From Glutamicibacter protophormiae (GTDB taxonomy: Bacteria; Actinomycetota; Actinomycetes; Actinomycetales; Micrococcaceae): a DNA stretch of 64,000 nucleotides. Of this stretch, positions 1 to 64,000 are shown one piece after another. The stretch is taken from positions 124,001 to 188,000 of the forward strand of contig NZ_BMPH01000004.1 of NCBI RefSeq assembly GCF_014647495.1, read 5' to 3'. The translations under genes and the position numbers were made by a program. Each line of letters opens with the position of its first letter. Within the stretch, counting starts at the first letter, position 1. The notes under the pieces are model-generated. The model ran no database searches, was not told the origin of the DNA, and saw only the letters and a program-made list of their open reading frames with translations.

Positions 1-818
1 GTGAGGATGAAAGGCAGCTGGGCATCAAACTTGTCGGCAAGCCCGCCGCTACGACGCGGCCGGGCGACGGAGTGCTGGGTGCCGATTTGGCGGTTTCGTT
101 CAGCAAGCGAAAGCTGGAGCAGAAATGCCTCTTCAAAGGCGAAGCGCTGGCGGGCAACGTATGCATGCTTCAACTCGCGTGGGGAATGCCGGTTGGCGTA
201 GGCCTGGTGCCGGATTGGATAATGATGGGTATCCAATAGCTCCTGCGGGAGGAATTCCGGCAGATTCTCCTGCGTCATCTGTTCAAGCAGGTGAGCCATC
301 AGGTCGCGGATCTTCTTGTTCGGCATCTTGGCCGACGCTGGATAGATCGGTATGGGGCGTGGATCTGCTTGGGAGGCCTCGTCGAGCACGGCGTAGTCCG
401 GCTGGTTCAATTGCAGATGGTCCTGGTACCAACCGACTTTGCCGCTGAACATGGCAATCGTTCCGACGAGCAGATCCGAGCGTGCTTGATATCCGTTGAA
501 GAAAGTCATCTTCAGCTGCTGGCCGGCATCTCCTAGTTCATCGCTGACGGTGACCTCGAAGATGAATCCCTTGCGCGAGTGCATCTGGCGCTGGCTGATG
601 TTGACGACTTGCGCCACCACCGTTACATGTTCGTCGAAGGGCAGCTCCGCGATGGGGGTCAGTTCCCCCACTTCAACGTAGCGCCGAGGAAAATGTCGAA
701 GGAACTCTCCCACCGTGCCGTAGCCGAAGGCTTTTTCCAATGCGGTTGCATTCTTGGCCCCGAGCACCACGGAAAGCGGCGAGCTTTCGAAATCCCGGCT
801 CGTCGTTTCAGCCGTCAT
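1..818 (-). CDS. recG: ATP-dependent DNA helicase RecG, N-terminal part (runs off window)
   Basis: RecG is a superfamily 2 helicase that remodels stalled forks and Holliday junctions. Only about 272 N-terminal residues are present; the helicase motifs lie beyond base 1. The visible part fits the RecG wedge/OB region: FLRHFPRRYVEVGEL near residue 40, an OB-like stretch with QLKMTFFNGY, and the linker 'YVARQRFAFEEAFLLQL' typical just before the helicase core. The ATG at 818 overlaps the end of the upstream DAK2 gene by 11 bases, so the two are probably co-transcribed and coupled. The DAK2-recG order is common in actinobacteria. It is absent from simple ORF lists only because it has no stop inside the window. 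Confidence 0.93.
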   Translation of the reverse strand, partial: MTAETTSRDFESSPLSVVLGAKNATALEKAFGYGTVGEFLRHFPRRYVEVGELTPIAELPFDEHVTVVAQVVNISQRQMHSRKGFIFEVTVSDELGDAGQQLKMTFFNGYQARSDLLVGTIAMFSGKVGWYQDHLQLNQPDYAVLDEASQADPRPIPIYPASAKMPNKKIRDLMAHLLEQMTQENLPEFLPQELLDTHHYPIRHQAYANRHSPRELKHAYVARQRFAFEEAFLLQLSLAERNRQIGTQHSVARPRRSGGLADKFDAQLPFIL

Positions 819-1776
819 GAATGCAAAGATCGGTCACGCTGATATTTACCGGGTTCCCCTGCTTTCGAATGAGATCCAGCGCTGCCTCGGGATCTTGGAC
901 ATGCACGTGGACTCGCCACCGGTAGGTGTCTCCCTCAAGCTGGTTGACCGGGGACATGATCACCGAGTCTCCCAGCGCGTCCAGCTGGCCGCGAAGTGTC
1001 GCAGCCCCCAAGGCGTCCAACGCCACAGTGCACATGACTTCCACACCGTCGATTTCCTCGAAGTCGAAATGGACATGCGGATCTTGAACGCTGTAACCGT
1101 GGAAGCTTTCATAGTCGTCAAAATCAGTATGTTCGTTGCGAATGGCTGCGCATAGCTCGTCAATGATCACCAGCATGCCGACGGCCCCGGCGTCCACGAC
1201 GCCTGCTTTGACCAGGCTTGGCAATTCGCTTTCGGTGCCCTTGACAGCCAATCTGGCGGCTTGCGTCATCTGAGTCAGCAAGGTGTCCAACGCCGCGCGG
1301 CTATCCCTGTCGACTTTGAGGTGCATCAGCGTGGAAGCTGCCGCCAAGGCCAGTGCATTGATCACCGAAAGCATGGTGCCTTCCACGGGCTCGCTCAGCG
1401 CCGACCAGGAGCGGACCTTCGCCCGTTCCAGCCCCAGGGCCAGCAACGGTGCCGTCAATCGCGGCTGTCCCTGCCACGGCTCGCTGAGGCCGCTCAGGAA
1501 AACAGCCAGCAGAGTCCCGGAATTGCCGCGCGCAGACTCCATGGCGGCGCGCGCGGCAACTTCCAGGAATCCACCAATGTCATCGCTTTCCAACTTGCTG
1601 ACGGCATCATGACCGGCACGTGCAGTCAGGTAGAGGTTGCTTCCCGTATCACCGTCGGCAACCGGAAAGACATTGATGGCGTTGAGGCGATCCGAATGAT
1701 TCCCCAGGCTCTTGACACTGCGCGCCAGCCAATGGCGGATAGCGCGAACCGAAGTATCGAGTTTCTGGGTGGTCAT
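808..1776 (-). CDS. DAK2-domain protein (FakA/YloV-like, short form)
   Basis: DAK2 domains bind ATP and phosphorylate dihydroxyacetone or, in FakA, fatty acids. The N-terminal part has the nucleotide/Mg signature NVFPVADGDTGSN and the glycine-rich ARGNSGTLLAVFLSG; the middle has KAGVVDAGAVGMLV. The C-terminus resembles the FakA middle domain (EVMCTVALDALG, VHVHVQDPE), but the EDD-like third domain of full-length FakA is missing. At about 322 residues it is far shorter than the roughly 550 of Firmicutes FakA. I chose the ATG at 1776, preceded by GAAGGA at about 10 bases, over an in-frame TTG at 1794. It lies between an LCP gene and recG. Whether it is an active kinase and needs a FakB partner is unknown. 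Confidence 0.85.
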   Translation of the reverse strand: MTTQKLDTSVRAIRHWLARSVKSLGNHSDRLNAINVFPVADGDTGSNLYLTARAGHDAVSKLESDDIGGFLEVAARAAMESARGNSGTLLAVFLSGLSEPWQGQPRLTAPLLALGLERAKVRSWSALSEPVEGTMLSVINALALAAASTLMHLKVDRDSRAALDTLLTQMTQAARLAVKGTESELPSLVKAGVVDAGAVGMLVIIDELCAAIRNEHTDFDDYESFHGYSVQDPHVHFDFEEIDGVEVMCTVALDALGAATLRGQLDALGDSVIMSPVNQLEGDTYRWRVHVHVQDPEAALDLIRKQGNPVNISVTDLCIHDG

Positions 1777-1797
1777 AAAGAGTGGTTCCTTCAATGG

Positions 1798-2856
1798 TTA
1801 CTGAGACAGGTCAGTAGAAGCTACAAATTCGTCAACCGTATCGTTTTGGAGTGCTTCTCCAAACTTGTTAATCGTATCCATATCCGGGATGACAATCGAC
1901 TGTCCGTCGGCCGAACGGCCCGGACCGTTGTTTGGAAGGGTGAAGAATTCCATGTCGCTGGTGCTGACGTTGATCATCGATGAAGCGATTCCAACGACCT
2001 TGCCTGCGTCCAAAGTATCGTCAACCGCCACAAACGGAGCGAATTCGCTCACGACATTCTGAATCTTGACGGGGTTCGTCAGGGTGTCCTTCGACAGGAT
2101 TTGGCCCAGCAGCGCCTTGACGAACAGCTGCTGATTCTTGACGCGACGGTAGTCGCTGCCACCGGGACCGGTAAATGCCTTGCGCTCTCGGACGAAGGCC
2201 AGCGCTTCTTCGCCGTCAAGCTTCTGCACACCTTCCGGGAAGTAGAAGCTCTTATTGTGAATTGGACGGAAGGCAATGGGGTTGTTGATGGTCACGCCTC
2301 CCACAGCATCGGTCAATCCCTTGAATCCTTCGAAGTCAACGGATGCAACGTGGTCGATGCGCACGCCGAACAGGCCTTCCAAGGTCTCAACGGCTTTGGC
2401 CACTCCACCGTTGGCAAATGCGCGGTTGATCTTGGCTTCGCCAATTCCTGGAAGATCCAACCAGGTGTCGCGCATGATCGATGTCACATAGACGCCGGAA
2501 CGATCTGACGGGATGTGCACAAGCATCATGGTGTCCGAACGTCCACCGTTGGGAAGCGTGGCGAAATCATCGTTCTGCTCGTCGTTTTCGCGTTGCGCCC
2601 GAGTATCGCTGCCGAGAAGGAGGATGTTCAGCGCATTCTCGGATTCCTTCTTTACCTCTGGACGAGTTTCCTCGGCGGGGAAGGCATTCTCAAGCTTCTG
2701 GCTGTTGTCATCGAATGTACGTCCGAGGTTCCATGCGTATCCGACAGCGACGAGCGCGGCGATCACTACCAACGACAGGATACTCAGGAGGACTACTCGC
2801 CCGGTGCGCTTCTTTTTCTTAGCGCGCGAACGCGTAGGCTGTTCTTCGAATGACAT
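1798..2856 (-). CDS. LytR-CpsA-Psr (LCP) family wall-polymer transferase
   Basis: LCP proteins move lipid-linked anionic glycopolymers (teichoic acid, arabinogalactan, capsule) onto peptidoglycan outside the membrane. This 352-residue protein has a basic cytoplasmic tail (RSRAKKKKR), one membrane helix at about residues 21-42, then an extracellular LCP domain. Diagnostic motifs are LLLGSDTR, GRSDTMMLVHI, SIMRDTWLDLPG, KINRAFANGG, AVGGVTI, LDGEEALAFVRERK and DYRRVKNQQ; the conserved Asp and Arg residues are present. It has no C-terminal LytR_C domain. It is transcribed away from the DUF3515 lipoprotein gene and ends 21 bases before the DAK2 start. The polysaccharide genes elsewhere in the window make it a plausible attachment enzyme, but that link is inference. 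Confidence 0.93.
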   Translation of the reverse strand: MSFEEQPTRSRAKKKKRTGRVVLLSILSLVVIAALVAVGYAWNLGRTFDDNSQKLENAFPAEETRPEVKKESENALNILLLGSDTRAQRENDEQNDDFATLPNGGRSDTMMLVHIPSDRSGVYVTSIMRDTWLDLPGIGEAKINRAFANGGVAKAVETLEGLFGVRIDHVASVDFEGFKGLTDAVGGVTINNPIAFRPIHNKSFYFPEGVQKLDGEEALAFVRERKAFTGPGGSDYRRVKNQQLFVKALLGQILSKDTLTNPVKIQNVVSEFAPFVAVDDTLDAGKVVGIASSMINVSTSDMEFFTLPNNGPGRSADGQSIVIPDMDTINKFGEALQNDTVDEFVASTDLSQ

Positions 2857-2922
2857 ATGCTACCTTTCACAGATTCAACTCAATACATCTTATCTTTCAG
2901 ATTCGCACGGTACGCTTACAAC

Positions 2923-3444
2923 GTGTCCAAAATCAGTTTGAACCCGGAACCGTCACCAAAACTTAATCGAAAATTTGGTCGAACCACGGTATTGATCGCC
3001 TTATTCGCTGTTGTCGGGCCCGGTCTGGCCGCTTGCGAATCTGTTGCATCCGTTGATGCTGCTCCTGACGCCGCCAACCCCTTGTGCGCTGAAATGATGG
3101 TCGTGCTGCCCGAAGTCATTGGAGACGCCGAGCGCCGTCCCACCTCGTCTCAAGCCACCTCAGCGTGGGGAGACCCGTCCCAGGTGGTCTTGCGCTGCGG
3201 TGTCGAAGTACCGGGACCGACCACCGACCCCTGTGTATCAGTCAATGACGTCGACTGGATCGCCCACGAAGGTGAGGACGGCATCTGGACGCTGACCACC
3301 TATGGTCGCACTCCCGCAACTGAAATCATCATGGATCCGCAGGTCATCCCCTCAAGCACGGTTCTAGCCACGCTGTCTGATGCAGCCTCCCGGATTCCCG
3401 CAGAGAAACAGTGCGTCAGCATCCAGAAGGACGAGAAACTCTAG
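2923..3444 (+). CDS. DUF3515-family lipoprotein
   Basis: Small predicted lipoprotein of 173 residues from the GTG at 2923. It has a basic n-region (PKLNRKFGR), a hydrophobic stretch and a lipobox GLAAC, so the mature protein begins at Cys. The body fits the actinobacterial DUF3515 family: NPLCAEMMVVLPEVIGDAERR, VVLRCGVEVPGPTTDPCVSV, DWI, TTYGRTPATE, and paired cysteines likely to form disulfides. The function is not known; the gene sits beside ddl in many actinobacteria. An open frame extends to 2857, but the lipoprotein signal argues for GTG 2923. No ribosome-binding site precedes it, and a TACGCT box at 2911-2916 just upstream would fit a leaderless transcript (inference). Confidence 0.82.
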   Translation: MSKISLNPEPSPKLNRKFGRTTVLIALFAVVGPGLAACESVASVDAAPDAANPLCAEMMVVLPEVIGDAERRPTSSQATSAWGDPSQVVLRCGVEVPGPTTDPCVSVNDVDWIAHEGEDGIWTLTTYGRTPATEIIMDPQVIPSSTVLATLSDAASRIPAEKQCVSIQKDEKL

Positions 3445-3488
3445 CGGCCGGTCGAGGCACCCAAGCTGCGGTCTCAAAGTGCATAGGG

Positions 3489-3540
3489 AAATGCGTCTTG
3501 CATCAATTCATCGGTAGGTGAGTTGAAGCAAGACGCATTT
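3489..3540. terminator. Inverted repeat between convergent DUF3515 and ddl genes
   Basis: Perfect 13-base arms (AAATGCGTCTTGC at 3489-3501 and its complement at 3528-3540) with a 26-base interior that can pair partly. It lies between the stop codons of two convergent genes, so a bidirectional terminator is the simplest reading. Neither side has a strong T-run. Confidence 0.6.
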
Positions 3541-3553
3541 CAGCTACTGCCCT

Positions 3554-4666
3554 CTAGCGCAAACCGACCTTGCGTTCGCTGGCCAGCGCGATCAGTTCGT
3601 CGATCAGTTCACGATAGTTGATGCCGGTTTTAGCCCACATTTGCGGGTACATGCTCGATGGCGTGAAACCTGGCATCGTGTTGATTTCGTTGATAATCCA
3701 CTCGCCTTCGGGAGTGTAGAAAAAATCAACCCGAGACAAGCCCTCGGCGTCAATGGCGTCAAAGGCCTTGACCGCAAGATCCCGGATCTGCTTGGTCGCT
3801 TCCTCGCTGAGCTGGGCGGGGCAGCTCAATTTCGCTGCGGCGCCGTCAACGTACTTCGCCTCGAAGTCATAGAACGTGTGGCCATTGTCGGCCACCGAAA
3901 TCTCTCCAGGCAGGGACGCGCGTGACGGGGTCGAACCGCGGCCTTCAAGGACACCGCACTCGATCTCTCGACCGACGATTCCCTGCTCCACGATGACCTT
4001 GGGGTCTTCACGGCGTGCAACCTCGATGGCGTCCCTCAGTTCCGAAGGAACATCGACCTTGGTAATGCCAACCGACGAACCAGCTCGGGCTGGCTTGACG
4101 AACAGCGGGTATTCAAGCCCATCGCAACGCTGGAGCGCCGACTCGCTGTCTCGCAGCCACTGCTTGTTGGTAATGACTTCGTAGGGGCCGACCTTGAACC
4201 CGGCGCTTTCGAAGACCACCTTCATGAAGTGCTTGTCCATGCCCATGGCGCTCGCGGCAATACCGGAACCCACGTAGGAGACTCCAGCCATTTCAAGCAT
4301 GCCCTGGATCGAACCGTCCTCGCCGAACGGCCCGTGGAGCAGCGGAAAGACCACGTCGATTTCGCCAAGCTCGGAAATGGCCGACTGGGACAGGGACATC
4401 AACGAGGTTTTGTTGGGATCCGTCGAGAGCTGCACCGGGTTGTCGACATCGGAGATCTCCGGCAAGGAACCAGTGTTGAGGGCCCAGTCCTGGGGATCTT
4501 CGGTCAAGAGCGTCCATTCACCCTGACGCGTAATGCCCACGGGCACGACGTCGAAACGTTCCCTGTCGATCGCGTGCATCACGCCCGCAGCGGTGACGCA
4601 GGACACCGAGTGCTCGGATGACCGGCCACCGAACAGGAGCAGGACCCGAGGTTTGCGTTCAGTCAT
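3554..4666 (-). CDS. ddl: D-alanine--D-alanine ligase
   Basis: Joins two D-Ala using ATP to make the dipeptide at the end of the peptidoglycan stem; cytoplasmic ATP-grasp enzyme. The 370 residues are full length. Visible motifs: LLLFGGRSSEHSVS at the N-terminus, LLHGPFGEDGSIQG, the ATP-grasp loop RAGSSVGI, FYDFEAKYVDG, and the metal-binding C-terminal NEINTMPGFTPSSMYP. The D-Ala-D-Ala-type signature fits, with no sign of the D-Ala-D-Lac substitutions of VanA-like ligases, so vancomycin sensitivity is expected. The start overlaps the gpsA stop by one base (TAATG), indicating translational coupling in a murA-plsC-gpsA-ddl run. Confidence 0.97.
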   Translation of the reverse strand: MTERKPRVLLLFGGRSSEHSVSCVTAAGVMHAIDRERFDVVPVGITRQGEWTLLTEDPQDWALNTGSLPEISDVDNPVQLSTDPNKTSLMSLSQSAISELGEIDVVFPLLHGPFGEDGSIQGMLEMAGVSYVGSGIAASAMGMDKHFMKVVFESAGFKVGPYEVITNKQWLRDSESALQRCDGLEYPLFVKPARAGSSVGITKVDVPSELRDAIEVARREDPKVIVEQGIVGREIECGVLEGRGSTPSRASLPGEISVADNGHTFYDFEAKYVDGAAAKLSCPAQLSEEATKQIRDLAVKAFDAIDAEGLSRVDFFYTPEGEWIINEINTMPGFTPSSMYPQMWAKTGINYRELIDELIALASERKVGLR

Positions 4667-5700
4667 TACTGCAATTCTCCTTCAGACTTCAATTCGCGAG
4701 CCAGCAGGCGCTGCGCCATGTTCTCGACGCTGAGCGTGCCTTCGAGCACCATCACGACGGCCTCGGTAATGGGCATGTCGACGCCGTGCGTGCGGGAAAG
4801 GTCGAATACCGCTCGTGCCGACTTGATGCCCTCGGCTGTTTGCGACATCCGGTCGTTGACCTCATCGAGGAACAGGCCCTGCCCCAGAAGGCGTCCGGCG
4901 GTGTTGTTGCGCGAGAGCGAGGACGAGCAGGTGGCCACCAAGTCGCCCAAGCCGGAGAGGCCGGCCAGCGTGTCCAGGCGGCCGCCCAATGCCAGGACCA
5001 GGCGAGTCGTTTCCGCGAGGCCACGCGTGATGACGGTGGACTTGGTGTTATCGCCCATGCCCATGCCGTCGCACATGCCAACTGCCAACGCGATGATGTT
5101 CTTCACGATGCCGCCGAGCTCCACGCCCAGCACGTCATCGTTGGTGTACGGGCGGAAATAGGGAGCCGAGCACAGCTGCGCGATCCAGTTGGCGGTCGCC
5201 TCATCCGAGCAGGCGACAACGGATGCCGTCGGTTGTTCGCGAGCAATTTCCATGGCCAGGTTCGGTCCGGACAGCACCGCAATACGTTCTGCGGGCAGTT
5301 CCGCTACTTCTGCGATCACTTGGCTCATACGCAAATCCGTGCCGCGTTCCAGTCCCTTCATCAAGGACAGAACCACTGCCTCCGGCTCGATGAGGTTCTT
5401 GAAACTCTCCAGTTCTGCACGCAACGACTGGGATGGGATCGCCAGCACCACCAGATCCGCCCCGGCGAGGACTTCCTGGCGGTCGGATGAAGCGGAGATG
5501 TTCTGCGGAAGCTTCGTATCACGCAGGTACCTGGAATTGGTATGGCGCTCATTAATCTCACGCGCGGCATCGTCCCGGCGAGCCCAGATTTGAACCGCAA
5601 TGCCGTTCTCGGCCACGGCATCCGCCATCACCTTCGCGAAAGTGGTTCCCCAGCTTCCGGCACCCATGACGGCGATCTTGCGTGGTAAAGGCTTGGTCAC
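4666..5700 (-). CDS. gpsA: Glycerol-3-phosphate dehydrogenase [NAD(P)+]
   Basis: Reduces dihydroxyacetone phosphate to sn-glycerol-3-phosphate, the backbone of phospholipids and the precursor of any glycerophosphate polymer. 344 residues, standard length. The Rossmann motif GAGSWGTTFAK is near the N-terminus; LSGPNLAMEI, the NIIALAVGMCDGMGMGDN region with the catalytic lysine in GGIVKNI, and C-terminal PITEAVVMVLEG complete the family pattern. It is followed without a gap by ddl and preceded by plsC, the next enzyme in phosphatidate synthesis, so the two act on the same pathway. Confidence 0.97.
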   Translation of the reverse strand: MTKPLPRKIAVMGAGSWGTTFAKVMADAVAENGIAVQIWARRDDAAREINERHTNSRYLRDTKLPQNISASSDRQEVLAGADLVVLAIPSQSLRAELESFKNLIEPEAVVLSLMKGLERGTDLRMSQVIAEVAELPAERIAVLSGPNLAMEIAREQPTASVVACSDEATANWIAQLCSAPYFRPYTNDDVLGVELGGIVKNIIALAVGMCDGMGMGDNTKSTVITRGLAETTRLVLALGGRLDTLAGLSGLGDLVATCSSSLSRNNTAGRLLGQGLFLDEVNDRMSQTAEGIKSARAVFDLSRTHGVDMPITEAVVMVLEGTLSVENMAQRLLARELKSEGELQ

Positions 5701-5730
5701 GATTCTTCTTTCGACGTTGCTGACGTGTAG

Positions 5731-6495
5731 TTACTTGTCTGGGTTCTCAAAGCTTCGGCCGGTCCTGGCTTGGCCATGCTCGCTGGGATCCCATGGCTTG
5801 CTCGGCGGTGTTTCACCGCGGATTTCTGCCTGGAGTTCGGTGATCGATGCCATGATGCGTTCTGTCGCTTCTTCCAGCACCTTGCGGGTACGCGGCCCGT
5901 TGCGCAAGTCGTCGAGGTCTACCGGTTGGCCAACCGATACCGTCACGTGTTTGCGGGGAAACAGGTACATCTTCTTGGAGTAGCGAGGCAGCAGCTCCTG
6001 GTCGCCCCAGTGCGCCATGGGGATCACCGGCGCACCGGTCTGCAGCGCCAGACGGGCAGCACCCGTGCGGCCGACCATTGGCCACAAGTTCGGGTCGCGA
6101 GTCAGGGTGCCTTCGGGGTAGATCACTACGACTCCCCCGGCGTCCAAGACTTTTTTGGAAGCCTTCAGCGAATCGCCGGCGCCCGCGGCGCTGCGCGCCA
6201 CCGGGATCTGTCCGGTTTCGCGAAGGATCCACCCGAGCACCGGCGGCTTGAACAGCGATTCCTTCGCCATCCAGCGCGGCAGGCGGCCGTGGCTGTACAC
6301 AGCATGGCCGACCACCAGCGGATCGATTTCGGTCAAATGATTCGGGCAGAGGATGTACCCACCCTGCGGGAGATTCTCGAAGCCCTTCCACGTCTTCCCC
6401 ATCAGGGAGTTCATCAAGGGACGAACGATATTTCCCAGGACATTGAAAATACGCTTGGTTCGCGGGCTTTCGCCGGGAGCCTGGATTTTAACCAC
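5731..6495 (-). CDS. plsC: 1-acyl-sn-glycerol-3-phosphate acyltransferase
   Basis: Membrane-associated acyltransferase that adds the second acyl chain to lysophosphatidate. 254 residues with the family blocks in order: catalytic HX4D as NHLTEID, a GRLPRWMAKESLF block, VYPEGTLTRDPNL (acceptor phosphate binding), and GAPVIPMAHWG. The C-terminal 60 residues are charged and poorly conserved, as is usual in actinobacteria. It lies between murA (13 bases upstream) and gpsA, an arrangement common in the group. Confidence 0.95.
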   Translation of the reverse strand: MVKIQAPGESPRTKRIFNVLGNIVRPLMNSLMGKTWKGFENLPQGGYILCPNHLTEIDPLVVGHAVYSHGRLPRWMAKESLFKPPVLGWILRETGQIPVARSAAGAGDSLKASKKVLDAGGVVVIYPEGTLTRDPNLWPMVGRTGAARLALQTGAPVIPMAHWGDQELLPRYSKKMYLFPRKHVTVSVGQPVDLDDLRNGPRTRKVLEEATERIMASITELQAEIRGETPPSKPWDPSEHGQARTGRSFENPDK

Positions 6496-6508
6496 GGACC
6501 GGTATCCT

Positions 6509-7828
6509 CTATTCGCTCAGTTCAACATTGGCGCCAAGCGCGGTGAGCTTGTCCATGAAGTGCTCGTATCCCCGGTTGATCAGCTCAATGCCGGTGACCT
6601 TGCTGGTTCCCTCGGCAGCCAAGGCCGCGATCAGGTGGGAGAAGCCTCCGCGCAGGTCCGGGACGTCGATTTCCGCGCCGACCAGCTTGGCTGGTCCGAC
6701 AACCACGGCGGAGTGCTTGAAATTGCGGTGGCCGAAGCGGCACGGGGTGGATCCGAGGCAATCGGTGTGGACCTGGACGGTGGCACCCATGCGAACCAGT
6801 GCGTCGGTGAAGCCGAAGCGATTTTCGTACACGGTCTCATGGATTACCGAAACGCCGTTGGCCTGGGTCAGTGCGACCACCAGAGGTTGCTGCCAGTCGG
6901 TCATGAAGCCCGGGTGGACATCCGTCTCAAGGATCAACGGGTTCAGGTCGCCGCCCGGGTGGTAGAAGCGGATGCCGTTGGCCTTGACCTCGAACTCGCC
7001 GCCAATCTGGCGGTAGACATGGAGGAATGCAGTCAGGTCGCGCTGCTGGGCATCCTGGACGAAGATATCGCCCTTGGTCACCAGGGCTGCGGAAGCCCAC
7101 GAGGCGGCCTCGTTGCGGTCCGGCAGCGCGGTGTGCTCGTAGCCGTTGAGCTTGTCCACACCCTGGATGCGGATCACGCGGTCGCGGTGCACGGAAATGA
7201 TGGCGCCCATCTTCTGCAACAGCGAGATGAGGTCCAAGATTTCCGGCTCGATGGCGGCGTTGCTGACTTCTGTGACGCCCTTGGCGCGAACTGCAGACAG
7301 CAGTACCTGTTCGGTGGTGCCGACGCTTGGGTACTTCAAGTGGAGTTTTGCACCCTTGAGGCCCAGCGGTGCGGAGATGCGGATCCCATCAGTGGCCTTG
7401 TCCACGACCGCGCCGAATTCGCGGAGGACTTCGAGGTGGAAATCAATGGGACGGTCGCCGATGCGGCAGCCGCCGAGGTCCGGGATGAACGCCTCTCCCA
7501 GCGAATGGATCAAGGGGCCGCAGAAAAGAATCGGGATGCGAGAATCGCCGGCGTGTGCATCGATCGCCTGGTTGGAGGCCGATTTGGCCTGGCTCGGGTC
7601 CATGGTGAGGTCGCCGGTTTCAGGATCCTGTTCGACCTTGACCCCGTGGATCTCCAGCAGGCTGCGAACGACAGTAACATCCTTGATCTCTGGCACATTG
7701 CGGAGCACCGAGGGCGTATCGCCGAGCAGCGCCGCCACCATGGCTTTGGGAACCAGGTTCTTAGCTCCGCCGACTCGTACGGTGCCTTCAAGTGGCACAC
7801 CGCCATGGATCGTCAGGATCTTACCCAT
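6509..7828 (-). CDS. murA: UDP-N-acetylglucosamine 1-carboxyvinyltransferase
   Basis: First committed step of peptidoglycan synthesis: transfers enolpyruvate from PEP to UDP-GlcNAc. 439 residues. The substrate-binding GGAKN motif is at residues 20-24. The active-site loop reads GGCRIGDRPIDFH with Cys at position 121, equivalent to E. coli Cys115. Mycobacteria have Asp there and resist fosfomycin, so this enzyme should be fosfomycin-sensitive (inference). Other blocks are VKANGIRFYHPG and GFMTDWQQPLV. It is the first gene of the murA-plsC-gpsA-ddl series; its promoter should lie between 7829 and 8129. Confidence 0.97.
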   Translation of the reverse strand: MGKILTIHGGVPLEGTVRVGGAKNLVPKAMVAALLGDTPSVLRNVPEIKDVTVVRSLLEIHGVKVEQDPETGDLTMDPSQAKSASNQAIDAHAGDSRIPILFCGPLIHSLGEAFIPDLGGCRIGDRPIDFHLEVLREFGAVVDKATDGIRISAPLGLKGAKLHLKYPSVGTTEQVLLSAVRAKGVTEVSNAAIEPEILDLISLLQKMGAIISVHRDRVIRIQGVDKLNGYEHTALPDRNEAASWASAALVTKGDIFVQDAQQRDLTAFLHVYRQIGGEFEVKANGIRFYHPGGDLNPLILETDVHPGFMTDWQQPLVVALTQANGVSVIHETVYENRFGFTDALVRMGATVQVHTDCLGSTPCRFGHRNFKHSAVVVGPAKLVGAEIDVPDLRGGFSHLIAALAAEGTSKVTGIELINRGYEHFMDKLTALGANVELSE

Positions 7829-8129
7829 GTATGAAATACCTCATCGCGTAGTCGTTATTACCTGCTCCAGCCTGCGGGCCGTGAACTAGCAGGACTAAGT
7901 AAGCATACCGCCTCAGCCAGCATGAAATGGGACCGATTGTCGCGTGGCGTGGGTATTGTGAGGATGCTTTCAGCCTTTGAATTCAGGGAATACGCCGGCG
8001 GAAGATTCAAACCTGAAACGGCCAGTTCGCATTCAGCACAATGCATGGTGCTGGAAAGCAAACGGGCCGCCGGAGGCATCCGTGGAGAGCATCGAAATCT
8101 GCTTGATGCCAATTCCGAGATGACGGTGC
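7829..8129. other. Intergenic stretch between leuD and murA
   Basis: About 300 bases between the leuD stop and the murA start, both on the minus strand. I see no convincing gene, strong hairpin or RNA. An 84-codon minus-strand frame (7858-8112) has no family resemblance and no ribosome-binding site I can point to. The murA promoter is presumably here. Confidence 0.5.
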
Positions 8130-8735
8130 TTAGTCGGCGAATCGCGCCGGCAGGGTCTTCGGCTTGTGCGAAGGGCGTGCAGCCTCGAACTCGGTGATGT
8201 CTCCTTCGTGCTGGAGGGTCAGGCCGATGTCATCCAGGCCTTCCATCAAACGCCACCGCGTGTAATCGTCGATTTGGAATGGCGCGGAAATCGATCCGCA
8301 CTGGACCGTGCGGGAGTCCAGGTCGACAGTGACCTCGGTGCCCGGGTTGTTTTCCAGTTCTTTCCAGATCAATTCGATGTCGCTTTGGGCGACTTCGGCG
8401 GCTACCAGGCCCTGCTTGCCGGAGTTGCCTCGGAAGATATCCGCGAAACGTGCCGAGATCACAGCCTTGAAACCGTAGTCCTTCAGTGCCCAGACCGCGT
8501 GTTCACGGGAGGATCCGGTGCCGAAATCGGGTCCGGCCACCAGTACCGACCCCGCATTGAAGGGTTCCTGGTTGAGGATGAAGTTCTCGTCGCGGCGCCA
8601 GCCGGCGAACAGGGCATCTTCGAACCCTGTACGGGTGATGCGCTTGAGGTACACGGCCGGGATGATCTGGTCAGTGTCGACGTTGCTCTGACGCAGGGGT
8701 ACACCGATTCCGGTGTGGCTAACAATCTTTTCCAT
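8130..8735 (-). CDS. leuD: 3-isopropylmalate dehydratase small subunit
   Basis: LeuD and LeuC together isomerise 2-isopropylmalate to 3-isopropylmalate in leucine synthesis. 201 residues, typical size. Signature blocks: [63 protein letters not shown] and the C-terminal DDIGLTL. The start is the ATG at 8735, preceded by GGAAGGA at 8 bases; a longer frame to 9131 merely runs through leuC in another phase. It follows leuC after a 14-base gap, so the two form an operon. Confidence 0.97.
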
Positions 8736-8749
8736 GACGGTGATCCTTC

Positions 8750-10198
8750 CTAGACCGCTACCGAGGTATTGACGAGATCGCTGGGCGAAGACAGCGTGCC
8801 GCGGATTGCCGTTGCTGCAGCCACCAACGGCGAAACGAGGTGGGTGCGTCCGCCCTTGCCCTGACGGCCCTCGAAGTTTCGGTTGGAGGTCGAGGCGCAA
8901 CGCTCCCCTTCGGAGAGCTGGTCCGGGTTCATGCCAAGGCACATGGAGCAGCCGGCGAAACGCCATTCGGCGCCGAAGTCCTTGAAGATCTGGTCCAGGC
9001 CCTCGGCTTCGGCCTCCAAGCGGACGCGCGCCGAGCCGGGAACCACGATCATGCGGACATCCGGGTCCTTTTCCTTGCCCTTGATCACAGCGGCAGCTGC
9101 GCGCAGGTCCTCCATGCGGGAGTTGGTGCACGAACCAAGGAACACGGTATCAACGCGGATTTCCTTCATCGGGGTACCACCGGTCAGGCCCATGTACTCC
9201 AGTGCGCGTTCGCAGGCCTTGCGGTCGTTTTCATCTTCGAAGTCTTCAGGAGTCGGCACCGAGGCGGAGAGCGACACACCCTGGCCCGGGTTGGTACCCC
9301 ACGTCACGAATGGTTCCAGTTCATCAGCATCCAGGAAGACCTCTGCATCGAACTGGGCTCCCTCGTCCGAATGCAGCTGCTTCCATTCCTCGACGGCCGC
9401 GTCCCAGTCCTGGCCCTGCGGGGCGTGTGGACGTCCGTTGACATAGTCGAAGGTGGTCTGGTCAGGAGCGATCATGCCGGCACGGGCGCCTGCTTCGATC
9501 GACATGTTGCAAATGGTCATGCGGGCGTCCATGGACAAGGCCCGGATGGCGGAGCCGCGGTATTCCAGGACATACCCCTGCCCTCCGCCGGTGCCGATCT
9601 TGGCGATGACGGCAAGGATGATGTCCTTGGCGGTCACACCCGGCTTCAAGGTTCCCTCGACGTTGATCGCCATGGTCTTGAACGGCTTCAGGCTCAATGA
9701 CTGGGTCGCCATCACGTGCTCGACCTCGGAGGTGCCGATGCCGAAGGCCAAGGCCCCGAAGGCACCGTGGGTGGAGGTATGGGAGTCGCCGCAAACCACG
9801 GTCATTCCCGGCTGGGTCAGGCCAAGCTGCGGGCCGACCACATGGACGATGCCCTGCTCCTTGTCGCCCAGTGAATGCAGGCGCACACCGAACTCCTTGC
9901 AGTTCTCCCGCAAGGTGTTGATCTGTGTCCGGCTCGTCAGGTCCGCGATCGGCTTGTCGATATCAAGCGTTGGCGTGTTGTGATCTTCCGTGGCGATGGT
10001 CTGATCAGGCCGGCGCAGTTGGCGCCCGGCCAGGCGCAGTCCTTCGAATGCCTGCGGAGAGGTCACCTCGTGCAGCAAGTGCAGATCGATGTAAATAAGA
10101 TCCGGCTGGCGGGCTTCGCCTTCGCCGGTTCCACGGCGCACAACATGCGCATTCCAGACCTTCTCGGCCAGTGTCTGTGGCGACTGCGTGGCAGACAT
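8750..10198 (-). CDS. leuC: 3-isopropylmalate dehydratase large subunit
   Basis: Aconitase-fold iron-sulfur subunit. 482 residues from the ATG at 10198, which has GAGGAG 8 bases upstream; an in-frame GTG at 10207 sits on top of that site and is unlikely. Cluster-binding and substrate blocks are [29 protein letters not shown], and [14 protein letters not shown] with two cysteines, followed by [19 protein letters not shown]. It is transcribed divergently from an NdgR/LtbR-type regulator, the classical actinobacterial arrangement for leuCD control. Confidence 0.97.
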
Positions 10199-10225
10199 GC
10201 GACACACTCCTCAAGCTACGTACTT

Positions 10226-10296
10226 TTGATATCTCAACTGTGACACTTCATAGAAGGACATTTCCAGTATGCGGACTTGAATCTCAAATGCTGAGA
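10226..10296. promoter_or_regulatory. leuC-ndgR intergenic control region with direct repeats
   Basis: Two near-identical decamers, ATCTCAACTG (10231-10240) and ATCTCAAATG (10281-10290), lie exactly 50 bases apart, close to five helical turns. The second is part of a 5-5-5 inverted repeat TCTCA-AATGC-TGAGA (10282-10296). The first overlaps a possible -35 box TTGATA (10226-10231) for the regulator gene. Position between leuC and its presumed regulator suggests operators. That these are the regulator's sites is inference; the -10 element is weak. Confidence 0.5.
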
Positions 10297-10311
10297 CGGG
10301 AGAATCGAGAT

Positions 10312-11037
10312 ATGACAACAGGAAGCGGCGTAGGCGTGCTCGACAAGGCAGCCGCCATTCTCAATGCGTTGGAGAACGGGCCCACCACGCTCTCGCAGCT
10401 GGTGGAACTGACACAGATTTCCAGGCCAACCGTGCATCGAATCGCGCAGTCCCTGGCCCACCACGGGCTTGTAGGAAGGGACCTGCACGGCCGTTTCGAG
10501 CTGGGCAGCCGCCTGGTGGAACTTGCCAGCGCCGCCGGTGAAGACCGTCTGGTCAGTGCCGCGGGACCGATCCTCCTCAAGCTCCGCGATCAAACCGGAG
10601 AGAGCACCCAGGTCTTCCGCAAGCAGGGCGACTTCCGCGTCTGCATTGCCAGCGCAGAACGCCCGGTTGGACTGCGTGACACCATCCCCGTGGGCACCCA
10701 GCTATCCATGAAAGCTGGTTCCGCTGCACAGGTCCTTCTGGCTTGGGAAGACAACGAGCGGATGATCGACGGCCTGCATCATGCCCGATTCACGCCTACG
10801 ATTCTGGCCGGAGTACGCCGACGCGGCTGGGCGCAGTCGCTGGGCGAACGTGAGCCCGGGGTTGCTTCGGTATCGGCGCCGATCCGAGGCCAGTCCGGCC
10901 GGGTCATTGCCGCACTGTCGATGTCCGGCCCGATCGAGCGCCTGACCCGCCAGCCGGGAAAGATCTTCCATGAATCGGTTGTCGCCGCCGCGAATGAGCT
11001 GTCGGAATTGCTCCGGGCCCAAGCCGAACGCCCCTGA
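10312..11037 (+). CDS. ndgR: IclR-family regulator, NdgR/LtbR type
   Basis: Transcription factor controlling leucine (and often other amino-acid) genes; NdgR in Streptomyces and LtbR in Corynebacterium sit divergent to leuCD exactly as here. 241 residues from ATG 10312, with GGGAG about 9 bases upstream; in-frame ATG 10288 and an open frame to 10171 are less likely. The N-terminal GVGVLDKAAAILNALE is the family hallmark, followed by a winged helix (LSQLVELTQISRPTVHRIAQSL). The ligand domain carries DTIPVGTQLSMKAGSAAQVLLAW, GVRRRGWAQSLGEREPGVASVSAP and SGPIERLTRQPG, nearly colinear with NdgR as I remember it. Confidence 0.93.
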   Translation: MTTGSGVGVLDKAAAILNALENGPTTLSQLVELTQISRPTVHRIAQSLAHHGLVGRDLHGRFELGSRLVELASAAGEDRLVSAAGPILLKLRDQTGESTQVFRKQGDFRVCIASAERPVGLRDTIPVGTQLSMKAGSAAQVLLAWEDNERMIDGLHHARFTPTILAGVRRRGWAQSLGEREPGVASVSAPIRGQSGRVIAALSMSGPIERLTRQPGKIFHESVVAAANELSELLRAQAERP

Positions 11038-11057
11038 GGCCGGGGCAGCATTTAGTC

Positions 11058-12089
11058 CTAGCGGTTCAGGGCGGCGGAAAAATGGTCGAATCCGCGCGAC
11101 CCATTGACGATCTGCCCATCGATTTTCACCAGGGCCCGGCGGCCAGTCTGGGCGCTGGCCTCACCGATAACTGTGAATTCTTCAGGGATTGCGGCACCCT
11201 TCGGGAACACCGCGAGCAGGCCGAAATCCTCTCCGCCTTCGAGAACCCATTGCATCGGATCCGCGTTGAGAAGCACCGCCGCCGGCTCCAAACGGGCGGC
11301 GAAGTCCTTGAATGAGTCTCCGTTGAGGTTCAGGTTGACGCCGCTGGCCTTGGCCAGGCGCGAAGCATCCTTGATCAGGCCATCGGAAATGTCCATCATG
11401 GCACTTGCCCCGGCGTGGGCCGCACGGGGACCCGATTCCAACGGCGGGGTCGGTTTGCACTGGGAATCAACGATCCTGCGGACCGAGCGGTTCCAAGTCT
11501 GCCATTGCGTACTTCCGTCGAGTACCGCGAGCCCGGCGCCGGCAGAACCCACTCGGCCTGCAATGGCAACACGGTCCCCTGCTTTGGCACCGCTACGCAG
11601 CACCTTGCCGTGCTCGCATTCTCCGATGACGGTAGTGGTCACCGAGATTTCGGTGGCTTTGCCCAAATCTCCGCCGATGACTGCCAGCCGGCCTGCGCCC
11701 AGGCCTTCAACCGCTGCGGAGATTCCCTTGGAGAATTCCTTGACCCATTCAATGCTGGTGTGTTCGGGCAGCGACAGGGAGATGACGGCGCCCGTGGGAA
11801 CGCCGCCCATGGCATTGATGTCCGAGACATTCTGGGCGATTGACTTCCAACCGATGTCAAAGGCCTTGTGCTCGAAACCGCTGTCCCAATACAGTCGAAA
11901 GTCCTGATTCTCAACGAGGGTATCAACGGACACCACGACCTCTGAGCCCGCAACGGCCAACGCTCCGGCGTCGTCTCCAGGGCCAAGGGGTGCTTGTTTG
12001 GAGTCCAGAAGAGGCAACATGGCATCAAGGATTCCCTGCTCCCCTAGGTCGCCGACAGTCGGGAACTTGCTAGCTTGGTGATTCGTCAC
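11058..12089 (-). CDS. thiL: Thiamine-monophosphate kinase
   Basis: Makes thiamine diphosphate from thiamine monophosphate and ATP. 343 residues with PurM/ThiL-fold motifs: GDLGEQGILDAML, LGPGDDAGAL (metal/ATP), VSVDTLVENQDFR, the glycine-rich NVSDINAMGGVPTGA, VIGGDLGKATEISVT and MMDISDGLIKDASRLA. The start is a GTG. It ends 20 bases from the convergent ndgR stop and follows the GTPase gene by 6 bases. In many relatives thiL lies between the DUF3515 gene and DAK2; here an LCP gene occupies that place, suggesting a local rearrangement (from memory of the group). Confidence 0.95.
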   Translation of the reverse strand: MTNHQASKFPTVGDLGEQGILDAMLPLLDSKQAPLGPGDDAGALAVAGSEVVVSVDTLVENQDFRLYWDSGFEHKAFDIGWKSIAQNVSDINAMGGVPTGAVISLSLPEHTSIEWVKEFSKGISAAVEGLGAGRLAVIGGDLGKATEISVTTTVIGECEHGKVLRSGAKAGDRVAIAGRVGSAGAGLAVLDGSTQWQTWNRSVRRIVDSQCKPTPPLESGPRAAHAGASAMMDISDGLIKDASRLAKASGVNLNLNGDSFKDFAARLEPAAVLLNADPMQWVLEGGEDFGLLAVFPKGAAIPEEFTVIGEASAQTGRRALVKIDGQIVNGSRGFDHFSAALNR

Positions 12090-12095
12090 AGAGTA

Positions 12096-13739
12096 TTAAT
12101 CGGCTTTCTTCGCGGCCTGGTTAATGAGATCCGCGTAGCTGTTGAATTGGTCCAGGTGCGCAGCGACAGGATCCACGATGTTCTGGCGGACAACGCCTGC
12201 GACCGAGCGTTCAAGATTCCGGTGCACACGCTTTCTCTTCATCTTAGCGACCATTCGATTGACAAATGAACCAGCGATCCCCAGGACGATACCGAGCAGT
12301 AGCCCGAGCAAAAGCATGAGGGTGGGGACCGGGAAACCTTCCACCTTCGGAGGCTCCGGAACAGCGAATTGCAGGTAGCCGGCTACGGCAAGAGCACCGA
12401 GCCACAGGGCGCCACCCAATGCCACCACAATCGACACCCATTGAAGAACCCTCGTCAAGGGCCACCACCACGACTTCTTTTCCACGGCGAGATCCGTAGA
12501 CGCAATGGCCAGGTCAATTTCCTGGTCCATTGTCCCCAGCCGGTCAGCGGCACTCGCCCTGAGATTGTCGGTCCAGCCCGCGGGCAATCCGTCCGAAGCC
12601 CTGGAGAGGTAGGTGTTGACCGAATGCCTAATGCCTGCTGATTGCGCCGCGGACAGCGGCGGCTTGGAAGTCAGGGCCAGCTCGGGACGCTCGTGGTTTC
12701 GACCCAGGTTCATCCGCTTCAGCGGGTCGTTCTTGAAACGGACCAGCCAGCTGGTCAAGGGCCAGCCAGTGTGGGAGGAGGCTCGGAGCAAGTAGGATTT
12801 GGCCGCCGCGTCTGCAATCACGTTCACTCCGTGGGCGGCGGCGATGCCTTGCTCCAGCTCTGCCTGATCAAGCTTCCCCGGAGCGTTGACCTGTTCCACG
12901 CCAAGTTCGGCAACGAGACGATGAACCACTTGATCAACGTCGGCCTTCAGCCGTCGAATCGACAATGCCTTGTTTTCCGCGAGCTTTGCGATTCGCGCCC
13001 GCAAGGCGTCGATACCTTCGCCGGTCTTTGATGATACCGGCAGGATCTCCAGTCCCCTGAATCCGTCTTGGGCAAGAAGCCCTGTCAGAGAATTTTGGAT
13101 CTCCGCTCGATCGGATGGTGCAACAAGGTCAATCTGGTTCAGCACCACCAGCAAGTTGCCTTCCAAGGATGCCAAACCATCAAGATATCCCCGGTGTATG
13201 GATGCATCTGCGTACTTCTGCGGATCCAGCACCCACACCATCACGTCAACCTGGCCGGACAACCTGTCGACAATTTCGTGGTGGCCGAGCGCGGTTGAGT
13301 CCATGTCTGGAAGATCCAGCAGGATGAGCCCTCCGCTCGTGCCAGTGCCACGCGAAGCTTTGCCGGTTCCGAGCATTGAATCAACCACGTGCCGCTCGTC
13401 AACTTCGAGCCAATCCAGCAATTCTCCTGACCCATCAGGGTTCCAAATCGCCGCGATGGTTTTCGTGGTTGTCGGTCGAATGACCCCGGTCCGGGCCAGC
13501 TGCGCTCCGGCCATTTCATTAAACAGGCTCGATTTCCCGGAACCCGTAGCTCCGAAGAGACCGATGACCACGTGGTCAGCGGACAGCTGGCGCCTGGTTT
13601 GGGCGCGGGAAATCACCGTTGCCGCAAAGTCCACAGTTTCCGGGTCGAGGTGAGGCTCGCCAAGCTGCACCGCCTCGGAGATAGCCTCGATCTGGCTCAT
13701 GAGGCTGGATTGCGCCCTGAGTACTTTGCGCTCGCTCAT
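12096..13739 (-). CDS. Membrane-associated GTPase (YfjP/dynamin-like), second of a pair
   Basis: 547-residue P-loop GTPase. Motifs: G1 GATGSGKSS at about 63-71, a Thr-rich switch I region (RPTTTKT), G3 LDLPDMDS and G4 NQIDL. The C-terminal half has two closely spaced hydrophobic segments (VVALGGALWLGALAVAGYL and LMLLLGLLLGIVLGIAG), a membrane-anchored hairpin, then a basic tail. The ATG overlaps the preceding GTPase gene by four bases (ATGA). Such tandem GTPases recur in actinobacteria; their role is not established. The membrane hairpin suggests action at the membrane, like bacterial dynamin-like proteins, but the sequence does not prove membrane remodelling. Confidence 0.8.
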   Translation of the reverse strand: MSERKVLRAQSSLMSQIEAISEAVQLGEPHLDPETVDFAATVISRAQTRRQLSADHVVIGLFGATGSGKSSLFNEMAGAQLARTGVIRPTTTKTIAAIWNPDGSGELLDWLEVDERHVVDSMLGTGKASRGTGTSGGLILLDLPDMDSTALGHHEIVDRLSGQVDVMVWVLDPQKYADASIHRGYLDGLASLEGNLLVVLNQIDLVAPSDRAEIQNSLTGLLAQDGFRGLEILPVSSKTGEGIDALRARIAKLAENKALSIRRLKADVDQVVHRLVAELGVEQVNAPGKLDQAELEQGIAAAHGVNVIADAAAKSYLLRASSHTGWPLTSWLVRFKNDPLKRMNLGRNHERPELALTSKPPLSAAQSAGIRHSVNTYLSRASDGLPAGWTDNLRASAADRLGTMDQEIDLAIASTDLAVEKKSWWWPLTRVLQWVSIVVALGGALWLGALAVAGYLQFAVPEPPKVEGFPVPTLMLLLGLLLGIVLGIAGSFVNRMVAKMKRKRVHRNLERSVAGVVRQNIVDPVAAHLDQFNSYADLINQAAKKAD

Positions 13740-15505
13740 ACGTGATGACCTTTCTGGCCTTGGGCGCGAATAAACTCTGCGAGGGCTTTTAGTTCTTCGG
13801 GCTGCTGGTGAGTCGTGATGACGTTGCGGTAGACCTCGGCGTTCGTGGTGATCAGCTCGTGCGCGCGTTCTTCGAGCATGACGCTGGCTCTGGCCGCCAT
13901 CCGCCGCACGGCGTCTTCACCGAATATGGCTTCCAGCAGTTTTTGGCCGACGACCGCAGATCCTCCGGCGATGCCGAGCTCCAGTCCGGTCAGTCCCGCG
14001 GTCGAGGCGAAAACGACAACCATGAGAATCACCGCGATACCGTTCACGCCGAAAGCCACCATCCGCGCGGTCTTACGTTTTCCAGCGCCTTCTTCCCGGA
14101 TCATTGTGAGGATGTCTTTTTGCCATTCGCGGACGGTCTGGCTTGCCAGCTCGTTCAGGTCGCCGGGCAGCCTCGGAGTGGGCAGTTCGCGACTGAGTTC
14201 CTGCCCCATGGGCGTCGTGCGCCAAACCCGGTCTAGGCTCGCTGCCGCTTCGGTAATCTCTGCGACAAATATCGCATGGAGGCCCGTTTCAATCGCCTGT
14301 TCAACTTTGTTGCTCGCCGGTGGTCGCCCGGAGAAGAAGGAACCAATGCGGTCGCGAATACGGCCTACGTTACCTTCAATTCCACGCAGCAGTTCGCCTG
14401 CACCGACAAAATCCTGCCATCTGGCCAAGATTTCTCCGCGCAGCAAGGAGCCATCCTTCAGCGCAGACTTCACCACGTCCAGCGCCTGGTTGAAGCGCTG
14501 GTCCACACCGAGGATCAGTTCCTGCAATTGTGCTTCCTGGTCTTCAAGCTCTGCGTAGAGTTCGCTCACGTCCGCAGCAGACCGCTTAAGCGCACCGTCA
14601 AGAGTCTGAACCGCGATGCGTTTCCGTTCCTGGGCGTCCTCGGCCAAGCCTCCGAGCCAGCTGGAAATTGGTTGCGTCAGCTCTCGCGGCAATAATTTGC
14701 GTTGGTCGAGCTCCATCTCATGAATCACGTGGATATCAGAAGATCCCAGTCCCTTTTCTGCGAGCAGCCGTTGTAAATCAGGGAGGATTTCCACTTCTGC
14801 GCCGGCCGGCACACGATTGAGCACGATGCTGACCGTGATGTTCCGCGCTCCGGCTTCCGTGAGCAAATCCCAGGGCAGCGCGTCCGCGTAGCGGTTAGCG
14901 GTCGTGACGAATATCCATAGGTCCGCCGCGTTCAAAAGCTGCGCCGCGAGCGCGCGGTTTTCATCCGAAATGGAATCAATGTCCGGCGCATCAACGAGGG
15001 CTATCCCGGAGGGAACTTTTGCGTGTGGAGCGAGCCGCACTGCCTGGGAATTCGTTTCGGCGTCGTGCTGTTGATACCCGGACTGAGTCTGCCTTTTCAA
15101 GGCGGGAAGGATCCGTCGATCTTCAAACCACGACGCCTCGGAGGGATTGTAGGCAAGGACCGGCATGCGAGTTGTCGGCCGAACGGCACCGGACGCGCTG
15201 ACCGACTCATCAAGCAGTGAATTCACCAGGGTGGATTTCCCGGCACCGGTGGAGCCGCCGACAACGATGAGCAGTGGCGCATGGAGATTTTCCAGCCTCG
15301 GAACAATGTAGTCGGCGATCTGATGAATCGTCTTGGCTCTGAGTACTTCGCTGGGAAGCATCGGATTGGAAGCGGCAAGCAGAAAAGTGAGCCTGTCTAG
15401 TGCGGAGCTCAGGGCAGTCAGCTGCTTGATGGTTTTGAGTGCATCACCTGAGTTCTCTGGGGTAGCTGCACCGCCCGCAGAACGGGATTCCGAATATGCC
15501 TCCAT
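13736..15505 (-). CDS. Membrane-associated GTPase (dynamin-like), first of a pair
   Basis: 589-residue partner of the next gene. G1 is GGSTGAGKSTLV at about 83-94, G3 VDAPDIDS, G4 NRVP (a variant of NKxD, so guanine specificity is not certain). A long helical middle follows (DVSELYAELEDQEAQLQELI), and a hydrophobic C-terminal hairpin around VNGIAVILMVVVFASTAGL and LGIAGGSAVVG. The two proteins share layout but not close sequence identity, as expected for an obligate heteromeric pair. It starts with ATG 15505 just downstream, on the opposite side, of the tRNA cluster. Confidence 0.8.
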   Translation of the reverse strand: MEAYSESRSAGGAATPENSGDALKTIKQLTALSSALDRLTFLLAASNPMLPSEVLRAKTIHQIADYIVPRLENLHAPLLIVVGGSTGAGKSTLVNSLLDESVSASGAVRPTTRMPVLAYNPSEASWFEDRRILPALKRQTQSGYQQHDAETNSQAVRLAPHAKVPSGIALVDAPDIDSISDENRALAAQLLNAADLWIFVTTANRYADALPWDLLTEAGARNITVSIVLNRVPAGAEVEILPDLQRLLAEKGLGSSDIHVIHEMELDQRKLLPRELTQPISSWLGGLAEDAQERKRIAVQTLDGALKRSAADVSELYAELEDQEAQLQELILGVDQRFNQALDVVKSALKDGSLLRGEILARWQDFVGAGELLRGIEGNVGRIRDRIGSFFSGRPPASNKVEQAIETGLHAIFVAEITEAAASLDRVWRTTPMGQELSRELPTPRLPGDLNELASQTVREWQKDILTMIREEGAGKRKTARMVAFGVNGIAVILMVVVFASTAGLTGLELGIAGGSAVVGQKLLEAIFGEDAVRRMAARASVMLEERAHELITTNAEVYRNVITTHQQPEELKALAEFIRAQGQKGHHV

Positions 15506-15572
15506 GTGACCATCTTGCCCTATGCGGGGAGGTTATTTGAAACACATCGGGGAGATTTGGCTGGATATACAA

Positions 15573-15598
15573 CAAGCCACAGATTTACCTGTGGCTTG
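15573..15598 (-). terminator. Terminator of the tRNA cluster
   Basis: Perfect 10-bp stem (CAAGCCACAG with its complement) and a 6-base loop, starting three bases beyond the CCA end of the last tRNA-Glu. On the minus strand it is followed by TTGTATAT, a weak T-rich tail. Confidence 0.75.
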
Positions 15599-15600
15599 AT

Positions 15601-15676
15601 TGGTGACCCCAACGGGATTCGAACCCGTGTTGCCGCCGTGAGAGGGCGGAGTACTAGGCCGCTATACGATGGGGCC
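15601..15676 (-). tRNA. tRNA-Glu (CTC), copy 1, CCA encoded
   Basis: Cloverleaf read on the minus strand: acceptor GGCCCCA pairing with TGGGGTC, discriminator A, CCA present in the DNA; anticodon stem CCGCC/GGCGG with loop CTCTCAC, hence anticodon CTC for GAG; T arm GGGTTCGAATCCC. Length 76 with CCA. Its mature sequence is identical to the copy at 15713-15788. Confidence 0.97.
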
Positions 15677-15712
15677 GTATATTCCCTTGCGGGAGGGCCT
15701 GCGAAGAATGCT

Positions 15713-15788
15713 TGGTGACCCCAACGGGATTCGAACCCGTGTTGCCGCCGTGAGAGGGCGGAGTACTAGGCCGCTATACGATGGGGCC
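15713..15788 (-). tRNA. tRNA-Glu (CTC), copy 2, CCA encoded
   Basis: Identical in all 76 positions to the neighbouring copy, with the same CTC anticodon. The two are separated by 36 unrelated bases, which points to a fairly recent tandem duplication or to gene conversion. The cognate synthetase gene gltX is 1 kb upstream. Confidence 0.97.
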
Positions 15789-15836
15789 GTATGCCAAGAA
15801 TTTCTTCTCAGCTCATCAAATTACTTTGATGAAGCG

Positions 15837-15908
15837 CTGGGATACCAGGACTCGAACCTAGAATGACGGAACCAGAAACCGTTGTGTTGCCAATTACACC
15901 ATATCCCA
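15837..15908 (-). tRNA. tRNA-Gln (CTG)
   Basis: Acceptor TGGGATA pairs with TATCCCA, discriminator G; CCA is not encoded (CGC follows). The anticodon loop TTCTGGT gives anticodon CTG; the last pair of the anticodon stem is a T-T mismatch, leaving four firm pairs. T arm AGGTTCGAGTCCT. It is first in the tRNA transcript, ahead of the two tRNA-Glu genes. Confidence 0.96.
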
Positions 15909-15975
15909 TTGTGACTTGGGCTTTCAGAGAAAATTAATGAATCAATTCTCACTGATCGCTTCAGCACGAGATATA

Positions 15976-16004
15976 ACTATACCGACGTTCTGGAATCAAC
16001 ACAA
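15976..16004 (-). promoter_or_regulatory. Promoter of the tRNA-Gln/Glu cluster
   Basis: On the minus strand, -35 TTGTGT (15999-16004) and -10 TATAGT (15976-15981) are separated by exactly 17 bases. The predicted start lies about 60 bases upstream of the tRNA-Gln 5' end. It is placed correctly, just after the HAD gene stop. Confidence 0.7.
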
Positions 16005-16017
16005 ATCGACGGCCGTC

Positions 16018-16782
16018 CTAGGAATCAGCATGAATCCTGTCGAAACCTTCATCGATTAACTCTGCTAAAACCCATAGGTCACGGATTCGAATCCCCGAGA
16101 AATCCTGGTGGACAGACCCGCGGTCGAGTAGTACCGCGGGAAGTCCTGCATTGCGGGCTCCTGCATAGTCGTTGACAGGATTGTCCCCCACGTAGAGCGT
16201 CTGTTCTGGTCGGCTGCCGAGTCCTTTGCAGCCCGCGAGAAACGGTGCGGCTGCAGGCTTCGGTGCGCCGGCGGTATCGGATCCGACAACTACGTCAAAT
16301 CCGGGCAGCCCAGCAATTTCCAATTTTGCCCGTTGGTAGGATTCAAGGTTGTTGCTGACCGCGCCGAAAGGAATTCCCATGGCCCTGAGCTGTTCCAGGT
16401 GCGGCGTGACGTCGTCAAAGGGGCGCCAATAGCTGCGCACTGTTTTCTCGTAAATTGCGGCCCACGATTGGTACTGTTCCCCCGCCGGCGGCTCCGCATT
16501 CACGAGTCCAAATGAATGCCGCAGGCGCATTTCACGCTGCTCCAGGAAAGTCAGCTCGCCTGCCATGTAGCGTTCGTAGGCTCCGGCTTTGTCATCGGCA
16601 AACGCGGCGGCAACAGCATTTGCCCCCGCTTCGTCCACGTGGCCAAGCTCTTCGGTTGTGAGCTCCAAGAATGCCGCGATTGCCGCTGCCCGAAGGTCCA
16701 CCAGGGTGTCGTCAATGTCAAAAAGTACGCCTTGGATGGATCCTGTGCCGGATCCACCCAAGGCGTTGCGTACTTCGTTCAC
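16018..16782 (-). CDS. HAD-superfamily hydrolase
   Basis: 254-residue HAD phosphatase-type enzyme; substrate unknown. Motif I is VLFDIDDTLVDLR (nucleophile Asp and the +2 Asp), motif II FGAVSNN, motif III PKPAAAPF, motif IV TLYVGDNPVNDYAGARNAG. The helical cap lies between motifs I and II, making it a C1-cap HAD like phosphoglycolate or acyl-phosphate phosphatases. The start is a GTG 17 bases after the gltX stop, so it is the downstream member of a gltX-HAD operon. Confidence 0.9.
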   Translation of the reverse strand: MNEVRNALGGSGTGSIQGVLFDIDDTLVDLRAAAIAAFLELTTEELGHVDEAGANAVAAAFADDKAGAYERYMAGELTFLEQREMRLRHSFGLVNAEPPAGEQYQSWAAIYEKTVRSYWRPFDDVTPHLEQLRAMGIPFGAVSNNLESYQRAKLEIAGLPGFDVVVGSDTAGAPKPAAAPFLAGCKGLGSRPEQTLYVGDNPVNDYAGARNAGLPAVLLDRGSVHQDFSGIRIRDLWVLAELIDEGFDRIHADS

Positions 16783-16799
16783 GAAATTGGAGTTTTCCG

Positions 16800-18305
16800 C
16801 TACCGTGAAGCGCCGAAGGTGCGCAGACGGTTAAGGCTCGAATCCCGGCCGAGGATTTCCATGGATTCAAACAACGGCGGCGAGACTCGCTTGCCGGAAA
16901 CGGCAACGCGTGCCGGTCCGAAGGCCTGGCGCGGCTTCAATTCCATCTCTTCCACCAGCTTGGTCCGCAGGGCATTCTGGATCTCTTCCGCGTTCCAGTT
17001 CTGCACGCCTTCCAACGCCTCAAGAGAGGCATTTACCACTTCACCCAGGTTGGCTGGCATGCCCTTGAGCGCCTTGTCTTCAACAACAATCTCGTCATCA
17101 TTCTTGAAGAGGAATTCGAGCATGTCTGCAGCTTCGCCCAGCAGGGTGATGCGCTCCTGGACCAGGGGCGCGGCCTGGTCGAGGATCTCTTTTTCACGGT
17201 CGGTGAGTTCTTCACCGACGAGGCCTGCGGCCTGGAGGTAGGGAACCAGACGATTGCGGAAGTCCGTCGGTTCCAGCATGCGAACGTGCGTGCCGTTAAT
17301 GGCTTCGGCCTTCTTCACGTCGAATCGAGCCGGATTCGACAGCACGTCGGTCACGTCAAAAGCCTTGATCAGTTCTTCGCTGCTGAAGATGTCCTGATCC
17401 GCGCTCAGGGACCAGCCGAGCAGCGCCAGGTAGTTCAGCAGGCCTTCAGGAATGAAGCCGTTCTCGCGGTGCAGGAACAAGCTCGATTCGGGATCGCGCT
17501 TGGAGAGCTTCTTGTTGCCCTGGCCCATCACGTATGGGAGGTGCCCGAACCGCGGCATGTACTTGGCAACACCTACATCATGTAGCAGTGCGTAGAGGAC
17601 AACCTGTCGCGGCGTGGAAGACAGCAGGTCCTCGCCGCGCAGCACGTGGGTGACTCCCATCAGCGCGTCATCCACCGGATTAACCAGCGTGTACAGCGGC
17701 TGGCCGTTGGCGCGGACTACGACGTAGTCCGGCACGCTGCCCGACTTAAAGGTGATTTCGCCACGGACCAGGTCGTTGAAGGTCACGTCCTCATCCGGCA
17801 TGCGCACACGAAGCACTGGTTCGCGGCCTTCGGCCTTAAAAGCGGCAATCTGCTCCGCGGTCAGTTCACGGTCGAAGTTGTCGTAGCCCAGCTTTGGGTC
17901 GCGGCCGGCGGCCTTGTGCCGCGCTTCGACCTCCTCCGGCGTCGAGTAGGACTCGTACAGGTGTCCCGCCTCGCGAAGCTTGGCAATGACGTCCTGGTAA
18001 ATGTCGCCGCGCTGCGATTGACGGTACGGCTCATGCGGGCCGCCCACGTTGACGCCTTCATCCCAATCGATGCCCAGCCAGTCCAGCGCGTCCAGAACCT
18101 GGTTGAAGCTTTCCTCGGAATCGCGCTTTGCGTCGGTATCCTCGATACGGAAAATCATCTTGCCACCGGTATGGCGGGCATAGGCCCAGTTGAACAGGGC
18201 CGTACGAATCATGCCTACGTGTGGAGTGCCGGTAGGCGATGGGCAGAAACGGACGCGAACAGGAGTGTCTTCGGTCACGGATGGAATCAGGGAAAGATCA
18301 GTCAT
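16800..18305 (-). CDS. gltX: Glutamyl-tRNA synthetase
   Basis: Charges tRNA-Glu. In bacteria using the amidotransferase route it also charges tRNA-Gln with Glu, and no glnS is visible here. 501 residues. The class I signatures are [20 protein letters not shown] (HIGH variant) at the N-terminus and KLSKRDPE (KMSKS variant) in the middle. The anticodon-binding domain follows ([17 protein letters not shown]). It sits next to the tRNA-Glu and tRNA-Gln genes. Confidence 0.97.
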
Positions 18306-18356
18306 GATGATTCCATTCTATGCCTTCGCGCCATCTTGCCGAATTCACAGCACTAA

Positions 18357-18384
18357 GGCCCCCGGTCTTTGATGACCGGGGGCC
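18357..18384 (-). terminator. Hairpin downstream of the FAH-family gene
   Basis: Perfect 11-bp, very GC-rich stem (GGCCCCCGGTC/GACCGGGGGCC) with a 6-base loop, 80 bases after the hydrolase stop and upstream of gltX. On the minus strand only TTAG follows, so it is a strong hairpin with a poor T-tail. Confidence 0.6.
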
Positions 18385-18392
18385 AGTGCGGT

Positions 18393-18427
18393 ACCACCAA
18401 AATGATGATGGCAAGTTGGTGGTTTTT
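18393..18427 (+). terminator. Plus-strand terminator-like hairpin without an upstream plus-strand gene
   Basis: ACCACCAA (18393-18400) and TTGGTGGT (18416-18423), followed directly by TTTT on the plus strand. The T-run polarity suits a plus-strand transcript, yet the flanking genes both run minus. It could end a short divergent or antisense RNA started near gltX, or be chance. Confidence 0.4.
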
Positions 18428-18463
18428 CAAGTTGCAATGAAAACCACGTTTGCCCAAATCGCG

Positions 18464-19228
18464 TTATCGGCGGAACACCGAGCGGAGAGTGCCGAGGCCT
18501 TCAAGCTCAATCTCAACGATGTCGCCCGCGTCGACGAGCCCTACGCCTGCAGGGGTGCCGGTCATGATGACATCACCGGGAAGCAGCGTGAAGGCTTCGG
18601 ATGCCCGTGCAACGAGTTCGGAAACCGGCCAAATCATGTCCTTGGTGGAACCATCCTGGCGGACCTCGCCATTCAAGCGCGTAGTGATCGCGACGTCATC
18701 AGGATCTTCCAGTTCGGTTTCGATCCAGGGTCCGAGCGGGCACGAACCATCGAATCCCTTGGCACGAGCCCACTGCGGGTCTGTGCGCTGCGCGTCCCTG
18801 GCAGTGAGGTCATTGGCAATCGTGTATCCGAAGATGACGTCGCTGGCCTTTTCTGCCGGCACGTCCTTGCAGATACGTCCAATGACGACGGCCAGCTCTC
18901 CTTCGAAGGAAACCTCCTGCGAAAACGCCGGGAGGGTCACTGGTTCGCCGTGACCGACCACCGAGGTATTCGGCTTCAAGAACATCAGCGGCTCCGGCGG
19001 GACTTCGTTGCCGAGCTCCTTGGCGTGCTCACTGTAGGTTCGGCCGAATCCGACGACCTTGGAACGCGGAATAATCGGCGCTACCAGACGAACGTCGTCA
19101 AGGGGGTGCACGGCACCGGTGGTCTTGATGCCTTGGAAGAACGGATCCCCCGCTAGGACATGAACGTTTTCTCCATCGACAACTCCGTAAAGCGGGTCGC
19201 CGTCAACTACAAATCGTGCAATGCGCAT
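18464..19228 (-). CDS. Fumarylacetoacetate hydrolase-family protein
   Basis: 254-residue FAH-fold enzyme, a family that includes fumarylpyruvate hydrolase, acylpyruvases and oxaloacetate decarboxylase. Metal-binding acidic residues are in EVSFEGELAVVIG and GYTIANDLTARDAQ; other blocks are KPNTSV, GFDGSCPLGPWI and LLPGDVIMTGTPAGVG. The exact substrate cannot be told from sequence. Its place between gltX and ilvE/leuB is widely conserved in actinobacteria but gives no clear pathway. Here galE separates it from ilvE. Confidence 0.9.
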   Translation of the reverse strand: MRIARFVVDGDPLYGVVDGENVHVLAGDPFFQGIKTTGAVHPLDDVRLVAPIIPRSKVVGFGRTYSEHAKELGNEVPPEPLMFLKPNTSVVGHGEPVTLPAFSQEVSFEGELAVVIGRICKDVPAEKASDVIFGYTIANDLTARDAQRTDPQWARAKGFDGSCPLGPWIETELEDPDDVAITTRLNGEVRQDGSTKDMIWPVSELVARASEAFTLLPGDVIMTGTPAGVGLVDAGDIVEIELEGLGTLRSVFRR

Positions 19229-19276
19229 AATTCAACCCTATCTCGCTCTGGCCACTGCCTGGCACGCTCCGGCGGC

Positions 19277-20344
19277 TTACTTGTTACAGATAAATGCGTT
19301 TAGTTCTTCATCACTCATCGTTTGGAGCTCAAGGTCCGGGAAACCTGTCGGGTTCTGGCTCTGCCAGCGCCACATGTCACCCACCATCTGCTCAAGTCCG
19401 CGCTCGGCCTTCCACCCAAGATCAAGGCGGGCTTTCTCCGGGTCGGCATAGTTCTCAGCAACGTCGCCGGCGCGGCGTTCCACGATCTCGTACGGCACAG
19501 GGCGCTTCGAGATGCGGGCGAATGCATCGATGACCTCCAGCACGCTGGATCCGGCTCCTGTGCCCAAATTCCAGACGTGGGCACCAGTTGACTGCTGCAG
19601 GTACCCGAGGGCCGACAGGTGTCCTGCCGCTAGGTCCATAACGTGGATGTAGTCCCGAACGCCGGTTCCGTCGGATGTCGGATAATCACCGCCGAAAACA
19701 TTGACCTTGTCCCGCACTCCCACGGCAACCTGGGCCACAAATGGCATGAGGTTATTCGGGATGCCTTGCGGATCCTCGCCGATCTCGCCGGATTCGTGGG
19801 CTCCTACTGGGTTGAAATATCGCAAGTTGGCGATGGACCAGCGCGGGTCTGACGTCGCCAATTCTTCGAGCATTTCCTCGATATGAAGCTTCGTGCGTCC
19901 ATAGGGATTGGTGGCGCTGCGAGGCGTTGACTCCAAAAGCGGCAAGGCCGTCGATTCGCCGTAGACAGTCGCGGATGAACTGAAAACGAGTGTCCGGCAA
20001 TCGACTGCTTCCATCGCATCCAGAAGATTCAGCGTGCCGGTAACGTTGTTGCGGTAGTAGCGCAACGGTTGGGCTACGGACTCCCCCACGGCTTTCAACC
20101 CGGCAAAATGGATCACTGCATCCGGACGCAGGGACTCGAAGATCGAGTTCATTTCCGCAACATCGAGCAAATCGACATGGTGAAGCTCCGGTGCCCGTCC
20201 CGCTAGCTGCGTAACGCGGCGAATGGACTCCGGCGAGGAATTGCTGAAGTTGTCGATGATGGAAACCCGGAAGCCCTCCTGCAACAACAGAAGGACGGTG
20301 TGCGAGCCAATGTACCCTGCTCCACCGGTAACCAGAACGTGCAT
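19277..20344 (-). CDS. galE: UDP-glucose 4-epimerase
   Basis: Interconverts UDP-glucose and UDP-galactose, supplying galactosyl units for surface polysaccharides. 355 residues from the ATG at 20344 with GAGGA 8 bases upstream; a start 15 bases earlier would lie on the ribosome-binding site. Extended SDR: VTGGAGYIGSHT at the N-terminus, FSSSATVYGE with the catalytic Ser, NPYGRTKLHIE with Tyr and Lys, YFNPVGAHESGEIGEDP, and TGVRDYIHVMDLA. A large palindrome lies just upstream of its ribosome-binding site. Confidence 0.95.
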   Translation of the reverse strand: MHVLVTGGAGYIGSHTVLLLLQEGFRVSIIDNFSNSSPESIRRVTQLAGRAPELHHVDLLDVAEMNSIFESLRPDAVIHFAGLKAVGESVAQPLRYYRNNVTGTLNLLDAMEAVDCRTLVFSSSATVYGESTALPLLESTPRSATNPYGRTKLHIEEMLEELATSDPRWSIANLRYFNPVGAHESGEIGEDPQGIPNNLMPFVAQVAVGVRDKVNVFGGDYPTSDGTGVRDYIHVMDLAAGHLSALGYLQQSTGAHVWNLGTGAGSSVLEVIDAFARISKRPVPYEIVERRAGDVAENYADPEKARLDLGWKAERGLEQMVGDMWRWQSQNPTGFPDLELQTMSDEELNAFICNK

Positions 20345-20366
20345 GCCAAAAATCCTCACTCAAGAC

Positions 20367-20402
20367 GAATTGCCTGTGCAATTAATATTGCACAGGCAAT
20401 TC
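20367..20402. repeat. 15-bp palindrome between ilvE and galE
   Basis: Perfect 15-base arms (GAATTGCCTGTGCAA and its complement) around TTAATA. It follows the ilvE stop by 18 bases and precedes the galE ribosome-binding site. Probably the ilvE terminator, but no T-run follows on the minus strand and the position would also suit an operator for galE. Confidence 0.6.
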
Positions 20403-20420
20403 TACTAATTTTTCTAGGCG

Positions 20421-21515
20421 TTAGGCCAAACGCTCCAGCCATCCGTGGCGGTCTTCGACCGTTCCGCGCTGGATCCCGAGCAATTCCTCGCGGATCGACA
20501 TCGTGACATCGCCAGCCTTGGCGTTCTCCTCGCCAATGAGTTCCGTGCCGTTCTTCAGAACGCCAATCGGGGTGATCACTGCAGCGGTTCCGCAGGCGAA
20601 GACCTCGGTGATCTCGCCACTGGCAATGCCTTCACGCCATTCATCGAGGGTGATGCGACGTTCCTCGACGTCCATTCCCCGATCCTTGGCAAGCTGGATC
20701 ACGGACGAGCGGGTAACACCTTCGAGGATGGTTCCGGTCAGTGCCGGAGTCACGAGCTTGTTGTCCTTGGTAACGAAGAACACGTTCATGCCGCCAAGTT
20801 CTTCAACCGCATTGTCGTTGAATGGATCAAGGAAGAGCACCTGCTTGCATCCGTTGTCCTCGGCTTCAAGCTGGGCAACGAGCGATGCCGCATAGTTTCC
20901 GCCGCACTTGGCCGAACCGGTACCGCCCCGGCCTGCACGCGCATAATTCCGGGACACCCAAATAGCCACCGGCTTCAGTTCTCCACCGAAGTAGTTGCCT
21001 GCCGGCGATGCGATGACCCGGAAGGAAACTTCGCGCGCTGCACGAACACCCAGGAACGCCTCGGTGGCGATCATGAATGGACGCAGGTAGAGGGCCTCGC
21101 CATCACCGGTTGGCACCCAGTCGATATCGGAAGCAACGAGCTTGCGCAGCGACTCCACGAATACGTCCTCGTCGAGCTGGGGCAAAGCCAAGCGTGCTGC
21201 CGATTTATTCAGTCGGGCGGCGTTCGCGTGGGGACGGAATGTCCAGACAGAGCCGTCCTCATGACGGTAGGCCTTCAGCCCTTCAAAGATTTCCTGGCCG
21301 TAGTGGAGCACAGAGGCAGCAGGATCCAGTGCGATAGGGCCGTATGGTTCGATGCGCGCATCATGCCAGGTACCGCCGTGGCCTTCACCGCTGGCCGACC
21401 AGTCAATGACTGCAGTGTGGTCGGTGAAGAAATCCCCGAAGCCCGGGTCGGCAAGAACTTTTGCGCGGTCCGCGGCGCTCTTGCGGTTCGTTGAGAGATT
21501 TTCGGTGAATTCCAT
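20421..21515 (-). CDS. ilvE: Branched-chain amino-acid aminotransferase
   Basis: PLP fold-type IV enzyme making leucine, isoleucine and valine from their keto acids. 364 residues, the long actinobacterial/eukaryotic form. Blocks: DHTAVIDWSASGEGHGGTWHD, LHYGQEIFEGLKAYRHEDG, the Schiff-base lysine in GTGSAKCGGNYAASL, and the cofactor phosphate-binding ACGTAAVITPIG. Lies downstream of leuB, separated by two hairpins. Confidence 0.96.
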   Translation of the reverse strand: MEFTENLSTNRKSAADRAKVLADPGFGDFFTDHTAVIDWSASGEGHGGTWHDARIEPYGPIALDPAASVLHYGQEIFEGLKAYRHEDGSVWTFRPHANAARLNKSAARLALPQLDEDVFVESLRKLVASDIDWVPTGDGEALYLRPFMIATEAFLGVRAAREVSFRVIASPAGNYFGGELKPVAIWVSRNYARAGRGGTGSAKCGGNYAASLVAQLEAEDNGCKQVLFLDPFNDNAVEELGGMNVFFVTKDNKLVTPALTGTILEGVTRSSVIQLAKDRGMDVEERRITLDEWREGIASGEITEVFACGTAAVITPIGVLKNGTELIGEENAKAGDVTMSIREELLGIQRGTVEDRHGWLERLA

Positions 21516-21547
21516 CTAACCTTGGACTTCCTAATTCATGTACGAGC

Positions 21548-21612
21548 AACGGGTGTCCCACAAAGTTGCGGAACACCCGTTTGTGGATTAGCTACCGGTT
21601 ACTCAAAACCGG
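21548..21612 (-). terminator. Double hairpin downstream of leuB
   Basis: Two stem-loops in the 114-base leuB-ilvE gap. CCGGTT/AACCGG (21595-21612) comes first on the minus strand, then AACGGGTGT/ACACCCGTT (21548-21581). They probably end or attenuate leuB transcription before ilvE. Neither has a long T-run. Confidence 0.55.
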
Positions 21613-21628
21613 AAACTTCCCTTTTAGC

Positions 21629-22687
21629 TTATGCCAGCAGGGCTACAATTGCATCGCCAATTTCGCTGGTGGTGCGGTGATCGGTCAGTTCCTGACGTGA
21701 AGTGATCTCTTTTTCGACTGCCCGTTCAACAGCCTTGGACTCTTCAGAGAGTCCCAAATGGTCAAGCATCAACGCGACGGAAAGGATCGCTGCGGTCGGA
21801 TCGGCCTTCTGCTGGCCGGCAATGTCAGGAGCGGAGCCATGTACAGGTTCGAACATCGACGGGTAGGTCCGCGACATGTTGATGTTGCCGCTGGCCGACA
21901 GACCAATGCCGCCGGTGATTGCGCCAGCCTGGTCCGTCAGGATGTCACCGAAAAGATTGTCCGTGACGATGACATCAAACCGGGCAGGGTCGGTGGTCAA
22001 GAAAATCGTCGCAGCGTCCACGTGGAGGTAATCATGGGTTACCTCCGGGAAATCTGCTGCGACCGCTTCGACAGTCCGGCGCCACAAATGGCCAGCATGA
22101 ACCAAAACGTTGTGCTTGTGAACCAGGGTCACGTGCTTGCGCTCGCGCTGAGAAGCGCGCGCAAAGGCATCACGAACAACGCGTTCCACGCCGTAAGCGG
22201 TATTCACCGACACTTCGGTGGCAATTTCGTGCGGGGTGCCCGTACGCACGGAGCCGCCGTTGCCTACGTAGGGGCCTTCGGTGCCTTCGCGCACAACAAT
22301 GAAATCGATATTGCCCGGATTGGCCAGCGGGCTTTCAATGCCCGGATAAAGCTTCGAGGGACGCAAGTTGACGTAGTGATCCAGCGCAAAGCGAAGCTTC
22401 AGCAGCATTTCACGCTCAATCAGCCCCGAAGGAATGCGGGTGTCGCCGGGCGCGGCACCTACCGCACCAAACAAGATGGCATCGTGCTTCTTGAGACTCT
22501 CCAGGGTCTCCTCTGGCAGAGTTTCACCGGTTTCCAGCCAATGCTCGGCGCCCAACTTGTAGGTGGTCAGATTGACCTCCTTGTCACCACCATTGGTGAC
22601 AAAGTTCAAGACTTTGACGGCTTCCGCGACGACTTCTGGTCCAATGCCATCCCCAGGGATGACTGCAATTTCAAAAACTTTTCCCAT
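21629..22687 (-). CDS. leuB: 3-isopropylmalate dehydrogenase
   Basis: Oxidative decarboxylation of 3-isopropylmalate in leucine synthesis. 352 residues. Blocks: [89 protein letters not shown] and [19 protein letters not shown]. The short NAD-binding C-terminal form typical of actinobacteria. With leuCD, the NdgR-type regulator and ilvE it makes most of the leucine branch; leuA is not in the window. Confidence 0.97.
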
Positions 22688-22890
22688 AGCACCAAGCCTA
22701 TCGAATCAAGTCCAACATGTGAGAGCCCGTCTCAAATAGTGAAAAATGTAAGCTTTCCGCTCTTCCGACTTCAGACTCGGGTATGAGGTATCTCAGCATG
22801 GGGGGCAACTAAACTTGAATGCGATGCACCGTTCAGGGCATTCGTGGCAACCGTGTGCAACAGCACGTATTCCTATATCCAGAGGCGTAG

Positions 22891-24111
22891 TTGATCCTTT
22901 CAAACCCGCATCGCCGAATTGATCGGTGGATTCGCGAAAATTCGAGCAAAGTGGATTTTGCAACGGGCCTAACCTATACGCTCTTTTGCCTGCTCTTGAC
23001 AGCAACCCTCGGGTTCAGCAGTTCGCTATTGACTACTCTTTCGCTAGTTGCCATTTCCCTGATGCAAACCGCCCCCTTAATGATGCGCCGTTCCAAGCCA
23101 TGGCTTGCGACACTCATTGTCACGTCAGGGCATCTGCTGCAGCTGGCCTTTGCAGGGCTTGTACTGCCCTCACAGCTATCTGTCCCAATCATGGTTTATA
23201 CGATGGCTGTCTATGGAAAACGGTGGCAGTCCTTCACCACTTTGGGTTTCGGATTGCTCGGAGCCTTGTTGGCTACATTCAGCATGTTCAACAGCGCCAA
23301 CTCGTCCTACGGCTTCTTCACCTTCTTCAGCTTCGACATGATGGTGTCATTCGTCGGGCTGGCCCTGGTCGTTACCGTTTCCTGGACCTTCGGCGACCTT
23401 GCGCGTAATCGGCGTCTGACAATGAAAGCGTTGCAGGACCATGCCGCGCGCCTGGAGAATGAACGCATCATCGAACGCGATCTTGCTGCCGCCGATGAAC
23501 GAAACCATATTGCACGTGAAATGCATGACATCGTGGCCCATTCCTTGTCAGTGATCATCACACAAGCTGATGGCGCCCGCTACGCCGCGGTGAAGGATCC
23601 ATCAATTGCCATCGACACGCTGAAAACCGTCTCCGATACTGGGCGTGCGTCCCTCCGTGAAATGCGCAGATTACTTGGCGTCCTACGCAAGGACGAGGAA
23701 GTCGCAAACCGCCCGTTGCCAACTTTGGCGAACATACCGGATCTTGTCCAGAACGCTGAAACTGCCGGGCTGGACGTTCGTTTCGGCTTTGAGGGATCGC
23801 CGCGAAAAGAACTGCCAGCAGGCGCTGAACTCACCGCCTACCGGAGCGTCCAGGAAGCACTGACCAACGTAGTCAAGCATGCAGGACCGAACACCACTGC
23901 ATCGGTACAGCTCAGTTGGATCTCGCGTGGACTGGAAATCCGCATTGAAGACAATGGTCGTGGTGCTGGTTCCCTGACTTTCGACGGGCAAGGCTACGGG
24001 CTGCAAGGCATGAGCGAACGTGTCGCCCTATACGATGGAACCTGCAGTGCCTCTCCGAGAACAGGTGGAGGATTCACAGTTTCCGTATTCATTCCCTACT
24101 CGGAGGACTAA
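22891..24111 (+). CDS. Two-component sensor histidine kinase (NarL-partner type)
   Basis: 406-residue membrane kinase starting at TTG 22891, with AGAGGCG about 5 bases upstream. The N-terminal 150 residues hold about five hydrophobic segments, with no large extracellular domain, so the signal is probably membrane-related. A coiled stretch (DHAARLENERIIERDLAAADE) leads into a HisKA_3 box ERNHIAREMHDIVAHSLS with the phospho-acceptor His. The HATPase_c domain shows EALTNVVKHAG (N box), DNGRG and GYGLQGMSERV. It overlaps no gene and is followed after 6 bases by its response regulator. The regulon is unknown. Confidence 0.93.
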   Translation: MILSNPHRRIDRWIRENSSKVDFATGLTYTLFCLLLTATLGFSSSLLTTLSLVAISLMQTAPLMMRRSKPWLATLIVTSGHLLQLAFAGLVLPSQLSVPIMVYTMAVYGKRWQSFTTLGFGLLGALLATFSMFNSANSSYGFFTFFSFDMMVSFVGLALVVTVSWTFGDLARNRRLTMKALQDHAARLENERIIERDLAAADERNHIAREMHDIVAHSLSVIITQADGARYAAVKDPSIAIDTLKTVSDTGRASLREMRRLLGVLRKDEEVANRPLPTLANIPDLVQNAETAGLDVRFGFEGSPRKELPAGAELTAYRSVQEALTNVVKHAGPNTTASVQLSWISRGLEIRIEDNGRGAGSLTFDGQGYGLQGMSERVALYDGTCSASPRTGGGFTVSVFIPYSED

Positions 24112-24117
24112 CACCCA

Positions 24118-24810
24118 ATGGCATCAGGCAACATAATCAAGGTCGCACTTGTTGACGACCAGTTGCTGGTTCGCAGCGGTTTCCGAATGTTGATTAATTC
24201 GCAGCCCGATATGGAAGTCATCGCCGAAGCCGGCAACGGACGCGAAGCGCTGGCAACACCCTCACTACAGCAAGCAGATGTCATCCTGATGGATGTGCGC
24301 ATGCCGGAAATGGATGGGATACAGACCACCGAGCGCCTGCTGGACCCAGCCAAGAAAGCCGCGGATGGGCCCAAGGTCATCGTTCTGACGACTTTCGACA
24401 TGGACGAGTACGCGCTGAGCGCCATCCAAGCAGGGGCCAGCGGTTTTCTTCTCAAGGATGCGCCGCCGGAGGAGCTGCTTGAATCCGTCCGCACGGTCAA
24501 CCGGGGAGATGCTGTCATTGCGCCATCGACGACGCGGCGATTGCTGAATCACATGGCCCCCATCCTGAAGAGGTCCGTAGCGCAGGCCGACAACTCGCTG
24601 ATGTCGGCGGTGGAGTCCCTGACCCCACGCGAACGTGAGGTCTTCGGACTCATCGCTGAAGGACAGTCGAATCCAGAAATCGCCGAAGGTCTCTTCCTAT
24701 CGGAAGCCACAGTCAAAACTCACGTCGGCCATATTCTGGCCAAACTGGGTGCACGAGATCGTGTACAGGCAGTCGTCATCGCCTATCAGACCGGAGTAGT
24801 CAGCCCGTAA
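24118..24810 (+). CDS. NarL/FixJ-family response regulator
   Basis: 230 residues. Receiver domain with acidic pair DD at 13-14, phosphorylatable Asp59 in ILMDVRMPEMDG, Thr in VLTTFD and Lys in GFLLKDAPPEELL. C-terminal LuxR-type helix-turn-helix LTPREREVFGLIAEG and ATVKTHVGHILAKLGARDR. Encoded immediately after the histidine kinase and ended by a long hairpin, so the two form a bicistronic unit. Confidence 0.95.
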   Translation: MASGNIIKVALVDDQLLVRSGFRMLINSQPDMEVIAEAGNGREALATPSLQQADVILMDVRMPEMDGIQTTERLLDPAKKAADGPKVIVLTTFDMDEYALSAIQAGASGFLLKDAPPEELLESVRTVNRGDAVIAPSTTRRLLNHMAPILKRSVAQADNSLMSAVESLTPREREVFGLIAEGQSNPEIAEGLFLSEATVKTHVGHILAKLGARDRVQAVVIAYQTGVVSP

Positions 24811-24829
24811 ATCGGCACGAAGCGGAAAT

Positions 24830-24877
24830 CGGCCGTGGCGCTATTCCGATCTATCAATCGGAATAGCGCCACGGCCG
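24830..24877. terminator. Bidirectional terminator between response regulator and metG
   Basis: A 21-bp perfect stem (24830-24850 with 24857-24877) and a 6-base loop CTATCA. It lies between convergent genes and is followed by TTT on the plus strand. The longest perfect hairpin I noticed in the window. Confidence 0.9.
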
Positions 24878-24898
24878 TTTCAACTCAACGAGCGAAGA

Positions 24899-26449
24899 CT
24901 ATTTTTCTTCCTCATAGCGAGGAAACACCGGGGCCGGCGCTGGAAGCTCGGTTCCGGGAACCAGTGCTGTTCCATAGTTTTCGAAATTGCGTGCCGACCC
25001 TTCGCCCACCGCAAGGACGTTGAGCAGTGAGGTCATGGCTTGGGGAAGCACTGGCTGAAGCAGGATAGCGACCTGGCGGACAATCTCTATCGTCACGTAG
25101 AGGACGGTCTCCATGCGAGCAGGATCCATCTTCTTCAGCTTCCAAGGTTCTTGCTCCGCGAAGTACGCATTGGTATCTCCGAGAACATGCCACACGGCTT
25201 CCAAAGCTCTGCTGAATTCTTGGCGGTCGTATGCATCCCGGTTGATCTCCAACAGGTTCGCGGCGGCTCCCAGAATTTGGGTATCGGCTGCCAACAATTC
25301 ACCGGGCGTCGGCACCAATCCCCCGCAGTTCTTGGCTACCATCGACAGCGAACGCTGTGCAAGATTGCCGAAGTTGTTTGCCAGGTCGCCATTGATACGC
25401 GCCACGATGGTCTCGTGGTTGTAGTTTCCGTCGGCGCCAAAAGGTACTTCACGCAAGAAGAAGTACCGAACCTGGTCCAAGCCATACCGGGTGACAAAAT
25501 CGTCAGGGGAAACCGTGTTGCCCAACGACTTCGACATCTTCACACCGTTGTTATGCAGGAAGCCGTGAATCATGACTCGTTTGGGAACCGGCAGTTTCGC
25601 GGACATCAGGAACGCCGGCCAGTAGATCGCGTGGAATCGCGAAATGTCTTTGCCAATCACGTGGACGTCCGCTGGCCAGTATTTCTGGAAGGATGCCGAC
25701 TCAACGTCCGGGAATCCAACACCGGTCAAGTAGTTCGTCAGGGCATCGACCCATACGTACATGACGTGCTTTTCGTTGCCCGGCACCGGAATTCCCCAGT
25801 CGAAAGTGGTGCGCGAAATCGAAAGATCGGTTAGTCCACCTTCAACGAAACGAACAACTTCATTGAACCGGGAGCGTGGTGCACCGAAGTCGGGATTCTC
25901 CTCATAGTAAGCCAAGAGCTTGTCCTGATACTTGGACAGTCGGAAGAAATATGATTCTTCTTCGGTCCAGGTAACCTCAGTGTCGGTTTCCGTAGCATAT
26001 CGAATTCCGTCTTCTCGCACGTCGGTCTGCTCTTCGGTGTAGAACGCCTCATCCCGCACCGAGTACCAACCTGCATACTTGTCCAGGTAGATATCTCCGT
26101 TGGCCTCCATGCGGCGCCACAGCTCCTGCGCAGCTGCGTGATGATCTGCATCTGAGGTACGAATAAAACGGTCATAGCTCGTTCCGAGCTCGTCATTCAT
26201 TGTCTGGAAGGCATCCGAATTTCGTTGCGCAAGCTGGGCAGGGGTGATCCCTTCCTTTTCCGCGGTCTGCATCATCTTCTGGCCATGCTCATCGGTACCA
26301 GTCATGAAAAAGACGTCGAAGCCATCCAAACGCTTGAAGCGTGCCAACGTGTCGGTTGCCACTACTTCATAGGCATGCCCAATATGGGGAGTGCCGTTCG
26401 GATAGGAGATTGCAGTTGTCGCGTAAAAGGGTTTCTGCTGAGAAGTCAC
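24899..26449 (-). CDS. metG: Methionyl-tRNA synthetase
   Basis: Charges initiator and elongator tRNA-Met. 516 residues from a GTG start, a compact form without the C-terminal dimerisation domain. Class I signature [12 protein letters not shown] near residue 20 and KMSKSLGN around residue 300. No zinc-knuckle cysteine cluster is evident in the connective peptide, as in the shorter MetG2-like types. Ends at the shared terminator; a core gene immediately before the accessory region. Confidence 0.96.
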
Positions 26450-26506
26450 GATCTAAATTTACCTTAGTCCCGCCGGGAAAGTGGTTTCCGTAAAGCTCCG
26501 CGAATG

Positions 26507-27517
26507 TCACATCAGCCGATCAAGGTAGTCCCAGAATGCTCCACGGAGTGCCCGCCGAATCTTCTGTTGGTCGGTCTTCCACTCCCCTAGCACTTGCGCA
26601 CAATCTTTCAGCAATGTTCTATCAATTTCCAGAGGCAGCTGAGGCTTATCTGCAAGGAGTTCAAGTACTTCTGCTTGGGTGGTGAGTGCCAGCCATGATT
26701 CGGCAACCTTGCCTCCGATTTCCTCGGCAACGGCAAGCTCTTTCTGCTCGTACGCTGCACTGCCCTGAAACCCTTGGCGACTGGAGCCGCTGGAATAAAC
26801 AATTTCCGCATCGGGCAATGGTTCCACGGAATTAAACGGGCCAACTTTTTGCGCCATCACGGCCGGTGTGGGAACTGACGGCCTGTCGATTGTGTTGCTA
26901 TCGTCTGGATTTGCGCCTGCTTTGGCAATGAGCGCCGATTTTTCAGAATGGTTCTGGTCCCACTCAATCACTCGGGTGAACGCAGAATCCAAGAGCTGGT
27001 CTGGGATCGTCTCAATGGCATCAGCTGTGAGCGCCAAGTGTTCAGCGACAGAGGCCACGCCCAATCGGCTTTCTGGCTTAGCAACCCCTAGGAGCACTAC
27101 CCTCATTCCAAGATCCTGAGCTTCTTCGACGGCCTCTGCCAAGTCGTCATCTCCTGAGACCAGGTACGCAACTGATGCTGCACGAGTACGTGCGACACCG
27201 ACTAGGTCCAAGGCGAGTCTCAGATCCACACCTTTCTGTTCGCCATTATAGGAAATACGGCCTAAGCGAACTTTTACCCCTGAAATCAGCCCAATACGTT
27301 TGTGCTGCTCAGTAAACAGTCCATCTTTCGAAGCGTCATACCAGTAAACCCGTAGGTTACTCAGGCCAGAGTCCTTCTTAACGGTTTGGACGATCCCCCG
27401 CACCAACGATTCGTAATGGGTCGTAAACGCGGATCGCAATGTCGTTCCAGCGGCGCGATGCCCACCAAGTGACAGTAAAAATCCGGCATCTATAAAAATT
27501 GCAGTTTGGCTTGGCAT
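26507..27517 (-). CDS. NYN-domain protein (LabA/DUF88-like)
   Basis: 336 residues. The N-terminal 165 residues form a PIN-like NYN domain, often a metal-dependent RNase: AIFIDAGFLLSLGG, the acidic KGVDLRLALDLV, and LVSGDDDLAEAVEEAQDLGMRVVLLG. Acidic residues expected for metal binding are in these three blocks. The C-terminal half (about 230-336) is of unknown fold and may bind partner or RNA. It begins the non-core stretch, right next to the IS cluster. A role in RNA turnover or stress/phage response is possible, but the sequence does not decide it. Confidence 0.82.
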   Translation of the reverse strand: MPSQTAIFIDAGFLLSLGGHRAAGTTLRSAFTTHYESLVRGIVQTVKKDSGLSNLRVYWYDASKDGLFTEQHKRIGLISGVKVRLGRISYNGEQKGVDLRLALDLVGVARTRAASVAYLVSGDDDLAEAVEEAQDLGMRVVLLGVAKPESRLGVASVAEHLALTADAIETIPDQLLDSAFTRVIEWDQNHSEKSALIAKAGANPDDSNTIDRPSVPTPAVMAQKVGPFNSVEPLPDAEIVYSSGSSRQGFQGSAAYEQKELAVAEEIGGKVAESWLALTTQAEVLELLADKPQLPLEIDRTLLKDCAQVLGEWKTDQQKIRRALRGAFWDYLDRLM

Positions 27518-27595
27518 AGTTTGATCGTACGGTACAGCCCCTCAAAGTTGACTTATCCGCTAGTGGTTAGTGTCTAATCAGCTCTACGCCGGCTC

Positions 27596-27833
27596 TCAAA
27601 CAATTAAGCGTAGTGCGGAGGCGCAGAATTCTTGGCAGGTCCGTTCCATTAAGATGCGGTTCATGCCTTTGCCCAAGGTGAAGATATTCACGCAGGAACG
27701 AAAGCCCTGCGCTTCGATCTCCTTCTGGTCCAGAAACCGGGTGATCGCTTCAACGGTCCCGGGGACGATCTTGCTGGCTTGCCGCAGAAAATACGCCCTG
27801 GTCCAAAGCATCGCGGTGTCTTGGTAGCCAGCC
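27596..27833 (-). pseudogene. IS21-type transposase (IstA) C-terminal remnant
   Basis: About 78 codons remain. The pattern FLDQKEIEAQGFRSCVNIFTLGKG followed by RILMERTCQEFCASAL matches the C-terminal end of IstA proteins (a 'gyR.CLGIL.La...G...le.aC..Al' pattern, from memory). No catalytic region and no istB are present. The upstream edge is exactly where a broken IS terminus begins (27834), so the gene was probably cut by that insertion. The longer open frame to 28321 is only read-through of IS repeats. Confidence 0.6.
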
Positions 27834-27986
27834 TGCAGAATAGCGCTTGAAGGTACTCCTGCTCTTGCAACTGGGTACCGCTGTTCCGCGAATATGGTGT
27901 GTAATCTCGCAACATCATAGACACTGAAACTCATCACTTCATGGACATTGGATCTCAATACTTTGTGTGACTGGCCGGACTCGCGG
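27834..27986. mobile_element. Broken terminus of a third IS-A/IS-B-like element
   Basis: Begins TGCAGAATAGC, similar to the IS-B right terminus read inward (TGCCAAATAGC). Two degenerate copies of the subterminal unit follow (GGTACTCC..., GGTACCGCTGTTCCGCG...), then about three of the 24-base TCTCA...GGACA units, one with AATCTCGCAACATCATAGACA. It stops abruptly where IS-A starts, with no transposase left. The element thus once inserted into the istA gene and was then truncated. Confidence 0.65.
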
Positions 27987-28026
27987 TGTTTAGCAGAGGT
28001 ATTTGGTAGCACCTGTGCGCGTATCG

Positions 28027-28175
28027 GATGTGAAATCTCGGGACTTCGTAGACACTGAATCTCATGGCTTCGTAGACAGTGGATCTCAATACTTTGTGTG
28101 TCCTGTCTCATCACTTTGTGGACACACGATCTCATCACATCGTGGACACGATGTCTTACCTCTTCGTGGACATTT
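28027..28175. repeat. IS-A left subterminal array of six 24-base units
   Basis: Six degenerate head-to-tail units with the core TCTCA-n(3-5)-CTTCGTGGACA, period about 24 bases. The same six-unit array occurs at the left of IS-B (29146-29301). They are probably transposase-binding sites. They are not a CRISPR: there are no unique spacers. Confidence 0.7.
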
Positions 28176-29097
28176 ACAACTGGACTTTCTGGCACGCTCA
28201 ATTGCATGCCTAACGCACTTCCTCCACGCCTGCGCGCGATGATCATCAGCTTCGACCCGACACAGCCCGAGGCCCTGACCATCAGCGAATTCTGCAAGAC
28301 CCAGAAAATCTCGCGAAGCATCTTCTACCGCATCAGCGAACGTGCCACCCAAGAATCAGCCGGCGCGCTCCACCCGCGCTCCAGAGCCCCAAGGCAACCT
28401 TCCAGACGCTACGGTCCCGAAGTGATCAACGAACTGGTCAGGATCCGCAAAGAACTCAAAAAAGACGGTTGGGACTACGGACCGAAAACCATCCACTACG
28501 AAGCAACTATCCAGGATGATTTTCCTGGCGGACAGATCCCGTCCGTGGCGACCATTGCCAGGTTGCTGTCCAGTGTCGGTCATGTTGAACGCAGCCCGCG
28601 CAAGCGCCCTAAATCCTCCTACGTCCCCTTCGTACGCTCCACCGCCATGGCACTGTGGCAACTCGACGCATTCGAGTTCAGAACACTCTCCGATCAGGTG
28701 GTGACCGTCTACCAGCTCATCGATGATGCGACGCGATTCGATGTGGGTTCCAGCGCGTACGCACGGCACGAGAACAGCGGCGATGCGCAACAGGTGCTCA
28801 CCCACGCCATCAATGAATACGGCCCTCCCAAGGAAGTCCTCAGCGATAATTCCAAGGCGTTCAACCAGCTTCGCGGTGGAACCATCGGCATCGTTGAGGC
28901 CTATCTAGCTTCTCAAGGAAGCATGCCGATCACAGGACTACCGGGCAGGCCGACGACTCAGGGCAAGAATGAACGCTCGCACCAGACCCTTCAACGGTTC
29001 CTCAAAGCCAACAAACCCCAAAATCTTGCTGACGTGCAGAGGTTGCTCCGTCGTTACCGTGAGCATTACAACCAGCGCCGCCCACATCAGTCCTTGA

Positions 29098-29103
29098 ATC
29101 AGG
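29098..29103 (+). repeat. Target-site duplication of IS-B, left copy
   Basis: ATCAGG, repeated at 30958-30963, immediately outside the TGCGAAATAG terminus. Confidence 0.88.
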
Positions 29104-29323
29104 TGCGAAATAGGGTCTCTTGGTAGTGATGTTCCGGCGACCTGGTGTGTAATCTCGCAACATCGTGGACACTGAATCTCATGGCTTCGTGGACAACCGA
29201 TCTCACGACTTCGTATGTCCTGTCTCATCACTTTGTGGACACACGATCTCATAAGATCGTGGACACGATGTCTCAACTCTTCGTAGACACTTCAGACACC
29301 CTTTTTCTGGCAACGTCGAGGAC

Positions 29324-30769
29324 ATGGCCAAAATCCTTTCTCCACGCGTCCGAGCGATCATCATCAAATTCGACCCAACTCAGCCAGAGGCTTTGACCGT
29401 CAGTGAATTTTGCAAAACCCAGAAAATCTCCCGCAGCATCTACTACCGCATCCGCGAACGTGCCGCCCATGAAGCAGCCGGAACCCTGCACCCACGCTCC
29501 CGAGCACCGAAGCAACCAGCCCGCCGCTATGGCCCGGAGATCGTCAACGAACTGGTGAAGATTCGCAAACAGTTGAAGACGGATGGATGGGACTTCGGAC
29601 CGAAAACCATCCACTACGAAGCCACCATCCGCCCGGACTTCCCGGAAGGTCCCGTCCCGTCCGTGGCCACGATCGCCAGGCTGCTGGCCAGCGTGGGCCA
29701 TGTTGATCGCAACCCTCGCAAACGTCCCAAAGCGTCCTATGTTCCGTTTGTCCGGTCCACCGCCATGGCACTGTGGCAGTTGGATGCTTTCGAATTCAGA
29801 ACAACAGCCAACCGACTGGTCACCGTCTATCAGCTCATTGACGACGCGACCCGGTACGACGTGGGCTCCAGCGCATACCAACGCCACGAGAACAGTGGCG
29901 ATGCCCATCACGTGCTCGCCCAGGCAATCGGCGCATACGGGGCACCACGCGAAGTGCTCAGCGACAATTTCAAAGCGTTCAACCAGCTGCGTAGCGGAGC
30001 CATTGGTGCCGTGGAGATCTATCTTGCCTCCCAAGGGACCATGCCCATCACGGGCCTTCCAGGACGGCCGACCACGCAAGGCAAGAACGAACGATCCCAT
30101 CAAACATTGCAGCGGTTCCTGACAGCGAACAAACCACAAGAGCTATCCGACGTACGCAAACTCATTCATCGCTATCGCGAACACTACAATCAGCGCCGCC
30201 CTCATCAAGCTCTCAACCAGTCGACGCCGCAAACAGCATGGGACCTGCTGGAACATACCCCGGCAACAGCACCGATTCCACTGGTGGTGCTGGAAGCAAA
30301 AGCCGCAGAATACCTGCAGAAACGACGGCTCGGGCGCTCGGCGGTGAACCGTGCCGACGTCGTGGTGTCCAAGTCAGGAAGAGAGGTGGAACTGGCCTCA
30401 CCCTTGGAACCGCAACGTCAGGAACTGCAAGGCAACCAGATGCTGGTGGATGTCACGCGCGATAACCGACAGACGTACTACAAGGGCTATCACCTCTCCT
30501 TGCCAAGCACCTTTGCCGACCGCCGATTCGTTCGGACCATCTCTGAGACGGAATTTATTCTTTCTGACCCGGAAACAGCGGAAGTTGCCTTCAGTTTCCC
30601 GTTGCCCATGATTGCGCTCAAGGTTCACGGAAAGTACGTGGCGTCCTATTCGATCAAAGGCGTGCAGCTAGCGAACCCGACGGCCCAATGGCAGAAGAAG
30701 GCCGACGAATATCTGGAGCAGTATGAAACACGCCAGCAGCAGATGCCTGAGGTCTTCGACTATCAATAA
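29324..30769 (+). CDS. IS-B transposase, DDE (rve) type, intact
   Basis: 481 residues. Helix-turn-helix at about 20-60 (VSEFCKTQKISRSIYYRI), a basic linker (PKQPARRYGPEIVNELVKIRKQL), and an rve/integrase core with the three acidic residues in WQLDAFEF, VLSDNFKAF and KNERSHQTL. After the RRPHQALNQ motif comes a C-terminal domain (VLEAKAAEYLQKRRLG ... FPLPMIALKVHGKYVASYSI) that most short IS481 transposases lack. The ATG follows the left repeat array. The core resembles IS481-group enzymes, but length and ends suggest a distinct subgroup. Confidence 0.92.
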   Translation: MAKILSPRVRAIIIKFDPTQPEALTVSEFCKTQKISRSIYYRIRERAAHEAAGTLHPRSRAPKQPARRYGPEIVNELVKIRKQLKTDGWDFGPKTIHYEATIRPDFPEGPVPSVATIARLLASVGHVDRNPRKRPKASYVPFVRSTAMALWQLDAFEFRTTANRLVTVYQLIDDATRYDVGSSAYQRHENSGDAHHVLAQAIGAYGAPREVLSDNFKAFNQLRSGAIGAVEIYLASQGTMPITGLPGRPTTQGKNERSHQTLQRFLTANKPQELSDVRKLIHRYREHYNQRRPHQALNQSTPQTAWDLLEHTPATAPIPLVVLEAKAAEYLQKRRLGRSAVNRADVVVSKSGREVELASPLEPQRQELQGNQMLVDVTRDNRQTYYKGYHLSLPSTFADRRFVRTISETEFILSDPETAEVAFSFPLPMIALKVHGKYVASYSIKGVQLANPTAQWQKKADEYLEQYETRQQQMPEVFDYQ

Positions 30770-30820
30770 ACAACGCGATAACTACCGGCAGCTTCTCCAA
30801 AGAAGGGGCTGCCGGTAGTT

Positions 30821-30939
30821 GTGTACGAAGTCGTGAGATCGGTTGTCCACGAAGCCATGAGATTCAGTGTCCACGATGTTGCGAGATTACACACCATGTA
30901 TCCAGAACGGCACTACCAGGTCGTCGGAACGGCACTACC
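30821..30939. repeat. IS-B right end: three 24-base units plus two 22-base units
   Basis: Reading inward on the minus strand: GGTAGTGCCGTTC-type 22-mers in tandem, then three TCTCA...CTTCGTGGACA units, about 70 bases of which mirror the left end from 29146. The left end has one 22-mer and six 24-base units, so the ends are asymmetric. Confidence 0.75.
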
Positions 30940-30957
30940 CGCTGATGCTATTTGGCA

Positions 30958-30963
30958 ATCAGG
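30958..30963 (+). repeat. Target-site duplication of IS-B, right copy
   Basis: ATCAGG, matching 29098-29103. Reading from the left copy straight into base 30964 restores the codons AAT CAG GCA AGC in frame (Asn-Gln-Ala-Ser). Confidence 0.88.
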
Positions 30964-31631
30964 CAAGCCCGCAGAAGGCTTGGGAGCTGCTGGAGCACAC
31001 ACCGGCCACCGAGCCGATACCGATGGTGGTGCTGGAAGCCAAGGCGGCTGAGTACCTGATGAAGCGCCGCGTGGGCAGCTCGGCGGTGAATCGCGCTGAC
31101 CTTGTCGTTTCGAAAACCGGGGACATCTTGGACAAGCTCACGGAGCAGCACGAGCCTGCCATGGATCGGGAAAGCCATCAGTTACTGGTTCGGGTCAATA
31201 AAGACAACTGCCAAGCGTATTATCGGGGCAAGCAGATCTCGCTGCCGCAGACCTATGCCGACCGACAGTTCCTGAGAACCATCACCGATAATGAATTCAT
31301 CTTGTCGGATCCCGATACCGCAGAAGTCGTGTTGAGCTTCCCGTTGCCCCTGGTGGCATTGCGTGTTCATCAGCGGTTTGTGGCCTCGTACTCGATCAGA
31401 GGAATTCACCTGGCGCACCCAACCAAGCAGTGGAGCCGGAAGGCCGCCGAATACCAGGCCCAGTACGAAGCGCGGGAAGAAGACATGCCAGAGGTCTTTG
31501 ATTACCGGTAGTCAGCCATTGCCGGCGGCTCCCGAATGGGAACCGCCGGCAGCTGTGTACAAAGTCATGAGATCGGTTGTCCACGAAGCCATGAGATTCA
31601 GTGTCTACGAAGTCCCGAGATTTCACACCAC

Positions 31632-31707
31632 TTCGATACACAGGTGCTACCAAATGCTTCTGCTAAACAATACGCGCACAGGTGCTACCAAATACCTCTG
31701 CCAAACA
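31632..31707. repeat. IS-A right terminus: two tandem 38-base units
   Basis: Units 31632-31669 and 31670-31707 share AGGTGCTACCAAAT and end in (G)CTAAACA and GCCAAACA. The outer one mirrors the IS-A left terminus at 37 of 38 bases. This is the same one-left/two-right plan as IS-B, with different unit sequence and length. Confidence 0.8.
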
Positions 31708-31930
31708 CGCTAGCCTGGAATCGAAATCAGCATTCCAAGCCTTGCCAAGCTTCGACTCTCGACCGGGGCTTGGGCGACGGTCTGCGCTCTGGCGGTGGAA
31801 GCGTTGGGTTCGGACTGTTCAGTATTCAAGCACTAGAGTCAGACAATGGCTGCACAAGACCGAGAGTTCACGTTGCAATAACACCACTATAAAAAGACGC
31901 AAGATACTACGGTGAGAACGTATTACTCAA

Positions 31931-34360
31931 TTATTGAATATGAAGCAGCTGATCCAATTCAGATGAGACTTCGACGTTATATTTAACAAAATCAAATGAA
32001 GGAACAGGTAAACCCTTCTCACAAAAATCAAATAATGCGGCCGTGAGATCAGAATCTGTGGAATCAACGACAATACCATCACGCGGACCCAAAACATCTT
32101 CAACAACATTGAATCTAGTAGTGATTACAGGAACTTTAAGAACCAGAGCCTCCAAAATTGCGAGACCTTGACCCTCATACTCGCTAGCGAAAAGAAAGCA
32201 ATCAGAATTTCGGACAAATGGGAAGGGATTCTCCTGAAGACCAACAAATTCTACGCTTTCAGAAATATCCAATTCGGCAACGAGTCGAACCAATTCACTC
32301 ATCAAAGGTCCATCGCCAACGATTGTCAAAGTTGATTCGCGATATCTTTCGTTGACTCGCGCAAAACTACGAATAATTCGTGCTTGGTTCTTCTCCGGCG
32401 AAAGTCGTCCAACAGTAACAAAATTCGGTCCGCGTTGTCGTGTTGCAGACCTTATATGTTCCCCTGCGAGTGACAGTATTCTCTCACCATCCACAAAATT
32501 ACGTACGTGGGTAAACCTACTTGGGTCGGCATACCTACCCAATTTATTGCTATTAATTCGGGCTAACTCCTCAGTTACAGATACGATCTTTGTAAAGCGG
32601 CCATACATCGGAAAAACAGACATCAGATTCTTAAAGTGCGGCTTCTTTGATCCGATCGTCCGATGCGCATCGAGCAGTAGATCATTATGCGCCCAAAGGT
32701 ACTTTCGCTTCGCGTTGGATCGAAGCAGCAACTCTCCCCAAAACACTTGGTACCCGTCAAATCCGATCACAATATCAAAATCGGAATCACCAAAACACCT
32801 ACGCCACTCACGAGAAAATATGGGTTTAATAGAATCCCGATACTTAGAATTTGTTCGCAGCCCACCGCCCTTGGTGTATGCCCAATATGCGCGACGTTGG
32901 AACCATCGCATGGATACGTTTCCGACACGAGGCATAAGCCGTGCCCTTTCATCCAGTTCCATGCTTTTTTTAGTCTGAAAAGACTTCGAAGAATAGGGAA
33001 AGATTACTGTTACATCATATTCATCGTAATTGATTCGTGAAATGAGATTAATGACAGCAGTAGTAATCCCATTAGGAATCAATGAGCCAGCATGAATTAG
33101 AAGGCGCTTTTTATCATGGCCAAGTTCCAGGATTTTTTCAGATTTCTGTTTACCAAAAATAATACTAATGGCGTTTTTAGTAGAATCAGAAGTATCTTCT
33201 AAAGCATAACGACGCTTCCAAGAAATACGCGCCGCCGAATAAGAATCATGCATGGACGACTTTAATATAGAATCAGTCACGCTAAGCACGTCATAATTGA
33301 CGCTCCCAGGAAGATCATCAACACTAAAATACAAGCCACGGTCTTCGGCGTAAGATTCATAGTCAGAAAAAATAAAATGAACCGGACGATCCAAAGCCAA
33401 ATAATCAACAAATATGCTAGAGTAATCTGTAATCAACTGATCAGTAATAGAGAGAATTTCACTTGTATCAATATCACGCGGCAAGATAAAATCAGGTAGT
33501 TCTCGAGGATTCACTGTACGTAGTGCTAATTGATGTACCTTAGCAAGTACGGTGTAAGAAGAACCCAGATTAGATTGTATTTTCGTTACCGTATCAATTA
33601 TTTCGGAAATATCTGAGTGAACATTATAAGCGTTTGCGCCTTTCCACGTAGGTGCAAAAAGAATTACTTTCTTGCCAGCGGTAAAAATTCCTTGTTTTTC
33701 CAAACGATGAATAGTCAATTGCTTACTGGCTGACAATTCCAGCATACGAGCGACGCGAGGTTGCCCCACCTCTAGGATTTTTCCCTGGTAGATATTGGAA
33801 AGCTTAAAAGACGTACTCAAAATATCTTCGGAGAAAAACGCTCCACTTGACAATATGTAGTCGGCCGACAGAAAGTTTCTGACTACATTTCTCGCGTCGC
33901 TTCTCCCGTTTGGAACTTCATATCCCATCTTCTTTACTGGAATACCATGCCAGGTATTAATATAAACCTGATCATTTCGCTTAGCAAATTCGTGAGGAAA
34001 GGTGGAATTATTGATTAAATACTTACAAGTTGAAAGCATCTCAAAATATGTAATCGAACGGTACTTTACAAAAGAAATATTATCAAAATCTGCAAACTTA
34101 TCTATAAGCGAAGCCAAAACATCCGCATCTCGTATAGACCAAACATGGTGCAGATGCGAATAAGCCCGGTTCGCAATGAGCGATTCGAAGATTGCAGCCG
34201 GATTGCAGTTGATGCCTAGTCCATCAAACGCCTCGTAAAATACAAAGTTATTACGTAATGGTGCATAAAAGTACTTTGAAAGTCGGTTCTCATGAGCAAC
34301 TCGTCGAATCCGTCGTTCAAAACTGCGTAGGTATTTAACTGGATTGCGCTGAAAACTCAC
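31931..34360 (-). CDS. TagF-like glycerophosphotransferase fused to GT4 glycosyltransferase
   Basis: 809 residues, GTG start, AT-rich codons. Residues about 1-400 match CDP-glycerol glycerophosphotransferases (TagF/TarF type): YLINNSTFP, YINTWHGIPVKKMG with the conserved His, LFAPTWKG, LITDYSSIFVDYLALDRP and SDYESYAEDRGLYF. From about 415 on there is a GT-B GT4 enzyme: SLIPNGITTAVINLI, VTVGRLSPEKNQARIIRSF, IVGDGPLMSELV and the donor-binding SEYEGQGLAILEALVLKVPVI. Fusion implies one protein that adds both polyol phosphates and a sugar, as in substituted teichoic acids. There is no membrane segment, so it is probably cytoplasmic or membrane-peripheral. The donor specificities are not readable from sequence. 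Confidence 0.87.
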   Translation of the reverse strand: MSFQRNPVKYLRSFERRIRRVAHENRLSKYFYAPLRNNFVFYEAFDGLGINCNPAAIFESLIANRAYSHLHHVWSIRDADVLASLIDKFADFDNISFVKYRSITYFEMLSTCKYLINNSTFPHEFAKRNDQVYINTWHGIPVKKMGYEVPNGRSDARNVVRNFLSADYILSSGAFFSEDILSTSFKLSNIYQGKILEVGQPRVARMLELSASKQLTIHRLEKQGIFTAGKKVILFAPTWKGANAYNVHSDISEIIDTVTKIQSNLGSSYTVLAKVHQLALRTVNPRELPDFILPRDIDTSEILSITDQLITDYSSIFVDYLALDRPVHFIFSDYESYAEDRGLYFSVDDLPGSVNYDVLSVTDSILKSSMHDSYSAARISWKRRYALEDTSDSTKNAISIIFGKQKSEKILELGHDKKRLLIHAGSLIPNGITTAVINLISRINYDEYDVTVIFPYSSKSFQTKKSMELDERARLMPRVGNVSMRWFQRRAYWAYTKGGGLRTNSKYRDSIKPIFSREWRRCFGDSDFDIVIGFDGYQVFWGELLLRSNAKRKYLWAHNDLLLDAHRTIGSKKPHFKNLMSVFPMYGRFTKIVSVTEELARINSNKLGRYADPSRFTHVRNFVDGERILSLAGEHIRSATRQRGPNFVTVGRLSPEKNQARIIRSFARVNERYRESTLTIVGDGPLMSELVRLVAELDISESVEFVGLQENPFPFVRNSDCFLFASEYEGQGLAILEALVLKVPVITTRFNVVEDVLGPRDGIVVDSTDSDLTAALFDFCEKGLPVPSFDFVKYNVEVSSELDQLLHIQ

Positions 34361-34425
34361 AGTGAACCTCTAACCGTCATCTGATCCATAAAATATAGTC
34401 CAATTCAACCGCGTCTAACGTGATT

Positions 34426-37400
34426 TTATTTCGGCGACTTCTCGTCCAATCCAAGTACAGAAGTCCTAAACTGATATGACGCATTTTTGTAGTATGATTC
34501 AGGATCGAATGCAACTTGAGGCACCCAACCCTCTATGAATTTGCACATTCCGGCGGCAAGGCCATCAATAGTATTCTCAACAAGCATACCCAGGCCATTC
34601 TCAACGACACTACGTGAACCGACAACATCAGTTGAAATAACAGGCGTACCAAGAATCAGTGACTCGATCATGGCCAAACCCTGTCCTTCATACTCTGATG
34701 AGAATACGAAACAATCCGATTGGGCGACCAACGAAAATGGATTGCTAAGTTGACCTGTAAAAACAATATCTGCGCTAAGTCCTAGTCGCTTTGTTCTTGC
34801 TTCCAAGCTCTGGCGCAATGGACCATCGCCGATAATGAGCAGGCGTGATTGCGGATACTTGGCTTTAACAATTGCGAATGCATCGATCAGCTTCTTGTGT
34901 CCTTTTTCAGGCGAAAGTCGTGCCATGTTGACAAATACATTCTCTGCACCAGATAGGTCATCAAAATAATATGACAAATCAGATCCGCTGATCTTTGCCT
35001 GTTCAATTGGATTCTGAACATCAATCAAATTATCAGCATATACAAATTTCTTTACAGGTAAACGGAACTCCTCCGAAATTTTCTTCTGATTTTCATCGTG
35101 AACTGACTTGCTGACAGAAACTAGTCGGTCATAACTACCATAAAGCGAAAACAGCCCCTGCATTCTTGGGAACCGAGAATCACGTTCCCTTACCATGTCA
35201 TTATGAAGATAAATGACTTTATTTGTTTCGTGATTGATTGGATTTGCTAGAATCGAAGCCCAAAAGCGAGAGTAACCTTCAAAATTAATTACATGATCGA
35301 ATTTAGCATATCCAAATACACGCAAAAATTCTCTTTTCATAGCAGATGCAAAAATCTGATTTTCTTCTACGGAAATCAAACCTGAATCCTTATGAAACCT
35401 ATCACTCACTAACCGCTCTTCAGGACCTAATACCTGTCCTCCAATGCGGGCAATAAACTTAACACGTTCAGAAACGGATTTTAGTATCCGGTGAGACTCA
35501 CCGTCGACTGGAATCTGCTTCGCATCAATCGCAACATAAACATCGTAGCTATCGGTATCGATAGAATTTACAAGATTAACGAAAGAAGTCGTGATACCGT
35601 TGGGAATAAATGAGCCTTGATAAATGAGAATCGATTTTTTCTCAGAACTCATTGTATTAGGCTCATAATTCGGATCAAAGAAACACTCAATTGCTCTTTT
35701 GCTAGCATTTCCGTCTTCGAATTTTATGAAGTCAAAAAATTCGGAATAGTCTTTCTGCCCCGAGTGAAGTGCATCATCTACTGCACCGAGCAACTCATCT
35801 TCATTCCAGCAAATCTCACCTGGCCACTCATTCTGGTTGAAATACACTCCCCGCTGTTCAATGTACTCATCATAATCCGGAGTATAGAAAATGATTGGTC
35901 GCTGAAGAGGCAAAAAGTCGTAAAAAATACTCGAATAGTCTGTAATGAGTACATCGACTGCGGACAGTAGTTCATTGGTATCAATTTCTGGCGGTACAAC
36001 CGAAACCGGTAGGTCCGTACCTGAAATTGCACGTTCGGCAAAACGGTGAGCTCGGAATACTACTTCATGTCCGTCACCGACGAGCTTGCCTAGTGTTTTA
36101 ACGAGAGCGTCATTGTCGAAAGTCTGTTTACCAAGCTGCCCACGCCACGTTGGCGCATAAAGCACAATTTTTTTGCTATCGTCGAAGACACCGAGCAGTC
36201 GGCGAATTGCTTGTATCTTAGAAGAAGAGGCTGAAATGCTATGGTCGATTCGCGGACTACCACCAATCACAATTTCAGCCGTCAGTAGTCCATCAATATC
36301 GTGATCGTTTATCAATGCATTTGCAGTATGCTCGTTAGGTAAAAACAGATGAGTGCTGTGCAACAGATTTCGTACGACGTTGGAATGTTCAAAATGTGCA
36401 TTTTTTACACGTTTCCCCATAAGTTTCAGCGGAGTGCCATGCCAAGTATTCAAATAACGCTGACCGCTTCTACGAATAAAATAGGTTGGGAAAGTTGCAT
36501 TATTCACTAGATATTTTGCGCAGGCAAGGTGATAAAGATATTCGTCACTATGCTGCTTTACCAGCATAGTCCGAGGGCAACTCAGAATTTCTTGAGGCGT
36601 ATTCTTTAAGTCATTTATAACCCAGACAAATTTCAATTCCTGATAGGCAACATCTTTTTTTAAAGTATTATAAATAGCAAGAGGATTGCAATGAATGGAA
36701 GATCCGTGGCTTGATTCGAACAAAACTGTATTGTTCGAGATCTCGGTAGATTCACGAAAGTCATTGTAAATCATGTGTCGTCTCGTCTGAGGACCTTTAA
36801 GGTATGGACGCTCGTCGACTCCACTCGGCCGCGCGAAGTTTCTTGTGCGCGCAAAGCTATCAGAAGAATCTTTATATTTTCTATCACCAAGTAGGGCCAG
36901 ACCCTTTTTTGCGAATAGGCTCGATTTCGTTCCGGTTCGGTGGAAAAGACTATGCTCAACAGATTCGGCGGCTCTAGCGAATTCTCCCGCACGTAGAAGA
37001 ACATCTGCCTGGTATTCGAGACGCGTAGATTCAGAAGAGCCCGGATTTGGTCGTAAACCCGGCGTTATGAAATCGAAGAATGCCAGACTTTTGAAAACGA
37101 GTTCATCGCGTTCAGATTCATTAATGACGAGTGCCGCTTCTTCGCGGTTTAGCGTTCCATAGGCTAGGCAAGAACGAACGTAAGCATCGCATGACGATTC
37201 ATAGTCTTTCGCTTTGGCAAAAGAGTAGCCCGCACGAAACCAACGAAACGCTTGATTATTACTTCCAAATGCTGCCGACAAGGTATATGAAGCGGCAGCA
37301 AGTTCATAATCTCCAAGACGATCATTTACGTATCCAAGGCGATACTGGCAATCCTCAAGCTTCAATTCGTAAGATAGCGCCTGTACGTAGAATTCTCGAG

Positions 37401-38298
37401 CAAGTTTCCAGTTGTACAGCTTTTCAGCAACTCGACCACAAGTGTAGAGCAGCTCGCCCTTGTCAAGTTCCTGCGGTAAGAAGTTACGATAAGCTTCGAG
37501 AGCAAATACCCACTGCTGCTTTTCCTCGTGATAAGCTCCAATGCCGAACTTCTTTTTCTTACCACTCTGGCAACTAAGAAATTCTTGATATAAAAGATTG
37601 GATTTCTCCACCTGGCCTGCCCTTTGAAAGGATAGGCCGGCGTTGTAGAGCATCCATGAATCTTGTGCTGATTTGTTCGAATTTCGGTACGAAATTTCAA
37701 AGTTACTGCCAGCAAGTTCAAATTTGCGAAGGTAAAAAGCAGCATGAGCAATTCTAAGACTCCACTGTGATTCTCCAGTCCGACTGAGCTGCTGAGATTC
37801 TAAAACCTCAAGCTCTCTCCAACGCAGCTCCGATTTATTTAGTGCTAGCGCCAGCAGATCTGTAATCTCTGGAGAGTCAGGATTCTCTGTATTCAAATTT
37901 TCAAGGAAAGATACAGCAGTTTTTGGTTCCCGAGCATGGATTAGTGATTCTGCATGAAGAATCCTTATATTTTGAGAATTATTGCAATATTCGAGTGCTT
38001 TCTCAAAAGATCGTGTGGCTTCTTTAAATTTCCCAGAGGCTCTTTGAGCCTCACCAAGTGCAATATAGGCTTCGGATGATTTGTGCCCATCTGTGATCAA
38101 ATCAGCTAGTACATTTATAGCTAACTCTGGCTTGTTAGTTCTCATCCGACAAGCAGCCAGACGCAAGTTCACTTTTGGATCCGCATTACCGTTATCCCGA
38201 ATAAATTTTTCATAGAGTCTTGCTGCTCGCCACCAGTGGTTTCCCTTTTCCAGTTGACGTCCTAATATCAATGTGGTGGAAGACTGGAGATTAGACAT
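34426..38298 (-). CDS. TPR-TagF-GT4 three-part fusion protein
   Basis: 1290 residues. Residues 1 to about 480 are helical repeats of TPR/Sel1 type (SEAYIALGEAQRASGKFKEATRSFEKALEYC is clear). A TagF-like domain runs from about 509 to 870 (YLVNNATFPTYF, YLNTWHGTPLKLMGKRV, LYAPTWRGQLG, LITDYSSIFYDFLPLQRP). A GT4 domain occupies about 883-1285 (FIPNGITTSFVNLV, VNMARLSPEKGHKKLIDAF, IIGDGPLRQSLEARTKRLG, SEYEGQGLAMIESLILGTPVI). The last two parts are colinear with the 809-residue neighbour, so the pair are paralogues, one having gained or lost the TPR part. The repeats may recruit a partner or set chain length. It is the first gene of the AT-rich TagF pair. Confidence 0.88.
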   Translation of the reverse strand: MSNLQSSTTLILGRQLEKGNHWWRAARLYEKFIRDNGNADPKVNLRLAACRMRTNKPELAINVLADLITDGHKSSEAYIALGEAQRASGKFKEATRSFEKALEYCNNSQNIRILHAESLIHAREPKTAVSFLENLNTENPDSPEITDLLALALNKSELRWRELEVLESQQLSRTGESQWSLRIAHAAFYLRKFELAGSNFEISYRNSNKSAQDSWMLYNAGLSFQRAGQVEKSNLLYQEFLSCQSGKKKKFGIGAYHEEKQQWVFALEAYRNFLPQELDKGELLYTCGRVAEKLYNWKLAREFYVQALSYELKLEDCQYRLGYVNDRLGDYELAAASYTLSAAFGSNNQAFRWFRAGYSFAKAKDYESSCDAYVRSCLAYGTLNREEAALVINESERDELVFKSLAFFDFITPGLRPNPGSSESTRLEYQADVLLRAGEFARAAESVEHSLFHRTGTKSSLFAKKGLALLGDRKYKDSSDSFARTRNFARPSGVDERPYLKGPQTRRHMIYNDFRESTEISNNTVLFESSHGSSIHCNPLAIYNTLKKDVAYQELKFVWVINDLKNTPQEILSCPRTMLVKQHSDEYLYHLACAKYLVNNATFPTYFIRRSGQRYLNTWHGTPLKLMGKRVKNAHFEHSNVVRNLLHSTHLFLPNEHTANALINDHDIDGLLTAEIVIGGSPRIDHSISASSSKIQAIRRLLGVFDDSKKIVLYAPTWRGQLGKQTFDNDALVKTLGKLVGDGHEVVFRAHRFAERAISGTDLPVSVVPPEIDTNELLSAVDVLITDYSSIFYDFLPLQRPIIFYTPDYDEYIEQRGVYFNQNEWPGEICWNEDELLGAVDDALHSGQKDYSEFFDFIKFEDGNASKRAIECFFDPNYEPNTMSSEKKSILIYQGSFIPNGITTSFVNLVNSIDTDSYDVYVAIDAKQIPVDGESHRILKSVSERVKFIARIGGQVLGPEERLVSDRFHKDSGLISVEENQIFASAMKREFLRVFGYAKFDHVINFEGYSRFWASILANPINHETNKVIYLHNDMVRERDSRFPRMQGLFSLYGSYDRLVSVSKSVHDENQKKISEEFRLPVKKFVYADNLIDVQNPIEQAKISGSDLSYYFDDLSGAENVFVNMARLSPEKGHKKLIDAFAIVKAKYPQSRLLIIGDGPLRQSLEARTKRLGLSADIVFTGQLSNPFSLVAQSDCFVFSSEYEGQGLAMIESLILGTPVISTDVVGSRSVVENGLGMLVENTIDGLAAGMCKFIEGWVPQVAFDPESYYKNASYQFRTSVLGLDEKSPK

Positions 38299-38429
38299 GA
38301 ATATTTCCTATCTATGCCGCCTTATTCTAAGCGGAGCAACGAAGTTTTATTATTTGAATACATATTAGGGAAAGTATCTAATATGAGTGTGGTTGAGACT
38401 TTTTATTTGAATTCTAAAAAGTTGAATTC

Positions 38430-39589
38430 CTAATGATTTTTGAAACCGGCTTGTTGTAGAGCGGCTTCAAGTTTTTGATCAACCTCATGTGTCGCTGGAT
38501 CATAGTCAACTATAGAAGTTCTGTTATATTTCCAATTCGTATTAATTCCGAGATAATGTCTATGAACAAAGTCTTGAGAGATCTCCGGCTCAAAACCGCC
38601 GCCGAACCCATGAACTTGCCACTGGTATTTATCGTCAACTCGCTTTGGAGAGATTGCCCATTTTTCAAGGCTTTTACTCTTTTTTATGTCTTTGTATTTA
38701 AAGTCAGTAAAGCGCGGAAGGCGCTCACTTTGATTGTCAATCTGCACGGTTTCAACCCACGAGCCAGAGAACCTGATTGCGCCATCTTTTGACGCTAGTA
38801 CTCCGTCAACCAAAGAAATATCGTTCTCTTTTACTACTAATTCATCTATATCAACATTAACGACCACATTGGACTGTCGGAGATAGCGTCGTTTAGCGTG
38901 CTCGAGTACGCCATATTGACAATAATTAGAATCCCATTCTTTGTTTGGCCCCGAGCCAGGTCCGTACTTGAAGTTCCAAGGAACAACCACGGCTTTTTTA
39001 TTTCCTTTATGCTCTTGAAAACATTAAGAATATCATTTGGTGAATATTTTGAAGAATTATTATCGTAGAATAGAACCGCGTCTATGCCGTGTTGTCGCGC
39101 ATAATATGTTGCCCAGTCTTCAATCCATTTTAAGTCATTGTTTTTTGATAGTGTTACTAAAACATTTCTATCTTTAAAAACATCGGAATGATTTTTTTGG
39201 ATTTTACCTCTTACTGAAAGTTTGCCGACGTCAATTCTAAAGGTGCTGTCATTAGAATAATAAATCTCTTCTGCAGGAATCGTTACTTTCGAGCGTTGCG
39301 TTTTCCATCCGTCGGCGAACGCATCCTTCTGGTGAACTTCCTGTCCATAAAGTTCAATATTCGCGATTTTGATGATGTCTAAAAGATTTCTAAGTGGCGG
39401 CCCTGAAAATACCACACCGTTATAGTCTTCAAATAAGTCGTAAAAAAGCGTATGATGATCGAAACGTTCCAGGTAGTCACTCTCCTGATTTCGCTTAGAC
39501 CGTGGAGGTTTTCGATATACGCCCACGTTGGGGCGTAGGAGGACTGGCGAGATTTCGGCGATATGGAAACTCTGTGATTTCACTACCAT
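38430..39589 (-). pseudogene. GT92-like glycosyltransferase, frameshifted at an A6 tract
   Basis: Two overlapping frames (39589 down to 38846, and 38990 down to 38430) make one protein of about 386 residues. The N-terminal frame carries SKNNDLKWIEDWATYYARQHGIDAVLFYDNNSS. The second continues VVVPWNFKYGPGSGPNKEWDSNYCQYGVLEHAKRR and NVDIDEL (the DxD-type metal site). The break is at six A on the coding strand (plus-strand T at 38994-38999): one more A would read I-K-K-A-V-V-V-P-W and join them. It overlaps the pyruvyltransferase stop by 7 bases. It may be an inactive gene, a phase-variable switch, a slippage site or a sequencing error. Confidence 0.75.
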
Positions 39590-40380
39590 TGTCCTAGTTT
39601 GCTCGTATTGAAATTAGGTTCTATAGAACTTTTAAATACGTCAACCGACTTTGAATAGCTTCCCGGATACAGAGTTACGTTTCTTCCCAAAAGGCTTCCT
39701 GCGATTGCTACGTGCATTCTATCTGTAAATATATTTTTGTAGCTAGATAGGATTTGAAAGAATGGGGTGATTGGCTTTGAATCATTCGCCAATAGGCTCA
39801 AGTCTAAATTATCTGGATAGGTTCGAGCATTCGGATTCTTTTCGCGATCTTCTCGGAAAAAATTCCCTCGTTCAATCACTGGATCGTTGGAATCTTTCTT
39901 TATCTCTAAATAGAAAGCCGTATCATGGCAGAATTTACTATTTGGATTTTCCTGTTTACTAAGAAAATTATCACGTCTAAAGTACGTAATATTATTAGCA
40001 TTTTCTAATGGCGGAAGCTCAAACGTTGTTGGCAAGACTACGACATTATCGAAAGCTCGGTGGACTTTTTCCACAAATCGTCTACTGCCATTCCATTTTT
40101 GACACCACGATCCACCTCCCCCTGCGATCAAAATTGTACCGTCGAGCCGTGATCCCAATTTAGATACGGAATCGACTATGGATTCTACAGTGCTTCTAGA
40201 CATCTGAAGGTAATCCACATTGTTCGCGCGAAGGAATTGTTCGTTTCCCTTGTGGATTAGGCCGTCTCCCCAGTTACCAACATTTGCCACGTAGACAACT
40301 TTTTTGCCTCTAGAAAGCGTCCTGATCTCAGCCGCCATTTCTTTGAACGCCGTGTCTTCTCGGAGGGATTTAAGTCTCAT
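39583..40380 (-). CDS. Polysaccharide pyruvyltransferase-family protein
   Basis: 265 residues. The family adds pyruvate ketals from PEP to sugars of surface polymers. Blocks: VVYVANVGNWGDGLIHKGNEQFL, an ILIAGGGGSW loop, VVLPTTFELPP, CHDTAFYL and the family-defining TDRMHVAIAGSLLGRNVTLYPGSYSK. It is somewhat shorter than usual. It shares the AT-rich composition of the TagF fusions and is the first gene of a minus-strand run ending in the IS cluster. Pyruvylated glycerol-teichoic or teichulosonic acids are known in related actinobacteria, so pyruvylation of the TagF product is a reasonable guess. Confidence 0.88.
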   Translation of the reverse strand: MRLKSLREDTAFKEMAAEIRTLSRGKKVVYVANVGNWGDGLIHKGNEQFLRANNVDYLQMSRSTVESIVDSVSKLGSRLDGTILIAGGGGSWCQKWNGSRRFVEKVHRAFDNVVVLPTTFELPPLENANNITYFRRDNFLSKQENPNSKFCHDTAFYLEIKKDSNDPVIERGNFFREDREKNPNARTYPDNLDLSLLANDSKPITPFFQILSSYKNIFTDRMHVAIAGSLLGRNVTLYPGSYSKSVDVFKSSIEPNFNTSKLGQW

Positions 40381-40491
40381 AATTGTCTTCCCGTTGTCTA
40401 TCTAGGTGGAATATGTCATTCGGTTGGACTCCTGTGCAGTGTTATTCTACAGGATCTTAAACTATTGACTTCCTATTGTAAAACAGCAAAA

Positions 40492-40527
40492 GGTAGGATC
40501 AGGGGTCCGCGCCCATTTGATCCTACC
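40492..40527 (-). terminator. serA terminator
   Basis: Ten-base arms GGTAGGATCA (40492-40501) and complement (40518-40527), loop with further GGG/CCC pairing. On the minus strand TTTTGCTGTTTT follows directly. About 85 bases after the serA stop. Confidence 0.85.
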
Positions 40528-40612
40528 CCATGCAATTGCCGCTCTAGCTTATTGCGTTCTGCATCGTGCTTTCGGCTGTTGGCAGTTCTTCCTTGCCGAA
40601 TCTCAGAACATA

Positions 40613-42208
40613 CTACTCGGCAAGATTAATCTCGCGCGCGACACTAGCTCCTATCGCAGCGCCGACAATATCCAGCACTCCTTGTGGTAGTGCAGAGTCG
40701 ATGTTAATCACTGCTAGCGCTTCAGCACGATTCTCGTCGCGTGAAACCTGCATACCGGCAATGTTGATGCCTTGCTCGCCCAACACATTGCCCAAAGAAC
40801 CTACAACACCAGGACGGTCAGAGTAACGGACAACAATCATGTGGTCCGAGATTGGGATCTCGATTTCGTGTCCATTTATGCCTACGAGCTTTTCAATCTG
40901 CTTCGGACCGGTCAAAGTTCCTGCTACTGCCAGCTGTGCACCTTCGTTGCTCGCACCCTTGATAGTCAGCTGGTTGCGGTATTCAGGCGAATCGGTGGTC
41001 TTGATGAGACGAGTTGCAACGCCGCGCTGCTCTGCTAGAACCGGAGCATTGACGTAGGAAACCTGGTCGGAGACAACATCCATGAAGACACCCTTGAGTG
41101 CGGACAGTTCCAGAGCCTTGACATCCAACTCGGCGATTTCACCAGCAACAACTACATCGATGCTGGTCAACGATCCGGTAGTCAGCGCATTGAAGATACG
41201 GCCGAGCTTCTCGATCAGCGGGATGCCAGGGCGGACGTTTTCGTCGATCACACCGCCAGCGACGTTCACAGCGTCCGGCACGAGTTCGCCGGCCAGAGCC
41301 AGGCGTACCGACTTGGCGACCGATACGCCGGCCTTTTCCTGAGCTTCGTCGGTAGATGCACCCAGATGCGGGGTGACGGTGACGTTGTCGAATTCGAAGA
41401 ACGGCAGGTCGGTGCTTGGCTCGCTGACGAAGACGTCAATGCCGGCACCGGCAATTTCCTCGTTCTTGAGTGCTTCATACAACGCGTCCTCGTCAACAAG
41501 TCCACCACGGGCTACGTTGACTACGTAAGCGGTGTTCTTCATCTTGGAGAACGCATCCTTGCCGAGCATGCCCAAGGTTTCAGGGGTCTTCGGCATGTGG
41601 ATGGTGATGAAGTCCGCCTGCGCCAGAAGCTCGTCAAGGGTCACCAGGGTTACGCCGAGCTGGGAGGCTCGTGCTGGAGTTACATACGGGTCATAAGCAA
41701 TGATGTCCATCCCGAAGCCCTGCAGTCGGGCGGCAACCAGTGCGCCGATGCGGCCAAGGCCGATGATTCCGGCCTTCTTCTCGAACAATTCCACACCGGT
41801 GAACGAGCTACGCTTCCAAGCTCCACCCTTGAGCGAGGCATTTGCAGCCGGAATACGGCGAGCCAGCGATACGATGTGGCCGACAGTGAGTTCGGCGGCC
41901 GAGATGATGTTCGAGGTTGGTGCGTTCACGACCATGACGCCGGCCTGGGTGGCCGACTTGATGTCCACGTTGTCCAGTCCGACTCCAGCGCGGGCAATGA
42001 CCTTCAGGTTTTTTGCCGCTGCGATGGCTTCGGCATCAACCTGAGTAGCCGAGCGGACGAGAATGGCATCGACATCGGCGATGGCTTCGAGCAGCTGGGA
42101 GCGGTCCGCTCCATCGGTCTGACGAATTTCAAAGTCGGGACCGAGCGCCGCGACGGTTGCAGGCGAGAGCTGTTCGGCCAGAAGTACGATTGGTTTGTTG
42201 TCAGACAC
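40613..42208 (-). CDS. serA: D-3-phosphoglycerate dehydrogenase
   Basis: First step of serine synthesis. 531 residues, the long form with an extra substrate-binding (ASB) domain and a C-terminal ACT domain for serine feedback (HMIVVRYSDRPGVVGSLGNVLGEQGINIAGMQVSR). The NAD-binding motif is GIIGLGRIGALVA; catalytic block NVARGGLVDEDAL and the His in TVTPHLGASTDEAQEKAG. The start is GTG 42208. Composition returns to the core type. In many actinobacteria serA is close to leuB; here 18 kb of other genes, IS elements and the TagF island lie between them. Confidence 0.97.
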   Translation of the reverse strand: MSDNKPIVLLAEQLSPATVAALGPDFEIRQTDGADRSQLLEAIADVDAILVRSATQVDAEAIAAAKNLKVIARAGVGLDNVDIKSATQAGVMVVNAPTSNIISAAELTVGHIVSLARRIPAANASLKGGAWKRSSFTGVELFEKKAGIIGLGRIGALVAARLQGFGMDIIAYDPYVTPARASQLGVTLVTLDELLAQADFITIHMPKTPETLGMLGKDAFSKMKNTAYVVNVARGGLVDEDALYEALKNEEIAGAGIDVFVSEPSTDLPFFEFDNVTVTPHLGASTDEAQEKAGVSVAKSVRLALAGELVPDAVNVAGGVIDENVRPGIPLIEKLGRIFNALTTGSLTSIDVVVAGEIAELDVKALELSALKGVFMDVVSDQVSYVNAPVLAEQRGVATRLIKTTDSPEYRNQLTIKGASNEGAQLAVAGTLTGPKQIEKLVGINGHEIEIPISDHMIVVRYSDRPGVVGSLGNVLGEQGINIAGMQVSRDENRAEALAVINIDSALPQGVLDIVGAAIGASVAREINLAE

Positions 42209-43727
42209 GGGTGTGGCACCTTTGCGATTTCATTGGGCTGGTGGCTTGCATGGAGACCTCGGCAGGAGATCCCCGTTAATCAGACTAACCCCTCAGATGC
42301 CCCGATTCGCCTTGAATTCCTGCATGTTACGCACAGAATGGCGTACTTTGTGAAAATTTTCACGAGTGATTACGATAAGTACTACTGAGTTATCAGCGGC
42401 TCCTAATGAGCAACGCTAGACCATTCTGTCGGTGTGATGATGAATCCGTTCTCACAGGTAGTTCCCAACCGGAAGCAAGATCACTTCACTCGACTTACAT
42501 GCCTGTTCAGACTTTTACTTTTCACCTATTTGACGCCCATCACAAAGCGTGTGTCCATGTTGCCCCAATCTTTCTGTCGCCGCTGCCCGTCCAACTCGTC
42601 CACTGTCTCGTGCACGGACGAACAAACCTGGGAGCATCTACAGGGCCCGGCCTCCGGAGTGCTAGAACGACCTAGATGCCACTAACTCGTGATCCGAGCA
42701 GGCAGGAACCACCGAGAGCTAGAACGCTCGACTCGGCGAGCGCAGATTCTACAAGGCCGCAGGGCCCAACCCTCCAACCACTCCTCACACTGCAGGGCAA
42801 CATGTGCACTCCTAACGGACGGGCCGCGCCCGAGTGCTTCATCGGTTGCAAGGCTGTGGAGTCAATTGCGGCCTGCAGTCGCGAATAGCTCCCTACGCGA
42901 CAACTTTTCGCCGTGTTCCGGCTCAGCGTGCAGCGGCCTCGACCTGGCCCACGATGCAAGGGCGCTCGCTGCTGTTCCGGATGAATGCGAATCTTTGTTG
43001 CACCGGCAGTATTTCCGGTAGCGCACGATCCCGGTTTTGCATGCTTGCGCAGTCCTGAGCGCTGGCCACTACACGCAACGGCACCGCGTGTATGGCGCCC
43101 ATCCCAATAGCGTCAGGATCTCTCATTCGATTGTTCTCAATGCATGACGCTGACTATTTCGCTACGCAGCACGGCCCCCTCACGGTTTCCCCATTCTCCG
43201 CGTTAAATCTGAGCGCTCGGCCCGTCTTCGCATCCGTGAGTAGATGCAAGGTTCGGCCTATCGCCGTTGCCGCCGCACAGTGCGGAAAGTGCCGCGCAGG
43301 ATACATCCAGAAGTATCGAAAGCCTGTTAGTTCACATTTGCAAAACACCGCAGAATTTTGTGAATTGTCTTACGCTTTGTTCCTGCCGCCATCTTGAATC
43401 GGCGTGGCTCCGAGGACCCATCGAGCACTCCCCGGTGCGCGGATTTCAGGGATCGAACAACACTGGTCAACATTCTATTCGGATACTTATGCGGCGCACA
43501 GGATTGCACTGCCAGATGCCCTCGAACACCCCATATTCACGCGACTTCGCGCGAACGCAAGGTTGTTTATAACGATTTGCTAACGATATTCGATGCATGC
43601 AACCATGATTCACGTCGGATACGGAGCGTTGCCCCCAACAACATGCTCCCCCATCCTCCCCCAGTACTTGGCGCCTGTTACCCCCTGCGCATGCTTACTT
43701 GATAGACCTATGATTAGAGGCCTCCCC
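42209..43727. other. 1.5-kb stretch without a convincing gene
   Basis: Lies between divergent serA and the GH16 gene. Open frames here are short, overlap on both strands and match nothing I recognise; they are rich in Arg, Ser and Cys as chance frames in GC-rich DNA are. I see no tRNA and no repeated IS terminus. It must contain the serA promoter and the GH16 promoter. Direct repeats TAACGAT at 43570-43576 and 43581-43587 (11 bases apart, one helical turn) lie 140 bases before the GH16 start and may be a regulator site. Confidence 0.5.
43570..43587 (+). promoter_or_regulatory. TAACGAT direct repeat upstream of the GH16 gene
   Basis: Two perfect TAACGAT copies with an 11-base period in an AT-rich patch of an otherwise GC-rich gap. 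Response regulators often bind such one-turn tandem repeats; no binding protein is implied by the sequence itself. Confidence 0.35.
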
Positions 43728-45359
43728 TTGACGAAAATCGATAACGAGACCCCCCGCTCGCACAATCGACCCAGCAAGAAACGCTTGGCGAAGGCAGTTG
43801 CCGCAACTGCCGCGCTTGCCACGGCTATTGCCGTGGTGTCCCCCGTAATCGGCTCTACGTCTGCTGCAGACGCCGCTTCGAAATACACCGTTGGCAAGGC
43901 CATCGTCTCAGACTCCATGTCGCGCACGCAGACCTCCGGATGGGGCAAGTACTCATCTTCTGTCGCATACAACAGCAAGGGCACCGAGTTCTCGGTCAAT
44001 GGGTCCCGCGCACTCATTGCCTTGCCGGCATCGGGCAAGACCAAGGGTGTCAACACCAACTACAAGCTGCAAGACGTAGTCGCCAACTACAAGGTGTCCA
44101 CGAACAAGCTGGCTACTAGCGGTGCCGGAATCTATTCGTCGCTCCACGCACGCAAGTCCGCCGCCGGAGACTACCGCGCAACGTTGCGCGTTTCCCCGCA
44201 GGGCGTCACTTACCTGGAACTCAACCGCTGGACCAGCAAGGGCATGAAGTCCCTCACCAAGCCCGTGAAGCTCGGCTTCAAGGTTGCAGCAAATAAGCAG
44301 ACCAACCTCAAGCTCGAAGTCACTGGCAAGCCTGCCGTCAGCGTACGCGCCAAGGCATGGCCGGTAGGAAGTGCCGAACCGTCGGGCTGGAATACCTCGG
44401 CGACCGACTCCTCCGCTGACGCGCTGACCGGCGTTGGAACTGTAGAGGTGAGCGCGTACCGCGGCAGCAGCAGCCCCGTTTCGACTCTGTCCTACGATGA
44501 CTTGGTCATCGCACCAATGAAGTTGGCGAGCACCTCGACGCCTGATCCGATCAAGCCGACGACCCCTCCGACAACACCGACCACTCCCCCTTCATCGGGG
44601 AACGGCTACGTGGCTGGGTGGGGAACCCCAGTATGGCAGGATGAATTCAATAGCTCGCTGTCCAAGTGGACCGTCCGTGATGATGCAACGCACGGCGTTC
44701 TGTCCTATGACCGAGCCATCATCAAGAAGGAAAACGCTACCACCAAGGACGGCGTGCTGACCATCAAGGGAAAGCGGATGGACAAGCCGGTCATCAAGAG
44801 CGGCACGCGTGAATTTTCCACCGGATATGTCGATAGCATCGGCAAGTTCTCGCAGAAGTACGGTCGTTGGGAAATGCGTGCGCAGTTGCCGCTGACCAAG
44901 GGCAATGCGAAGGGCGTATGGCCGGCCTTCTGGCTTCGTCCTGACGGCGCCAAGACCGGTGGCGAAATCGACATCATGGAGGCTTACGGCACTCCGCACA
45001 GCGCCAACACCTCCTTCAACCCGTTCAACCGCAGCGAAGGAACGCTCCACTACGACCAGAGCGGCAAGAGCAAGACCAACTCGTGGATCCCCGTCACCGA
45101 CCTGTCCGGCGGCTACCACACCTGGGCCTTTGAATGGACCCCAGAGGGAATGACCTGGCTGTTCGATGGCAAGCCATACAAGACGGTCAAACGTGCAGGC
45201 AACGCCGCTTACGAAAAGGCCTTCGAGACTGCAGCCAAGTTCCATGTTCGCCTCAACATGCAGTACGGTTCCCCGTACTGGGGAATGCCGGACTCCACCA
45301 CCAAGGACACCGCCGATTTCAAGATCGACTACGTCCGTGCGTGGGCCTACAAGGGCTAG
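43728..45359 (+). CDS. Secreted glycoside hydrolase family 16 glycanase
   Basis: 543 residues from TTG 43728, with AGAGG 7 bases upstream; in-frame ATG 43710 is an alternative. A Sec signal peptide (KKRLAKAVAATAALATAIAVV...) is followed by a beta-rich domain of about 200 residues that may bind carbohydrate (KYTVGKAIVSDSM to LSYDDLVIAPM). Next come a Pro/Thr linker (STSTPDPIKPTTPPTTP) and a C-terminal GH16 domain. The catalytic motif EIDIME is at 413-418 (nucleophile and acid/base Glu); WPAFWLRPDG and FHVRLNMQYGSPYWG flank it. The family cleaves beta-1,3/1,4-glucans, galactans and succinoglycan-type polymers. Its place next to a polysaccharide operon suggests processing or release of the exported polymer. 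Confidence 0.93.
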   Translation: MTKIDNETPRSHNRPSKKRLAKAVAATAALATAIAVVSPVIGSTSAADAASKYTVGKAIVSDSMSRTQTSGWGKYSSSVAYNSKGTEFSVNGSRALIALPASGKTKGVNTNYKLQDVVANYKVSTNKLATSGAGIYSSLHARKSAAGDYRATLRVSPQGVTYLELNRWTSKGMKSLTKPVKLGFKVAANKQTNLKLEVTGKPAVSVRAKAWPVGSAEPSGWNTSATDSSADALTGVGTVEVSAYRGSSSPVSTLSYDDLVIAPMKLASTSTPDPIKPTTPPTTPTTPPSSGNGYVAGWGTPVWQDEFNSSLSKWTVRDDATHGVLSYDRAIIKKENATTKDGVLTIKGKRMDKPVIKSGTREFSTGYVDSIGKFSQKYGRWEMRAQLPLTKGNAKGVWPAFWLRPDGAKTGGEIDIMEAYGTPHSANTSFNPFNRSEGTLHYDQSGKSKTNSWIPVTDLSGGYHTWAFEWTPEGMTWLFDGKPYKTVKRAGNAAYEKAFETAAKFHVRLNMQYGSPYWGMPDSTTKDTADFKIDYVRAWAYKG

Positions 45360-45489
45360 TCAGAAGCGCCTCAGGGCATTAGCAGTACGCTCGGATGCTT
45401 TCCTACGCCATTCCAACCTTTCGCCAGTATCAAGCTGCGTGAAAAATGGATGGTTCATCCGATCGAAAGTTATTGGCCCGCGATTTACC

Positions 45490-45529
45490 GAGGATTGCCC
45501 GGTTGGAAGTATCCAGCCGGGCAATCCTC
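45490..45529. terminator. Hairpin between the GH16 gene and the Wzx-like gene
   Basis: Perfect 13-base arms GAGGATTGCCCGG (45490-45502) and complement (45517-45529), with TGG/CCA adding inner pairs. It sits in the gap between two convergent genes and can serve both. Confidence 0.75.
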
Positions 45530-45695
45530 ATTTGCGTCCTCCGGCGAGCCGTGCGCAATTCTGTGCAATGGCATCTGCGTCATGGACCTGCTAGCAAGCC
45601 TGAATTCTCGGTGCGGCCGTTGAGTTCAAAGGCGCACAGGCCTTGGCCGCCGGGAGCCTGGTTTCCGGCCATTTCCACGAGGTTCACAGCTTTGC

Positions 45696-47270
45696 TCACC
45701 GACCGTGCTCGTCCAGCGGGTACTTGCGCCTGCCCAGCGTCTTGGCAATCTGCTGGACGAGGGGCTCCAGCCCAAACCTCCTGCTGAGCCTGACGGATAC
45801 CCAGCAATAGATTGGCAAGGCTACTGCAAGGTGGAGCGCCGCGACGAGCAGACTCGGTTCGAGGAGAAAACGCCAGAGCATTCCGCCTCCTCCGAAGATC
45901 AGCAGACTGATGGCAGCCAGTGGCAGGAGCTCGCGAAGCGGGACACTGCAGCGCATGCTGCGCGCAACCTGGAGCGTCGCCAGGGCACTGTCAACGAGCA
46001 CCGCGAGCGACCACGCGGTGATGGCCCCCAGAAGGCCCCACAACGGTACCAGCCACAGGTTGAACAGCACGGCGACCGCCAAGGCACAGAACTTGTTGCC
46101 CAATTGCCATCGGCTTTTGCCCCCCATGAGCAGCATGCTTTGAACGCCCCCAGCCGAGACGACCAGCATCATCACCAAGCTGATGATGGCCAAGGGCACT
46201 GCGCCGGCGGTGAATCCGGCTCCAAACAATGACAGGACGCCTTCTGAGAAGATCGCCAGCGTGAGGTAGAAAGGCCAGGCGCACCAGACCAATAGTTTCG
46301 CGGTGTCGCCGAAGAGGCGCTTGGCCTCCGTTTGGTTCCCTACGGCTAAGCACGCACTGAGCATCGGACCTGTCACCAGTCGCGCCGTGTGCTCCAGCAT
46401 CACACCGAGCCGGACGCACCGGTTCACCGCACCGTAGATGCCCGCCGCCGCGGGGCCGAGAAAAATCGCGACAGCGATGACATCAATCCACTCAAGCAGC
46501 GTCTCAACCAGAGCGCTTGCTCCCCGTGCGGAGGAGAAACTCCAGAATTTTCCCGCCGAGAGCTCCGCATGCGGCAATGGCGTGCCGACAGTTGCCGTCC
46601 TGCCGCTGCCGGGGGTGAAGCCGGCGATAGCCCGCCATGTTGCCGCAACGGCCAACGCGGCTGCCAACAGCACGGGAACCACCCACGAAGTAGCAAGCTG
46701 CAGCAGGCTTCCGCCCAGGAGAATCGCCAGGGCCACGGTGCACAACCGCGTTGCCGGAAGCAGAATATTCTGAATGGCGCTGAAGCCGGCTACACGCCCC
46801 ATTCCCCGCATGGCGCCGAACCCGAGATTCATGACCGTAGCGGGAAGAAGCATGACCGCCATGATACGGATGACCTCGGTGAGCCCGTGGACACCCCACA
46901 AGTTCTCCAGCGCGTCTGCCACCACCCAGAGCGTCAGACCTGCCAAGGCGGCGAAAATCAGAACCGGCACCCCGGCGATGGCCACCGTGCGCCGCAAGTC
47001 CCGGGGGGTGCCCAGGACCTTAATCGCGGCCAGGGAACGCACCAGCCCGGTATCTGCCCCGAAGGTGACAAACACGGTGGCGATGGAGAAAAATGCCATG
47101 ATCTGGAAGAACAGGCCTGCTCCCTTTTCCCCGACCTGATTGCCCACATAGAGCGTGGTTCCGAAGGCGAGGACAGCACCGCACAGGACGCTGGAAAAGG
47201 TCAGTATCGTCGTGCGGGCTGTCCCCGGCGCCTTGGATGCGGCGTTGCCGGCCAGCACCCGCTCACCCAT
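45696..47270 (-). CDS. Wzx-type polysaccharide flippase (MATE/MOP family)
   Basis: 524-residue polytopic membrane protein with about 14 hydrophobic segments (TILTFSSVLCGAVLAFGTTLY at the start, many Ala/Leu/Val helices after). The N-terminal pattern (GAGLFFQIMAFFSIATVFVTFGADTGLVR) is typical of Wzx/PST exporters. Expected role: flip lipid-linked oligosaccharide units across the membrane. It overlaps the Wzy-like gene by 8 bases and is last in the minus-strand operon. Confidence 0.88.
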   Translation of the reverse strand: MGERVLAGNAASKAPGTARTTILTFSSVLCGAVLAFGTTLYVGNQVGEKGAGLFFQIMAFFSIATVFVTFGADTGLVRSLAAIKVLGTPRDLRRTVAIAGVPVLIFAALAGLTLWVVADALENLWGVHGLTEVIRIMAVMLLPATVMNLGFGAMRGMGRVAGFSAIQNILLPATRLCTVALAILLGGSLLQLATSWVVPVLLAAALAVAATWRAIAGFTPGSGRTATVGTPLPHAELSAGKFWSFSSARGASALVETLLEWIDVIAVAIFLGPAAAGIYGAVNRCVRLGVMLEHTARLVTGPMLSACLAVGNQTEAKRLFGDTAKLLVWCAWPFYLTLAIFSEGVLSLFGAGFTAGAVPLAIISLVMMLVVSAGGVQSMLLMGGKSRWQLGNKFCALAVAVLFNLWLVPLWGLLGAITAWSLAVLVDSALATLQVARSMRCSVPLRELLPLAAISLLIFGGGGMLWRFLLEPSLLVAALHLAVALPIYCWVSVRLSRRFGLEPLVQQIAKTLGRRKYPLDEHGR

Positions 47271-48582
47271 GGTTACCCACGTACCTTTGCCGCAGCAGCA
47301 CCGTCAGGAGAATCGCCAGCACGCACAATTGCAAGACCGATAACCCGTAGAACGGGATCAAGGACAGGCCGCCCAGAATCGCAGCGTGCAGCCACACATC
47401 GGCCACCGATGACTGCCGCCAGGTCCGGAGCAATCCCCCGGCGAAAAAGTAGAGGAACAGCGCCAGTCCCACGAAGCCATAGCAGAACATCAGCGTCCAC
47501 AGGAAGCCCTGGGAGCCCAGCGACACCCCGATGGTGGGATCGATGCGCGGACTACCATGCCCTAGAACCGGGGCTTCAAGGCTCTGTTCCCAGGTTTTCA
47601 CGTACAGCGCCATACGACCGCCGGTTGAATCGCTGTACTCCTGACGCCCGAGAATCTCACTAACGGCTCCGCTCGCAACCAGCCCCACCCCAAGTAGTGC
47701 CGCGCCACCGAAAAATGCCGCGGCCATCTTCCAGTGCCCAAGGCCCAGAAGCCGGCACAGGGCGTACACCACCGCGATCGCCAGGCCGACAAGCATTCCG
47801 CGATTGCTCGTCGCAACGGCGGGAATGAACGACAGCGCCAGCAGCACTCCGAGCAGTACGAAAGACCTCCAGCGGCGTAGGGTGGCCATCCGCGAAAGGA
47901 CCACTGGCACGAGCATGGCGAAGGCTGCGCCCCAGCTGTTGGCATAGGGAAACGGCGCGGCCGGACGGTAGAAGGGCTCCGGGGCACCCCACGGCCGCTG
48001 GACCTCCGCCAGCGGCGGGGCCACGAGATTGCGGACCAGTTCATTGGTGGTCACCGCTTCGGGAAGCACGGCTCCCAAAACGGTTTTCACCCTGACTTCG
48101 GGGATCAGCAAGGCCACGAAGCCCAGGGCGACAATCGCGATCCACACGATCACCAGATAGTTGACGATTCGCTCCTTGGGCAGCGAAAACCCCGCGTTCG
48201 CCACATAGAGCATGCTCACGCCAGCCAGGATCAGGTCCATGGCGCGCATTCCGAAACCGATAAGATCCCCGGTGCCGTGCACATTCACCACTGCTGCGGC
48301 GACCCAGATGAGGAACAGGAACCAGGGAGCCATACCCGGCAGGAAGTTGACTCTTTTCGAATTCAAGAGATAAAAAACCATCACCGTGGCCAGCACCGGC
48401 GGCAGCAGTGGGATCGCGCCCAGGAACCACCACACCGGAAAACCGACCAGCAGCGCGGCGATCGGCCAGCGCGGCAGTTCCCGGGTGCCTACGCCCCCGA
48501 TGGCCGCGGTCGGGCCGGTGGTGTACAGCCGATACGGTGTCAAATGCCTCGTCCCGCCTTCTGCATTTGCCGCACAAGCCAT
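47263..48582 (-). CDS. O-antigen ligase/polymerase-like membrane protein (Wzy type)
   Basis: Up to 439 residues with about 11 transmembrane segments and a large extracellular loop (PLAEVQRPWGAPEPFYRPAAPFPYANSWGAAFAMLV), plus the conserved ATSNRGMLVGLAIAVVYALCR motif of the WaaL/Wzy family. Likely joins flipped repeat units. The start is unclear: ATG 48582 overlaps the GT2 gene by 43 bases, while a TTG at 48543 overlaps its stop codon (TTGA) and would fit coupling. No Wzy can be distinguished from a ligase on sequence alone; a Wzx neighbour favours Wzy. Confidence 0.82.
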   Translation of the reverse strand: MACAANAEGGTRHLTPYRLYTTGPTAAIGGVGTRELPRWPIAALLVGFPVWWFLGAIPLLPPVLATVMVFYLLNSKRVNFLPGMAPWFLFLIWVAAAVVNVHGTGDLIGFGMRAMDLILAGVSMLYVANAGFSLPKERIVNYLVIVWIAIVALGFVALLIPEVRVKTVLGAVLPEAVTTNELVRNLVAPPLAEVQRPWGAPEPFYRPAAPFPYANSWGAAFAMLVPVVLSRMATLRRWRSFVLLGVLLALSFIPAVATSNRGMLVGLAIAVVYALCRLLGLGHWKMAAAFFGGAALLGVGLVASGAVSEILGRQEYSDSTGGRMALYVKTWEQSLEAPVLGHGSPRIDPTIGVSLGSQGFLWTLMFCYGFVGLALFLYFFAGGLLRTWRQSSVADVWLHAAILGGLSLIPFYGLSVLQLCVLAILLTVLLRQRYVGNHG

Positions 48583-49499
48583 CCAGCATCAACCAGGCCG
48601 GTTGAGACCACCAAGGCGGCGTAGGCCCGCAGCTGTTTCCAATCGCTGCGCAGGGAACGCCGGGCCCAGCTGCGAGCCAGCTTCCGCTGGCCCAGCGCAG
48701 CCTGGGCGAACGCCACCTGCCCGGCGATCCGTGCGGTGCCTTGGGCGCTGCCCTCGAACTCCGGGAACTTGGCGAGAATATAGCTCAATCCCGCAGCGAT
48801 GTTCTCCCAGCGGCCCGCGAAAAAGGACGGCCTGTCCCAGAGGACTGACACCAGGGGCTCCTGGGTAGAGTGGACATCCCCGAAGCGGGTTGCGCGGATC
48901 AACAGGTCGTAGTCCTCGCCGTAGCCCGCGGGAAGCTGCTCATCGACCAGGCCGATGCGGCCAATGAGGTCCGCGCGCCGGTAGAGCATCGTGGAAGGAT
49001 GTACGGCCGTCACCCGGGAGCGCAGGAAATTGTCGAAGGACACCTGCGCCGGCGGGGTGCGGACAATATTGGAGCCGTCGGTGCGGATATCAATTGCGCT
49101 GGCAATGGCCACTGCCTGGGGAGCTTGTTCCCACGTCGACATCTGCCGTACCAGCTTCTCCCGATGCCAGTCATCGTCATCGTCGCAGAACCCGATCACG
49201 TCCCCTCCGGCAGCGAGGATGCCCGTGTTCCGTCCCCCGGCAAGACCCGGCGTCCGCGCATTCGGGATCGTCGACAGCCTCCGGCCTGGCGGAACCTCAA
49301 TGTCCGTGAGCGGGTCTACGGCGATCTTGTCGAAAACGACAACAACTTCGATGGCTCCTTCATAGGACTGGTCGAGTATTGACCTGACTGCCTTGCGCAG
49401 CAGTTCGGGGCGCCCGCAGGTGGTAATGACCGCGCTGACGCTGGCAAGAGTTTCCTGTTGTCCCCGTGCTGTGCTGGTGTCTTCGTGGAGTTGGTTCAT
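48540..49499 (-). CDS. Glycosyltransferase family 2
   Basis: 319 residues from ATG 49499, which shares ATGA with the stop of the CDP-alcohol transferase gene. GT-A fold: ASVSAVITTCGRPELLRKAVRSIL at the N-terminus, ARTPGLAGGRNTGI, and the metal-binding acidic run DVIGFCDDDDDWH. GEDYDLLIR is the acceptor-site ED motif. The C-terminal 100 residues are helical. Inverting cytoplasmic enzyme; sugar donor unknown. A longer frame to 50159 only overlaps the neighbour in another phase. Confidence 0.92.
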   Translation of the reverse strand: MNQLHEDTSTARGQQETLASVSAVITTCGRPELLRKAVRSILDQSYEGAIEVVVVFDKIAVDPLTDIEVPPGRRLSTIPNARTPGLAGGRNTGILAAGGDVIGFCDDDDDWHREKLVRQMSTWEQAPQAVAIASAIDIRTDGSNIVRTPPAQVSFDNFLRSRVTAVHPSTMLYRRADLIGRIGLVDEQLPAGYGEDYDLLIRATRFGDVHSTQEPLVSVLWDRPSFFAGRWENIAAGLSYILAKFPEFEGSAQGTARIAGQVAFAQAALGQRKLARSWARRSLRSDWKQLRAYAALVVSTGLVDAGWLVRQMQKAGRGI

Positions 49500-50224
49500 T
49501 TTCCCAGGCCCTTCAACTGTGCGTACTTCCGGCGTGCGGAGATTCCGGCAAAAACTGCTGCGAAGCCAAACAGGATCACGTAGCTGGCAAGGAACAGCGT
49601 CTGGCTCCCCCACAGTACGAATACCCAGCACATGACCCCTGTGTCGACCGGAAGAATCAGAATCGACCAGAGGATGCCCTTCTGCCCTGGGTCGCCTGCA
49701 TCGCCTGCGCCTGCGGAGGATTCCGTGCGGGCCGTGTGGTAGCGGCTCAGCTGCTCGGCCAGGATTTGGCTGGTGAAATGCCCCACGGACAGCAGGGCGA
49801 AGGCCAGGGGCAAGTACTTCAGGGGCGATTCGATCCCAAATGACAGCTGGAATCCGAAGAATACGGCGACATGCAGCGCCGGGGTGCGGACGGCGTCGAC
49901 GACATGATCCAGCCATTCGCCGGCGGGGCTGCCCGTTCCGGTGATCCTGGCCACCTGTCCGTCGGCGGAATCCATGACGTACCCGAGCGCCAAAAGCGCT
50001 GCCGCGGCAAGCCCGCTTCCCCAGCTGGCTGGAACCACCACGAGCAGCAGCAACCCGATGGTGCTGGCGCAGGCGCTGACCAGCGTGACCGCGTTCGGGC
50101 CCAGCCCCATCGAAACGGCTGCGGCCGCAGAAACGCGCGCGGCCCGACGGTTGACCCACCGCGAATACGCGGGAACACCGTCACCCGGTTTTTGCGCATG
50201 ATCCAGCTCGTTCAAGACCTGCAT
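49496..50224 (-). CDS. CDP-alcohol phosphatidyltransferase-family membrane enzyme
   Basis: 242 residues from ATG 50224. The complete family signature D-x2-DG-x2-AR-x8-G-x3-D-x3-D is present: Asp85, Asp88, Gly89, Ala92, Arg93, Gly102, Asp106 and Asp110, on the first of several membrane helices. The usual reaction is transfer of a phospho-group from a CDP-alcohol to an alcohol such as glycerol phosphate or inositol phosphate. Inside a polysaccharide operon it may instead modify the polymer or make its lipid anchor (inference). It overlaps the GT2 gene by four bases. The open frame to 50443 has no family resemblance. Confidence 0.88.
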   Translation of the reverse strand: MQVLNELDHAQKPGDGVPAYSRWVNRRAARVSAAAAVSMGLGPNAVTLVSACASTIGLLLLVVVPASWGSGLAAAALLALGYVMDSADGQVARITGTGSPAGEWLDHVVDAVRTPALHVAVFFGFQLSFGIESPLKYLPLAFALLSVGHFTSQILAEQLSRYHTARTESSAGAGDAGDPGQKGILWSILILPVDTGVMCWVFVLWGSQTLFLASYVILFGFAAVFAGISARRKYAQLKGLGK

Positions 50225-50328
50225 GAATGTTGGACGGACTCCCGCAGGTGTCCGCGCCTCTGTTGTTCTCACTGCTCCCCCAAAAAGTTTGTGCTCGCTC
50301 GGCGCTGCCCCATGCAGGCGCCGTTCCC

Positions 50329-53300
50329 CTATTGATCCAGCAGCCCCAGCTTCTCCAGATCCTTCTTCATCACGTTCTGCGCTTGCGCTCCGCTCACCAG
50401 CTCGGCTTCGAGTTCGAAGCTCGAATCCGGCGTCGCCCGCCAATTCGAATGGACTTCCGCGGCGATGACGTTCGCTCCCGCTCTGAGGGCGCTGGCGGGA
50501 AGCGTCACCTCAAGCGGCGCGTTGTGCGCTGCGCTGGTCCGCGGCGCTGCCGTCGCATAGGTCAGGTAGGTCAGCCCCGAGGTCGGCAAATTCTTCCGCG
50601 CCACCTCGACACCATTGACATAGACCGCTATCCCGTCATCCGATCGGGTTGTGATTTGCAGTTCCTGCACCCCCGCCAGGGACTTCACAGTGAAACCATG
50701 GCGGAAGTAGCTGGTCAATGGCTTGGTTCCGGCCGCGGCCAGTTCGGTTTGGATCTGCGTGCTGCCCCAGCCCAACGGGGCCTTGCCCTGCGCCCATCCA
50801 GCGTCGTCGATTCCAACTGCCGCCCAGTTCGCTGCGGGAGCAGAATTCTCAAACCTGTACTTCCACGTGGCTCCGGATGCGACGGCCATGGCCGGTTCGT
50901 TAACCACCGGAGAAGCTGGCGGGTCGGGCTGCGTGCCCAGGTTTCCCGTCAGTTTCAGGTCGAAGGACGAATTCGGAGTACTCCGGTAATTGGAGTGGAC
51001 TTCGACGCTCACGACGTTGTTCCCATCATGCACGGCCCAGCCTGGAACCGTGACTTTCACGGGATTCGCTTGCGCGGCACTCGTGCTCGGCGCCGTGGTC
51101 GCATAGGAGTTGTACGAGATGTTGCCGGATCCCATATTGGCGCGGGCCACCTCAACTCCGTTGAGGTACACCACCATGCCGTCATCGGCGATCGTCTCGA
51201 ATTCCAAACTGGAGACTTTGCTGGCATCGGCGACGTTGAACGATTTCCGCAGATGGTAGGACAGCGGTTTCGTGCCCGGTGCGGCCAGCGTGGTGCCGAG
51301 GTTCGCCGAGCCCCAGCCCAGCGGGGCCTTGCCCGTGCTCCACGACGCATCGTTAAACCCCGTAGTGGCCCATTGTGCCGGCGGCGCGCTGTTCTCAAAT
51401 CGGAACTTCCAGTTCTCCGCCGAAGCGATGTACTGGATCGAACCGGCAGGGACGGTATCCGTGCTTGCGCGGAACACCTTCGAGGAAGCCGAGCGGTTTC
51501 CCGCGGCGTCCGTTGCGCGGACGAAATAGCGGGCCCCGTCGACATGCTCGACTTGGAGGCTCGTGCTTGTCGTTGTGGCAATCGTCCTGTCGCCGCGCAG
51601 CACCTGATAGCTGGCCGGCGATCCGCTGGACGCCGTCCACGACAGCGTATCGGTGCTCCCGTTGCTCACGGCCTTGGCCCCGCCCGGTGTCCCCGGGGCG
51701 GTCGAATCATTCAGCGCGAACCGGGCGAACCCGCCGGACCATTGGCCTGAACCGTTGGTGCGTACTGAAGAAACGAGATCTCCACCGCTCCAGAGCACTC
51801 CGCGGCTGTCCACGAAGTTGCCCCAGATGCCGTAGCCGCCACGACCCTTGATCACCGGGTTGAACTGCGGCAGGTAGTGTCCGGTGGTTGCGTCCCAAAT
51901 GCCCACGAGATTGATCTTGTCGGCAATGCTCCAGCTGGGTCCGGGCCCCGGCCACACGGTTCCACCCGTGTAGTTCCAGTTTCCGCAGTGGCAACCCGCG
52001 TAGATCAGGCCGTTTTGGCCGGTGACATCCTGGAAGTCACCACCGGCCCGGGTGATGTTGGTGGACAGCCGTTCGAAAGTCGATGGATTGAAGCTGAACA
52101 AGCTGTGCTCGGATCCTCCGAGCCATACACGGCCGCCCTCCTCGGCAATTCCGAACTGGAAGTGCGCCGGAGCACTCGGCGTCCAGTTCCAGGTATCCAC
52201 CCCCGCTCCGGATGCCGTACGGATGGCAGCCGCCGCATCGGTGGGCACGCCGTTGGACGAGGTGAAGTATCCCGAGGCGTAGAGCCGGTTGCCGTCCTTA
52301 GAAGGAGCCACGTCCAGAACCGTCCCGTTGAAGGCCGGGTTCCAGTTGCGGTCGGCCGTACCGTCTGCCACGGAGACTCGCGCGGCAGATCGTGCGTAGA
52401 CCGCACTGGTATTGGTCCCGCCGGTCAAATGGGTGAATGCTCCGCCAATATAGAGCCATTGGCCGTGCACGCCCAGAGACCTGACGGACACGGAGCCACC
52501 GGTGATCCGGTTTTCCATCCCTACCTTCCACGACGTGGAGGAAGCCCCGGTCGTCGCGTTCAAAGCGACGATGCCCACCGTTGGTTGGCCGTTGGCCTGC
52601 GTGAATTCCCCGCCGGCCACCAGCAAACCGTTGGGCAGTGCCGTGAGTTCCTTGACCTGGCCGTTGAGCTTCGGCTTGAATCCCGGCAGGAACTCTCCGG
52701 TCGTCACGTCGAAGGCAGCGATATACGACTGCTCTACGCGCCCGGTGCCGCCTGAGTCCTTTTGCACGTACCTGAAATTGCCCCCGACGAACACGGTGTT
52801 TCCAATTTGGGCAAAGGTCTGGGCCTCGGTCCGCAGCTCGCCGCTACCTGAGGCCAGGCCATTCACGCCCCAAACAGTCGGCATGGCTCCGGTCGATTGC
52901 ATGGATCGCTGCTCGTACTTCGGCGTTCCGCCATCGGGAATCGTACCGAAGTCCAAATCTGCCTGCAGCAGCTTCGGTCGAAGGTACATCTGGGTGAACG
53001 GCCGCGCGTTGCCCACGCCGGCGGAGGCCGACCAGAGATAGCTGTTGCTCGCGCTCGTGCCGGAAATGGACGAGCCGAAAGCCCATCCCTGGGTCCAGCC
53101 CTGCGTCTGCGCTTCGTTCGTGTCCACCCTGGAGGTGCCTTGGCCGGAGCCGAAGGATGCGGTGGTGCCGCCATTGCCCGTTTGGTCGTCGAACTTGTAG
53201 CTGGTAATGGGGGTCTGGGAGGAGAATGCCCACGTCCAGCGTTCTCGCTTGCTGGTTTGGAATCGGGCTTCCTGCCATTGGGATCCGTCAACGTCCAAGG

Positions 53301-53778
53301 CCCGACGCAGCCGGATTCCATCGCTGAGCGTCTGGGCCGATTTCCCGTTGAGCAGCTCGTCGATGGTGCTCGAAGCTAGCTGCTTGGGCGCGAACGCTCC
53401 TTGGCCTGTGACGGTGGAACGTACCTGGGCGGCTGTTCCAAGCCCTTCGTAAGTTTCCTTCCAGCCCTGGCGGCCTCGACCGATCAGCACCCACCCGCCG
53501 CCGTCCGTTTCCTGGTCGCAGTAAAATTGCTGCGGAGCTGCCATAGCTGGGGTCTGCAACCAGTAAATACCAGACGCGGACGAAGGGTCGATCTTCTTGG
53601 CTTCCCAGCAGGATGCCGCCGCGTTAAGTTCGCTCGACCCATCGAATGTTGGCTGGCCGGCAGCTTCTGCCGGGTGGCTCATCGCGCTCAGGCTCGACAC
53701 GACAAGGGCAACAATGGCTGCGGCGCAAAGAGGGAGGCTCGCGCTTCCCCGTCGGGCAAATCTAGATGCACGTTTCAT
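50329..53778 (-). CDS. Large secreted protein: fibrinogen-like domain, beta-propeller-like region, two C-terminal repeats
   Basis: 1149 residues from ATG 53778; TTG 53802 is less likely. A signal peptide ends near HPAEA. A fibrinogen-C-like domain follows: SCWEAKKIDPSSASGIYWL, then FYCDQETDGGGWVLIGRG. The middle (about 300-720) has repeated VGGNF/VAGGEF/IGGAF blades with GVPTD, like delta-60/propeller repeats. It is followed by a fibronectin-III-like segment (DTLSWTASSGSPASYQVLRG) and two 156-residue repeats with FENSAP, KAPLGWGS, DDG, VYLNGVEVARA/K and VEVHSNxR. No LPXTG or transmembrane anchor is seen. It is encoded inside the polysaccharide operon, so it may be a lectin-like matrix protein; function unproven. 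Confidence 0.85.
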   Translation of the reverse strand: MKRASRFARRGSASLPLCAAAIVALVVSSLSAMSHPAEAAGQPTFDGSSELNAAASCWEAKKIDPSSASGIYWLQTPAMAAPQQFYCDQETDGGGWVLIGRGRQGWKETYEGLGTAAQVRSTVTGQGAFAPKQLASSTIDELLNGKSAQTLSDGIRLRRALDVDGSQWQEARFQTSKRERWTWAFSSQTPITSYKFDDQTGNGGTTASFGSGQGTSRVDTNEAQTQGWTQGWAFGSSISGTSASNSYLWSASAGVGNARPFTQMYLRPKLLQADLDFGTIPDGGTPKYEQRSMQSTGAMPTVWGVNGLASGSGELRTEAQTFAQIGNTVFVGGNFRYVQKDSGGTGRVEQSYIAAFDVTTGEFLPGFKPKLNGQVKELTALPNGLLVAGGEFTQANGQPTVGIVALNATTGASSTSWKVGMENRITGGSVSVRSLGVHGQWLYIGGAFTHLTGGTNTSAVYARSAARVSVADGTADRNWNPAFNGTVLDVAPSKDGNRLYASGYFTSSNGVPTDAAAAIRTASGAGVDTWNWTPSAPAHFQFGIAEEGGRVWLGGSEHSLFSFNPSTFERLSTNITRAGGDFQDVTGQNGLIYAGCHCGNWNYTGGTVWPGPGPSWSIADKINLVGIWDATTGHYLPQFNPVIKGRGGYGIWGNFVDSRGVLWSGGDLVSSVRTNGSGQWSGGFARFALNDSTAPGTPGGAKAVSNGSTDTLSWTASSGSPASYQVLRGDRTIATTTSTSLQVEHVDGARYFVRATDAAGNRSASSKVFRASTDTVPAGSIQYIASAENWKFRFENSAPPAQWATTGFNDASWSTGKAPLGWGSANLGTTLAAPGTKPLSYHLRKSFNVADASKVSSLEFETIADDGMVVYLNGVEVARANMGSGNISYNSYATTAPSTSAAQANPVKVTVPGWAVHDGNNVVSVEVHSNYRSTPNSSFDLKLTGNLGTQPDPPASPVVNEPAMAVASGATWKYRFENSAPAANWAAVGIDDAGWAQGKAPLGWGSTQIQTELAAAGTKPLTSYFRHGFTVKSLAGVQELQITTRSDDGIAVYVNGVEVARKNLPTSGLTYLTYATAAPRTSAAHNAPLEVTLPASALRAGANVIAAEVHSNWRATPDSSFELEAELVSGAQAQNVMKKDLEKLGLLDQ
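50398..50865 (-). repeat. C-terminal 156-residue module, copy 2
   Basis: From WKYRFENSAP to LEAEL; aligns without length change to the module at 50944-51411. Jelly-roll-like, probably sugar-binding (inference). Confidence 0.75.
50944..51411 (-). repeat. C-terminal 156-residue module, copy 1
   Basis: From WKFRFENSAP to LKLTG. Shares KAPLGWGS, GTKPL, DDG, YLNGVEVAR, YATTAP/YATAAP and VEVHSN with copy 2, implying internal duplication. Confidence 0.75.
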
Positions 53779-53798
53779 GGTCTCTACCGAACCTAAAA

Positions 53799-54569
53799 TC
53801 AACAGTTGGGATCTTCAGGGAAAATATGGTTGACCACCAGAAGCTGGCCTTCGTGCTCCTGGAGATCATAGATATTCAGCGCGGTCCGTGTTCCGGGCTT
53901 CGCCGTAGGCGTGACAACGAACCCGTCCGATTCCGTGACCTGGATGCCGCTGGAGTCGATGCACAAGTACACTCGATGAGTCACGACATCATCGATAGTC
54001 AGATCCTCGACCTTCGGCTCACCGACAATCAAGATCTCACCTGTTTGCTTCCAATTGCTGGCGGCATACTCCATGTATTGGGCCTCGAGTTCACCCAGCG
54101 CAGCGCCTTTGGCAACACCGGTGTAGTCGGGCGGTGATCCGATGGCCGTCTCCGGGCTCAACAACTTCTTTCCGAAATTCGGAGATGTCATATTCTCGGA
54201 CTTGCCGATGAACCCGTTAGTGACCGCTTGTTCAGCGGCATCGCTCTTGCGGGACTTCTGCGGCCAGGTTTTTGGCGGCTTGACGTCCGTGGCGATCACA
54301 CGGGCCGACGTCGGGTCGTCCGACGCTGGAGGCACGACCTCGTTTCCGGTTGACGGACCTGTTTCGGGCGCTCTGGAAGGCTTCGTTGCGGCCGCCTCCG
54401 GAGAAGCAGTTTCCCTTGCACCGGGAATTGCCGATACGGCTCCAGCAGCATCCGATGATGGCTCGGTTTGGGAGGATTGCGACTGCTGCGGGACGCAGCC
54501 TGCTAAGCCGGCCAGTAGCATGGCAACCACGAGGGCCCGCGAGAACTGAATACGCTGAACCTTCTTCAT
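53799..54569 (-). CDS. Polysaccharide-operon lipoprotein, unknown family
   Basis: 256 residues. Signal with lipobox LAGC at about residue 25, then a low-complexity Ser/Pro/Glu/Thr stretch (about 27-95) that can span the wall, then a small folded domain. That domain has FIGKSENMTSPNFGKKLLSPETAIG, AQYMEYAASNWKQTGEILIVG and VYLCIDSSGIQV, and two cysteines near the C-terminus. I do not recognise the family. The start shares ATGA with the PssE-like gene stop and the stop is 21 bases before the large secreted protein, so it is firmly within the operon. It may tether or escort that protein or the polymer (inference). Confidence 0.8.
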   Translation of the reverse strand: MKKVQRIQFSRALVVAMLLAGLAGCVPQQSQSSQTEPSSDAAGAVSAIPGARETASPEAAATKPSRAPETGPSTGNEVVPPASDDPTSARVIATDVKPPKTWPQKSRKSDAAEQAVTNGFIGKSENMTSPNFGKKLLSPETAIGSPPDYTGVAKGAALGELEAQYMEYAASNWKQTGEILIVGEPKVEDLTIDDVVTHRVYLCIDSSGIQVTESDGFVVTPTAKPGTRTALNIYDLQEHEGQLLVVNHIFPEDPNC

Positions 54570-55258
54570 GGCTGTTGCAGGCCTCGGTTATCAATCGAAG
54601 TTCGCACAAACTTCCCCACCGGATTCGTGGCTCGCGAGCCGCGTCCCTCATTTGCCTTTGAACTTCGTGAACGCATCATCGACCAGGCTTTTTTCAGCAT
54701 TTGCGGATTCCGTGGATCATTGATTAGCTTTTCGATTTCCGCCTCGAGAAACGCCGTGGCGTTTGTCGGATCACTGATTCTCGGGGCTTTACGGAAGCAA
54801 TCCGGATTCTCCAACGCGGCGTCCAAGGACCAGCGCAGTTGATCCTCCGAATGGATGGCGACCACTTCCCCGTGGCGTTCCATGGTTTCGGTAAATGCGA
54901 TTTGGTGCCCGTCGACGACTTCTTGGTTTTCCGGCCATCGCGGCACGGCGATAGGCAGAGCACCAACCTCCCGGGCGTCCAGAATGGACCCGGGGCCGCC
55001 TTGCACGACAACCACTTTTGCCCCCGCGTACAGGTCCAGCAATTCGTCGCGAGACATGCGGCTAACCCCCAGCGCATTTCTCGGGGCTCGGCTGGCGCCG
55101 TACTGCACTAGGCAGGTCGGACGATCCTCCTGGCTGCCCAGCCAATCATCGACCCAATCGATGAGCCGATTAAACAAGTGAAGATCTGTTCCCACGGAAA
55201 CCACGATCTCGGGCTGGACCCCATCGAGCGTTTCCTGAAGAAGTGTCAAAGCAGTCAT
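54566..55258 (-). CDS. PssE/Alg13-like glycosyltransferase subunit
   Basis: 230 residues resembling the C-terminal half of GT28/MurG enzymes: VSVGTDLHLFNRLIDWVDDW, VQYGASRAPRNA, VVVVQGGPGSILDAREVGALPIAVPRWPENQEVVDGHQIAF (nucleotide-sugar binding). It usually works with a membrane-anchoring PssD/Alg14 partner, encoded just upstream with an ATGA overlap. The C-terminus extends about 60 residues beyond typical PssE proteins. Predicted to add the second sugar of the repeat unit; donor unknown. Confidence 0.87.
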   Translation of the reverse strand: MTALTLLQETLDGVQPEIVVSVGTDLHLFNRLIDWVDDWLGSQEDRPTCLVQYGASRAPRNALGVSRMSRDELLDLYAGAKVVVVQGGPGSILDAREVGALPIAVPRWPENQEVVDGHQIAFTETMERHGEVVAIHSEDQLRWSLDAALENPDCFRKAPRISDPTNATAFLEAEIEKLINDPRNPQMLKKAWSMMRSRSSKANEGRGSRATNPVGKFVRTSIDNRGLQQP

Positions 55259-55704
55259 AACAAATGTCCAATGTTCACAGCATCAGGATAAAATCGCTTC
55301 TGTTCATCCCACTGCACGCAGAACAGGTCGCTGATCGGATAGCAGATAGTTCCGCTCATCGTCGGCAGAGTTATTCGGTCAAAGCACTCGATGTAGACCG
55401 TCCTGATCTTCATGATTTTGCAGACGATGAAGAACGGGACGCTGACCCCGGCACCATTGGAAATCACAACGTCCGGACGGATTCGACGCAGCGTAGGCCA
55501 TGCCAGCCAAAAGTTCCTAATGGCGTTCAAGGCATTTCTGGACGTCGGAAAATAGGCCCACGAAATCCTCTCGCCGCTCAAGGACGAGGTCACCTCGGAC
55601 TGATTAAATGTCACCCAATCACGTTCATGCTTGCCCCACCACGACTTCAATGACAGTAGCTGAGCCAGGTGACCACCCGGTGATGTCACTAGTAGAATTT
55701 TCAT
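55255..55704 (-). CDS. PssD/Alg14-like glycosyltransferase subunit
   Basis: 149 residues. N-terminal ILLVTSPGGHLAQLLSL with the GGH motif; RIRPDVVISNGAGVSVPFFIVCKIM and YIECFDRITLPTMSG match the Alg14 pattern; a membrane-associated helix brings the PssE partner to the membrane. Follows the Wzz-like gene by 42 bases. Confidence 0.88.
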   Translation of the reverse strand: MKILLVTSPGGHLAQLLSLKSWWGKHERDWVTFNQSEVTSSLSGERISWAYFPTSRNALNAIRNFWLAWPTLRRIRPDVVISNGAGVSVPFFIVCKIMKIRTVYIECFDRITLPTMSGTICYPISDLFCVQWDEQKRFYPDAVNIGHLL

Positions 55705-55746
55705 CTGCTCCCCCTTTGCAGAATTTTTGCCGAAAGATTCCGACGC

Positions 55747-57054
55747 CTAAATGACGCCAGCGCTCTCCTCGACCTTTATTTCCCTAGAATCTCGATTAGG
55801 CGACCCTTCACTGTGGCCTTTCGGCTTTTCAATGAAAACTAGGCAAATCGCTCCTTGGCTCATCCCGCCTAGGAACGCCACACGACGGCTTATCGCCGTG
55901 ATCGGTGTCGTCTCATCGACCAACAGGATTATTGAGTCCAAAAATCTGTCGCTCAAAAAAGCCACTCGGGAGTCTGCAACCTCAGTCGGAATTCCAATAA
56001 GCACGGTATCCATGCCGGCCCATGCACTTCGCGCGGCTGAGTCCGGCCAACCACGATCAAGTTCCTCTGGCGAGATAGCAGCCAGAGACATGCTGTAGCT
56101 GTGTTGCTCCCGTGCTTTCAATCCCTGATAGAGGAGCGAACGGATTCTTGCTTCCGGGGTTCGGCCAAGACCCAGCAGCCCAATGGCCTTGGGGTACCGT
56201 GTCCCGGGCTCCCCCGTTCCTATCTGCGACCTGACGATCCACCGCATCCCTTCACGGTCTGCGGGGTTACGCAAGGCGAGTACCTCCAAACCAGTCAATT
56301 CGGCCAGGCGAGTCGCGTTTCCTACGGTTTTGCTTAAACGGTCCCGGACGACGGCAGCGATCAGTCCCAGGACCAGGCCTCCGGCGAGCCCTGCAACAGC
56401 GTACAGAAGCAAACCCGCATACGATCCAGCATCAGCCGGGTCTGCGAAACCGATGATACGGCCCGGATTCTCTGCTACAAGGGAGAGGTCGTTACGTTGA
56501 TTGACGAGGTCAGCGAGTGCCAGCTCGTAGGATGAACCGTTTTTTCCGGTCTGGCTCAGAGTCTCAATGCGCTTGTCGATTGCCTTGATGTACGTATCCG
56601 CGACCTGCGCGGCACCCTCGGCACGGAATTCCAGATAGGCCGCTGCCAAAGCGTTGGCTTTATCCGCTGCACGCTGAGGATTCGCATCAACGACGGTCAC
56701 GGTAAGAACCTGGGAGCCCTGCGGTGCCTCGATCCTTGCGTTTTCGCTCAGCGAAGCCGCGCTGGCTTCCTCTCCTAGGTCTTCTGCTGCCCTCCGCGCC
56801 ACTTCGCTAGAGCCCAAGATGGCACGTTCGGTCGTAATGTTAATTTGCTGGCTCGCCGTCGCCGATGAAAACGGATTCGTAGTTAGCGGGTTAACAGTCA
56901 GAACTGTTTTGGCCGAATAGCTTGTTCCGTTGACGACGCCAAAGCCCAAAGCAACGATGACGGTAAGTACCAGTACCGTACATACCGTCTTCCATCTAAA
57001 TACGATGCGCCCCCAAATTTCCGAAAGCAGCACGGGCTGCCTGTTTACCTGCAC
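55747..57054 (-). CDS. Wzz-type chain-length protein with degenerate BY-kinase-like C-terminus
   Basis: 435 residues from GTG 57054 (GGGGGA 4 bases upstream); the open frame to 57267 adds unconvincing sequence. TM1 at about 23-42, an extracellular coiled loop with NPQRAADKANALAAAYLEF (typical Wzz/CpsC), TM2 at about 213-236. From about 250 on it follows the layout of a bacterial tyrosine kinase (ELTGLEVLALRNPA; AWAGMDTVLIGIPTEVADSR; ILLVDETTPITAISRRVAFLGGM). However, the Walker A position reads AIGLLGLGRTPE without GKS/T, and no Tyr-rich tail is present. So it probably regulates chain length without kinase activity. It is first in the operon. Confidence 0.85.
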   Translation of the reverse strand: MQVNRQPVLLSEIWGRIVFRWKTVCTVLVLTVIVALGFGVVNGTSYSAKTVLTVNPLTTNPFSSATASQQINITTERAILGSSEVARRAAEDLGEEASAASLSENARIEAPQGSQVLTVTVVDANPQRAADKANALAAAYLEFRAEGAAQVADTYIKAIDKRIETLSQTGKNGSSYELALADLVNQRNDLSLVAENPGRIIGFADPADAGSYAGLLLYAVAGLAGGLVLGLIAAVVRDRLSKTVGNATRLAELTGLEVLALRNPADREGMRWIVRSQIGTGEPGTRYPKAIGLLGLGRTPEARIRSLLYQGLKAREQHSYSMSLAAISPEELDRGWPDSAARSAWAGMDTVLIGIPTEVADSRVAFLSDRFLDSIILLVDETTPITAISRRVAFLGGMSQGAICLVFIEKPKGHSEGSPNRDSREIKVEESAGVI

Positions 57055-57934
57055 AGTGTCCCCCAAATAACACGATGACCTGCTCAAGCTAAGTAAAATA
57101 GCCGCATGCGCACCATACGATTTCCCAGTTGCCCTCAAGCATATGTCCATCAGGCGTAGCAAGCACGGGCATGGAGATACCCGTTTAACACTTGTGTGAC
57201 TAGAATCTCTACGCACTAATACTCGAAAAACGTTGATCGCATGATATTCAGATTGATTGAGCCCCACGCCAGCCCAAGATTGCGAACATCGTCATAGGTG
57301 TTCGGCTGATATCGGTCTTTTCGGACAAAAGATCTGGTAGGCGTGGCATCCATCGCCGTTCTCCCCAGCGGCGGAGACTAAAAAGGAAGTCATTGCAAAA
57401 CGATTGCCCGCTGCCGCGCACCCGATTTCATTGGAATCTCAGGTCCCAGCTCGACTGCCATCATGCGCGGCTCATGTCTTCCATCTCGGCAGCAGTAGCC
57501 GGAGGTGCCAAACAGATGGCCATAACCTCTGCCCGGACCACATTTCCCCGGTTGGAGCAGGTAAGCAGAGCTTGGCCGCACCGAAAATGACGCTCTCGAA
57601 ATCACGCGTGCGGGACATCGACCCGAAAAGTTCGCGGCCTACAGATTTTCGTCCACGCGATATCATGCACGCACCAAGTAACGATGCGTCAATGGCCCCT
57701 CAGGCAGATGAGCATTTTTGGGGACGCCCTGCACGTCGCTCACAATTTTCACCGCCACTGCCACAGCGGCCAAGGCGGTAGGAGCCGCCGTGAACCACGA
57801 ACGAGTTGGAAGGCAAGAGGCGAATTAGCTAACCGACCCATCCAGCAAAGAAGTACCAATTATTCGCCCCGCAAGGCCAATTTCATCATGCCAAATCGAA
57901 GTCGATGGCTGGAAGGCCCAATCGACCCCGCTGG
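57055..57934. other. Gap between the TagD-like gene and the polysaccharide operon
   Basis: About 880 bases with no supported gene. Short frames on both strands lack family resemblance. It presumably holds the promoter of the Wzz-first operon. No strong hairpin, tRNA or repeat seen. Confidence 0.5.
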
Positions 57935-58420
57935 CTACTGACCTCGAGCTATCCGTTCAAAGTTATCCAGGGCCATCCGGAGCTTAGTTGATGATGTGTG
58001 CAAGGTATACGGCAAGTACTCGATGTCGACACCAACTTTGCCGAAACGTTCTTCAAGATCCTGGCCCTTCGCTGTGCCTCGCCAGTCATCGCCCTTGAAG
58101 AAAACATTAAATTTCAGGATTTTCCACGTTTCTAGCTTGTCAGGTAAATCTTCAAGTATTGCTTCATCGACGAATTCAATACTTTGGACGATAGCTAAAC
58201 GCTCGTCCTCCGGAATGAAAGGTTCGATGCCCTTATTTGCTCTCAGCATTTCATCTGACACGACTCCAGCGATCAGATAGTCGCAACGTTGTCTCGCTTG
58301 CCTGAGAATGTTGAGATGACCGATGTGGAACAAGTCGTAGGCCCCAGCTGCATAGCCAACAAGCAAGGAGCGAGGCCGCCGGCCTTCCACATGCGATTCC
58401 ATCGCCGGTGGAACGGCCAT
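57935..58420 (-). CDS. Cytidylyltransferase of TagD/glycerol-3-phosphate type
   Basis: About 161 residues from ATG 58420. The nucleotidylyltransferase core is clear: VGYAAGAYDLFHIGHLNILRQAR (HIGH motif), DYLIAGVVSD, IQ-type VQSIEFVDEAI, VFFKGDDWRGTAKG and YLPYTLHTSSTKLR (the second signature, close to RT.G.ST). TagD makes CDP-glycerol from CTP and glycerol-3-phosphate; related enzymes make CDP-ethanolamine or ADP-heptose, so the substrate is inferred. The frame is open to 58813 (292 residues, GTG start) without a ribosome-binding site at either end that decides; in-frame ATG 58579 is another option. A CDP-alcohol would feed the TagF domains 20 kb away. Confidence 0.82.
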   Translation of the reverse strand: MAVPPAMESHVEGRRPRSLLVGYAAGAYDLFHIGHLNILRQARQRCDYLIAGVVSDEMLRANKGIEPFIPEDERLAIVQSIEFVDEAILEDLPDKLETWKILKFNVFFKGDDWRGTAKGQDLEERFGKVGVDIEYLPYTLHTSSTKLRMALDNFERIARGQ

Positions 58421-59459
58421 TCGATTGTGTTGACGCTTTTCAGTTAGAGGTCCGGAACCCGGAGCAATTTCTTCCCTCTCGGCCCTCGACACATTATTCG
58501 GAATCTCTTGTCGCGGCGTATCCTCCGGCAAAACCAAGCCGTGAGGGTTGCCCCACGAATACCCGTCGTCTAGCTTCATGAGCGTGCGTCCAATTCCCCC
58601 GATGTAACGCTTGGCCGGATTTGGCCACAGTATCCACTCCCTACGATAGGATTCATATGCAATATTGCCACCCCTTCCGCGTACTTGATTTTGGCTTTTT
58701 TCCAAGTGTTTGGGGTTTCCCTCTACTCGGTTCGCTACTTGAATAGCCTTTGGGCCGGATGACGTATGCCCCGACGGCCGAGCCAGGTTCGCAAGGGTGC
58801 GCAGAATTCGCACTTACTCGGTGAGGACCACCCCGCATTTTGATACCACGCTCGTTTTCCTGGCGGCAGTTTTGGCTGGGCGCCAACGCAGTCGGCAACA
58901 TGGTGGGCAAGTCCGAGACCTGGTCCTTGGAACCGAGATCCAGGGAACGCAGTTCCGCACCATAGCGCCCATTGAATCAGCTCCATTCGCCCGTGAGCCG
59001 AGTTCGATCAAGTGCAATTCTTATAGGGTCGCCTTGGAATGCAATGGCCCGGAAACAGGCGGCGCTAATGCCCGCTGGCAAAAGAACTTCTTCTCATCGT
59101 GTCGCCTACAACTAAGTAAGAATTATTTTGATGCCCTCGCGGGCCGACGGAACTTCATGGATGGTGCAAGATGCCACCGGCCAGCCGAAGGCGCCCAAAC
59201 GCTGGTGCTTCCCATCTTTTCCTCATCGGGACAGGCCCTGCTCCGACTGAATTCTCTGCGATGTGACTTGTAAGAATGCTCAACCCTGCACCGCCATTGG
59301 GAACACAGTGACGCAAATTGCACACTCGGATATTTCCTGATTTTACGGAACCCATACTTTAAAGATTGTGTTTCGCCGTATGCTGGGCATGCCCCGGAGA
59401 GATGTTCTTTCGGCGGCATCCACGCTCGCGCGTCGGGAGACGCATCATTGGGGGATGAA
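58421..59459. other. Divergent region between TagD-like and DUF4082 genes
   Basis: 58421-58813 is an open continuation of the TagD frame that could be a real N-terminal extension; its codons are not strongly biased. 58814-59459 shows no gene I can support and must carry divergent promoters. Confidence 0.45.
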
Positions 59460-62400
59460 ATGGGCTTCGTCATGGGGATGACACGCCGCTTTATAACGAC
59501 ATTCAGCCGCACCGCGAAGATTTCCGCGGCGGCTTTCTCTGCTACGGTACTGGTCGCCGTCGGCTTGCCAGCGGTTCCTGCAGCTGCGGTGACACCAGGC
59601 TGCGGGCCTGAGGCCAACGCGATCGTCTGCGAGAATTCGAAACTGGGGACGTCCTTCGAAGAATGGGACATCGACGGTGCCGGGGACGATTCCATCCAGG
59701 GGTTCGCCACCGACATTAGCGTCAACGTAGGCCAACGTGTCGACTTCAAGATCGATACGGACGCGAACGCCTACTCCATCGACATCTACCGCACCGGCTG
59801 GTACCAGGGGCTGGGCGCCCGCAAGATCACCTCCGTCCAGCCCAGCGCCCAGCTGCCGCAGCGCCAGCCCGAATGCCTCAGCGACGTCACCACGGAACTG
59901 ATCGACTGCGGGACCTGGGCGGTCTCCGCCTCGTGGAATGTTCCGGCGGACGCCGTCTCCGGCGTCTACCTGGCCAAGCTCACCCGCAAGGACACCGGCG
60001 GATCCAGCCACATCACCTTCATCGTGCGCAACGAGGCCAGCACCTCGGACGTACTGGTCCAGACCTCCGACCCCACCTGGCACGCCTACAACCTGTACGG
60101 CGGCTCCGATTTCTACTCGGGCGCCGACAACGGCCGGGCCTTCAAGCTCAGCTACAACCGGCCTTTCGCCACCCGCGCAGGTTTGGAAGCCCGCGATTTC
60201 TACTTCGGTGCCGAATATCCGCTGGTGCGCTTCCTCGAGCGCAACGGCTACGACGTCAGTTATTTCTCCGGCGTGGACACGGACCGGCACGGCGAGCTGC
60301 TGAAGAACCACAAGGTCTTCGTCTCCGTAGGACACGACGAATACTGGTCGGGAGCGCAGCGAAAGAACGTCGAGGAGGCCAGGGATGCCGGCGTCAACCT
60401 GCAGTTCCTGACCGGCAACGAGGTGTACTGGCGCACCCGTTACGAGAAATCGCCCACGGACCAGAAGGACTACCGCACCTTGGTCACCTACAAGGAAACC
60501 TGGGGCAATAACAAGATCGACCCGTCCGAAGAATGGACCGGAACCTGGCGGGACCCTCGTTTCGCCTCCACCGCCAACGGCGGCGGACTTCCGGAAAACG
60601 GATTGACCGGCACTGCCTACGTGGTCAACAGCGGCGACTTGCCCGTGACGGTCAACGCGGAGGAAGGCAAGATGCGCCTGTGGCGCGATACGCCGTTGAA
60701 TGCCCAGAGCCCGGGGGCCAAAACCGAGCTGGCTCCGCATACCGTGGGCTACGAATCGAATGAAGATCTGCCCAACGGCTTCCGCCCACCGGGTTTGATC
60801 CACCTGTCGACCACCACCGGTTCGGTTCCCGAATACCTGCAGGACTTCGGCAACACCGTGGCCGCCGGCAGCACCACGCACCACACAACCATGTATCGTG
60901 CGGCCAGCGGGGCGCTGGTCTTCTCCACCGGGTCCGTGCAGTGGACCTGGGGCTTGGACCAGTGGCATGACGGAGACGGCGCGCCGGCCGACGCCCGCAT
61001 GCAGCAGGCCCAGGTGAACCTACTGGCGGACATGGATTCGATGCCGACCACGCTGATGAGCGGGCTGGTTATGCCCACCGCGGCCAAGGACACCACCGCG
61101 CCCACAGTCAACGTGACCACCGCACCCACGGGCTCGGTGCGCAACGGCGAGAAAATCACCGTCAAGGGCACCGCCAGCGACCCCGGGGGCCGTGTCGCCG
61201 CGGTCGAGTATTCATTCGACGGCGGAACGACCTGGAAGGCCGCCCAGGGAACGGCCAACTGGAGCTTCACCGCAGTCCAGGAAGGCAGCGGCGACGAGCA
61301 GCTGCTGGTGCGTGCGGTGGACGACTCAGCGAACTACCCGCAACAGGGCACTGCGGTGCCGCTGCAGATCACCGGACCCTACAGCGTGTTCGGCGAGCGC
61401 GTGCCGGCCACCGCTGACGCCGGCGACTCGGCGGCGGTGGAACTGGGTCTGCGCTTCACCGCTCAGACCGACGGGTACGTGACCGGCGTGCGCTTCTACA
61501 AGTCCAAGGCCAACACCGGCACGCATACCGGAACGCTGTGGACGCTGAACGGCACCGAGCTGGCCACCGTGACGTTCTCCAACGAATCGGCCGAAGGCTG
61601 GCAGACCGCAAGTTTTGCCAAGCCTGTCGAAGCCCGTGCCGGGGACGAGTTCGTGGTTTCCTACCACGCGCCGAACGGCCACTATTCGGCCGTCACCCAG
61701 GACTTCGCCTACCGCGGAGCCGAGGCGAACCCGATCAGCGCCGCCGGCGGCTTCGGCGCTCCGGCCGCGGGATTGTTCGTCAGCGGCGCAGGGTTCCCCA
61801 CCCGTGACTGGGACCGGGCGAACTACTTCGTCGACGCGGTCTTCGAAACCGGGGAGTCCATCAGCCTCAGCGCCTACGGACACTCCCCCATAGACACCGC
61901 ACGCAGCGTGCCGACCACCACGCCCATCGGGGCGACCCTGTCCAAGAAGGTCGATCCCGGGTCGGTCCAGATCACGCTGAAAGACGCCTCCGATACCGCA
62001 GTCCAGGGTGCCACCTCCTATGACGCGGCCACACGCAAAGCGGTCTTCACCCCGCAAGCCGAACTGGCCAAGGGCACCACCTACACGGCACAGATCAGCG
62101 CCACGGATACCACCGGCAACCCGGTGAGCGGCGGCGGAACCTGGAGCTTCACCACGGTGCTCGCCACGCCGGCGGATCCGAACGACTGCCCGTGCGGCCT
62201 GTACCCGGATGCGCAGGTTCCCGCCGTGCCGTCGGTCAACGACGGCCGGCCGGTTACCCTGGGCACCCGCTTCTCCGCCGTCGAAGACGGGCAGCTGCTG
62301 GGACTGGAGTTCTACCGCAGCCCGGGCGAAACCGGAGCGCACACCGGCTGGCTGTACTCCGCCACCGGCCAGCAGCTCGCCGAGGCCACCTTCCCGGATG

Positions 62401-64000
62401 ATTCGGCCGTCGGCTGGCAGTACGCCGCCTTCGACACCCCGGTGACCATCTCCGCGAACACCGAGTACGTGGCGGCCTACCGCAGCAACGGCATCTACCC
62501 GGTCTCCCCCGGCGCCCTAGGCAGCCCGACGCAGGTCGGCCCGCTGCGCACCAGTGCTTCGGCCGGGCACTACACCTATAGCGACCAGTTCCCGGACTCG
62601 ATGGTCTCCAGCAGCTATCTGGTAGACGTCCGCTTCCAGCCGCAGGGCAAGCCCGTCAGCCTCGGCGAGCGATCCCCTGCCAGCAGCGTCTTCGATGCCC
62701 CGGTGGACTCGCAGATCTCTGCCACCTTCAGCCAGCCGCTGGAAGCCGGAGCCCAGCTGGAAGTCAGCACAGGTGGCAACGCCATCGCCGGAACCACCGC
62801 GGTCTCGGAAGACGCCAGGAAACTGACCTTCACCCCCGGCGCCCCCTTGCCCGAGGCCAGCGTTATCACCGTCGCGCCGAAGAACATCTCCGGCACGGAC
62901 ACCGGTGCGGCACAGATCCCGGCGTGGACCTTCCGCACCGCGGGAGGCGGCGAGCAGCTGCGCACCTTCCTGGGCAGCCAGGAACCGGCCAATCTCGATC
63001 CATCGGATTCTTCCGCGGCCGAGCTCGGCATCAGGCTGACCAGCAGCCAGGACATCGAAATCCAGGCGCTGCGCTACTACCAGGGCCCGCTGGGATACGG
63101 CGAGCACACCGGAAGCATCTGGGACGCGCAGGGCAACCTCCTGGGCACCGCCAGCTTCCCCGCGACCACCGCACAGGGCTGGCAGACCGCGTTCCTGAGC
63201 ACCCCGGTCACCCTGGCCGCGGGGGCCGAGTTCGCCGTCTCCTATCAGGCCCCGAAGGGCGGGTATGTCTTCACGGGCGCTGACTTCGCCAACGGAAAGA
63301 CCGACGGTGTCCTGTCGCTGACGGGCGCCAACGGCATCTACAGCTATGGCGCCGGGAGCATGCCCGGCAGTTCCTGGAACAACAGCAACTACTTCGCAGA
63401 CCTGGTCTACCGAAGCCTCTCCGGCTCCGGGCAGCCCACCGAAACGCCATCGCCGAGCAGTTCGGCACCGAGCGACCTGAAGGTCACCTCCCGCAGTCCC
63501 GAAGCGCAGGCTTCGGCGGTCCAGACCTCGTCTGCGGTGAGCGCGACATTCAACCGACCGGTGGCCGAGGGGTCGAGCCTGTCCCTGAAGCTGGAAGGCA
63601 CGGCCGTGGACGGTTCCTCGGCGCTGAACGCCGAACGGACCACGCTGACCTTCACCCCGCAGGCGCCGCTGCAGGCGGACACCGTCTACACCGTGGATTT
63701 CTCCATCAGCGGGGAGCCGGAAGGCTTCGCCAACCCGTCCTCCTATTCATTCAGGACCCAGGCGATGCCCGAGGATCCCGCGAACTGCCCGTGCGGGCTG
63801 TTCAACAACACCGAGACACCCACCGTCGCGGCGATTGCCGACGGTACCCCGGTCACCCTTGGCACCCGGTTCTCCTCGGATGTCGAAGGAAAGCTGACAG
63901 GGCTTGAGTTCTACCGGAGCATCGGAGAAACCGGAACGCATACCGGCACGCTGTACTCGACCTCGGGCGAGGTGCTGGCAACGGTCCAATTCCCGGACAC
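59460..64000 (+). CDS. Very large secreted dimethylformamidase-like protein with DUF4082 repeats (3' end off window)
   Basis: At least 1513 residues; ATG 59460 has GGGGG 5 bases upstream (59472 and 59478 are alternatives). Signal peptide to about AVPAAA. Residues 60-560 resemble the large subunit of N,N-dimethylformamidase: SIDIYRTGWYQGLGARK, LVQTSDPTWHAYNLYGG, FFVSVGHDEYWSGAQR-like VFVSVGHDEYWSGAQRK, FLTGNEVYWRTRYE and GSVQWTWGLDQWHDG. An Ig-like domain (about 545-640) follows. Then DUF4082 modules begin near 641, 910, 1167 and 1443 (GxRFxxxxDGxxxGLxFYRS ... GTHTGTLYS), separated by Big_5-like domains. Found in Micrococcaceae as surface or matrix proteins; enzyme activity is unproven. It runs divergently from the TagD-like gene. 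Confidence 0.85.
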   Translation, partial: MGFVMGMTRRFITTFSRTAKISAAAFSATVLVAVGLPAVPAAAVTPGCGPEANAIVCENSKLGTSFEEWDIDGAGDDSIQGFATDISVNVGQRVDFKIDTDANAYSIDIYRTGWYQGLGARKITSVQPSAQLPQRQPECLSDVTTELIDCGTWAVSASWNVPADAVSGVYLAKLTRKDTGGSSHITFIVRNEASTSDVLVQTSDPTWHAYNLYGGSDFYSGADNGRAFKLSYNRPFATRAGLEARDFYFGAEYPLVRFLERNGYDVSYFSGVDTDRHGELLKNHKVFVSVGHDEYWSGAQRKNVEEARDAGVNLQFLTGNEVYWRTRYEKSPTDQKDYRTLVTYKETWGNNKIDPSEEWTGTWRDPRFASTANGGGLPENGLTGTAYVVNSGDLPVTVNAEEGKMRLWRDTPLNAQSPGAKTELAPHTVGYESNEDLPNGFRPPGLIHLSTTTGSVPEYLQDFGNTVAAGSTTHHTTMYRAASGALVFSTGSVQWTWGLDQWHDGDGAPADARMQQAQVNLLADMDSMPTTLMSGLVMPTAAKDTTAPTVNVTTAPTGSVRNGEKITVKGTASDPGGRVAAVEYSFDGGTTWKAAQGTANWSFTAVQEGSGDEQLLVRAVDDSANYPQQGTAVPLQITGPYSVFGERVPATADAGDSAAVELGLRFTAQTDGYVTGVRFYKSKANTGTHTGTLWTLNGTELATVTFSNESAEGWQTASFAKPVEARAGDEFVVSYHAPNGHYSAVTQDFAYRGAEANPISAAGGFGAPAAGLFVSGAGFPTRDWDRANYFVDAVFETGESISLSAYGHSPIDTARSVPTTTPIGATLSKKVDPGSVQITLKDASDTAVQGATSYDAATRKAVFTPQAELAKGTTYTAQISATDTTGNPVSGGGTWSFTTVLATPADPNDCPCGLYPDAQVPAVPSVNDGRPVTLGTRFSAVEDGQLLGLEFYRSPGETGAHTGWLYSATGQQLAEATFPDDSAVGWQYAAFDTPVTISANTEYVAAYRSNGIYPVSPGALGSPTQVGPLRTSASAGHYTYSDQFPDSMVSSSYLVDVRFQPQGKPVSLGERSPASSVFDAPVDSQISATFSQPLEAGAQLEVSTGGNAIAGTTAVSEDARKLTFTPGAPLPEASVITVAPKNISGTDTGAAQIPAWTFRTAGGGEQLRTFLGSQEPANLDPSDSSAAELGIRLTSSQDIEIQALRYYQGPLGYGEHTGSIWDAQGNLLGTASFPATTAQGWQTAFLSTPVTLAAGAEFAVSYQAPKGGYVFTGADFANGKTDGVLSLTGANGIYSYGAGSMPGSSWNNSNYFADLVYRSLSGSGQPTETPSPSSSAPSDLKVTSRSPEAQASAVQTSSAVSATFNRPVAEGSSLSLKLEGTAVDGSSALNAERTTLTFTPQAPLQADTVYTVDFSISGEPEGFANPSSYSFRTQAMPEDPANCPCGLFNNTETPTVAAIADGTPVTLGTRFSSDVEGKLTGLEFYRSIGETGTHTGTLYSTSGEVLATVQFPD

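Follow-up and report, generated by a model that had tools for sequence, protein, structure and literature searches.

The capsule polymerases Cps3D and Cps7D of the pig pathogen Actinobacillus pleuropneumoniae carry, in a single polypeptide, the activities that add glycerol-phosphate and sugar in alternation, as described in passages of two papers (PMC5974469, PMC11666461). Published passages also report that truncations of the TPR lose primer elongation, which supports a role of the TPR in processivity, that the TPR of Cps3D additionally mediates dimerisation, and that a TPR is found in the majority of TagF/GT-B type capsule polymerases, though not in every one. As to the wall, passages of the 2024 Cps3D paper present the teichoic acid pathways of types II to IV as uncharacterised.

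We compare these systems with two adjacent genes of Glutamicibacter protophormiae, found in a window of 64,000 nucleotides (contig NZ_BMPH01000004.1, positions 124,001 to 188,000), which is the whole stretch of DNA that was analysed. Their domains, intact catalytic residues, kinship and genome context were computed directly.

Two fusion genes and their domains

The first gene, LONG (34426..38298, minus strand), has an ATG start and encodes 1290 amino acids; the second, SHORT (31931..34360, minus strand), has a GTG start and encodes 809. They are separated by 65 bases, and are probably co-transcribed. The numbers of promoter-like sites (22, versus 17.5 in shuffled sequences) and of terminator-like sites (5 versus 8.1) are near the shuffled ones. 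The interval that an earlier, sequence-only reading had assigned to its pair of genes is that of LONG alone, and SHORT falls outside of it.

LONG is composed of a TPR superhelix (residues 2-483), a TagF-like glycerol-phosphate transferase (about 519-873) and a GT4 glycosyltransferase (about 887-1265). The Pfam matches are PF04464 Glyphos_transf at 519-871 (E 3e-77), Glycos_transf_1 at 1118-1258 (E 2e-31), and several TPR families, whose best stretches extend from about 24 to 338. SHORT has the TagF-like part at 34-401 and the GT4 part at 417-790: PF04464 matches residues 33-385 (E 3e-65), Glycos_transf_1 matches residues 642-777 (E 4e-25), and the Pfam search gives no match to a TPR. These assignments confirm the earlier claim that adjacent genes fuse a polyol-phosphate transferase to a glycosyltransferase. 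The claim of about 480 residues of helical repeats in one of the proteins is also correct, since 29 helices span residues 2 to 483 in the AlphaFold2 model of residues 1-880 of LONG (mean pLDDT 88.7, pTM 0.69).

Comparison with the crystallised Cps3D (8qoy) yields an E-value of 7.1e-171 for LONG, in two stretches, TPR and catalytic, whose order is kept, and of 1.3e-109 for SHORT. The model of SHORT superposes on 8qoy with a TM score of 0.79 over 808 columns; the model of residues 1-880 of LONG fits poorly (TM 0.46, rmsd 20.6), and the geometry between TPR and catalytic part may differ. The TPR sequence of Cps3D barely resembles that of LONG, the match being a weak one of 33.6 bits. The order of domains is nevertheless the same, TPR, TagF-like and GT4/GT-B, and Cps7D has 1277 residues versus 1290 in LONG. 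Judged by its sequence, the architecture of LONG is thus not new: LONG adds to the Cps3D build, already published and crystallised, and the novelty implied by the sequence-only reading has to be given up.

Catalytic residues and predicted activity

The histidines H620 and H751 of the TagF domain of LONG, together with R1127/K1132 and E1204/E1212 of its GT4 domain, are invariant in 18 of 18 aligned proteins, SHORT included. The histidine pair is also invariant in all 32 TPR-type rows of an alignment, as are H138, H276, R652, K657, E729 and E737 of SHORT in 30 of 30 rows; within the five TagF motifs, the residue-by-residue check covered the histidine pair. Both proteins therefore carry features of the Cps3D/Cps7D type: the TagF histidines, the GT-B arginine and lysine (R1127/K1132 and R652/K657), and kinship with Cps3D. 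The spacing between H620 and H751, 131 residues, is identical to that of H612/H743 in Cps7D, whose mutation abolishes polymer synthesis according to published passages. A loss of catalytic residues in one of the domains had been raised as an objection to the proposed synthase; those examined are intact in LONG and SHORT.

The same domains are known from other assemblies. The TagF domains of both proteins are homologous to TagF of S. epidermidis (3l7i) and to TarL, with the catalytic histidine pair in common, and their GT4 domains to TarM, where the R-x4-K pair matches R326/K331. TagF, however, has no glycosyltransferase domain and produces poly(glycerol phosphate), with no sugar in the backbone, and TarM is a separate protein that decorates an already finished backbone. 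GT-A/TagF polymerases such as Cps1B do combine phosphate and sugar transfer in one chain, as LONG and SHORT would, but with the reversed domain order and a glycosyltransferase of the GT-A kind. In two relatives (G001 and G017), LONG or SHORT has as its neighbour a TagF protein that also contains a TarS_C1 or GT2 part.

Could the TagF domains move hexose phosphate rather than polyol phosphate? Some TagF-like capsule polymerases do so, according to passages of PMC5974469. Passages of the 2024 Cps3D paper associate the motif WHG with glycerol-phosphate transfer and QHG with hexose-phosphate enzymes; LONG and SHORT both carry WHG, and the genome encodes a TagD-like enzyme, so that we hold this alternative to be very improbable.

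The reading that we favour, and consider fairly probable, is that LONG is a bifunctional polymerase of the Cps3D type that makes a type II-like wall teichoic acid, and that SHORT is a second complete polymerase. The following scheme, from the reaction and its sugar to the lipid primer, the destination in the wall and the separate roles of the two proteins, is inferred. The TagF domain of LONG would transfer glycerol-3-phosphate from CDP-glycerol onto the terminal sugar of the chain, and the GT4 domain, a retaining enzyme, would add a sugar to the terminal glycerol; in alternation, the two steps would yield a poly(glycosylglycerol phosphate). The TPR superhelix would grip or recognise the primer, so that the chain begins on the linker and grows processively. 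The primer is most likely undecaprenyl-linked, and the chain would leave by an ABC transporter before an LCP ligase attaches it to peptidoglycan; CDP-glycerol, export and ligation would probably be supplied by another cluster, at a distance of about 43 kb. SHORT, which belongs to an almost wholly Gram-positive branch of TPR-less proteins, would build its own chain or block.

The earlier proposal of a single polypeptide that synthesises a repeat of polyol phosphate and sugar thus keeps its substance, with Cps3D and Cps7D as precedents and the checked residues conserved, though not its novelty. Of the suggestion that the TPR measures or holds the chain, the published truncations back a role in primer extension and processivity.

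A variable locus between serA and metS

The pair sits in a variable surface-polymer locus, bounded at high coordinates by a serA-type gene (phosphoglycerate dehydrogenase by Pfam; 40613..42208, minus strand). At the other border are metS (24899..26449, minus strand), a methionyl-tRNA synthetase gene named after a 93% identical orthologue in the relative G002 to which Pfam gives that assignment, and, adjoining it, the gene of a NYN-domain protein (26507..27517, minus strand), present in 17 of 17 relatives of the same genus. A possible polysaccharide pyruvyl transferase gene (39583..40380, minus strand) scores 24.6 bits against PF04230, just below the cut-off of 25.3. Next to LONG and SHORT, the window holds no typical TagD, primase or exporter.

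Two features suggest that the cassette may be decaying. Gene X (38430..39589, minus strand) looks frameshifted: it consists of two overlapping ORFs of 247 and 186 amino acids, in different frames, that match successive parts of a single 797-residue protein of G017. Alongside, between the NYN gene and SHORT, lie an IS481-like transposase gene (481 amino acids) and a 214-residue ORF (29324..31511, plus strand). When the translations are compared by eye, this ORF seems to be the tail end of another IS481-like transposase copy.

The GC3 of LONG and SHORT, 0.36-0.37 versus 0.64 for serA and metS, is also what one would expect of a recently acquired cassette, in which one or both enzymes make no further contribution to the wall. 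But the GC3 of the relatives' copies varies too, from 0.46 to 0.85, and the 1290 and 809 codons of the two genes are open, with catalytic residues intact. We regard an inactive cassette as quite unlikely.

Teichoic acid functions elsewhere in the genome

A TagD-like protein is encoded at C4:112224-112586. It scores 160.8 bits, just below the TIGR01518 cut-off of 165.4, and passes that of PF01467. Its gene shares a cluster with those of an ABC transporter, GT2 proteins and an LCP protein, and its TagD, ABC and GT2 products share 74-94% identity with their counterparts in the relative G004, where an orthologue of LONG lies one gene away from TagD. At the place where relatives carry LONG, the cluster has three Stealth genes here, and it might thus be the source of the main wall polymer. 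A recent move of LONG out of this cluster is unlikely, given that it is 39-49% identical to the cluster's orthologues in relatives.

The genome also encodes a WecG/TagA domain, fused with GT2 domains in a protein of 894 amino acids, two PF00953 proteins, one of which may be MraY, and three LCP (LytR-CpsA-Psr) proteins, one of them in the window (1798..2856, minus strand) and a candidate wall-polymer ligase. The search for a TagB primase among PF04464 proteins other than LONG and SHORT gave weak matches of 40.3, 38.7 and 35.1 bits. An IspD search gave a strong match that is probably the enzyme of isoprenoid synthesis and a weak one (48 bits) in a 501-residue frame; with no clear TarI-like copy, a CDP-ribitol donor was provisionally set aside.

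Instead of being wall-linked, the polymer might form an extracellular capsule or be a free exopolymer. The closest characterised relatives of LONG are, after all, capsule makers, and the locus has the variable look of a serotype locus. Yet LONG, unlike Cps3D and Cps7D, belongs to a Gram-positive actinobacterium, in whose genome neither the glycolipid transferases KpsS/KpsC of Gram-negative group 2 capsule systems (PF05159) nor LicD (PF04991), the type to which CpsC of the Cps3D system belongs, has a match at E 0.001, and it has no typical TagD alongside, while a second complete TagF-GT4 enzyme adjoins it. Because the genome has parts of a wall teichoic acid pathway (TagD-like, LCP and TagA-family proteins and an ABC exporter), and KpsS/C and LicD were not found, a group 2 capsule is a less likely product than a type II-like wall teichoic acid; a capsule or free polymer we deem unlikely. 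Teichoic acids occur in the Arthrobacter nicotianae group. A literature search for chemical reports on Glutamicibacter walls found nothing usable, and passages of PMC9396385, where a biosynthetic gene cluster was looked for, mention none.

Kinship of the two proteins

LONG and SHORT share 34% identity across 793 columns of their alignment, and a tree of 101 rows places them in separate deep clades. This rules out a recent tandem duplication, and the word "paralogue", used in the sequence-only reading, holds in the broad sense only. At the same border of NYN and metS, G002 has a similar pair, one TPR-less and one TPR protein, in reversed order. AU tests used subsets of 17 and 18 rows, which, like the groups, were picked after the tree was seen, and in which several branches are long; they reject a sister relationship for the LONG proteins of the two genomes (p 4.6e-9) and likewise for their SHORT proteins (p 2.7e-4). 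Consequently, the combination probably arose twice, and the G002 pair, as far as sequences tell, appears independently assembled; a single transfer of a ready-made pair common with G002 is unsupported.

Among Gram-positives, TPR-bearing relatives are found in Glutamicibacter, Arthrobacter, Corynebacterium and Brevibacterium, and TPR-less ones in Leifsonia, Cryobacterium, Bacillus and Staphylococcus. The gene of one TPR-less relative, in Bacillus haynesii, sits amid genes of tagGH, tagF, tagD, tagA and tagB type, as typed by Pfam family. Of 25 TPR-type loci, 17 have a TagD-like gene in the flanks that were fetched, versus only 12 of 54 TPR-less loci. In a class-wide sample, TagF-GT4 proteins are present in 5 of 296 genomes, our own counted, and the TPR form in none of the others; two candidates were scored per genome, so that pairs may escape.

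These data bear on a reading compatible with our preferred one for LONG: SHORT would supply an initial block or linker, which LONG would recognise through its TPR and extend into a two-block polymer, on the model of CpsA/CpsC and CpsD of Actinobacillus. The common strand and short gap of the two genes, a combination that probably arose twice at one border, and the published loss of primer elongation in TPR truncations all point that way. Against it, two cases are all there is, no mixed pair occurs in 79 named-contig loci, and a variable locus gathers polymer genes in any case; the reservations on the AU tests apply here as well. Moreover, a second full TagF-GT4 gene is absent from the fetched flanks of 49 of 54 TPR-less loci, and 33 of the 54 have no other TagF match of at least 50 bits (contig ends cut some flanks), which suggests that TPR-less enzymes probably work alone. 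Such a relay is, on balance, rather unlikely.

Conclusions

Gram-positive relatives of Cps3D, one of them amid the tag-type genes of Bacillus haynesii, are direct candidates for a type II synthase, and LONG and SHORT, side by side, offer a natural comparison of the TagF-GT4 catalytic pair with and without a TPR. It is a bold conjecture, and an improbable one when taken whole, that the missing synthases of type II wall teichoic acid are to be found in the Gram-positive TagF-GT4 fusions and, at the same time, that LONG and SHORT form a relay giving a two-block polymer exchanged among strains. If it were true, SHORT would build the inner block, which the TPR of LONG would grip for LONG to extend, and a two-block wall polymer would be swapped like a serotype cassette.

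A known architecture in a Gram-positive setting

On the minus strand, a gap of 65 bases separates two genes arranged head to tail, LONG (34426-38298, 1290 amino acids) and SHORT (31931-34360, 809 amino acids). By Pfam, a GT4 domain follows a TagF-type CDP-glycerol glycerophosphotransferase domain in both proteins, and TPR families match LONG only. An AlphaFold2 model of LONG residues 1-880 places 29 helices across residues 2-483; the model of SHORT, 34% identical to LONG over 793 columns, is confident along its whole length (pLDDT 90.8, pTM 0.90). The Pfam domains and the modelled helices thus bear out the sequence-only reading of a TPR-TagF-GT4 protein with a shorter neighbour, its coordinates covering LONG and leaving SHORT outside.

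The architecture is already known: the capsule polymerase Cps3D of Actinobacillus pleuropneumoniae has the same domain order, in a structure (PDB 8qoy) reported in PMC11666461. LONG matches Cps3D with an E-value of 7.1e-171, in two stretches whose order is kept (TPR, 33.6 bits; TagF-plus-GT4, 548 bits), and SHORT with 1.3e-109. The same structure is the top Foldseek match for both models: SHORT aligns at TM 0.79 over 808 columns, and LONG 1-880 at an E-value of 3.4e-37 but with a TM of only 0.46 and an rmsd of 20.6. The domains agree, while the TPR superhelix may sweep differently with respect to the TagF domain. The family is described in PMC5974469 as a TagF-like domain with a GT-A or GT-B partner and, in the majority, a TPR-rich domain; the product of Cps3D and of the related polymerase Cps7D is given there as poly(galactosylglycerol phosphate). 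None of the open-licence literature matches listed presents a TagF-GT4 fusion from a Gram-positive as a synthase.

Catalytic residues and proposed activity

Six residues of LONG (H620, H751, R1127, K1132, E1204 and E1212) are invariant across an alignment of 18 proteins, SHORT included; both histidines are also invariant in 32 TPR-type rows, and the SHORT equivalents of all six in 30 TPR-less rows. We take E1204 and E1212 to be the EX7E motif of GT4 enzymes. The histidines are 131 residues apart, as are H612 and H743 of Cps7D, in which mutation of H612, H743, R1123 or K1132 (numbers as printed) stops polymer synthesis (PMC5974469). Both LONG and SHORT have the WHG form, which PMC11666461 ties to glycerol-phosphate enzymes, QHG being tied to hexose-phosphate ones. 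By homology, LONG would probably alternate glycerol-3-phosphate and a sugar, its TPR region probably binding or positioning the primer; the earlier guess, polyol phosphate and sugar handled within one polypeptide, is well supported on the same grounds.

Kinship and pairing of the two types

A tree was built from 101 TagF-GT4 regions, each with at least 300 bits for TagF and at least 250 bits for GT4 in our own profiles, identical regions removed. One branch (SH-aLRT 100) separates all 34 TPR-labelled rows and two unlabelled Sulfurovum rows from the other 65, none of them labelled; since a row was labelled when it exceeded 50 bits against a profile of Glutamicibacter LONGs, a very divergent TPR could escape the label. 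LONG falls in the TPR group, closest to its Glutamicibacter orthologues, and SHORT in the TPR-less group. The first group mixes Gram-negatives and Gram-positives; the second consists almost entirely of Gram-positives and has one Acidobacteria MAG in its named rows. Support does not extend to the whole tree, 53 of 98 inner branches being starred.

Full-length LONG occurs in 9 of 17 same-genus relatives (frames of 1274-1296 residues), the TPR-less form in two, G002 and G017. The order in G002 is SHORT then LONG, with a gap of 166 bases, the reverse of that found here. Forcing together the LONGs of the two genomes is rejected by the AU test (p 4.6e-9, 17 rows), as is forcing together their SHORTs (p 2.7e-4, 18 rows), values that are indicative, since groups and subsets were chosen with the large tree already in view and several branches are long. 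In G017, SHORT adjoins a 1232-residue GT2-TagF protein (L040:6305-10003) in place of LONG; another relative's locus has a TagF protein of 1180 residues with a TarS_C1 domain (L036:12069-15611) beside LONG or SHORT, and in both loci GT-A/TagF-type polymerases are paired with TagF/GT-B-type ones.

The wider comparison covers loci on named contigs, the best 79 of at least 583 confirmed matches; the loci L072 and L098 likewise come from Glutamicibacter. In seven of these 79, at least two genes score as full TagF-GT4 (300 bits or more for TagF, 150 or more for GT4), and in none do TPR and TPR-less types occur together; in L102 and L142 the second copy is partial and falls below those limits. Neobacillus sp. 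SuZ13 has three consecutive TPR-less genes (L104:3283-13194), the GT4 match being split in two of them, by about 160 and 260 residues.

A relay between LONG and SHORT is possible: the two genes are adjacent, and the pairing appears to have arisen independently here and in G002. However, 49 of 54 TPR-less loci, within the same best 79 of at least 583 matches, are without a second full TagF-GT4 gene nearby, and SHORT is therefore probably an independent polymerase. The rivals considered are not all exclusive of the preferred explanation, with LONG as a Cps3D-type polymerase.

A variable locus

The NYN gene bordering the pair's locus is present in all 17 relatives, with metS beside it in 16 of the fetched stretches; serA, on the far side, is seen within the fetched 20 kb in six (G003, G008, G009, G011, G012, G015) and unseen there in the other 11, G002 and G017 included, for which the shared border is thus the NYN/metS side only. 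What adjoins NYN varies strongly: many relatives have large glycosyltransferase cassettes, and TagF-similar proteins lie there in G002, G008 (weak), G011 and G017. GC3 is 0.37 in LONG and 0.36 in SHORT, versus 0.64 for serA and metS. The region resembles a variable locus for surface polymers, filled with imported cargo.

At 38430-39589 (minus strand), a pair of ORFs that overlap in different frames corresponds to residues 21-185 and 189-378 of a single 797-residue G017 protein, itself with a pyruvyl-transferase match in its C-terminal part; the gene looks frameshifted, or the sequence is in error. Where the low-GC segment ends, 29324-31511 (plus strand) encodes an IS481-like transposase and then a 214-residue ORF, apparently a truncated second copy judging by eye from its resemblance to the transposase's C-terminal half.

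Pathway parts and the likely polymer

The TPR-less enzyme of Bacillus haynesii has ABC exporter genes on one side and tagF-, tagD-, tagA- and tagB-type genes on the other, and an epimerase is encoded there too; LONG of Corynebacterium sp. NML130628 comes directly after a TagD-like gene. Fetched flanks contain a TagD-like gene in 17 of 25 TPR-type loci versus 12 of 54 TPR-less ones (best 79 of at least 583 matches), as counted with a profile of five sequences, three from these same loci, and in flanks that end at contig ends in several cases. One Staphylococcus simulans locus (L141) has two TagD-like genes. The Staphylococcus equorum locus has no TagD among seven neighbours (Pfam) or among ORFs of at least 100 residues (TagD profile), which speaks against tying the TPR-less branch as a whole to CDP-glycerol.

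The genome itself is a 3.83-Mb draft. A cluster beyond the window, some 43 kb away from SHORT, encodes three Stealth proteins, an LCP protein, GT2 enzymes and a two-gene ABC transporter, together with a TagD-like enzyme that scores 160.8 bits, just below its cut-off of 165.4. Identity to the relative G004 is 94% for TagD, 87 and 78% for the two ABC proteins, and 82 and 74% for two GT2 enzymes; in G004 the LONG orthologue is one gene away from TagD, flanked by two weak TagF proteins. The Stealth-type proteins, one with a fused GT4, stand in this cluster (L028:936-8078; C4:104936-112078) where relatives have the LONG polymerase: possibly, the wall-polymer type has been exchanged within the genus.

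The genome also encodes a WecG/TagA-family domain, two PF00953 proteins and three LCP proteins, one of them at 1798-2856 in the window; searches of it for KpsS/C and for LicD gave no match. PF04464 has five matches: LONG, SHORT and three weak ones. With TagD-like, ABC, LCP, TagA and PF00953 proteins present and KpsS/C and LicD unmatched, gene content points to wall teichoic acid rather than to a group 2 capsule, without proving it.

The WecG/TagA-family domain is joined to GT2 domains in an 894-residue protein, encoded about 5 kb past the window's end (L026:5423-8107). Two further genes were observed. A 292-residue protein (57935-58813, minus strand) ends in a cytidylyltransferase-like domain, with 61.6 bits to PF01467 and 63.8 bits to TIGR01518, the latter far below cut-off; its N-terminal part is without Pfam match. 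A 506-residue protein (55747-57267, minus strand), about 15 kb from the pair, weakly matches the Wzz chain-length determinant (23.6 bits to PF02706, against a cut-off of 25.5).

In this Gram-positive setting, LONG and SHORT offer a candidate, open to experiment, for the synthesis of type II wall teichoic acid.
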